DNA of 30,521 bases from Oscillospiraceae bacterium (lineage in GTDB: Bacteria > Bacillota > Clostridia > Oscillospirales > Oscillospiraceae): the NCBI GenBank assembly GCA_017378975.1, contig JAFNXT010000120.1, forward strand, positions 1 through 30,521, written 5' to 3'. Under the pieces are notes generated by a model. It was not told where the DNA came from. It saw only the letters and a program-made list of their open reading frames with translations, and made no database searches. Of this stretch, positions 1-30,521 are shown piece after piece. The position numbers were made by a program, and so were the translations under genes. Every line of letters begins with the position of its first letter. Within the stretch, counting starts at the first letter, position 1.

Positions 1-302
1 ACGAGCTGGAGCCCATTGATGCTTCTGCTTTGGACGATTCCTTCAAGTTTGTGAAGGAGAACGATATCTGCACCATCATGAGCTACAAGGGCAAGGTCTT
101 CGGCGTCGAAGTCCCCAACTTCGTGGATCTGGTGGTCACCGAGACCGAGCCCGGCTTCGCCGGCAACACCGCCACCAACGTCACCAAGCCCGCTACCGTG
201 GAGACCGGTGCCGAGGTGAAGGTGCCCCTCTTCATCAACGAGGGCGACAAGATCCAGATCGACACCCGTACCGGTGAGTATCTGGGCCGTTCCAAGGCGT
301 AA
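1..302 (+). CDS. efp: Elongation factor P, C-terminal part (5' end outside window)
   Basis: The reading frame is open from the first bases and ends with TAA at 300-302, so this is the 3' portion of a gene that begins upstream. The visible residues correspond to EF-P domains II and III: a [20 protein letters not shown] stretch, then [20 protein letters not shown] and the typical ending [14 protein letters not shown] binds the ribosome between the P and E sites and relieves stalling at polyproline. Codons are strongly biased to C- and G-ending forms (CTG, ACC, GGC), as expected for a highly expressed translation gene. A strong hairpin follows directly. The modified residue lies in the missing N-terminal domain, so nothing can be said about modification. 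Confidence 0.95.
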
Positions 303-312
303 TATTTCCAAT

Positions 313-347
313 GGGGGACGATAAATATTTATCGTCCCCCAGTTTTC
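313..347 (+). terminator. Terminator after efp
   Basis: A perfect 28-base palindrome at 313-340 (14-base arms, GGGGGACGATAAAT and its complement) is followed by AGTTTT. It sits 11 bases after the efp stop and before the next gene's ribosome site. The U-run is short, so termination may be partial. Confidence 0.7.
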
Positions 348-366
348 AAATGAAAGGAGTTTCGTT

Positions 367-807
367 ATGACTATCTCTGAGAAGGCTGCATACCTGAAGG
401 GTCTGATGGATGGCCTGGACCTGGATACCACCAAGGCGGAGGGCAAGATGATCGCTTCCATCGTGGAGCTGTTGGGCGACATGGCCAAGCGGCTGAGCGA
501 TGTGGAGGAGACCACCATCGCCATCTCCGACGAGCTGGATGAGATCGAGGAGGATCTGGACGCCATCGAGGACTACATCATGGACGATGACGATGACGAC
601 GATTACTTCGACGACGATGATGACGATGATGACGACGATTTCGACGACGAGGGCTTCGACTTCGGCGACGAGGACACCACCGTGTATGAGGTGGTCTGCG
701 CCTGCGGCAACGTGATCGACTTCGACGAGGAGACCCTGGAGAAGGGCAGCATCATCTGCGAGCAGTGCGGCGAGACGCTGGAATTCTCCTTCGACGACGA
801 AGAGTGA
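367..807 (+). CDS. CD1247 N-terminal domain-like protein, Asp-rich with zinc ribbon
   Basis: 146 residues; the start is fixed by AAAGGAG at 353-359. Residues 1-70 form an acidic helical domain (AAYLKGLMDGLD ... DELDEIEEDLDAIEDYI) that resembles the CD1247 N-terminal domain of Clostridia. It is followed by a nearly pure aspartate tract (about residues 74-92) and a C-terminal zinc ribbon with CAC and CEQC cysteine pairs about 25 residues apart. No function is established for the family; the ribbon suggests a nucleic-acid or RNA polymerase associated role, which is inference. The Asp tract is encoded by a GAC/GAT near-repeat and could vary in length by slippage. The gene follows efp and ends at a strong terminator. 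Confidence 0.75.
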   Translation: MTISEKAAYLKGLMDGLDLDTTKAEGKMIASIVELLGDMAKRLSDVEETTIAISDELDEIEEDLDAIEDYIMDDDDDDDYFDDDDDDDDDDFDDEGFDFGDEDTTVYEVVCACGNVIDFDEETLEKGSIICEQCGETLEFSFDDEE

Positions 808-815
808 ATGGAATG

Positions 816-856
816 AAAAACACGACCACTGGCTTCGCCGGTGGTCGTGTTTTTTC
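816..856 (+). terminator. Terminator of the zinc-ribbon gene
   Basis: Hairpin with arms CACGACCAC (821-829) and GTGGTCGTG (841-849), with further pairing around a TTC loop, followed by TTTTTT. Five A residues precede the left arm, so it may work on both strands. Confidence 0.85.
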
Positions 857-860
857 CGGC

Positions 861-900
861 AAAAAAGGCACATCCCATGGTTTTTGGTGGGATGTGCCTT
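861..900 (-). terminator. Terminator of the sodium symporter gene
   Basis: Perfect 13-base arms at 865-877 and 888-900 with a 10-base loop; read on the minus strand the stem is followed by a U-run (A residues 861-866 on the plus strand). It lies just beyond the symporter stop codon and back-to-back with the preceding gene's terminator, so the convergent genes are separately insulated. Confidence 0.85.
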
Positions 901-914
901 ATCAGTTGGGGAGG

Positions 915-2273
915 TCAGATCTTCATGATGCCCAGTACGTCCAGGATGGAGGTCAGGAGGATCAGGAGGATGCAGATCGGGGCGATGTATCGGATCATGA
1001 TCACGAACAGCTTTTTGCGGCCGAATTTGCCGCTGATCTCTACCTCGTCGGCCAGCGTCTTGGGACCGATCACATAGCCGATGAACCAGCAGGTCAGCAA
1101 CGCCACGATCGGCATGAGGATGCTGTTGGAGAAAAAGTCGAACATATCCAGGATCGTCATACCGGCGAAGCTGAAGTCCTTCCACAGACCGAAGCCCAGA
1201 GAAGAGGGCAGACCAAGGATGATGCTCAGCATCAGCACGAACAGACAGGTGGACTTACGTCCCCAGCCGAATTTGTCACGGAAGATGGAGACCACCGTTT
1301 CCATCAAAGAGATGGAGGAGGTCAGGGCCGCCAGCAACACCAGCAGGAAGAACAGAGCTCCCACGATGCTCCCGGCGATGCCGGGGATACTGGCGAAGAC
1401 CTTGGGCAGGGTCACGAACATGAGACCGGGACCTTTGCCCAACGCGGCTTCGTCACCGCCGGAGAAGGAGAACACCGCAGGGATGACCATCATACCGGCG
1501 AGGAATGCCACGCCGCTGTCGAAAACTTCGATCTGCTTGACGGAGGAGGTGATGCTCACATCCTTTTTCCTCTCGGAGCCGTTGGTGATCATGATGCCCA
1601 TGGCAAGGCTCATGGAGTAGAAAAGCTGGCCCATGGCGGCAAGGACCGTGGTCATGGAGAACTTGGAGAAGTCGGGGGTGATGTAGTACAGCACGCCATC
1701 CATGGCACCGGGCATGAACATGGAATATACGGCGATCCCAAGGGTCAGGACCACCAGCACGGGCATCATCCATTTGCTGACCTTCTCGATGCCCTTTTCC
1801 ACGCCGCAGAGCACCACGGCGGCGGTCAGGCCGATGAACAGCAGGAACCAGCCGATCGGTTCCATGGGCTGGGCGATGAAGGCTTCAAAATAGCCGTCGA
1901 TAGATGCCGGGCCCAGATTGCCGGTGAACATCACGGACAGATACTTCATCACCCATCCACCGATCACGGAATAGTAGGGGAGGATGATGATCGGGACAGC
2001 GGAGGCCAGCAGACCGATGAAACGGTGCTTTTGGCTCAGGGCACCGAAGGCGCCGATGGCGCTTTGTCCGGTCTTGCGGCCAAGCGCGATCTCGCCCACC
2101 ATGAGAGCGAAGCCAAAGGTCAGCGCCAGGATCAGGTACATCAGCAGGAAGATACCTCCGCCGTACTTGGCGGCCAGATAGGGGAAACGCCAGATGTTCC
2201 CCAGACCCACGGCGGAGCCTGCCGCCGCAAGGACGAAACCGATCTTTCCGGTGAAGCTGCTTCTTTCGTTCAT
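915..2273 (-). CDS. Sodium-dependent transporter, neurotransmitter:sodium symporter (SNF) family
   Basis: 452 residues. The start ATG at 2273 is preceded by AAGGAG and opens MNERSSFTGKIGFVLAAAGS; the longer upstream frame runs into a tRNA gene and is rejected. The hallmark AVGLGNIWRFPYL of TM1 in LeuT-fold NSS transporters is present, with about 11-12 hydrophobic segments to the C-terminus. Family members take up amino acids or related amines with Na+ across the cytoplasmic membrane; the substrate cannot be read from sequence. Only about 47 bases separate it from a long hairpin that abuts a tRNA-Ser on the same strand, and I see no promoter in that gap, so it is probably transcribed by read-through from the tRNA promoter. 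Confidence 0.93.
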   Translation of the reverse strand: MNERSSFTGKIGFVLAAAGSAVGLGNIWRFPYLAAKYGGGIFLLMYLILALTFGFALMVGEIALGRKTGQSAIGAFGALSQKHRFIGLLASAVPIIILPYYSVIGGWVMKYLSVMFTGNLGPASIDGYFEAFIAQPMEPIGWFLLFIGLTAAVVLCGVEKGIEKVSKWMMPVLVVLTLGIAVYSMFMPGAMDGVLYYITPDFSKFSMTTVLAAMGQLFYSMSLAMGIMITNGSERKKDVSITSSVKQIEVFDSGVAFLAGMMVIPAVFSFSGGDEAALGKGPGLMFVTLPKVFASIPGIAGSIVGALFFLLVLLAALTSSISLMETVVSIFRDKFGWGRKSTCLFVLMLSIILGLPSSLGFGLWKDFSFAGMTILDMFDFFSNSILMPIVALLTCWFIGYVIGPKTLADEVEISGKFGRKKLFVIMIRYIAPICILLILLTSILDVLGIMKI

Positions 2274-2320
2274 TGGAAAACTCCTTATTTCTGTGTTGCC
2301 GAGCCTTTCGGATCCGACTT

Positions 2321-2367
2321 CCGCCATGATCAAAGCCACTCCATAGGAGTGGCTTTGATCATGGCGG
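2321..2367 (-). repeat. Perfect 22-bp inverted repeat overlapping the 3' end of tRNA-Ser
   Basis: Arms 2321-2342 and 2346-2367 are exact complements around the 3-base loop ATA. On the minus strand the upstream arm starts inside the tRNA (its last CC, discriminator G and encoded CCA) and the downstream arm contains the complement TGGCGG. No U-run follows; the next bases are AAGTCGG. It is therefore not a standard terminator, and could be a processing signal, a read-through attenuator or an insertion scar. Confidence 0.85.
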
Positions 2368-2450
2368 AGAGAGTGGGATTCGAACCCACGGTGGGTCACC
2401 CCATCACCAGTTTTCAAGACTGGCTCCTTAAACCGCTCGGACATCTCTCC
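2362..2450 (-). tRNA. tRNA-Ser (anticodon UGA)
   Basis: 89 nt on the minus strand. Acceptor arms GGAGAGA (2450-2444) and TCTCTCC (2372-2366) pair, followed by discriminator G and an encoded CCA (2364-2362). The anticodon loop is CTTGAAA with TGA at 2416-2414. A long variable arm and the T-arm GGTTCGAATCC mark a class II serine tRNA reading UCA/UCG-type codons. Confidence 0.95.
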
Positions 2451-2461
2451 ATACTTTGCAA

Positions 2462-2490
2462 ACTATATCACTTCCACCAAGAAAAGTCAA
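2462..2490 (-). promoter_or_regulatory. Sigma-A promoter of tRNA-Ser(UGA)
   Basis: Reading leftward: TTGACT (2490-2485), 17-base spacer, TATAGT (2467-2462) with TGA just upstream (extended -10). The -10 ends 11 bases before the tRNA 5' end. Confidence 0.8.
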
Positions 2491-2535
2491 TAGAAAGTAT
2501 GTCACCGGGATACGAATGTTTTCGAAAACTCGCCC

Positions 2536-2564
2536 TTGACAAAATCTATGTGCTATGCTAGAAT
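2536..2564 (+). promoter_or_regulatory. Sigma-A promoter of tRNA-Ser(GCU)
   Basis: TTGACA (2536-2541), 17-base spacer, extended -10 TGC-TAGAAT (2556-2564). It is consensus-like and placed about 33 bases before the tRNA, diverging from the opposite tRNA-Ser promoter. Confidence 0.85.
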
Positions 2565-2597
2565 ACTTTGGCAGTCAAATGAATATGCTTTTGATTC

Positions 2598-2689
2598 GGA
2601 GTGATACCCAAGAGGCCGAAGGGGCTCCCCTGCTAAGGGAGTAGGCGTCTAAAAAGCGCGCGAGGGTTCAAATCCCTCTCACTCCGCCA
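2598..2689 (+). tRNA. tRNA-Ser (anticodon GCU)
   Basis: 92 nt. Acceptor GGAGTGA (2598-2604) pairs with TCACTCC (2679-2685), followed by discriminator G and an encoded CCA. The anticodon loop is CTGCTAA with GCT at 2632-2634. The long variable arm and T-loop GGGTTCAAATCCC are typical of serine tRNA. It reads AGC/AGU codons and complements the UGA isoacceptor 150 bases away. Confidence 0.95.
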
Positions 2690-2691
2690 GT

Positions 2692-2737
2692 GTCAAGCCG
2701 TCAGAAACTCGTGTTTCTGACGGCTTGACTATTTTTT
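2692..2737 (+). terminator. Terminator of tRNA-Ser(GCU)
   Basis: 17-base perfect stem (2692-2708 with 2713-2729), TCGT loop, then TATTTTTTG. It begins three bases after the tRNA CCA. Confidence 0.92.
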
Positions 2738-2888
2738 GACGGTAGATCCGGCTATTTTTCTTCGGAAATGTCGCGCAGTTTTTTGGGAACGGACGGGACC
2801 TTCCGATAAATAGCGAAGATCGCTAACGGGATCTGCCCTTCTCGGGATGTTGGTGCTTGGTCAGCCGCGCTGCAAGGATAGGGCGGTT

Positions 2889-3302
2889 TTACACGACCAT
2901 CAGCAGGGTGCCGATGCCGATCAGGACACAGCCGATGATGGACTTGGGGGTGAACTGTTCGTGGAGGATCAGGGCAGCCAGGACCATGGTGATGATCACG
3001 CTGAGCTTGTCGATGGGGATTACCTTGGATGCCTCGCCAAGCTGGAGGGCCTTATAATAGCACAGCCAGGAGGCGCCGGTGGCAAGCCCTGACAGGATCA
3101 GGAACAGCCAGCTTCGTTTGCTGATCTCAGTGATGCCGCCCTGCGCATTGGTAAGGAACACCATGCCCCAAGACATGAGCAGGACCACGAAGGTACGGAT
3201 GGCAGTGGCAAGATCCGAATTGACGCCTTCGATCCCGATCTTGGCAAGGATCGAGGTGAGGGCGGCGAACACGGATGCACCGAGGGCCAGAAGAAACCAC
3301 AT
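2889..3302 (-). CDS. Half-size EamA/DMT family transporter
   Basis: 137 residues with about five hydrophobic helices, opening MWFLLALGASVFAALTSILA and containing the EamA-type LATGASWLCYYKALQLGEAS and a DKLSVIITMVLAALILHEQF segment. It corresponds to a single EamA repeat; full-length members have two. One-repeat EamA proteins of this size are common in Firmicutes and presumably act as dimers, so I do not call it truncated. Exporters of metabolites are typical of the superfamily; the substrate is unknown. AGAAGG lies upstream of the start, and a promoter is visible at 3331-3359. No terminator with a clear U-run is seen before the tRNA terminator at 2692-2737. Confidence 0.88.
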   Translation of the reverse strand: MWFLLALGASVFAALTSILAKIGIEGVNSDLATAIRTFVVLLMSWGMVFLTNAQGGITEISKRSWLFLILSGLATGASWLCYYKALQLGEASKVIPIDKLSVIITMVLAALILHEQFTPKSIIGCVLIGIGTLLMVV

Positions 3303-3330
3303 AAGGACGCCTTCTTTCTGTGTTTTTTTT

Positions 3331-3359
3331 ATTATATCTTATCCTGTCGTTTTCCGCAA
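3331..3359 (-). promoter_or_regulatory. Promoter of the EamA transporter gene
   Basis: Reading leftward: TTGCGG (3359-3354), 17-base spacer, TATAAT (3336-3331). It lies about 30 bases before the start codon. Confidence 0.65.
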
Positions 3360-3374
3360 TAAGGAAGAACTTGT

Positions 3375-3402
3375 TTGACAGGGCGATTTTCTGTGATAGA
3401 AT
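3375..3402 (+). promoter_or_regulatory. Promoter of the 3435-4849 gene pair
   Basis: TTGACA (3375-3380), 16-base spacer, TAGAAT (3397-3402) preceded by TGA (extended -10). The downstream AGGAGG is at 3421-3426. Confidence 0.75.
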
Positions 3403-3434
3403 GTGGATATGATCAAAATCAGGAGGTTTCTGCG

Positions 3435-4226
3435 ATGGCAAGGAAGAAATGGATGAAGGGCTTACTGTGGGGCATGGGCGGTCTGCTGACGTTGATCGTG
3501 GTGGCTGTGGTGGTCGTTTCGGTGATCGCCGGGGGCAACGTGAAGGCCATGGATAGCATGGTCGATCTTGTTCTGGCGGAGCTTCGGCTGGATCATGAGG
3601 TGACACCGGTGGATCCCGGTGAGTATAAAGAGATGACGCTTTCCGGTATCATGAAGTTCCATGTGCAGCAGTATGACATCGAGGATGTGGGGAACCTGTC
3701 CATCATGCGGATGAACATGGGCGTCATGCAGATGGCCACCGTGGTGATCACGCCGCGGGACAAGAATTTGCCTCTGCTGTCGGCAGACTATATGTACATC
3801 CTTTCCAACAGAAAGGCGTATCTGGAGTTCTACGATGTGGTGGAGCAGAAGGATGATGCCTATATGGCTCTCTTGCGGGATCTGCAGACGCTCCATGAGG
3901 ACTACGCCTATCTGGAGGATATCACCACCAGCCCGGCGTGGTACGAGCATCTGCTCACCGTCACCGCTTACAAGGGGGCAGACCGTAAGGCGGACGAGGA
4001 CCTGAAGGGGATGCTTCTTGACAGCCTCCATGTGTATCTGGAGCATGGGGACAGTTTCCCTGTGCTGACGGAGGAACAGCAGGCGAAAAAGATCGAGATC
4101 ACAATGGAGTACACCGACGGCCTGATCGGGAAGGGCGGTATCTCCACGGATGTGTTCAAGAAACAGTTGGGCGATCAGGAGACCAAGAAGTTCTTTGATA
4201 AGGTCTTCTTCGGTACTGCCCAATGA
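3435..4226 (+). CDS. Membrane-anchored protein of unknown function
   Basis: 263 residues; the start is chosen from AGGAGG at 3421-3426, eight bases before ATG. A short basic N-terminus (MARKKWMKG) precedes one hydrophobic helix (about residues 10-35), so a signal anchor exposing about 225 residues outside the membrane is likely. The rest is soluble, mixed alpha/beta and acidic, without cysteines or a family signature I recognise. It overlaps the next gene by four bases (ATGA), so the two are translationally coupled. Why an exported protein would be coupled to an NTP pyrophosphatase is not evident. Confidence 0.75.
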   Translation: MARKKWMKGLLWGMGGLLTLIVVAVVVVSVIAGGNVKAMDSMVDLVLAELRLDHEVTPVDPGEYKEMTLSGIMKFHVQQYDIEDVGNLSIMRMNMGVMQMATVVITPRDKNLPLLSADYMYILSNRKAYLEFYDVVEQKDDAYMALLRDLQTLHEDYAYLEDITTSPAWYEHLLTVTAYKGADRKADEDLKGMLLDSLHVYLEHGDSFPVLTEEQQAKKIEITMEYTDGLIGKGGISTDVFKKQLGDQETKKFFDKVFFGTAQ

Positions 4227-4849
4227 GAGTGTTGATCGGGACCACCAACCCCGCTAAGGTGGGCAGGTTCCGGGACTTTCTCCCGGACTGTGGTATCGAA
4301 TTCGTGACTCTGGCGGATCTGGGCATCACGGAGGAGCCGGAGGAGACAGGGGACGACCCTCGGGAGAATGCCTGGATCAAGGCGGCGTTCTATGGACGGT
4401 TCTGCGACCGGGTGATATGCAACGATTCCGGGCTCTATTTTGACAGCTTGCCCATGGACGATCCCCGGCAACCGGGGCTCCATATCCGCTCGCCCCGTGG
4501 GGAGCGGTTGGATGATGCGCGGATGATCGCCTATTATTCGGAGCTGGTGCGCTCTCTGGGCGGCAGGGTGCTGGCCTATTATGTGGACGGCATCGCTGTG
4601 TATCGGGATGGACAGATCTCGACGTTCCTTGACGAGCAGGGGAAGGCGGCGGCTTTCTATATGGTGGACCGGCCCTCGGACCATCGGCATCCGGGCTGGC
4701 CGCTGGATCAGTTGTCTGTGAACAGGAACACAGGGACCTATTTCACGGAAGCCGGGAACAACATTTACGATGATGTGCAGGAGCAGATCATGGTGGGGCG
4801 ATACCGGGAACGGGTCGTGGCGTTTTTGCGATGTGCTCTTGGGATATGA
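4223..4849 (+). CDS. HAM1/RdgB-like non-canonical purine NTP pyrophosphatase
   Basis: 208 residues, close to the family's usual 195-205. The N-terminal MRVLIGTTNPAKVGRFRDFL matches the substrate-binding TxNxxK motif, and VICNDSGLYFDSL holds the conserved DSGL with its catalytic aspartate. The family hydrolyses ITP, dITP and XTP to monophosphates in the cytosol, cleaning nucleotide pools. The middle differs from canonical RdgB: the usual PGVYSAR segment reads PGLHIRS here, so this may be a divergent subfamily with altered substrate choice. It overlaps the preceding gene by four bases and ends at a strong terminator. Confidence 0.8.
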   Translation: MRVLIGTTNPAKVGRFRDFLPDCGIEFVTLADLGITEEPEETGDDPRENAWIKAAFYGRFCDRVICNDSGLYFDSLPMDDPRQPGLHIRSPRGERLDDARMIAYYSELVRSLGGRVLAYYVDGIAVYRDGQISTFLDEQGKAAAFYMVDRPSDHRHPGWPLDQLSVNRNTGTYFTEAGNNIYDDVQEQIMVGRYRERVVAFLRCALGI

Positions 4850-4861
4850 GTATCATCGGTC

Positions 4862-4899
4862 CCGGTGGGGCGTGCTTCGATACGCCCCACCGGTTTTTT
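4862..4899 (+). terminator. Terminator of the 3435-4849 operon
   Basis: 12-base GC-rich stem (4862-4873 with 4882-4893), 8-base loop, then TTTTTT (4894-4899), 12 bases after the stop codon. Confidence 0.92.
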
Positions 4900-4982
4900 G
4901 CGCCTTGGCGGATCGCCCGTTTCCTTTCAGGTCAGCCTTTCGACCACTTAGTGCCGATCTGATACCACTTGATGAAGTTGCT

Positions 4983-5011
4983 GTGACAGATCCGGGGATC
5001 TGTGTTATGAT
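4983..5011 (+). promoter_or_regulatory. Promoter of the LytTR/DUF3021 pair
   Basis: GTGACA (4983-4988), 17-base spacer, extended -10 TGT-TATGAT (5003-5011). AAAGGAG at 5025-5031 follows. Confidence 0.65.
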
Positions 5012-5038
5012 GTTGTCACAAGGAAAGGAGATGCGCAT

Positions 5039-5473
5039 ATGAAAGTCACATTAGAACCGACCCAGTCGCAGGAGACGGAGGTCATCATCCGGGGCGATGT
5101 GGCAGGGGAGGAAGTTTTGGCACTGTTACAGTTCCTGGGGAAGAAGAACAGCGGGAAGCTGCTTCTGTATCGGGAAGAGGAACAGTACATCGTCGACCCC
5201 AGTCAGATCGTCTATCTGGAGGTCCGGGACAGCCGGGTGTATGTCTGCACCAGACAAGAGACCTTCGAGGCCAAGCAGAAGCTGTATGAGCTGAAAGAGC
5301 TACTGGCGGCCTATCCCTTCGCTCAGATCAGCAAAAGCGTGATCGTCAACATCGATCGCGTCAAGTCGATCCAGGCGGAGTTCAGTGGGAATTACCGCAT
5401 CAAGCTGAAGGACCGCAAGGAGGTCCTGACGGTGTCCCGGAAGTACTTCAAAGAATTCAAAGACAAGATCTAG
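5039..5473 (+). CDS. LytTR-domain DNA-binding regulator
   Basis: 144 residues. The C-terminal ~100 residues are a LytTR domain: IVDPSQIVYLEVRDSRVYV, then FAQISKSVIVNIDRVKSI and the closing LTVSRKYFKEFKDKI. There is no receiver domain, so activity is not set by phosphorylation. The N-terminal ~45 residues form a small domain typical of single-domain LytTR proteins paired with membrane inhibitors. The next gene, 11 bases away, encodes a DUF3021 membrane protein. Such pairs (LytTR regulatory systems such as BrsRM and HdrRM of streptococci) work by the membrane protein restraining the regulator, and often autoregulate. AAAGGAG eight bases before ATG fixes the start. Confidence 0.9.
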   Translation: MKVTLEPTQSQETEVIIRGDVAGEEVLALLQFLGKKNSGKLLLYREEEQYIVDPSQIVYLEVRDSRVYVCTRQETFEAKQKLYELKELLAAYPFAQISKSVIVNIDRVKSIQAEFSGNYRIKLKDRKEVLTVSRKYFKEFKDKI

Positions 5474-5484
5474 GAGGTAATGAT

Positions 5485-5877
5485 ATGAAAAAGTCTGTTT
5501 TTTGGAACGCAGTCATCGGTATGGGTTTCGGATCCCCGATCACGGTGGTTTGTATGACGCTGATCGGAGGTTTCAATGAAGCGACCCGGGAGCTGTTGGT
5601 GTGGGTCGTTGCTTCGGCGCTGTACGGGGTCCTTTCCGGTGTGATGTACTTTGGGAAGAAGGAACTGCCCCTCCCGGTGGCGCTTGGGGTCCATTGCGTG
5701 GGATGTCTGGGCATCACGGTGGCGGCGGTCCTGCTGTGTGGCTACGTCAAAGGCGTTGCGGATCTGATCCCTGTGCTGGTGCCGTTCCCGGTGATCTACG
5801 CTGTGGTCTACGGGGCATGTCTGTGGGGCATGAAGAAGGACGAGAAGGAGATCAACGAAGCGTTGGATAAGAAATGA
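5485..5877 (+). CDS. DUF3021 membrane protein, probable inhibitor of the LytTR regulator
   Basis: 130 residues with four hydrophobic helices (about 8-30, 37-55, 63-88 and 95-118) and a short charged tail (MKKDEKEINEALDKK). Length, four-helix layout and position after a LytTR gene match DUF3021 proteins. AGGAGG at 5472-5477 lies seven bases before ATG. Its inferred job is to hold the LytTR protein inactive at the membrane until an envelope signal arrives; this rests on characterised streptococcal pairs and is not visible in the sequence. A terminator follows. Confidence 0.85.
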   Translation: MKKSVFWNAVIGMGFGSPITVVCMTLIGGFNEATRELLVWVVASALYGVLSGVMYFGKKELPLPVALGVHCVGCLGITVAAVLLCGYVKGVADLIPVLVPFPVIYAVVYGACLWGMKKDEKEINEALDKK

Positions 5878-5884
5878 CAGGCTG

Positions 5885-5930
5885 GACGTGCCGCATCGTG
5901 TGAGGTGCGGCGCGTCTTCGTTTTCTTTTG
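5885..5930 (+). terminator. Terminator of the LytTR/DUF3021 operon
   Basis: 11-base stem (5885-5895 with 5906-5916, one G-U pair), 10-base loop, then TTCGTTTTCTTTT. Confidence 0.8.
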
Positions 5931-5953
5931 TAAGAGACAGATCCAGAAAAATC

Positions 5954-5982
5954 TTTTTATTTGTGATCATCTGTGATAGAAT
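5954..5982 (+). promoter_or_regulatory. Probable promoter of the polysaccharide deacetylase gene
   Basis: Extended -10 TGA-TAGAAT (5974-5982), in the context TGTGATAGAAT seen also at 3392-3402. The -35 (TTTTTA, 5954-5959, 17-base spacer) is poor, so the extended -10 or an activator must carry it. Confidence 0.5.
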
Positions 5983-6058
5983 ATGAAAAAACCATGAGGA
6001 TCACAGAAACATGGGGAGCTGAGTTCGAAAAGCTTTGTACAGGATCGAGGTCAATAAA

Positions 6059-6862
6059 ATGATCAAAAAGCTATATCCCGGTGGGAAACGGAAAGCGTTC
6101 AATATCACCTATGATGACGGCGTGTTACAGGATGTCCGGTTCGTGGCGCTGATGGACAAGTACGGTCTGAAGGGCACCTTCAACCTGAACTCCGGGCTGA
6201 TGGAAACGGAGTTCGAGTGGATCCATCCCAATGGGATGGTCGTGAAGCGGTTGCCCATCAGTGCGGTGGCGGAGCTGTATCGGGGACACGAAGTGGCCAG
6301 CCATACGCTGACCCATCCGTATCTGAGCTCCCTGACGGAAGCCCAGATCATGGAGGAGATGGCGAAGGACAAGGAGAATTTGGAGCGGCTGACGGGGCTT
6401 CCGGTGCTGGGCTTCGGTGGACCCTTCCATCATTGGGGGCCTGAGGTGGTAGCCTGCGCCAAGCGGTGCGGCTTCGAGTATGCCCGGAACGCGGAGGAGC
6501 GGTACTGCTACGCGCCGCCGGAGGACTATTATCACTGGTCTGCCGGTACTTATCACGTCATGCCCGGTTTTCGGGATTTCGTGGAGGGGTTCTTCCACAC
6601 GGAGGAGGAACTGGCCCTGTGTCAGATCGTGGGGCATACCTATGATCTGGACGTGGAGGATATGTGGGATCATATGGAGTCCGTTTTGAAACGGGTGGCG
6701 GAGGATGAGGATATCCTCTCCATGACCAACATCGAATTGGTCCGCTATCTGAAGGCCATGCGGATGGCTGTGATCCGGGAGGATGAGATCAGGAACCCGT
6801 CGGATCTGCCGCTGTGGTTCGAGAAGGATGGGGAAGTGGTCTGCGTGATGCCTGAAGGATAG
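6059..6862 (+). CDS. Polysaccharide deacetylase (NodB-like) family protein
   Basis: 267 residues from ATG 6059, with GAGGT seven bases upstream; an in-frame TTG at 6035 is less likely. The NodB-homology motifs are visible: NITYDDG near residue 21 (catalytic and metal Asp pair) and HEVASHTLTHP near residue 80 (metal-binding His). There is no signal peptide, so it probably acts in the cytosol or leaves by another route. Family members remove N- or O-linked acyl groups from sugars of chitin, peptidoglycan or xylan, and cytosolic relatives act on small sugar amides. The substrate is unknown. It appears transcribed with the metallophosphoesterase that follows 50 bases later. Confidence 0.85.
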   Translation: MIKKLYPGGKRKAFNITYDDGVLQDVRFVALMDKYGLKGTFNLNSGLMETEFEWIHPNGMVVKRLPISAVAELYRGHEVASHTLTHPYLSSLTEAQIMEEMAKDKENLERLTGLPVLGFGGPFHHWGPEVVACAKRCGFEYARNAEERYCYAPPEDYYHWSAGTYHVMPGFRDFVEGFFHTEEELALCQIVGHTYDLDVEDMWDHMESVLKRVAEDEDILSMTNIELVRYLKAMRMAVIREDEIRNPSDLPLWFEKDGEVVCVMPEG

Positions 6863-6912
6863 GGTCTGGGGATCCGGTCGGTGTCGCTTTCGTATGTGGG
6901 GGAGGGTGGACG

Positions 6913-7851
6913 ATGGATAAACACACGGTGGCAGTGATGTCGGATATCCATTCCAATCACCGTGCTTTCAAGGCCTGTTATGAAGACGCGCTCCGGCATG
7001 GAGCGGATAGGTTCGTTTTTCTTGGGGACTATGTATCGGATCTGGCACAGACGAGGGAGACCTTGGATCTGCTGTATGAGATCCGGGACCGGTATCCCAC
7101 CGTCTGTCTGCGGGGGAACCGGGAACGGTATATGCTGGAATGCGAACAGGGGAGCGTATCCTTCCGGCCCGGGTCCAAGTCCGGATCCTTGCTGTATACC
7201 TTTGAACAGCTCCGGCCGGAGGATCTGGCGTTTTTCGGGGCGCTGGGCTGTTTCGATACGATCCGGATCGGCGGTATGTCTGTGGAGGTCGCCCATGCGT
7301 TCAAAGAGGATGACAGGCTTTGTTTTGAAAAGGGGGACGCTCTGATCGGGCAGGTGTTCGATGGTATGGAGACCAGGCTCCTGTTGACGGGCCACAGCCA
7401 CCGGCAATATGTGGCTCGTCGGGAGGGCAAGACCATCGTCAACCCCGGCTCGGTGGGGGTGCCGCAGGATGGTAGCTGGCTGAGTGCTTATGCGCTCCTT
7501 TGGGCAGAAGATGGCCAGTTCACCGTCCGGCTCCGGCAGGTCCCTTATGATATCCGGGCGGTGATCCATGCCCAGTTCGCCTCCGGACTGGTGGAGCGCA
7601 GCCACTGCTGGGGCATCAGCTCTCTTTACGATATGATCTGCGGACGGGAGGGGACCCTCCGTCTGCTGGAGGCTGTGAGTCGGCATGGAGATGTCTATGA
7701 TGAGACGGTCTGGCGCAGAGAGGCGGAGCGGATGGGGATGGCCTTCACAGAAGAGGAGGTCATGGAAGTGGCCGGAAAGATCTGTTCCGGTACTACATAT
7801 GTGACGGAAAACGAAGCTGCATATATCACCGGCCATAGAGGCGCACGATGA
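6913..7851 (+). CDS. Metallophosphoesterase, YfcE/MJ0936-like
   Basis: 312 residues. The calcineurin-like motifs are in order: MSDIHSN (residue 9 onward), FLGDYVSD, LRGNRE, LTGHSHRQ and VNPGSVGVPQDG, supplying the Asp, His and Asn ligands of a two-metal site. Such enzymes are cytosolic phosphodiesterases or phosphatases with broad substrates. The C-terminal ~100 residues, beyond the usual 160-240 residue core, are helical and of unknown role. GGAGGG lies upstream of the start. It ends 56 bases before the histidine kinase gene; I see no terminator in between, so read-through into the signalling locus is possible. Confidence 0.88.
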   Translation: MDKHTVAVMSDIHSNHRAFKACYEDALRHGADRFVFLGDYVSDLAQTRETLDLLYEIRDRYPTVCLRGNRERYMLECEQGSVSFRPGSKSGSLLYTFEQLRPEDLAFFGALGCFDTIRIGGMSVEVAHAFKEDDRLCFEKGDALIGQVFDGMETRLLLTGHSHRQYVARREGKTIVNPGSVGVPQDGSWLSAYALLWAEDGQFTVRLRQVPYDIRAVIHAQFASGLVERSHCWGISSLYDMICGREGTLRLLEAVSRHGDVYDETVWRREAERMGMAFTEEEVMEVAGKICSGTTYVTENEAAYITGHRGAR

Positions 7852-7907
7852 CCGGTCACATCGGTCGATATGGAACGTGTAATGGATCTTCCAAAGGAGT
7901 TGAGATG

Positions 7908-9758
7908 ATGAGCGTAAAAGAAACGAAGTTTCGTCTTTTCAGTATGTCGACCCTGACGATCGCAGGTGTCCTGTTATTATTGCTTTCAGCCGCCATTTTG
8001 CTGTGGCACGGCAATGCGACCAGTAATCAGGCTGAAACGGCGCTTGTCGCGCAGTTGTATTTTGACGGTGAGTATCGTATTGGCGATGGTCCCTGGCAGA
8101 AGATCGTAAAGGGGGCCCACATCCCGGCGACGGAGGGAGATGTGACGCTGCGGGGCAACTTCCATATGCTGGCCCCGGATGGCGAGTATGTGGGTATTTA
8201 TAGTGGGGATATGCCTGTCGCGTTTTATACGGACCATATCAGCCTGACCGTGTACGAAAGCGAAAACGGACCTTATACGGTCGATATGGAAAATCCTTTG
8301 TTTGGGGATTCCGCATGTGGCGTGGGTTGGGTCGCGTATCTTTTAAGAAGCCAGAGCGAAGAGCCGGTGGAGATCCTGGTCCATAATCCTCATGTCTTCG
8401 GAAATGAGACCGCGATCGATGAGCTGCTGTCCAATATGGCTTTTTGGTCAGGTCTTGATTTTGAAAAAAGCGCACTGGACCGGGGAGGGACCCAAAGAGA
8501 TATTGGTCTTTTCTTCGTTATGGTCTCCCTTCTGTTGTTGGGAACCGCTTTGTTCTCGACCCTGATACATATCAAGAACAGTAAGATCATCTGGGTGCTC
8601 GGCAGCGTGATCTTGTTCGCCGGCGCGTACCTGTCTTACAGTGCGGACGGCGTTTCGTTCTGGAGCGAGTCGATCGTTTCCAATACGACGCTGTTAGGGT
8701 GCTCCATGATGTTCTATATGCTGTTCCTTTCGATGGCGCTCGTGTATCTGCTGAAGGGGACGAAGCCGATCGGCGTGGTGACGGTCAGCATTCTGGGGTC
8801 GGTCGACGCGATGCTCTTGCTCTTGCCTGTCTTCACGGATGTGCTCTTTTTCGATACATGGCCGTATTGGGCAGCCACGCAAGTACTGGCGAACGTCATC
8901 CTGCTGGGGTGCCTGGTAAAAGAGTTCTTTGCGGGAAAAGGGAAAGTGCGTTTGGTCTACATCTTTTCGCTCCTGCCGCTCCTCTCGTTTGGGGTCGATG
9001 TGGTCATGGTCGACCTTGGTGTCTGGAGCACCGGGGTCTCTTCCAAATACGTTTTTGTCGTTTTCTTCGTCGTTGCCATGGTGATGGTCCTCAAGATCAT
9101 ACCGAATAACATCAATGCCCTTGCCAAAGCAAAGGAACTGGAAACGGAAAAGATCGCTTTGAACGCCCAGTTGGCTGAAAGCCGTATCTCGACGATGATG
9201 AGCCAGATCCGACCGCATTTCATCTATAATACCCTTGGGAGCATCGAACAGCTTTGCGAATTGGATCCGCAAAAGGCCGGAGAGCTCGTCCACGATTTCG
9301 CCAAATACCTGCGTGGTAATTTTGGCGAATTGGATAATCCGAGACCGATCCTGATGTCGAAGGAAATGGAGCACGTCCACCATTATATCAATATCGAAAA
9401 CGTTCGTTTCCCGGATATGACGTTTTCCTTTGAGATGAGATCCGTAGATTTCTGCTTGCCGGCACTCACGGTCCAGCCGATCGTTGAGAACGCGATCAAA
9501 CACGGATTGATGAAGCTGCAAAAAGGCGGCTCCATTCGGGTGGTCTCCTATGAAACGGATACGGACTATTGCATTTCTGTGGAGGATGACGGCGTAGGCT
9601 TCGATACGAGCAAACTGCTTGATGAGAAGAAACACATCGGGATCCGCAATATTCGCGATCGTCTGAAGGTGATGGTCGGCGGAACGCTTGAGATCGAAAG
9701 CACACCGGGCGTCGGTACGAAAGTCCTGATCAAAATACCGAAGGAGGGCAGAAAATGA
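7908..9758 (+). CDS. Multi-membrane LytS/YehU-type sensor histidine kinase
   Basis: 616 residues from ATG 7908; AAAGGAG at 7893-7899 gives eight-base spacing, and ATG 7905 is an alternative. Order: one membrane helix (about 12-32), an extracellular beta-rich sensor domain (about 35-175), then roughly seven hydrophobic helices (about 195-400), a layout like 7TMR-DISM sensors. A helical linker leads to a HisKA_5-type core: SQIRPHFIYNTLGSIEQL with H437, PIVENAIKHG (N box), DDGVGFD and a terminal TPGVGTKVLIKIP. It senses an extracytoplasmic cue and phosphorylates the regulator that overlaps its stop codon (ATGA). Kinases of this type usually pair with LytTR regulators; here the partner carries a SARP-like domain. 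Confidence 0.9.
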   Translation: MSVKETKFRLFSMSTLTIAGVLLLLLSAAILLWHGNATSNQAETALVAQLYFDGEYRIGDGPWQKIVKGAHIPATEGDVTLRGNFHMLAPDGEYVGIYSGDMPVAFYTDHISLTVYESENGPYTVDMENPLFGDSACGVGWVAYLLRSQSEEPVEILVHNPHVFGNETAIDELLSNMAFWSGLDFEKSALDRGGTQRDIGLFFVMVSLLLLGTALFSTLIHIKNSKIIWVLGSVILFAGAYLSYSADGVSFWSESIVSNTTLLGCSMMFYMLFLSMALVYLLKGTKPIGVVTVSILGSVDAMLLLLPVFTDVLFFDTWPYWAATQVLANVILLGCLVKEFFAGKGKVRLVYIFSLLPLLSFGVDVVMVDLGVWSTGVSSKYVFVVFFVVAMVMVLKIIPNNINALAKAKELETEKIALNAQLAESRISTMMSQIRPHFIYNTLGSIEQLCELDPQKAGELVHDFAKYLRGNFGELDNPRPILMSKEMEHVHHYINIENVRFPDMTFSFEMRSVDFCLPALTVQPIVENAIKHGLMKLQKGGSIRVVSYETDTDYCISVEDDGVGFDTSKLLDEKKHIGIRNIRDRLKVMVGGTLEIESTPGVGTKVLIKIPKEGRK

Positions 9759-10534
9759 TCGCGATCGCTGTAGATGATGAACCCTTGATGCTGGGGGCCC
9801 TGACGAAGGCCATCAAAGCGTCTGCCGATATCACTTCCGTTGCGGATTTTACTTCCTGCGAGGATGCCCTCGGCTATATTAAATGCGGACCCGTCGATAT
9901 CGCCTTTCTGGATATCAATATGCGTGGTATGGGCGGGCTTGCCCTTGCCGAGAAGATCCTCGGGTCTCGTCCGGACTGCAAGATCGTGTTTTGTACCGGC
10001 TATGAGGAATACGCGATCCCGGCTTTCAAGCTCCATGCGTCCGGTTATTTGATGAAACCCATATCGGCCAGGGATGTGCAGGCCGAGATCGATAACATCA
10101 AAGGGGTCCGGCAAAAACAAAAGCTGCTGACAGTCAAATGCTTCGGTAATTTCGAGGTCTATGCCAAGGGAGAAAAGCTGCCCTTCAAACGTTCCAAAAC
10201 GAAGGAGTTGTTTGCCTTTTTGGTGGACCGAAACGGTGCCGGTGTCACGGTGGCGGAAATAGGTGTCGCCCTTTGGGAAAATGATGAAGATCAAAAGAAC
10301 CAGAATTACATCCACCAGTTGTTCCGGGATCTGCGCCGGTCTCTTGGATCGGCAGGGGCGGAGGAGATCTTTGAGCGAAATAATTATTTCTACTCCATCG
10401 ACCCGGAAAAGCTGGACTGCGACTATTACGCATACCTGAAAAATGGAAGACCCGAATTCCGAGGGGAGTATATGACACAGTACAGTTGGGCAGAAAAGAC
10501 CTGCGGGGCACTGTGGGAAAAGAAAACGAAATAA
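9755..10534 (+). CDS. Response regulator with SARP/OmpR-like winged-helix domain
   Basis: 259 residues. The N-terminal receiver domain has DDE (7-9), phosphoacceptor D53 in FLDINMRGMGG, the CTGY switch Thr near residue 82 and the conserved Lys in YLMKP. From about residue 128, CFGNFEVYAKGEKLPFKRSK starts a winged helix of the OmpR/SARP kind, with LWENDEDQKNQNYIHQLFRD as the recognition region; the rest resembles a short activator tail. Such regulators bind paired direct repeats with an 11-base period next to the -10. The cluster contains two promoters with exactly that layout (10604-10639, 19748-19783), so these are likely targets. It overlaps the kinase gene by four bases and a terminator follows. 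Confidence 0.88.
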   Translation: MIAIAVDDEPLMLGALTKAIKASADITSVADFTSCEDALGYIKCGPVDIAFLDINMRGMGGLALAEKILGSRPDCKIVFCTGYEEYAIPAFKLHASGYLMKPISARDVQAEIDNIKGVRQKQKLLTVKCFGNFEVYAKGEKLPFKRSKTKELFAFLVDRNGAGVTVAEIGVALWENDEDQKNQNYIHQLFRDLRRSLGSAGAEEIFERNNYFYSIDPEKLDCDYYAYLKNGRPEFRGEYMTQYSWAEKTCGALWEKKTK

Positions 10535-10547
10535 GTCTGCCGGTCAG

Positions 10548-10589
10548 AGGGAGCGTTGCGCGTATTGTGCAACGTTCCCTTTTTGTTTC
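10548..10589 (+). terminator. Terminator of the two-component operon
   Basis: 12-base stem (10548-10559 with 10569-10580, one G-U pair), 9-base loop, then TTTTTGTTT. Confidence 0.85.
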
Positions 10590-10603
10590 GTTTGGGTCTC
10601 GTG

Positions 10604-10639
10604 TTTGTAAGAAGTTTGTCATACCATCGATGTTATACT
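10604..10639 (+). promoter_or_regulatory. Activator-type promoter with TTTGT direct repeats (copy 1)
   Basis: TTTGT at 10604-10608 and again at 10615-10619 (11-base period), followed by 14 bases and the -10 TATACT at 10634-10639 with TGT upstream. At the 17-base spacing the -35 would be GAAGTT, a poor match, so an activator bound to the repeats is expected. The promoter at 19748-19783 has identical geometry and shares the first 9-mer TTTGTAAGA. Confidence 0.7.
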
Positions 10640-10686
10640 AAAGCAAAGGATAAGCTGGGCATTTTATCGTTCGGAGGTGGAAGCAA

Positions 10687-11667
10687 ATGGCGGACAGGAA
10701 CATACCTGATCTTTTCAGGCGATCGCTCTGTGATATGTGTATCGATGAGTCAGATATCGTCAGGACCACGGACGGATTTTTCATGGTCAACAGGTCGGTC
10801 GCGGACATACTGGCATCGAAGGGTATTTTTGATTTTCCGGGTACGGGTGGGGAACGGTTGGCGTGCAGTCATTTTTATGACGACTGGTTTTTGTATGCCG
10901 TCCCAAACGAAGAGGCGCATACATACGGTCTTTTGAAGCTCAGAGAGCAGGAGCATGATGCCAAAGCCGGTCCTCCCGCCGACGGTGATACGCCGGGCGT
11001 GACGATCTCCTTTATCTCCTTCGATCACCGGATCCTGCTCGATTGCCTTGCTGACCCCACCGATGAAAACAGAAGGAAGCTGGATGTTGAGATCGACCGT
11101 GTAGTGGTTCGAAAGGGGCAACGCCACCACAAAGCACTAAAAAATTACTTCCAAGATCCGCAGTCCCAGGGGGCCTACCTTGTGGCCGGTATATACACGA
11201 GGTATATCGCTTCGTTGGCGGAGGATGGGCGCTTAGCAGTGCCGGAGCATTATAAAGAGATCGTGCGGCAGAGCGTTTTGTGTAAAAACTCCGGCAAGCG
11301 GGCGAGGATCCCGCGCTTTATCGAAGAGTTGAACCGTGCGGCAGGGCGTGTGGTTTGTGACGATGAAAACATATACTTTGAAGACGGGGAAGGGCCAACG
11401 GAGCATGAAGCCGCGGCGATCCTTGCCACCCACACGGGCAACACATCGGTATTTTCTTTTGCGGCCGAGGTGGAGTATCACGCAAGGTTCCTGACGCCTT
11501 TGGCGAAACTCAAGATCCCGTTCATCGGCAGATCGGTCTACGATTCCGCGATCCGTGCGGATATGACGATCGGAGATACCGAGTTCGAAGGTCCGGCACC
11601 GTTCCATCGGTCGGATTCCAAGATCGTGAAACGGCAATACGCGGCACATCGGATGCTAAGGTTTTGA
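10687..11667 (+). CDS. Uncharacterised cytosolic protein
   Basis: 326 residues; the start follows CGGAGGTGG. I do not recognise the family. No signal peptide or membrane helix is visible. The N-terminal ~90 residues contain two CxxC-like or clustered cysteines (LCDMC, residues 14-18) and a segment that could be PAS-like (IVRTTDGFFMVNRSVADILA), which is speculative. The centre is helical and basic (VVVRKGQRHHKALKNYF), and the C-terminal third is mixed. It has its own promoter, with direct repeats matching those before the pilus operon, so it is probably switched on together with the pili. It could be a regulator or an effector of the locus; neither can be told from sequence. Confidence 0.75.
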   Translation: MADRNIPDLFRRSLCDMCIDESDIVRTTDGFFMVNRSVADILASKGIFDFPGTGGERLACSHFYDDWFLYAVPNEEAHTYGLLKLREQEHDAKAGPPADGDTPGVTISFISFDHRILLDCLADPTDENRRKLDVEIDRVVVRKGQRHHKALKNYFQDPQSQGAYLVAGIYTRYIASLAEDGRLAVPEHYKEIVRQSVLCKNSGKRARIPRFIEELNRAAGRVVCDDENIYFEDGEGPTEHEAAAILATHTGNTSVFSFAAEVEYHARFLTPLAKLKIPFIGRSVYDSAIRADMTIGDTEFEGPAPFHRSDSKIVKRQYAAHRMLRF

Positions 11668-11685
11668 TTTGCCGCTACGGCAAAT
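11667..11685. promoter_or_regulatory. Palindrome ATTTGCCG-CTA-CGGCAAAT overlapping the next promoter
   Basis: Perfect 8-base arms with a 3-base centre. It starts on the last base of the upstream gene's stop codon and covers the -35 and spacer of the promoter at 11669-11696. With no U-run directly after it, a repressor operator is more likely than a terminator, though weak termination cannot be excluded. Confidence 0.5.
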
Positions 11686-11696
11686 TAGAATATAAT
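11669..11696 (+). promoter_or_regulatory. Promoter of the Pr6Pr-like membrane protein gene
   Basis: Approximate -35 TTGCC within TTTGCC (11668-11673), 17-base spacer, -10 TATAAT (11691-11696). The ribosome site AAGGG at 11711-11715 follows. Confidence 0.6.
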
Positions 11697-11723
11697 AGAA
11701 AAACATTTGAAAGGGTGATCGTC

Positions 11724-12410
11724 ATGATCAAAAACAGAACAGCACAATTGATCTATCAAACCATCTACACGACGTTGGGGTTCGTGGGGCTCGTTGCGAG
11801 CCTTGGGATCTTCGATAACATCGATATGATCCGTTGGGATTTCTATGTCCACTTCACCAACATCAGCAATTTCCTGTGTATCGGTGTCATGGTCACCGCG
11901 CTGATCCAAACGGCAAAGAAAAAAGAAGACAGCTATGTTTCCGCTGTGCCGATGCTGAAGTTCATCGGGATGCTCGGGATCCTTTTGACCTTCCTCGTTT
12001 TCAATATCATGCTCGCCGGCGCGGAAGGCCGTGATCCTCAGGCCAACTGGCGTGTGGGCAGCCTGTGCTTCCATGTCGTCCTTCCCATCCTGTACATCGC
12101 GGACTGGTTCCTGTTCTATGAGCGCAAAAAGGCGAAGTGGTATTATCCCATCGCTTCCATCGCGTTCCCGCTGGCTTATGTGATCTTCCTGCTTATCCAG
12201 GCGATCATTTTGAAGTTTGACGCTTCTATCCTGATCCCCACGACGACCACGCCCCTCATCTACCCTTACTTCTTTGTAAACCTTGATACGCAGGGCGTTT
12301 CCGGTGTCCTTATGTGGATCGGTATCCTTTCTGCGGCTTTTGCTGCGGTGGGCTTCGCGTTCTTCGGACTGGACAGATTGGGGAAGAAAAGCGCAAGCTC
12401 CCGTGTGTGA
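11724..12410 (+). CDS. Pr6Pr/FAR-17a-like integral membrane protein
   Basis: 228 residues with six predicted helices: about 8-28, 38-60, 72-95, 108-128, 140-165 and 190-215. The stretches FYVHFTNISNFLCIGVM, CFHVVLPILYIADWFLF and PLIYPYFFVNLDTQGVSG match the Pr6Pr family, related to FAR-17a/AIG1 proteins, whose eukaryotic members hydrolyse branched fatty-acid esters with a membrane Thr/His pair. A His in CFHVVLP could correspond to the catalytic one. The bacterial role is unknown. It has its own promoter with an overlapping palindrome and sits between an unknown gene and the phosphatase operon. Confidence 0.8.
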   Translation: MIKNRTAQLIYQTIYTTLGFVGLVASLGIFDNIDMIRWDFYVHFTNISNFLCIGVMVTALIQTAKKKEDSYVSAVPMLKFIGMLGILLTFLVFNIMLAGAEGRDPQANWRVGSLCFHVVLPILYIADWFLFYERKKAKWYYPIASIAFPLAYVIFLLIQAIILKFDASILIPTTTTPLIYPYFFVNLDTQGVSGVLMWIGILSAAFAAVGFAFFGLDRLGKKSASSRV

Positions 12411-12572
12411 TCGCGCGGCTGGCCCATAGGGGATACGAAGGATATCTTTCTGTACGTGTGACTTTGATGCAAAGACCGGTCGACGTTGGCCGGGCAGTCC
12501 GTCCCGGGCCGGACGGGAACGACATAACTGTGGAACAGCCGGAAAGGGGCTCTTAACGTAAGGGGGATCGGA

Positions 12573-13532
12573 ATGCCCAAAAAACATAGAAAATTTGCCG
12601 ATGACGGTTGGGCCGTCTGGGTCGACGGTGAGGACACGAGCACGATCCACATCAACGACTGGCTGGACCCCATGGGCAAAAGCTTCGTAGATATCGCTAT
12701 CCACATACGGGGCATCCAGTCGAGCAAGTCGTTGAATGTGTATGTGCCATTCACCGTTTCGGACGAAGAGCTCGAAGATGTGTCGCTGTCCTTTGGGGAT
12801 ACGAAGGTACTTCAGGCCATATTCAGTACCGCCTGTATCGTGGACTATAAGAAGAATCAGTACACATCAGAGATCGCCTATAACGGAAAGACTGTGGATA
12901 TCGTGCATATCAGCACCACGGGCTTCCAAGCGGAGCCCTTATCCAACGGGACCCTGATCCGTATCGATCTGCAGGCGATACGACCGTATTTTGACAATGA
13001 TGAGGCCTATTTCATTTGGCGTATGCCGCACAGATCTTTGGATGCGATATTCAGGCCCCGCGTCGATGTGAGGAATGTGATGGAACGTCTGCGTGACCTG
13101 ATCACGACACCGGTCGTGTCGGAGAAGTATGGCTATTCGATCCGCATCAACGAATCGAGGCTTTTGCCGGAGGAGATCACCCGCATCGGTATGTTCCACC
13201 GGCAAAGACTGAAGAAAGCGGTCATCACCATCTCAGTCCATGAAAACTACGAACTCAACGACAGCAATTGTTACCGGATCCGGCGATTGGAGGAAGCTCT
13301 GTACAGAGACTATCTGCCGAAAGAACTTCAGTGCGATGATGTCATCACCTATCAATGGGTCCAAAGCCGGGAAAATAATTTGCAGGGGCAGTTCAATTTC
13401 TACTACAGCATTACAAGGGATTCCATCAGCCGTGGCAGTATGCTCCTGTATATGATACTGCTGTTGGCTGTCGGTGTCGTTGGCGATTTCCTGTCAGAGG
13501 CCGTCCAGGCGCTGGTCAGGTCGATCATTTAA
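12573..13532 (+). CDS. Uncharacterised protein with C-terminal membrane anchor
   Basis: 319 residues; AGGGGGAT lies upstream of the start. I do not recognise the family. Residues 1-285 are soluble with a beta-rich pattern in two halves (about 1-170 and 185-285), and a single hydrophobic helix near residues 290-312 (SMLLYMILLLAVGVVGDFL) anchors the C-terminus, leaving the bulk in the cytosol. It precedes the 945-residue phosphatase by 12 bases, so it is almost certainly co-expressed with it and may work in the same signalling complex. The leader (12411-12572) has no promoter I can defend; read-through from 11669 is possible. Confidence 0.75.
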   Translation: MPKKHRKFADDGWAVWVDGEDTSTIHINDWLDPMGKSFVDIAIHIRGIQSSKSLNVYVPFTVSDEELEDVSLSFGDTKVLQAIFSTACIVDYKKNQYTSEIAYNGKTVDIVHISTTGFQAEPLSNGTLIRIDLQAIRPYFDNDEAYFIWRMPHRSLDAIFRPRVDVRNVMERLRDLITTPVVSEKYGYSIRINESRLLPEEITRIGMFHRQRLKKAVITISVHENYELNDSNCYRIRRLEEALYRDYLPKELQCDDVITYQWVQSRENNLQGQFNFYYSITRDSISRGSMLLYMILLLAVGVVGDFLSEAVQALVRSII

Positions 13533-13544
13533 GGAGGTGGACGG

Positions 13545-16382
13545 ATGAGACTGATCATCCCGGTCCTTTTGAACTGTGCCCTTGTTCTTGGGGTCTATTT
13601 GGCAGATAAGTATACTGCCGTGAAGAAATTGCCTTACATGGCAAAGCAGGTGGTCATCGGCATCCTCTTTGGCGGTGTTTCTGCCTTCGCGTCAAGTTAT
13701 GGCGTGGACTGGCTTGGCACCGTCGTCAATGTGCGTGATGCCGCGCCTTTGTCTGCCGGACTCATTTTCGGAGCGCCTGCAGGCATCATCTCCGGCCTGA
13801 TCGGCGGCATTTATCGCTGGGTCTCCGTATACTGGGGCGCTGGCACCTATACCCGGGTGGCTTGTACCATCGCGACCATCCTCGCGGGCGTTATGGCCGC
13901 AGGGTTGCGGAAGCTGATGTTTGATGACAAAAAGCCTACCTGGGGCTATGGCATCTGTATCGCCGTGGTGTGCGAAGTCATCCATATGATCCTGATATTC
14001 CTGACCAATATGGGTGACGCTTCCTATGCCTTTGAATTCGTCAAGGGCGCCACGGCTCCCATGATGCTGGGCAACTCTGTGGCGGTAGGTCTGGCGATCA
14101 TCCTGGTCTCTCTTTTCAGCCATGAGCGCTTTTTCAGAAAGAAGACCGCTGAGGGGATCGCCCATACGTTCCAACGAAGGCTTCTCAGTTGCATCGTGGT
14201 CGCCTATCTCGTCACCAGTACCTTTACCCTCATCCTCCAGAATGGGATGGCCCAGATCGAAACACAGGAATTGTTCACTGTGGCGATCAACGATGTCGAG
14301 GCATCGGTAAGAGAGCGATCAAACTACCAGCTTCTTCAGATCGCGGAACAGGTCAAACGGGAATACGAGAATGACCCGACGGTCTCACTGTCCGGTCTTA
14401 CGGAAAAATACGACATCAAGGAGATCAATGTCGTTGCCTCTGATGGCATGATCACAAATTCCACGGAAGCAGATGTCATCAACAGCTATGATATGAACAG
14501 CAAGGCGCAATCCAAGGAATTCGTGGATAAGCTGAAGGTCCAGGATTCTTTCGTACAGGATTATTCACCCAGAGGCAAGGATGGGTCTGTATGGAGAAAA
14601 TATGCGGCTGTGAATCTCACGGAGGGCGGCTTCATCCAGGTGGGTCACGATCCCGGGCAATTCCATAAGATGCTCAACGGGTTCGTCATCGATGTCACCA
14701 AGAACCGCCATGTCGGTACCAACGGCTTTGTCGTGGTCCTTGATGAAAAGCTCTGCATGGTCATAGACGGCGGATGGGCAGGGGAGCATATCTCTTCCAT
14801 CGGCATCATCCCGCCGGAGGAGATGGCCCAGAGGAAAACCGCCACCACGCTCTACAGGGCGGATATCGTGGACGGTGTGGATGGGCGGAGCGCAGAATAT
14901 ATGTATGTGTTCAAGTTCGTCGAGGGCTACTGTCTGATCGCGGCCATGCCGCAGGCCGAGGCGATGTTCATGCGTGACGCTTCGATGCTGACAAGCATTT
15001 TTATGCAGGTGCTGATCTTCGCCACCCTCTTCGTCTTCATCTACATACTGATCAAGCGCGTGATCATCGATAATATGAGGAAAATCAATGCCACCCTTGG
15101 CCGGATCACGGATGGTGACCTGAGCGTGACGGTCGATGTGCGCTCCAACGAGGAGTTCGCTTCCCTGTCGGATGATATCAATTCCACAGTCACCACATTG
15201 AAGCGGTATATCGCTGAAGCGGCGGCCCGTATCGATAAAGAACTGGAATATGCCAAGCAGATCCAGCTTTCCGCGCTTCCGACCAACTTCCCGGATGATG
15301 ATGATCACAGCATCTATGCCCAGATGATCGCAGCGAAAGAGGTCGGTGGAGATTTCTACGATTTCTATAAGCTGAGCGATACGACGGTGGCGTTTCTGGC
15401 GGCCGACGTATCCGGCAAGGGGATCCCCGCGGCGATGTTCATGATGACTGCCAAAACGATCATCAAGGCTCTGGCGGAAAGCGGGATGGCTGTAAACGAT
15501 ATCTTTACAGCGGCGAATGAAAAGCTTTGTGAGAACAACGAATCGGGCATGTTCGTAACGGCCTGGATGGGCATCCTGGATCTGACTACCGGCCATGTGC
15601 GGTTTGCCAATGCAGGTCACAATCCGCCCATGCTCAAACGCGCGGACGGTTCGTTCGAATACCTGAGGACCCGGGCTGGATTCGTGCTTGGAGGGATGGA
15701 GGGGGTCCGTTACCGTGTCGGAGAGCTGACGCTCAGCCCCGGTGACAGGCTGTTCCTCTATACCGACGGTGTGCCTGAAGCGACAAGCGTCAGGAACGAG
15801 CTTTACGGTGAAGAACGGCTCCTGGCCTTCATGGACCGAAACGCGTCCGTGGAAGCGACGAAGCTTTTGCCGGCCCTGAAGGCGGATATCGATAACTTCG
15901 TGGGCGAAGCGCCGCAGTTTGATGATATCACCATGCTGATGCTTGATTATAGACCGAAAAAAGGAGGTGAGCATATGACGGATAAAACATTCCCGGCGAC
16001 CACCGGGGCGCTGTCTGACGTACTGAGCTTCGTAGAGGGAACGCTCGAAGGCTTTGGCTGTCCCATGAAGATCCAAACGGCGATCTGTGTCGCCATCGAG
16101 GAAGTGTTCGTCAATGTTGCTCGCTATGCCTACCCGGAAGGCGTTGGTGATATGACGCTTCGCATCGGCTTCGATGAGGAGCGCCGCACCATCACGTTCC
16201 GCATGACGGATAAAGGTATCCCCTTCGATCCGCTGAAGAAACCGGATCCGGATATCACGCTCTCGGCTGAAGAGCGAGAGGTCGGCGGACTTGGTATCTT
16301 TATCGCCAAGAAGACCATGGATTCACTGGACTACGCTTTTGAAAACGGCGAGAACATCCTGACTATGATCAAAAAAATTTAA
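13545..16382 (+). CDS. 5TM-Cache-HAMP-PP2C phosphatase fused to RsbW-like kinase
   Basis: 945 residues; AAGGAGG fixes the start. Order: LytS-type 5TM region (1-200, with GAPAGIISGLIGGIYR), a further helix (213-235), an extracellular Cache-like domain (about 240-480), a helix (484-505), HAMP (505-560), an RsbU/SpoIIE PP2C phosphatase (565-800; VGGDFYDF, AADVSGKGIPAAMF, FLYTDGVPEA, FDDITML) and a GHKL kinase (811-945; AIEEVFVNVARYAYPEG, DKGIPFD, GGLGIFI). It carries both opposing activities of a partner switch: dephosphorylating and phosphorylating a STAS antagonist, here probably the next gene. A full ribosome site and ATG lie at 15961-15977, exactly at the domain junction, so the kinase may also be made alone. 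Confidence 0.9.
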   Translation: MRLIIPVLLNCALVLGVYLADKYTAVKKLPYMAKQVVIGILFGGVSAFASSYGVDWLGTVVNVRDAAPLSAGLIFGAPAGIISGLIGGIYRWVSVYWGAGTYTRVACTIATILAGVMAAGLRKLMFDDKKPTWGYGICIAVVCEVIHMILIFLTNMGDASYAFEFVKGATAPMMLGNSVAVGLAIILVSLFSHERFFRKKTAEGIAHTFQRRLLSCIVVAYLVTSTFTLILQNGMAQIETQELFTVAINDVEASVRERSNYQLLQIAEQVKREYENDPTVSLSGLTEKYDIKEINVVASDGMITNSTEADVINSYDMNSKAQSKEFVDKLKVQDSFVQDYSPRGKDGSVWRKYAAVNLTEGGFIQVGHDPGQFHKMLNGFVIDVTKNRHVGTNGFVVVLDEKLCMVIDGGWAGEHISSIGIIPPEEMAQRKTATTLYRADIVDGVDGRSAEYMYVFKFVEGYCLIAAMPQAEAMFMRDASMLTSIFMQVLIFATLFVFIYILIKRVIIDNMRKINATLGRITDGDLSVTVDVRSNEEFASLSDDINSTVTTLKRYIAEAAARIDKELEYAKQIQLSALPTNFPDDDDHSIYAQMIAAKEVGGDFYDFYKLSDTTVAFLAADVSGKGIPAAMFMMTAKTIIKALAESGMAVNDIFTAANEKLCENNESGMFVTAWMGILDLTTGHVRFANAGHNPPMLKRADGSFEYLRTRAGFVLGGMEGVRYRVGELTLSPGDRLFLYTDGVPEATSVRNELYGEERLLAFMDRNASVEATKLLPALKADIDNFVGEAPQFDDITMLMLDYRPKKGGEHMTDKTFPATTGALSDVLSFVEGTLEGFGCPMKIQTAICVAIEEVFVNVARYAYPEGVGDMTLRIGFDEERRTITFRMTDKGIPFDPLKKPDPDITLSAEEREVGGLGIFIAKKTMDSLDYAFENGENILTMIKKI
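15961..16382 (+). CDS. Possible internal gene: free RsbW-like kinase from an in-frame start
   Basis: AAGGAGGTGA at 15961-15970 is followed five bases later by ATG 15975, in frame with the 945-residue protein (its residue 811). Translation from here yields a 135-residue protein, the usual length of RsbW/SpoIIAB anti-sigma kinases, with the N, G1 and G2 boxes complete. The simplest reading is an ancestral separate kinase gene whose upstream stop was lost while its ribosome site stayed; both products could be made today. The signal is as strong as that of any start in the cluster. Confidence 0.55.
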
Positions 16383-16397
16383 AGGAGATCTGCGGAC

Positions 16398-16694
16398 ATG
16401 ACGATCGAGATCAAGAAAAAACAGGAACAGACCATCATCGAGATCGTGGGTAGGCTCGATACGATCACAGCTCCCGCGCTTGATAAGACCATCAATACGG
16501 ATATCGCGGACACCAAGCATCTTGTTCTTGATGTGAAGGGCATGGAGTACATCTCCAGCGCGGGACTTCGTGTCCTGCTTGCGACACAGAAGAAGATGCA
16601 GAAGGTCGGCTCCATGAAGGTGATCAACGTTTGCGAAGAGGTCATGGAAGTCTTTGAGATGACCGGCTTTGCCGATATTTTGGTGATCGAATAA
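16398..16694 (+). CDS. STAS-domain anti-sigma factor antagonist, RsbV/SpoIIAA-like
   Basis: 98 residues, a complete single STAS domain. The motif MEYISSAGLRVLLATQ holds S53 and S54; S54 aligns with the serine phosphorylated by RsbW-type kinases and dephosphorylated by RsbU/SpoIIE phosphatases. Its kinase and phosphatase are probably both domains of the preceding protein, 15 bases upstream. In known systems the dephosphorylated form binds the kinase and frees a sigma factor; no sigma gene is in the window, so the released partner is unknown. AAAGGAG precedes the start, and the stop overlaps the next ATG by one base. Confidence 0.92.
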   Translation: MTIEIKKKQEQTIIEIVGRLDTITAPALDKTINTDIADTKHLVLDVKGMEYISSAGLRVLLATQKKMQKVGSMKVINVCEEVMEVFEMTGFADILVIE

Positions 16695-17260
16695 TGGAAC
16701 TTGTAAGTGAAGCGATCGTATTTGCGGTGAAAGCGCACGACGGGATGCGTCGCAAAAAAAGCGAGTCCCCGTACATCCTGCATCCAATGGAAGCGGCCGT
16801 CATCGTTGGCACGATGACGGATGATCAGGACTTGATCGCCGCGGCCGCTCTGCACGATGTGGTGGAGGACGCGGGCATCACGATCGAAGAGATCGAAGAG
16901 AGATTTGGAAAGCGTGTACGTCAGCTCGTCGCGTCTGAGACCGAAGATAAGCGGGCCGATCTGCCGCCTGCGACGACCTGGCGTATCCGTAAGGAGGAAT
17001 CTCTCAGGGTGCTGGAAAACACAGACGATGTCGCCGTGCTGATGGTATGGCTGGGCGATAAGCTCGCCAATATGCGCTCGATCTACCGTGATATCAAGGT
17101 GGAGGGCGTACAGATGTGGCAACGATTCAATCAAAAGGATGTTGCCGAGCAGGCCTGGTACTACCGGTCGATCCTCAGATCGACCGCGCGCCTGTCTGAC
17201 ACTTCGGCCTGGCTTGAATACAAAACGCTTACAGAGCTCGTGTTTGGAAAAGGAGAATGA
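16694..17260 (+). CDS. SpoT/Mesh1-like HD-domain hydrolase
   Basis: 188 residues. The HD motifs of the alarmone hydrolase family are present: AHDGMRRKKSESPYILHP (first His and HP), ALHDVVEDAG (HD and ED) and LGDKLANMRS, matching the LADRLHNMR block that carries the last metal Asp. No synthetase domain is attached, as in Mesh1 and small alarmone hydrolases. The expected reaction is removal of the 3'-pyrophosphate from (p)ppGpp or a related nucleotide, using Mn2+ in the cytosol. The start overlaps the STAS stop by one base (TAATG), so the two are translationally coupled, which suggests that partner switching and nucleotide hydrolysis are linked. Direct regulation by STAS is a hypothesis. Confidence 0.85.
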   Translation: MELVSEAIVFAVKAHDGMRRKKSESPYILHPMEAAVIVGTMTDDQDLIAAAALHDVVEDAGITIEEIEERFGKRVRQLVASETEDKRADLPPATTWRIRKEESLRVLENTDDVAVLMVWLGDKLANMRSIYRDIKVEGVQMWQRFNQKDVAEQAWYYRSILRSTARLSDTSAWLEYKTLTELVFGKGE

Positions 17261-17264
17261 ACCA

Positions 17265-18437
17265 ATGGATATCACCTATCGTGTAGACAAAGACATTTTG
17301 TATATCGCTGTGGAAGGAAGGATCGATGCTTCCAACGCGGCCGAAGCGGAAGGGAAGATCTTCGGCATCAAAAACGATAACCCCGGAAAGCATACCGTGG
17401 TGGATGCCGATAAGCTCGAATACATTTCTTCTGCGGGCTTGCGTGTGATCTTGCGGCTCAGAAAGGAAGAACCCAGGCTTGCGATCATCAATGTGGCATC
17501 GGATGTTTACGAGGTTTTGGACATGACCGGCTTTACCGATATGATCACGGTCGAAAAGGCATATCAGAGGATGAGCGTCGAGGGCTGTGAGTTTATCGCC
17601 AAGGGCGCCAACGGTGCTGTTTATCGCTACGATGATGAGACTATCCTCAAGACCTATTTTGCGAAGGATGCCCTGCCCGAGATCAAGCAGGAGCGTGAAA
17701 ACGCAAGACGCGCGTTCGTTCTTGGCATCAATACCGCGATCCCTTACGGTATCGTCCGTGTGGGCGATGGCTACGGTACGGTGACTGAGCTTTTGAATGC
17801 CACCAGTGTCACCAAGCTGATCCGTAGAGATCCGGAGGATATGTCCCTTGCAGCCAAGTATTACATCGATATGCTCAAGAGCATCCATGCTATCAAGGTG
17901 GAAGACGGGGAAGTCCCCGATATGAAGGAAACGGCCCTTAGCTGGGCTCGGTTCGTTTCCGCCCACATCCCCGAAGAGCAGGGCAAAAAGCTTCGTGCTT
18001 TGATCGAAGCCGTCCCCAAGCAGAACACGCTGATGCACGGTGACTATCACACCAATAACATCATGGTACAAAACGGAGAGCCTTTGCTCATCGATATGGA
18101 TACTCTGTGTATGGGACATCCTGTATTTGAGCTTGGTTCCATGTTCAATGCCTTCGTAGGATATTCTGAGCTTGATCATCAGAATATGATGGATTTCTTT
18201 GGCTACAGCTTTGAGACCGCCGGAAGGTTCTGGAAGACCGCCCTCAAGATGTATCTGGGTACGGAGGATGAGGCTGTGTGCCAAAGCGTGGCAGAAAAAG
18301 CCATGGTCATCGGCTACACCCGTATGCTTCGCCGCGCGATCCGCCGCCCTGAAGAGGCAGATAGTCCCGCCAAGATCGCAAGATGCAAGGAAATGCTTGC
18401 GGTGTTGCTTGATAAGGTAGATACATTGGTTTTTTGA
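17265..18437 (+). CDS. STAS domain fused to APH-like kinase
   Basis: 390 residues from ATG 17265, with AAAAGGAG about ten bases upstream. Residues 1-100 are a second STAS domain (LEYISSAGLRVILRL, with S56 in the phosphoacceptor place). Residues 105-390 are an aminoglycoside phosphotransferase-type kinase: a Gly-rich loop AKGANGAVYRY, lysine in ILKTY, catalytic LMHGDYHTNNIMV and metal-binding LLIDMDTLCMGHPVFELG. All kinase motifs look intact. APH-like kinases phosphorylate small molecules or, at times, proteins; resistance is unlikely in this setting. The STAS part may put the kinase under the control of the upstream kinase/phosphatase protein. It lies four bases after the HD gene, in one operon. 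Confidence 0.88.
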   Translation: MDITYRVDKDILYIAVEGRIDASNAAEAEGKIFGIKNDNPGKHTVVDADKLEYISSAGLRVILRLRKEEPRLAIINVASDVYEVLDMTGFTDMITVEKAYQRMSVEGCEFIAKGANGAVYRYDDETILKTYFAKDALPEIKQERENARRAFVLGINTAIPYGIVRVGDGYGTVTELLNATSVTKLIRRDPEDMSLAAKYYIDMLKSIHAIKVEDGEVPDMKETALSWARFVSAHIPEEQGKKLRALIEAVPKQNTLMHGDYHTNNIMVQNGEPLLIDMDTLCMGHPVFELGSMFNAFVGYSELDHQNMMDFFGYSFETAGRFWKTALKMYLGTEDEAVCQSVAEKAMVIGYTRMLRRAIRRPEEADSPAKIARCKEMLAVLLDKVDTLVF

Positions 18438-18460
18438 CCTTGCAGGAAGGGGATAAGATC

Positions 18461-19357
18461 ATGAGATCCAAACGATCGCGTTTGCCTGCCATCATCCTTG
18501 TCGTGGCGATCTTGGTAACAGCGGCCTATTCCGTCATCAGCAGTATAGCAAAAAAGCCGACCGTTACCGAAGGTAGATTCCCTTTTTCGATCACATACGA
18601 ATGCAACGGCGAAACTGTGACGATCAAAGATGTCTACACGGCCCGTTATATTGGGAACGATGGATATGCCGATACCAAGACCCGCATGTATGTCGGTCAG
18701 GCCGGGGATATGGAAGACGGGGGCGTGGTCTACACACTCCAAAAGGATGCCGATACCCGTATTGAATTATGGACGAATTTCTATGCGGACTATTTGATGG
18801 GCGATCCCCAGTACGATTATTTTGATGAGGAGGCTTTTAGGCCGGAGATCTATTATTATGATGCAGAGGAACAGGAGTATTCCGATGAAGAGACCTTGTC
18901 GGCACACGGTGTAAAGCTTGTAAGCTTTGAATATCCGACACCGATCGAAAATTCATTCGTTTTCTCGCACATATCCTATTTCAGCAGTGCGATCGTATTG
19001 CCGACGCTGCTCATTGCGCTGCTGGCCCTTGCCGCGGTCATTGTTTTCGTGAAAAGAGAAGAAGGATCACAGCGTAAAGCGGTGGATATCGTTTCCGTTA
19101 TTTTGAATGTTGCGATCTGCTTCGTGTTCATCCCATTCGTTTCGGTGGCGGCGATGCTGGCAGATCTCAATGGTGGCGGTCCGGAGTTTTACTTGCAGGT
19201 CCTGTATTTCCTTCCCTGGTTTTCGGTGATGTGCATCGCCGCGTCCGTTGCCCTGCGCCGTAAAGGTCATGGCGTGGGATCGCTGATCGCTCAGCTCGCG
19301 GGGCCTGCTGTGTTCGTCGTATTTCTGATCGTCTGCGGTGTGTGCGAAGAACTCTGA
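18461..19357 (+). CDS. Membrane protein of unknown function, last gene of the partner-switch operon
   Basis: 298 residues; the start is chosen from GGAAGGGG eight bases upstream. One N-terminal helix (about 7-28) is followed by an extracellular, acidic, Tyr-rich domain (about 30-170) and then four closely spaced helices (about 180-205, 220-245, 252-270 and 275-295). No family is recognised. The gene begins 23 bases after the STAS-kinase stop. A decayed partial copy of its 3' part lies immediately downstream (19540-19690), so a paralogue once followed it. Confidence 0.75.
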   Translation: MRSKRSRLPAIILVVAILVTAAYSVISSIAKKPTVTEGRFPFSITYECNGETVTIKDVYTARYIGNDGYADTKTRMYVGQAGDMEDGGVVYTLQKDADTRIELWTNFYADYLMGDPQYDYFDEEAFRPEIYYYDAEEQEYSDEETLSAHGVKLVSFEYPTPIENSFVFSHISYFSSAIVLPTLLIALLALAAVIVFVKREEGSQRKAVDIVSVILNVAICFVFIPFVSVAAMLADLNGGGPEFYLQVLYFLPWFSVMCIAASVALRRKGHGVGSLIAQLAGPAVFVVFLIVCGVCEEL

Positions 19358-19539
19358 AGAAAGATCTGTGGGAGGGGAGACGAGATCGTCACAAAGATCC
19401 CGGTCATGGGATATGAGGGAGGAGCTCGTGGTTGGTGGACGGTCCATATGGTAAATACTGCTTGTTTTTCTGCTTGACATCTGTTGCTATAAAATCGTCC
19501 ATTCGTCACGATCATCATCGTGAGATCAGAAAAGGCACA

Positions 19540-19732
19540 TAGTACAGACCGGGGGCTGATCGTCCTGCTTGTCACGGTCGCAGTGATACTGGATCATCAG
19601 GTCCTGTATCCCGTCCCCTCGTTTCCGGTCATGTGGGTCGCGGCGTTTGTTGCTCCGCATGATCGGAGGCGTGGGATGGTGGGGACGGTTTTGACCCGGT
19701 CCCGCGGAAAAGTAAGGATCTGTGAAAGATGA
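19540..19732 (+). pseudogene. Remnant of a second copy of the 18461 membrane protein gene
   Basis: Positions 19598-19659 match 19196-19257 of the preceding gene without gaps, 47 of 62 bases identical by hand count, starting with 12 identical bases (CAGGTCCTGTAT). The encoded stretch QVLYPVPSFPVMWVAAFVA parallels QVLYFLPWFSVMCIAASVA in the same order. Upstream, LLVTVAVILD resembles FVSVAAMLAD with a loss in between. Most of the gene is missing and no ribosome site is seen. The full gap 19358-19825 holds this remnant, the promoter at 19748-19783 and nothing else I can support. Confidence 0.65.
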
Positions 19733-19747
19733 TCGGAGATCCCCCGG

Positions 19748-19783
19748 TTTGTAAGAGGTTTGTAAGAACGTATGTGATATGAT
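19748..19783 (+). promoter_or_regulatory. Activator-type promoter with TTTGT direct repeats (copy 2), pilus operon
   Basis: TTTGTAAGA at 19748-19756 and repeated exactly at 19759-19767 (11-base period); 14 bases separate the TTTGT core of the second copy from the extended -10 TGA-TATGAT (19775-19783). The -35 at 17-base spacing would be GAGGTT, a poor match. The geometry is base-for-base the same as at 10604-10639. It is the only promoter I see for the genes 19826-28661. Confidence 0.75.
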
Positions 19784-19825
19784 ACAGGTAAGGAATGGAG
19801 ATCACTTTGAAGGGCGGTCCGGCGC

Positions 19826-20158
19826 ATGACGGATAAGGAATTTAAACGACTGAGCAGATCACAGCTGATCGATATCATCTACCAGTACCAGTTGCAGGTC
19901 GATAAACTGACTGAACAAAATCAGGAATTGGAACGGGGATTGGAAGATAAACGGCTTCGTTTGAGCAATGTCGGTAATATCGCCGAGGCGGCCCTTGAGA
20001 TCAACGATTGCTTCCGCAGCGCGCAGAGTGCCGCGGAGCAATATCTGGAAGAGATCAAAGCGATCCGTGAAGAGACCGAAGCGGAGCGACAGAGGATCCT
20101 CGCACAGGCACGGGCGGAAGCGGCCGAGATCGTTTCCAAGGCGAAAGACCATAGGTAG
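19826..20158 (+). CDS. Small coiled-coil protein, DivIVA-like, first gene of the pilus operon
   Basis: 110 residues, cytosolic, almost wholly helical. The N-terminal KEFKRLSRSQLIDIIYQYQLQ is a compact conserved-looking head. Residues 22-50 and 70-108 are heptad-patterned coiled coils, ending in an Ala/Glu-rich AEAERQRILAQARAEAAEIV segment like the tails of DivIVA/GpsB-type or ATP synthase b-type proteins. No cysteines, no membrane helix. It could position pilus assembly at the membrane, which is inference from shape and neighbours. It lies directly behind the direct-repeat promoter; the ribosome site (GAAGGG) is weak. Confidence 0.75.
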   Translation: MTDKEFKRLSRSQLIDIIYQYQLQVDKLTEQNQELERGLEDKRLRLSNVGNIAEAALEINDCFRSAQSAAEQYLEEIKAIREETEAERQRILAQARAEAAEIVSKAKDHR

Positions 20159-20181
20159 ATCGGGATCCTGCGATATAGGCG

Positions 20182-20778
20182 ATGATGAGTATGTTACACA
20201 GAAAGAAAAAGGAAGTTTCTCTTCCTACGAAAAGTCAGGTCGAAACGGAACGGAAGCGGTACCGTCGTCGAAAAGCCTATAACAAAGCGCTGGGCGGAAC
20301 GGTATATGTGTTGACGATCGTGGCGGCTGTTGCCGTGCTGATCGCAACGCTCATATTACCCGTTCTTCAGATCGAGGGGACCAGCATGGAGCCGACGTTA
20401 TCAAACGGAGATATCGTTCTGCTTGCCAAAACGCCCCGCTTCCAGCGAGGGGAACTCTGCGGCTTTACTTGGAACAACAAGCTTCTGATCAAACGGGTGA
20501 TCGGTATCCCCGGCGACTGGATCGAGATCGATACCGACGGCACCATCTATCTCAACGGTGAGAAGCTGGAAGAACCTTATGTGGAGCAGAAGGCTTTCGG
20601 AGAATGTGACTTGGAGTTTCCCTTACAAGTGCCTCCGGAGCAGTTTTTCGTGGTGGGGGATATGCGGGAAAGCTCTGTGGATTCACGCAACTCTCTGATC
20701 GGATGTATCCCCAAAGATCAGGTCGTTGGAAAGGTCTTCTTCAGGGTATGGCCCTTCAAACGTATCCATTTTTTTTAA
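20182..20778 (+). CDS. lepB: Signal peptidase I
   Basis: 198 residues. After a basic N-terminus, one membrane helix (about 35-57) leads to box B, IEGTSMEPTLSNGDIVLLAK, with catalytic S68. Box D, LLIKRVIGIPGDWIEID, holds the general base K104, and box E is VVGDMRESSVDSR. The enzyme cuts signal peptides outside the membrane. Dedicated type I peptidases within pilus operons, separate from the housekeeping copy, are known in Gram-positive bacteria and may process or help fold pilins. The ribosome site is weak; starts at 20182, 20185 and 20191 are all possible. Confidence 0.93.
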   Translation: MMSMLHRKKKEVSLPTKSQVETERKRYRRRKAYNKALGGTVYVLTIVAAVAVLIATLILPVLQIEGTSMEPTLSNGDIVLLAKTPRFQRGELCGFTWNNKLLIKRVIGIPGDWIEIDTDGTIYLNGEKLEEPYVEQKAFGECDLEFPLQVPPEQFFVVGDMRESSVDSRNSLIGCIPKDQVVGKVFFRVWPFKRIHFF

Positions 20779-20811
20779 CAAGAAGTGTCTTTATCAAGAG
20801 GACAAGCGTTT

Positions 20812-23800
20812 ATGAGTTTTATTGAACAGTATCTGTTACAATTGAAAACTGAAAAACGACGGTGGCAGTATGCTGTGATGATCCTGACAGCGCTGTCACT
20901 GGTCGTTGCGCTTGTCACTGCATGGAATCTGCGAATGACGGGGATCACGATCGTAAACGACGCGTCCTGCGGTCATAAGGAACATCGACATACCGAAGCG
21001 TGTCTGGCAGATGGCGTCCCGATCTGCGGACAGCAGGAGCATATCCATGATACAGGTTGCTATTCCGATCCCGATGCGGATACGGAAACCGCGTTGGATT
21101 GGCAGAATATGTTTGCTGACTATCCCTATACCGGTATCCTCCGTGAGGATCTGGTCGGTATCGCCAGGACGCAGGTGGGGTATACCGAGAGCAGGCTGAA
21201 TTTTGAAGCAAGCGACGATGGCGTACGACGCGGGTATACAAGGTATGGCGCATGGTATGGTGCTCCTTACAACGACTGGTCGGCGATGTTCGTGTCGTTC
21301 TGTCTTAGTTATGCAGGCGCGGATCCCGAAGGATACCCGTACAGCTCCGGCGCCTCGTCGATGGCAGAGCTCTGGAAAAAGCATGAAAGATTCGCTTCAG
21401 TGGGAGGATATGTCCCTGTCTGTGGCGATATCGTATTTTTGGACGATAATACGGTGGGCATCGTAGCCGAAGTCCACACCTCTACGATCTATGTGATCCG
21501 GGGCGACATGGATGACGCGGTCCGCGCGGATGTCATGCTCATGGAAGATCCATCCATCACCGGATGGGGCATCACGGGAGAGGGAGAGGCCGCCGTTCAG
21601 GCGCCCGTAGAAGAGGATGTTCTGGATATCTCCAACGGTCCAGCGGTCTATATCTTCGAAGGCGGTACGGCACCATCCACACCTTCGGCAAACAAACGCT
21701 TCCTGAGGACAGCGAGAACGGTCACGGAGCTTTTGCCCTATCTGGAAGCCAATGGCGGCAGTTACTTCTTTACATTGCTGGACCATAACAATATGGAACT
21801 TCCAAAGGACGCGCAGGGCAATTACATCGCGCAAGCCAATGTCGGCTATAAGCTTACGGTCAGCTTCACCAGCCCCAACGGCTTTTTGCCCGGGACCTAC
21901 CAGTATCAGATCCCCAATGGATTGATGGTGGAGGGCGGTGAAGGCGAATTCGCCTTGAAGGACGGCACGAACGTTGGTAGCTGGGTGGTGACCGATACCG
22001 GATCGATCACCATGGTGTTCAACGAAAATATGAACAGCCGCAGTGATATCACCATCAGCGCGACCATGGGGATCACCTTCCAGGAGCAGGATGACCTCAT
22101 CGATTTCGACGGCTTCATCACCGTCAAGGTAGAGCCCCCTGTCCAGCAGAAGGACCCAACGGTCTTGTCGAAATGGGGTTCTCCTGATGGGGACGCCGGA
22201 AAGATCAAATGGAAGGTGCGGATCGACGGACATGCGGATTCCCAGATCCCGGGAAACATACTCACTGACCGGACGGTCCTGAGCGATTGGAGCAGGCCCC
22301 ATAGTTATACCCCTTCGGATATCGCCGGAGGCTTGACGTTCGGTGTATCCGACCCGGAGGGCGGTTGGCACGCATGGCACGTTTCGGCGGATGATCCACA
22401 CCTCATATGGGACGAGACAGGGTGGTCTTATAAGATCCCCCAAACGGTCATCTGCGATTACTGCGGAGAACTGGAATTAGGCAACGAAGGCTGGAGCTAT
22501 CTTGTTGACTACACATCCACTCCGACACAGTTGAACACACCGGGTACGTTCGACTATGAGAACAAGGTCACGGTGGACGGTCAGACGGCGTGGGGCTGGA
22601 GCGATTTCACTCACGTCGGGATCGAAGCCGTGATCGGGAAGACCGGTTCTTTCGTATCCGATGCTTCCGGCGGTGGATTCCTCTGGGAGATCCAGGTGAC
22701 CATACCGGGCAGGCCGGATGGACAGCGGGCGGAATATTCCTGGTTCATCATGGATGAGATGCGACTGATGGATGAGAATGGCACGGTCGTTGGCTGTGTG
22801 CAGAACGATGCCCACCTGTCCACGGTCATGGCGACCTACAACGGAGCGACCATCCAGATCCCACGGATCCAGGATGCTACGGATGAGGACCTGTTCGCCT
22901 GGGACAATGCATGGACGGCAACAGAGAACGGTATCAGCTATAACCGGACCATAAATCTGCTCTGTCGCTGTCAATGTACGGAGGAGACCTGCCACTGGAC
23001 CGGGTGCGGAGACTACTGGTTCCAAAAAGATGACGGGGAATGGGCCGCCAACGGTTTTTGCCAGTGTTGGACAGAGACCCAGAACATGACCTTCACTTTC
23101 GTTTACAAGACGACGGATCTGTCTGTGATCGAAAAATACGGTCACCTTGGCTATCAGGTGAACAACCATGCCCAGCTCTACTATATGCCCGATGGCAACA
23201 ACTCGGTCCGCGTTTCCTATGATGACGCTACGGTCGGCATCCCTGAGTTGTTCGAAAAACAGCTGACCCATGATTTCAACGGCTATACCGCCCACTATAA
23301 GATCACAGTCAATGAAGCCAAAGCGGTTTTGACGAACGGTGCGCCGCTGATGATCCATGACGTTATGACGGATACGCTGGCGTATATAAGCGGTTCCCTC
23401 GTGATCACGGCAGAGAATGCCAATGGAAACATAACGACACTGCGGCAGGACACCGACTATACGGTCACATACGACGGTACAGGCGATCAGACGGATGGGT
23501 CCGGGAAAAAAGTGCACGTGTTGGATATCGTGATCTTGCGTCCCCAGCCGGTCACCTATATCCTCGATTATGATACGACTCTGATCCTGCCGGAGCAGTT
23601 GACGGGGGCTGTCAAGTACAGCAACTCTGCGACCATCACGCTTTGGGGAGAAGATATCACAGATGCCGGTGAAGAAAAAGTATACGCGGATATCAATATC
23701 GCCGCCAAGAGTTATGCCCTGGAATTGTTCAAGACCTGCGCGCTCACGAACAGACCGCTGTCGGGTGCGACCTTTGGTCTGTACAACGCGCAAGGAGGAC

Positions 23801-24204
23801 TTGTCGATACAGGCGTGACGAACGCGGATGGAAAGCTTTTCTTCCAGACCAATGTCACCAAGGGCATCATCCTGCAGGAGCATGTGGCGTACTATTTGCA
23901 GGAGCTCCATCCGCCTCCGGCGTATCGTCTGGATGAAACGAAATACTGGTTCTGCTTCTGCGACGGTACGAACGATGTGTGTGAAGAATGCGATGAGATC
24001 GCATCAGAGGTAGATGCCATCAGGATCCCCTTTGAACAAGTGGGTATCGTTGAGATAGTGAACGACCCCACGGGTCTCGAATTGCCAGCCACCGGCGGTA
24101 TCGGGACACCCATTTATATACTATGCGGACTGGTACTCGTACTCGGCCCGCTTGTATACGGATCGAGCTTGAGGCGCAGATACGAAAGGAGGTCACGGGG
24201 ATAA
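20812..24204 (+). CDS. Large LPATG surface protein, probable tip pilin/adhesin with degenerate amidase-like domain
   Basis: 1130 residues from ATG 20812 (AGAGG upstream). A cytosolic leader and long helix (about 20-42) are followed by paired Cys/His units (CGHKEHRHTEAC, CGQQEHIHDTGC). Residues 110-250 resemble CHAP/NlpC-like domains (VGIARTQVGYTES, YTRYGAWYGAPYNDW), but the usual nucleophile Cys is S157 (DWSAMF) and the usual His before VGIV is T214. A long beta-rich region and a Cys-rich patch (CRCQCTEETCHWTGCGDYW, about 718-736) follow, then a Cna_B/SpaA-like domain (about 965-1085). It ends in LPATG (1091-1095), a helix and an Arg-rich tail, a sorting signal. Size and position suggest tip subunit or adhesin. 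Confidence 0.85.
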   Translation: MSFIEQYLLQLKTEKRRWQYAVMILTALSLVVALVTAWNLRMTGITIVNDASCGHKEHRHTEACLADGVPICGQQEHIHDTGCYSDPDADTETALDWQNMFADYPYTGILREDLVGIARTQVGYTESRLNFEASDDGVRRGYTRYGAWYGAPYNDWSAMFVSFCLSYAGADPEGYPYSSGASSMAELWKKHERFASVGGYVPVCGDIVFLDDNTVGIVAEVHTSTIYVIRGDMDDAVRADVMLMEDPSITGWGITGEGEAAVQAPVEEDVLDISNGPAVYIFEGGTAPSTPSANKRFLRTARTVTELLPYLEANGGSYFFTLLDHNNMELPKDAQGNYIAQANVGYKLTVSFTSPNGFLPGTYQYQIPNGLMVEGGEGEFALKDGTNVGSWVVTDTGSITMVFNENMNSRSDITISATMGITFQEQDDLIDFDGFITVKVEPPVQQKDPTVLSKWGSPDGDAGKIKWKVRIDGHADSQIPGNILTDRTVLSDWSRPHSYTPSDIAGGLTFGVSDPEGGWHAWHVSADDPHLIWDETGWSYKIPQTVICDYCGELELGNEGWSYLVDYTSTPTQLNTPGTFDYENKVTVDGQTAWGWSDFTHVGIEAVIGKTGSFVSDASGGGFLWEIQVTIPGRPDGQRAEYSWFIMDEMRLMDENGTVVGCVQNDAHLSTVMATYNGATIQIPRIQDATDEDLFAWDNAWTATENGISYNRTINLLCRCQCTEETCHWTGCGDYWFQKDDGEWAANGFCQCWTETQNMTFTFVYKTTDLSVIEKYGHLGYQVNNHAQLYYMPDGNNSVRVSYDDATVGIPELFEKQLTHDFNGYTAHYKITVNEAKAVLTNGAPLMIHDVMTDTLAYISGSLVITAENANGNITTLRQDTDYTVTYDGTGDQTDGSGKKVHVLDIVILRPQPVTYILDYDTTLILPEQLTGAVKYSNSATITLWGEDITDAGEEKVYADINIAAKSYALELFKTCALTNRPLSGATFGLYNAQGGLVDTGVTNADGKLFFQTNVTKGIILQEHVAYYLQELHPPPAYRLDETKYWFCFCDGTNDVCEECDEIASEVDAIRIPFEQVGIVEIVNDPTGLELPATGGIGTPIYILCGLVLVLGPLVYGSSLRRRYERRSRG

Positions 24205-24292
24205 GCCTCCTGCAAACGGCGTGAAAACTGATCTACGCGCCTTGCCGATCACGCGTTGACTCCAAAAAACAAATTCAGAAAGGAAAATAGTT

Positions 24293-26119
24293 ATGAAAAG
24301 ATCATTCGCTTTAATGATGGCCCTGGTCCTGGTCCTCTCTCTTGGCATGACCGCATTCGCGGCTGAGAACACCGGCTCTATCACCATTACGAACGCAACC
24401 ATCGATGAGACCTATACGGTCTACAAGATCTTCGACGCAAGCATCAAGCTGGCCGCTGATGGCGAGACTGCGGAAGCCGTTGCGTACAGCATCGCATCGG
24501 ATAGCCAGTTCTTCGAGGCACTTTTCGGTGCTGACGGAACGGCTGTCAATCCTTTCTTCACTTACAACGCCAACACCGGTTCCGTTGCCAAGAAGGAAGG
24601 CGTGAACGATTCTGAGCTCATCAAGTACCTCACTGAGCTTGTGGCAGACGGTACATACGCACCCAGTGCGGCTCCTGTCAAGGCTACGGGCGAGGTGGTC
24701 AAGTTCGAGGATCTTGATTACGGCTACTACCTCATCACCAGCACCCTCGGCACGACGGTCACCATCAACTCCAACACGCCTGACATCGAAGTGATCGATA
24801 AGAACCAGGAGCCCGCGCCTGACTTCGACAAGCAGATCCAGATCGGTGTGGACGAGAACGGCGATCCCATCTGGGCGGATGCCAACTCTGCCAACATCGG
24901 TGACAGCGTCACCTACAAGATCTCCTTCACCGCTACCAACTACGAGGGCGACAAGAAGATCAATTATTATCAGGTCCACGACGAAAAGGGCGACGCTATC
25001 TGGGCTGAGTTCAACAGCATCCAGGTCTTTGTCGGTGGCGTGGAGCTGCCCAGAGGTTATTATCTGTCTCAGGGCGGCGATCCTCAGGAAGGTACCTGGC
25101 TGTGGCTGGGCGACGGGGACGACACCTGTACTGACGGCTGGAACGATATCCCCGAGGATGAAAGAGACCGTAACGATGCCCAGTGGTATCTGGTGCATCT
25201 GGGCTACGACCAGTTCCGCATCACCATCCCCTGGCTGGAGGACCACGAGCTGACCGACGTGACCGACACCGAGGGTAATGTTACTTCCTACTCCCTGTCT
25301 TTCGAAGATGACGCGGCTTCCAAGTTCGACTCCCCTGTGCAGGTCGTCGTCACCTACGACGCCGTCGTTGAGCCCGGTGCGGCCATTGGCGCTACCACCC
25401 ACGGTAACCGTTTCAACAAGGCCCATGCTTCCTGGACCAGCAACCACGAGACCGGCTCCACGCCTCCTGATGAGGTCGTGACCTATGTTTACGGCATCGG
25501 CCTGCTGAAGGACGACAGCGCGACGGGCCTCAACCTGGCCGGCGCAAAGTTCCGTATCTACAAGGATAAGGATTGCACTATCCCTGTGTATGTGATCCCC
25601 ACCAACATCAAGGGCGTCTATATGGTAGACAGCAAGGGTACTCCCTCTGAAACGATCAGCGGCAGTGCCATGCTGGACGCAAGAGAGCTGTATGCAGACT
25701 ATCTGGACGAGTATCTCGGCACCAATGAGCAGGACAACTACGTTGTTTCTCAGGTCAACGGTAAGCTGGCGATCCTGGGTCTGGAAGCCGGTACCTATTA
25801 CCTGAAGGAGGTCGAGGCTCCTGCAGGTTATAACGCGCTGACTCTGCCCGTGGAGATCACCGCAGGCACCGGCACCCGTTCCTTCAACATCTTCGCTGAC
25901 GTGAACGGCAACGTTGCTGACATCCAGCAGACCGACGGTGTCCACACCGAGAAGGTCTACGAACTGACGCACACGGTGGTCCACAACAGCAAGGGCGTTG
26001 AGCTGCCTTCCACCGGCGGCGAAGGCACCTTCTGGCTGATCACCATCGGTTCTATGCTGGCCATCGGCTTCGCTGTGTTCCTGATCACCAACAAGAAGAT
26101 GTCCATTTACAACGACTGA
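24293..26119 (+). CDS. Major pilin, SpaA/SpaD-type, LPSTG-anchored
   Basis: 608 residues. Signal peptide to about A23 (MTAFA), pilin N-domain, a D2-type isopeptide domain (about 190-390), a Cna_B domain (about 400-560) with E-box YYLKEVEAPAGYN (about 502-514), and the sorting signal LPSTG (571-575), helix and Lys tail. A lysine near DIEVIDKNQEPAPDFDK is the likely site for polymerisation, although no canonical YPKN is present. Codons are much more biased (CTG, ACC, GGC, AAC) than in flanking genes, close to efp, which fits an abundant structural subunit. AGAAAGG precedes the start. It follows the tip gene after 88 bases without a promoter of its own, and a GC-rich hairpin follows. Confidence 0.93.
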   Translation: MKRSFALMMALVLVLSLGMTAFAAENTGSITITNATIDETYTVYKIFDASIKLAADGETAEAVAYSIASDSQFFEALFGADGTAVNPFFTYNANTGSVAKKEGVNDSELIKYLTELVADGTYAPSAAPVKATGEVVKFEDLDYGYYLITSTLGTTVTINSNTPDIEVIDKNQEPAPDFDKQIQIGVDENGDPIWADANSANIGDSVTYKISFTATNYEGDKKINYYQVHDEKGDAIWAEFNSIQVFVGGVELPRGYYLSQGGDPQEGTWLWLGDGDDTCTDGWNDIPEDERDRNDAQWYLVHLGYDQFRITIPWLEDHELTDVTDTEGNVTSYSLSFEDDAASKFDSPVQVVVTYDAVVEPGAAIGATTHGNRFNKAHASWTSNHETGSTPPDEVVTYVYGIGLLKDDSATGLNLAGAKFRIYKDKDCTIPVYVIPTNIKGVYMVDSKGTPSETISGSAMLDARELYADYLDEYLGTNEQDNYVVSQVNGKLAILGLEAGTYYLKEVEAPAGYNALTLPVEITAGTGTRSFNIFADVNGNVADIQQTDGVHTEKVYELTHTVVHNSKGVELPSTGGEGTFWLITIGSMLAIGFAVFLITNKKMSIYND

Positions 26120-26135
26120 TCCGAGAGGGTCCCAA

Positions 26136-26164
26136 GGGGGGAGAGGGTGATCTCCTCTCCCCCC
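26136..26164 (+). other. GC-rich hairpin between major pilin and sortase genes
   Basis: Perfect 11-base stem (GGGGGGAGAGG at 26136-26146 with its complement at 26154-26164), 7-base loop, no U-run (ATCTGG follows). It is 16 bases after the pilin stop and 20 bases before the sortase ribosome site. It probably shields the pilin mRNA 3' end or lowers downstream transcription, so sortase is made in smaller amounts than pilin. Confidence 0.65.
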
Positions 26165-26196
26165 ATCTGGGGAACGATGACGGAAAGGAGATGCCT

Positions 26197-27063
26197 GTGA
26201 GAAAGCATAAGACTGCGATCTTCCTGACGATCGGATTTCTGGCAGGCATCTGCATTCTGTTATATCCCGCCATCAGTGACTTTTGGAACAGCAAGACCCA
26301 AAGCCGTGCCATCGTGGATTATGAATCCGTTCTGGATAATTTGGATCCGGCAGATCATACGGCTATTTTTGAAAAAGCCCATGCATACAACGAGGCGCTG
26401 TATCGAACAGCGTTCCCGCTCATCGATCACCATCAGGTCCCGGGCTACTTTGATACCCTCTCCATCGCTGATAATGGCATGATCGGCTATCTGAAGATCG
26501 ATCGCATCGGTGTGGAACTGCCGGTTTATCACAGTACCTCCCATGAGGTCCTGAACAAAGGTGTGGGACATCTGGAGGGCAGCAGCTTGCCTGTGGGCGG
26601 TGAAAACACCCACTGCGTACTCTCAGCCCACAGAGGTCTGCCCAGCTCCAAGCTGTTTACCGATCTGGACCGGGTGGAGATAGGAGATACCTTCCAGATC
26701 ACGGTGCTGGATCAGGTGCTGACCTATCAGGTCGATCATATCAATATCATAGAGCCTACCGATACAAGGGATCTGCAGATCATCGAGGGCGGAGACTACT
26801 GTACCTTGTTCACCTGTACCCCTTACGGTATCAATACCCATCGACTGCTGGTGCGGGGAGTCCGTATCGAGACGGTCAAGGAAAAGCCGGTGCTCTATGT
26901 TTCCAACGAGGCGTTTCGTATAGAGCCTATGCTGGTGACACCGGCTGTTGCGGCACCGATGCTTCTCGTATTCCTGATCCACTTACTAGTAAAGTACAGA
27001 GAGCCGCCTAAGGATAAGCAGCCTAAGCAACAGGATGGTGGAAGCGCAGAGCATAAACAGTGA
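26197..27063 (+). CDS. srtC: Class C sortase (pilin polymerase)
   Basis: 288 residues from GTG 26197; AAAGGAG at 26184-26190 gives six-base spacing, whereas ATG 26191 would touch it directly. Helices near residues 8-26 and 245-262 frame the sortase domain, the double-anchored plan of class C enzymes. Catalytic residues are intact: H145 in LSAHRGLP, C207 in TLFTCTPYGINTH and R216. The core stretch GYLKIDRIGVELPVYHSTS is typical. It links pilin subunits through lysine isopeptide bonds on the outer face of the membrane. The basic, Gln-rich tail follows the second helix. It is the only sortase in the window with a complete active site. Confidence 0.94.
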   Translation: MRKHKTAIFLTIGFLAGICILLYPAISDFWNSKTQSRAIVDYESVLDNLDPADHTAIFEKAHAYNEALYRTAFPLIDHHQVPGYFDTLSIADNGMIGYLKIDRIGVELPVYHSTSHEVLNKGVGHLEGSSLPVGGENTHCVLSAHRGLPSSKLFTDLDRVEIGDTFQITVLDQVLTYQVDHINIIEPTDTRDLQIIEGGDYCTLFTCTPYGINTHRLLVRGVRIETVKEKPVLYVSNEAFRIEPMLVTPAVAAPMLLVFLIHLLVKYREPPKDKQPKQQDGGSAEHKQ

Positions 27064-27114
27064 ACGGATATCGTCATGGATGAGAAAGACCATGATCTTC
27101 AAGGGGGGATATGG

Positions 27115-28077
27115 ATGATGGATAAAAAAATTGGCATCCTTGTTATTTTGCTTTGTTTCTGTTTCCACTTGATGCCTTATCATGCGCTGGCTGTTTCTAC
27201 TTCTGATGCTGTTGAGCCGATCATAACTGAAAATGAGTGCTCGCTGACAGTTTCGTATCGCCATGGAGGGACGGTGTTTTCCGGCGTACAGGTAAAGCTA
27301 TACAGGATCGCAGAGGTCTCTGCAGATCTCAGATATACGTTGACTCAGCCCTTTGAAACCTCCGGTTTGATTTTGGATGAGATCAAAACATCAGGCGAAT
27401 GGGATGTGATCCGGTCGACGCTTGAAGCGCATATCCTTGCCTATGATATCGATCCGGAACATACTTCCGTAACGAATGAGGACGGTCAGGTGTTTTTTGA
27501 GGCACTGAGTACGGGGATGTATTTGGCGATCGTCAGTCAGGCCGCACAGGATGGTCTGCGTTGCCGCTTCGACTCCGCTCTCATACCGTTGCCGGGGCTT
27601 GGGCAGGATGGCCGTTGGCAGTATCAAGTTTCCGTGAATGCCAAAGGGGAGGTCTTACCTCCGGTCGATCCGGACGAAGAGGCAAAGTTTAAGGTCCTGA
27701 AACTCTGGAGAGGCGACGAAGGCCGGGACCACCGTCCGAAAAGCATCGAGGTAGAGATATTTTGTGATGGGATCAGCTATCAGACCGTGACCCTTTCGGA
27801 AGAAGACCACTGGGCATACAGTTGGACCGCAAAGGACGACGGTTCGAGCTGGACGGTGGTCGAGCGAAACGTGCCGCAGGGATATACAGTCACGGTAGAG
27901 GAGCGGGAGTCTACCTTCGTCCTGACGAATACATGGACCCCAACAGATCCGGAGGATCCCGATAAGCCTCCTAAAACGGGAGATACGTCCAATATCATGC
28001 TGTATATTTGGGTGATGATCGTTTCGGGATGCTTGCTGATCGTCTTGGGCGTCACAGGAAAGAGATCGCGGCAATGA
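27115..28077 (+). CDS. Minor/anchor pilin with Cna_B domain and PPKTG sorting signal
   Basis: 320 residues from ATG 27115 (AAGGGGGG six bases upstream; ATG 27118 also possible). Signal peptide (about 1-27, ending near HALA), an N-terminal pilin domain (about 40-190), a proline linker (EVLPPVDPDEEAK) and a Cna_B domain (about 200-270: KLWRGDEGRD, TVVERNVPQGYTV, FVLTNTW, with the Lys, Glu and Asn of an isopeptide). The sorting motif is PPKTG (285-289), then a helix and a KRSRQ tail. PPKTG differs from the LPxTG of the other two subunits and resembles signals of class B-type sortases of Clostridia ((S/P)PxTG). It overlaps the next start by four bases (ATGA). Confidence 0.88.
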   Translation: MMDKKIGILVILLCFCFHLMPYHALAVSTSDAVEPIITENECSLTVSYRHGGTVFSGVQVKLYRIAEVSADLRYTLTQPFETSGLILDEIKTSGEWDVIRSTLEAHILAYDIDPEHTSVTNEDGQVFFEALSTGMYLAIVSQAAQDGLRCRFDSALIPLPGLGQDGRWQYQVSVNAKGEVLPPVDPDEEAKFKVLKLWRGDEGRDHRPKSIEVEIFCDGISYQTVTLSEEDHWAYSWTAKDDGSSWTVVERNVPQGYTVTVEERESTFVLTNTWTPTDPEDPDKPPKTGDTSNIMLYIWVMIVSGCLLIVLGVTGKRSRQ

Positions 28078-28661
28078 AAAAGAAAGGTTTTGTGATCCGA
28101 AAGATCTGTGCTCTCGTTGGCGCGTGCCTGCTTGTGGGGGCCATCGCAACGATGGCTTTATGGAGATGGGATATCCACCGTTCCGAAGCACGGTCCCGAT
28201 ACTATGTCGATACACTTCAGGCGCTGATCCCGGAGCCGCAAAATGCCGTTCCGGAGGAACGAAGAGATAATACGATGTCCGTCCTGTCTGTTGACGGGAC
28301 GGACCTTGTTGGCATCGTTGAGATCCCCCGTTATGAGTCCGTGCTCCCGGTCTGTGCCGATTGGGGAAACACTTCGAAATATCCTTGTCGTTTTAGCGGA
28401 AGTATTTACGACGGCACGATGAAGATCGGCGCAACGACACAGAAGGGGCAATACGATTTCTACCGGGAACTTTCCGTGGGAGATACCGTTATCTACACAG
28501 ATGTAGAAGGGAACCGATATACCTTTGCAATCAAAAGTTTACGATATGAAAAGCACGCGGACCAGGCCGCCCTTCAGCACGAAGACGCGCCGTTGACGCT
28601 GTTCGTTAAAAATATCTATTCTTTTGAATATTTGGTCCTTTTTTGCGACGTATCGTATTGA
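28074..28661 (+). CDS. Sortase-like protein lacking the catalytic triad (pseudo-sortase)
   Basis: 195 residues. An N-terminal membrane helix (about 10-32) is followed by a sortase fold of the class B/D kind: LVGIVEIPRYESVLPV, YPCRFSGSIY, a YRELSVGDTVIYTDVEGNRY block and DAPLTLFVKNIY. In active relatives these read IAGHN, LTLFTCT and Arg-x-Val. Here T121 stands for His, K179 for Cys, and Glu-Tyr near 185-186 for Arg. The scaffold strands are well kept with no frameshift, so it is probably a retained non-catalytic protein, perhaps a chaperone or anchor for the PPKTG pilin to which it is translationally coupled. Recent inactivation of a PPKTG sortase is the alternative. Confidence 0.75.
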   Translation: MKKKGFVIRKICALVGACLLVGAIATMALWRWDIHRSEARSRYYVDTLQALIPEPQNAVPEERRDNTMSVLSVDGTDLVGIVEIPRYESVLPVCADWGNTSKYPCRFSGSIYDGTMKIGATTQKGQYDFYRELSVGDTVIYTDVEGNRYTFAIKSLRYEKHADQAALQHEDAPLTLFVKNIYSFEYLVLFCDVSY

Positions 28662-28781
28662 CCTGCAAGAACCAGAAAGATCTGGGCGCATTGGATGGCT
28701 TGTTCGGTGCCGGATGGAGGGATAAGAACAGCGGTCTGAAGGGGTTGCCGTTATTTGCACCGCGATAAACAAAGAAGGTCC

Positions 28782-28810
28782 TTGTCGTATTTTACCGGAT
28801 GTGATAGGAT
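28782..28810 (+). promoter_or_regulatory. Promoter of the downstream accessory genes
   Basis: TTGTCG (28782-28787), 17-base spacer, extended -10 TGA-TAGGAT (28802-28810). It would begin transcripts near 28817, just before AAAGGAG at 28816-28822. Confidence 0.6.
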
Positions 28811-28853
28811 AGGGCAAAGGAGACGATGCGATGATCCGGCATGGCAGGAAAAG

Positions 28854-28946
28854 ATGATCGAAGCAGAATTGCGGGTCTCACAATTATCGCCATACCGGGA
28901 TATTGCGTTCTTCCACCATTTGATCTTGGTCAAAGAGGATGTATGA
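28854..28946 (+). CDS. Tiny reading frame before the GNAT gene, possibly frameshifted
   Basis: 30 residues from ATG 28854 with AGGAAA upstream, ending EDV at 28946, three bases before the next gene. The amino-acid pattern (IEAELRVSQLSPYRDIAFFHHLILVKEDV) looks coding, and the same frame is open upstream through DDPAWQEK. A strong AAAGGAG plus ATG at 28826 would join it if one base (C28829) were absent. It may be a real small protein with a shifted start, or a decayed remnant. Confidence 0.3.
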   Translation: MIEAELRVSQLSPYRDIAFFHHLILVKEDV

Positions 28947-28949
28947 TCT

Positions 28950-29723
28950 ATGCTAACAAATCAAGAAATATGGACAATTGCGTTAAAGCAGTCGGCATAC
29001 GATAGCAACTGCTTGCCGGAAGATTTTCTGGCAGAGAAAAATGTGGTGACGATCTCCCAAAAGCATCCCCTTGCCAGGAAATATTTGAAACTTCCACTAA
29101 GCTGCGATCTGGTTTCCTACGGTTCCAACATCGTGGCACAGGCAAGCGAGGAGATTGCACCCCTAGTGCAGAAATACATCGATCGCTATCCGGTGGAGCA
29201 TTGTTTTGAAACACCGAATCTTCATGTTTTGGATGATATGCTCCGGTCTTACGGACAGAAGATCTGCTTTATGGCGGAATATTTCCTTCCGGATGTGGAC
29301 GCGGTGAAAGAACTGCCGTGTGACTATGAACTGCGCGTTTTGCATCAGGAGGATCTCACATCCTTGTATTTGCCACAGTGGAGCAATGCTTTGTGTGAAG
29401 AGCGTAAGCATTTGGATGTACTGGGTGTTGGCGCCTACGATAATGGCAGGTTGATCGGCCTGGCCGGGTGCTCTGCTGACTGTGAAATGATGTATCAGAT
29501 CGGTGTGGATGTGCTTCCGGAGTATCGCCGGAAAGGAATTGCTTCTGCATTGACCAGTCGGCTGGCATTGGAGATCCTGGCCTTGGATAAGGTCCCGTTC
29601 TACTGTGCCGCATGGTGCAATATCAAATCTGTCCGCAATGCCATTCGTAGCGGTTTCCGCCCAGCGTGGGTCGCCATGACCGCAAAAGATGTGGGATTTG
29701 TGGATAGCATGAACAGGGAGTAA
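28950..29723 (+). CDS. GNAT family N-acetyltransferase
   Basis: 257 residues. The acetyl-CoA binding motif is in the C-terminal half: QIGVDVLPEYRRKGIASALTS, with R-K-G-I-A as the pyrophosphate loop, followed by NIKSVRNAIRSGFRPAW, the usual end of the fold. The N-terminal ~120 residues are an additional domain found in two-part GNAT proteins of this length, with several Cys and His residues. The substrate is unknown. GAGGA lies about ten bases before the start, and a promoter at 28782-28810 probably serves this gene and the next two. Confidence 0.85.
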   Translation: MLTNQEIWTIALKQSAYDSNCLPEDFLAEKNVVTISQKHPLARKYLKLPLSCDLVSYGSNIVAQASEEIAPLVQKYIDRYPVEHCFETPNLHVLDDMLRSYGQKICFMAEYFLPDVDAVKELPCDYELRVLHQEDLTSLYLPQWSNALCEERKHLDVLGVGAYDNGRLIGLAGCSADCEMMYQIGVDVLPEYRRKGIASALTSRLALEILALDKVPFYCAAWCNIKSVRNAIRSGFRPAWVAMTAKDVGFVDSMNRE

Positions 29724-29727
29724 TATC

Positions 29728-30114
29728 GTGAAGAAATTGATTTTTCTCCTTCTGGCGGTGATGATGCTCACTGCCTGCGGGCAAGATACAGAAAACGACC
29801 GGGAGGTGGTCTATATGAATATCACAGCAGAGGAAGCCAAGCGGATCATGGACAGCGAGGAAGACTATATCATTTTGGATACCCGAACTGAGGCGGAATA
29901 TGATGAAGGCCACATCCCCGGTGCGATCGTGATCCCCCATGATGAGATCGCAGACAGGGCAGAGGAAGAACTTCCCGACAAGGATCGGTCGATCCTCGTC
30001 TACTGCCGCAGCGGTCGGCGCAGTAAGCTGGCGGCGGAAGCTCTGGTGGAGCTGGGGTATACGAACATCAAGGAATTCGGCGGCATCATCGATTGGCCCT
30101 ACGAGGTGGAATGA
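29728..30114 (+). CDS. Rhodanese-domain lipoprotein
   Basis: 128 residues from GTG 29728 with GGGAG eight bases upstream. A lipobox LTAC (Cys 17) ends a short signal peptide, so the mature protein is lipid-anchored outside the membrane. The rhodanese domain (about 28-128) has ILDTRTEAEYDEGHIPGA and the active-site loop VYCRSGRRSKLAAEAL with its Cys; GIIDWPYEVE closes the fold. Rhodaneses carry sulfane sulfur on this Cys; extracellular lipoprotein forms may handle thiols or act in redox control. It starts four bases after the GNAT gene and ends directly at the next start. Confidence 0.92.
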   Translation: MKKLIFLLLAVMMLTACGQDTENDREVVYMNITAEEAKRIMDSEEDYIILDTRTEAEYDEGHIPGAIVIPHDEIADRAEEELPDKDRSILVYCRSGRRSKLAAEALVELGYTNIKEFGGIIDWPYEVE

Positions 30115-30521
30115 ATGACCATACGAAAAGCAGAAACCAAAGATCTGCCTGTTCTGGCGGAACTGTCTTGCAAGCTGTGGCCCCATCATACAGCCGATGA
30201 AATGCTGGCCGAGTATGGCATGGGCATGGCAAAACCGGATGCCGCTTTCTTTCTGGCATACGCAGAGGAGACCGCTGTCGGATTTGCCCAGTGTCAACTG
30301 CGGCACGACTATGTGGAGGGCACGGGCAGTTCGCCTGTTGGTTATTTGGAGGGTATCTATGTTGGACCGGACCATCGCCATAGAGGCATCGCAAGGCAGT
30401 TACTGCATGCCTGCGAAAGCTGGGCAAAGAGCCGGGGATGCACAGAATTCGCCAGCGATTGCGAACTGACTAATACCAACAGCTTGCGGTTCCATCTGGG
30501 TGTCGGATTTGAGGAAGTGGA
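30115..30521 (+). CDS. GNAT acetyltransferase, aminoglycoside 6'-N-acetyltransferase-like (3' end outside window)
   Basis: 135 residues visible; the gene is cut by the window end. The N-terminus MTIRKAETKDLPVLAELSCK, the core VGYLEGIYVGPDHRHRGIAR (acetyl-CoA loop) and WAKSRGCTEFASDCELTNTN strongly resemble AAC(6')-I type enzymes, which acetylate the 6'-amine of aminoglycosides. Many chromosomal relatives are intrinsic and give little resistance, so activity should not be assumed. It starts immediately after the rhodanese stop. Confidence 0.82.
   Translation, partial: MTIRKAETKDLPVLAELSCKLWPHHTADEMLAEYGMGMAKPDAAFFLAYAEETAVGFAQCQLRHDYVEGTGSSPVGYLEGIYVGPDHRHRGIARQLLHACESWAKSRGCTEFASDCELTNTNSLRFHLGVGFEEV

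Follow-up and report, generated by a model that had tools for sequence, protein, structure and literature searches.

Which protein reads a direct repeat that stands at two promoters of the same locus, and does it tie a two-component system to the production of pili? The question arises from the window, i.e., the whole stretch of 30,521 nucleotides analyzed here (contig JAFNXT010000120.1, positions 1–30,521, forward strand; assembly GCA_017378975.1, Oscillospiraceae bacterium), which stems from an uncultured gut bacterium with an own assembly of 2.02 Mb that is 75.7% complete. An earlier note had proposed a dedicated sensor-to-pilus circuit for it.

Two promoters with one repeated box

Base-level inspection confirmed the layout that the earlier note had described for 10604–10639 (site A) and 19748–19783 (site B): both read TTTGT-N6-TTTGT-N14-hexamer, with TATACT at 10634–10639 in site A and TATGAT at 19778–19783 in site B, and the 9-mer TTTGTAAGA said to be common to them is found at 10604 and 19748 and recurs at 19759. 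Each site is built of a pair of 11-bp direct repeats, followed after 8 bp by the −10 hexamer, and 25 of 36 bases are identical in the aligned 36-mers. The claim that both promoters lack a −35 element also holds, as no hexamer with more than two of six matches to TTGACA was found at spacers of 15–19. The TG of an extended −10 box (TGn) is located at 10631–10632 and 19775–19776, respectively. TTTGT-N6-TTTGT occurs twice in the window compared to 0.05 expected occurrences, and TTTGTAAGANNTTTGT has exactly three exact matches in the bacterium's own assembly: sites A and B, and C258:4137–4152. This third copy shares 33 of 36 bases with site A and lies upstream of a 7TM membrane/PrsW/secreted-protein operon. 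The extended −10 TG, the third copy and the strong terminator at 10546–10582 were absent from the earlier note.

Coordinates of the features of the locus and the basis of each assignment
Feature	Position	Strand	Basis
Sensor histidine kinase, 636 aa, membrane N-terminus (by eye)	7848..9758	+	Pfam PF06580 4e-19 (His_kinase), PF02518 1e-9 (HATPase_c)
Response regulator, 259 aa, receiver and OmpR/PhoB-type winged helix	9755..10534	+	Pfam Response_reg; Trans_reg_C under its cut-off
Intrinsic terminator between regulator gene and box A	10546..10582	+	17-pair stem, T-rich tail; fold z −4.7
Box A, two 11-bp direct repeats TTTGTAAGAAG / TTTGTCATACC	10604..10625	+	Pattern count, exact match, base check
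Promoter A, extended −10 TGTTATACT, 8 bp from box end to hexamer	10631..10639	+	Base check, column conservation
First gene after box A, 326 aa, no Pfam family	10687..11667	+	Pfam scan
Pr6Pr-family membrane protein	11664..12410	+	NCBIfam NF038065 7e-14
319-aa protein, no Pfam family, kept in the cluster	12573..13532	+	Pfam scan, locus comparison
945-aa 5TMR-LYT / HAMP / SpoIIE phosphatase / HATPase_c_2 protein	13545..16382	+	Pfam; HAMP under its cut-off
STAS protein	16398..16694	+	Pfam
HD_4 protein	16694..17260	+	Pfam
STAS and APH-family protein; true start probably about 17274	17088..18437	+	Pfam
307-aa protein, membrane segments by eye	18434..19357	+	Pfam scan and inspection
Box B, two 11-bp direct repeats TTTGTAAGAGG / TTTGTAAGAAC, upstream of pilus operon	19748..19769	+	Pattern count, exact match, base check
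Promoter B, extended −10 TGATATGAT	19775..19783	+	Base check
First gene of pilus operon, 110 aa, coiled-coil-like (by eye)	19826..20158	+	Homologues within 2.6 kb of 9/106 boxes
Signal peptidase (S26) protein	20182..20778	+	PF10502 8e-35
Large SpaA-fold pilin-like protein	20785..24204	+	Pfam
SpaA-fold LPXTG pilin	24293..26119	+	Pfam
Sortase	26191..27063	+	PF04203 3e-23
Cna_B protein	27076..28077	+	Pfam

The operon behind box B combines LPXTG/SpaA pilins with a sortase (SpaA, Gram_pos_anchor, Sortase and Cna_B matches), as expected of a sortase-dependent pilus operon. As claimed earlier, the response regulator is encoded beside its kinase, which we take to be of the LytS type, and both domains and structure matches place it in the OmpR/PhoB family. 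It has an N-terminal receiver with a phospho-acceptor Asp and a C-terminal winged helix: Response_reg is present in all 31 regulator members, among which D53 is invariant, and Trans_reg_C in 19 of them at E≤0.01 (E 0.0012 in the window's regulator, under the Pfam cut-off). Its AlphaFold model (pLDDT 89) retrieved VanR, DrrB, PhoP and KdpE in Foldseek; the matches spanning both domains (VanR 1e-10, DrrB 2e-10) come with a large rmsd. By query length their TM is about 0.41, for which a different arrangement of the two domains is the probable reason; the VIA-align list mainly tested the receiver. The helix at residues 179–199 contains His187. Neither the window's regulator nor any of the 31 scanned members matched a LytTR domain. 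The 259 residues leave only a short tail beyond the winged helix.

The box across regulator loci and genomes

Conservation was analyzed in 78 of 80 regulator loci, two with cut-off regulators being excluded. A strict box lies behind the adjacent regulator gene, on the same strand and within 1.2 kb, in 36 of the 64 loci with a regulator identity of at least 52%, whereas the opposite strand of the same stretches has none and shuffles expect 0.000. Its frequency varies with regulator identity (13/14 at ≥70%, 14/27 at 60–70%, 9/23 at 52–60%, 0/14 below 52%). TTTGTMA-TTTGTMA pairs with a period of 11 were found 48 times on the regulator strand and never on the other, any other period from 7 to 23 giving at most one case. 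Of 47 distinct cases, 45 show the hexamer TANNNT, which was not part of the query, at a distance of exactly 8 bp from the box end, and 33 have TGn. Both the 11-bp period and the 8-bp gap are rigid. Even a weight matrix trained on these boxes found none behind the regulator in 10 of the 64 loci; among these, L043 and L047 have a box before the kinase gene, and in L032 the gap is 7 bp. A search for any 11-bp repeat box followed by an extended −10 stayed at background level in the 14 loci below 52% identity and in seven close boxless loci.

Box and regulator also co-occur at the level of genomes. Within the order, 19 of 394 genomes carry a strict box and 36 a regulator at E≤1e-40, and 10 carry the two together (Fisher 6e-7); among genomes with a regulator above 300 bits, 6/6 have a strict box, the window's included, vs. 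13/388 others. At the genus level (136 genomes), nine have a regulator above 300 bits, six a strict box and five both (Fisher 2e-6). Three of the four close-regulator genomes without a strict box have a matrix-level box and the fourth, G474, has none. In G303, a 65%-identical regulator is truncated by the contig end and no strict box was found. The cultured relative Ruminococcus bromii ATCC 27255 (L056) encodes a 59%-identical regulator, and its genome carries matrix-level boxes but no strict one. The reversed pattern gave 3 matches vs. 28, indicating some background. Exact 16-mers in G013 and G022 were likewise judged to be background, with no hexamer at the right gap and unrelated frames behind them; two matches in G058 fall outside this judgement.

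The box letters vary together with the recognition helix. Residue 187 of the regulator agrees with base 8 of the box in 58 of 58 pairs (His-G 19, Arg-C/T 38, Tyr-A 1), an agreement that is essentially one evolutionary switch on the tree. For five of these pairs, the box was chosen manually (in L043 and L047 the one before the kinase, in L031 the second of two, and those of L041 and L032, the latter with a 7-bp gap); the remaining 21 of the 79 aligned regulators, with no box assigned to them, stand outside the count. Other regulator columns rank as high by mutual information, as expected since the clades differ throughout, so that residue 187 was chosen partly for its position in the recognition helix. 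In G459, a held-out case with a CATAGG box, a second regulator beside that box carries the CAT-type helix. Exceptions are the boxes of G313, which break the rule, G557, which pairs Tyr with G instead of A, and G430, which has three CATAGG boxes and only a His-type regulator.

Together, the single orientation behind orthologues, the co-occurrence and the variation with the helix support the proposed tie between operator and adjacent regulator. The box could instead be read by a different protein, such as the LytTR protein at 5039–5473, encoded in the window together with DUF3021, or another OmpR/PhoB-type regulator, its position then reflecting shared gene order only. We consider this unlikely: it would account for the CATAGG boxes of G430, for a pilus box without regulator in G011 and for the 9 of 19 box genomes of the order that lack a regulator at E≤1e-40, but not for the co-occurrence over 394 genomes or for variants that follow the helix even in the held-out case. 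The LytTR protein itself was set aside, as it has a match in just 1 of 80 orthologous loci (30%, other strand), many of which are short upstream.

Genes behind the boxes

Homologs of the pilus signal-peptidase gene lie within 2.6 kb downstream of 10 of 106 distinct boxes (window, L028, L058, L064, L065, L071, L076, L209, G011 and G430, the G430 site having five tandem repeats). The search of related genomes suggested in the earlier note therefore returned nine other loci with the box before pilus genes, one of them, G011, without a close regulator. This genome (97% complete) has kept its pilus box, while its best regulator match is at E 3e-4, and upstream of the box only a kinase piece (residues 241–405) and PrsW are found. 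At the G511/L021 pilus promoter, a single half repeat remains. The window gene most common behind boxes is the Pr6Pr-family gene (within 2.6 kb of 26/106). Other boxes precede PrsW operons, genes for secreted or STAS proteins, an exporter gene or, in L043, L044, L047, L049 and L202, the kinase gene itself; all three target types of the window's genome recur. Behind many boxes, nothing is homologous to the window's genes. The sensor-to-pilus circuit is supported insofar as an operator tied to the adjacent regulator is common with the pilus operon; because just 10 of 106 boxes precede pilus genes, it is not "dedicated", and G011 and the G511/L021 half site point the same way. These counts indicate that pili are one among several targets.

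Phosphate genes were not seen behind the three boxes of the window's genome. A phosphate regulon had been considered because the CAT variant resembles the pho box and 5′-nucleotidase-like proteins (by eye) lie behind some boxes; it was rejected, as the three targets do not fit.

Proposed regulation and related systems

Judged from sequence comparison, boxes A and B and the C258 copy are very probably binding sites of the regulator at 9755–10534, which, activated by the kinase at 7848–9758, would switch on three units. Most likely, the repeats take the place of a −35 element, and the OmpR/PhoB-type regulator, once phosphorylated, binds to them and activates transcription. On its signal, the kinase would activate the regulator, and two protomers would sit side by side on the two 11-bp repeats; as the box ends 8 bp before the extended −10, we propose that sigma region 4 may be held by the bound regulator so that transcription starts. 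The units of this genome that would be switched on are the A unit (10687–19357), the pilus operon (19826–28077) and the C258 7TM/PrsW/secreted-protein operon. For gut Clostridia, which are known mostly from metagenomes, this would give a concrete and testable link from a regulator to the promoters of pili and other surface genes, and a box usable for predicting regulons.

A mainly repressing regulator, which would occupy the box and silence the surface genes as long as the kinase signal persists, is improbable. A box over the −35 region could block polymerase too, but promoters without a −35 would need help in firing, and the same geometry activates in SARP promoters as far as described in the available text of PMC10936776. 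Less probable still is a promoter of a dedicated alternative sigma factor with the repeat as its upstream recognition part: the missing sigma-70 −35 and the rigid spacing would suit it, yet the −10 is an ordinary extended −10, the tandem repeat, with five copies in G430, looks operator-like, and the variants track an OmpR/PhoB-type helix. Chance likeness of two AT-rich promoter stretches is rejected since, short as the motif is and despite the background in G013 and G022, the excess in the window and the 36 loci go far beyond expectation.

The SARP promoters of Streptomyces have the same geometry: the afs box of AfsR is a 22-bp box of two 11-bp direct repeats, the last one 8 bp from the −10, with a poor −35 (PMC10936776, available text), as in the 45 of 47 cases here and at the −35-less sites A and B. 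The winged helices are possibly related, with weak profile matches only (EmbR E 0.04, AfsR E 0.07). The earlier note had likened the repeats to those of SARP and OmpR-like regulators; the 11-bp period and the OmpR/PhoB type were borne out, but none of the 31 members has a match at E≤0.01 to BTAD, the SARP-defining domain. In contrast to SARPs, the receiver here precedes the winged helix, and the regulator is kinase-paired, clostridial and placed at surface genes.

Within the OmpR/PhoB family, the Foldseek matches extend over both domains. The pho box consists of two 11-bp direct repeats (PMC3978041, in its available text); here 11-bp-period tandem repeats co-occur and vary with an OmpR/PhoB-type regulator in sequence. 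The differences lie in a partner kinase of the His_kinase (PF06580) kind and in the targets, pili and membrane proteins. For FpsR of Ligilactobacillus ruminis, the kinase is instead described with HAMP and histidine kinase domains, and "binding site" is a term absent from the available text (PMC12688256). A literature search that covered few subscription papers found no paper on this regulator or box. The SpaR spa-box and the WalR box are also 11-bp-period direct repeats in Gram-positive promoters, with other repeat sequences and targets. VirR/ComE-type regulators share direct repeats near promoters and LytS-type kinases with the system described here; they differ in a LytTR domain and a longer repeat spacing, the regulator here having a winged helix.

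More tentatively, with the odds slightly against the reading as a whole, these loci may form a regulon family of gut Clostridia new to description, in which LytS-type kinases and BTAD-less SARP-like regulators act through a 22-bp box, an 8-bp gap and an extended −10. Its box letters (AAGA, AACRC, CATAG) would have diversified with the recognition helix under a code in which His187 specifies G at base 8 and Arg specifies C/T, and the regulon would connect pili and PrsW operons with a SpoIIE-STAS partner switch. Such a residue-to-base code would make parallel insulated circuits sortable from sequence alone. That a kinase-paired regulator without BTAD goes with a geometry identical to that of SARP promoters bears on how much of this architecture is owed solely to the winged helix.

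Promoter element and its setting in the window

The earlier note had described one promoter layout at two places, before the gene of an unknown protein (box A) and before the pilus operon (box B), and this layout is base-exact at both. Counted from the first T, bases 1–11 form repeat one, 12–22 repeat two, 23–30 the gap and 31–36 the hexamer. The reported lack of a −35 also holds, as the best TTGACA match at spacers of 15–19 reaches at most 2/6 bases at either site; both promoters carry TG at bases 28–29, an extended −10. TTTGT-N6-TTTGT occurs twice in the window versus 0.05 expected, and exact TTTGTAAGANNTTTGT is found in three copies in the 2.02-Mb assembly (75.7% complete). The third copy (box C, on contig C258 of the same genome) is identical to site A at 33/36 bases and is followed by genes for a membrane protein and a PrsW-family protein (PF13367, 2e-19) and by a 910-aa open frame that runs off the contig and is without a Pfam family. 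In boxes A and C, and in most AAG-type boxes downstream of the regulator, one AAG repeat is joined to one CATACC-like repeat, whereas the boxes before the pilus operons of the window, G011 and G430 consist of two AAG repeats.

Features of the window
Feature	Position	Sequence	Basis
LytTR regulator and DUF3021 membrane protein	5039-5877		
Sensor histidine kinase gene	7848-9758		
Regulator gene (259 aa)	9755-10534		
Strong terminator, between regulator gene and box A	10546-10582		
Box A	10604		
Hexamer, site A	10634-10639	TATACT	read from sequence
945-aa protein	13545-16382		
Box B	19748		
Hexamer, site B	19778-19783	TATGAT	read from sequence

The kinase and regulator genes overlap by 4 bases. 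Behind the terminator and box A, genes run on to 19357 in the order 326-aa protein, Pr6Pr-family protein, 319-aa protein, SpoIIE/5TMR-LYT/HATPase_c_2 protein, STAS, HD_4, STAS-APH and 307-aa protein, and therefore promoter A probably drives a separate unit of ∼8.7 kb, insulated from the regulator's own transcript. The 945-aa protein within it combines a 5TMR-LYT membrane region, a weak HAMP match, a phosphatase domain of SpoIIE type and a HATPase_c_2 domain resembling RsbW, and STAS genes come after it; as read from the domains, this single chain would unite both arms of a partner switch. Box B is followed by the pilus operon with a signal peptidase, two SpaA-fold pilins, a sortase and a Cna_B protein. 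The LytTR–DUF3021 pair is presumably a LytTR regulatory system.

Co-occurrence of box and regulator

The best 80 of 167 loci from a regulator scan of genome contigs were searched with the strict pattern TTTGTMA-N4-TTTGTMA-N12-TANNNT, which matched on the regulator's strand in 40/80 and on the opposite strand in none. Within 1.2 kb behind the regulator, and leaving out two loci with cut-off regulators, it was present in 13/14 loci at ≥70% identity, 14/27 at 60–70%, 9/23 at 52–60% and 0/14 below 52% (shuffle control 0.000). A weight matrix gave 14, 19, 21 and 0 in the same bins, counts that are circular in that the matrix was trained on the same boxes, and 72 forward and 1 reverse sites over the 80 loci; matrix-level boxes (n = 54 loci) lie a median 50 bp from the regulator match end. 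Among these best 80 loci, repeat pairs had period 11 in 48 cases and every other period from 7 to 23 in at most one, and the gap to the hexamer was exactly 8 bp in 45/47. Columns 28–29, left free in the search, are T (0.90) and G (0.82).

Among 394 genomes of the order, apparently one common draw for both scans, 19 had a strict box (28 matches; reversed-pattern controls 3) and 36 the regulator at E ≤ 1e-40; ten had both (Fisher 6e-7), and nine box genomes were without the regulator at that threshold. With a regulator above 300 bits, the box was present in 6/6 genomes, including that of the window, versus 13/388. No strict box was found in G303, whose 65%-identical regulator is truncated by a contig end. 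Among 136 genomes of the genus, nine had the regulator above 300 bits, six a strict box (8 matches, 2 controls) and five both (Fisher 2e-6); of the four remaining close-regulator genomes, G033, G519 and G530 have a matrix-level box behind the regulator and G474 has none. Strict boxes were present in 35 of 40 regulator genomes (56 in total, control matches 0), a rate biased by the choice of these genomes from 80 largely because a box had already been seen; several lie on contigs other than the regulator's.

Pilus operons and other probable targets

The earlier note had proposed a dedicated sensor-to-pilus circuit and a search for the box before pilus operons in relatives with the regulator, and such cases exist. 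In the genus, a closely similar pilus signal peptidase (86–100%) is encoded in five genomes (G000, G516, G511, G011 and G530); 4/5 carry the regulator (Fisher 4e-5), and a different set of 4/5 has a box upstream of the pilus operon. G511 (the genome of locus L021 by its coordinates) retains one repeat with the correct gap. In the remaining 25 of 30 signal-peptidase loci examined (30 of 44 matches), no box was found in the stretch covered. Among 106 distinct boxes above 20 bits, at least 1 kb of downstream sequence being present for 100, the pilus signal-peptidase gene lay within 2.6 kb of 10, the Pr6Pr gene of 26, the kinase gene of 5 and the PrsW gene of 4 (window's genome counted). One other gene separates box and pilus genes in loci L064, L076 and L209, and the signal peptidase is only 54% (L071) and 52% (L209) identical. 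Thus, each of the three kinds of target in this genome recurs in relatives, with pili being just one of several outputs: the link to pili is supported, but the circuit is not dedicated.

G011 has the pilus box and lacks the regulator. Its contig C4 retains only an isolated fragment of the kinase membrane domain (L268, 3509-4048) next to PrsW, and the boxed pilus operon follows 4.3 kb later; this looks like a loss of the two-component genes. In G430, five head-to-tail 11-bp repeats precede the pilus operon (L269/L196, G430:C79); the genome also has CATAGG boxes, for which no matching regulator was found. Boxes also precede peptide-export operons with a C39-peptidase ABC transporter in L191 (G456:C144; by Pfam) and L198 (G459:C118; by eye); in L191, inspection by eye also shows small proteins whose leaders are of the GG type.

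Regulator type and proposed operator recognition

The regulator combines a receiver with a Trans_reg_C-type winged helix (19/31 members at E ≤ 0.01), and a BTAD domain was detected in 0/31. With its AlphaFold model (pLDDT 89, pTM 0.56), Foldseek matched OmpR/PhoB regulators over both domains with large rmsd, and the VIA-align comparison tested mostly the receiver. A profile search with the DNA-binding part gave only weak, tied matches to EmbR, KdpE, DrrB and AfsR (E 0.04–0.07). Domain content is thus of OmpR/PhoB type, not SARP, whereas the promoter layout is SARP-like: PMC10936776 describes 11-bp direct repeats, the last 8 bp from the −10, over a poor −35, with two protomers bound side by side, the same geometry as here. 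Two 11-bp direct repeats also make up the pho box (PMC3978041). FpsR of Ligilactobacillus ruminis (PMC12688256) provides an earlier example of pili being promoted by a regulator of OmpR/PhoB type. No report of this box or regulator was found in the literature searched. For the regulator, we infer activation, phosphorylation and a signal.

In 58 regulator–box pairs, five with the box assigned by hand, residue 187 of the recognition helix goes with box base 8 as His–G (19), Arg–C/T (38) and Tyr–A (1). Because the AAG group forms a single clade (80/85), the agreement amounts essentially to one evolutionary switch, not many. Agreement is poorer at base 19 of the second repeat (with His: T 15, G 3, C 1); G313 departs from the rule at base 8, and G557 pairs Tyr with G. 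The held-out case G459 agrees, as its CATAGG box lies beside a second regulator with a CAT-type helix. Receiver-only proteins (122–137 aa, by motif expression) lie behind boxes in L053 (10950), L055 (11293), L077 (2986), L207 and L264 (both minus strand); all five have Glu in place of the phospho-acceptor Asp, as if they were locked or unphosphorylatable partners.
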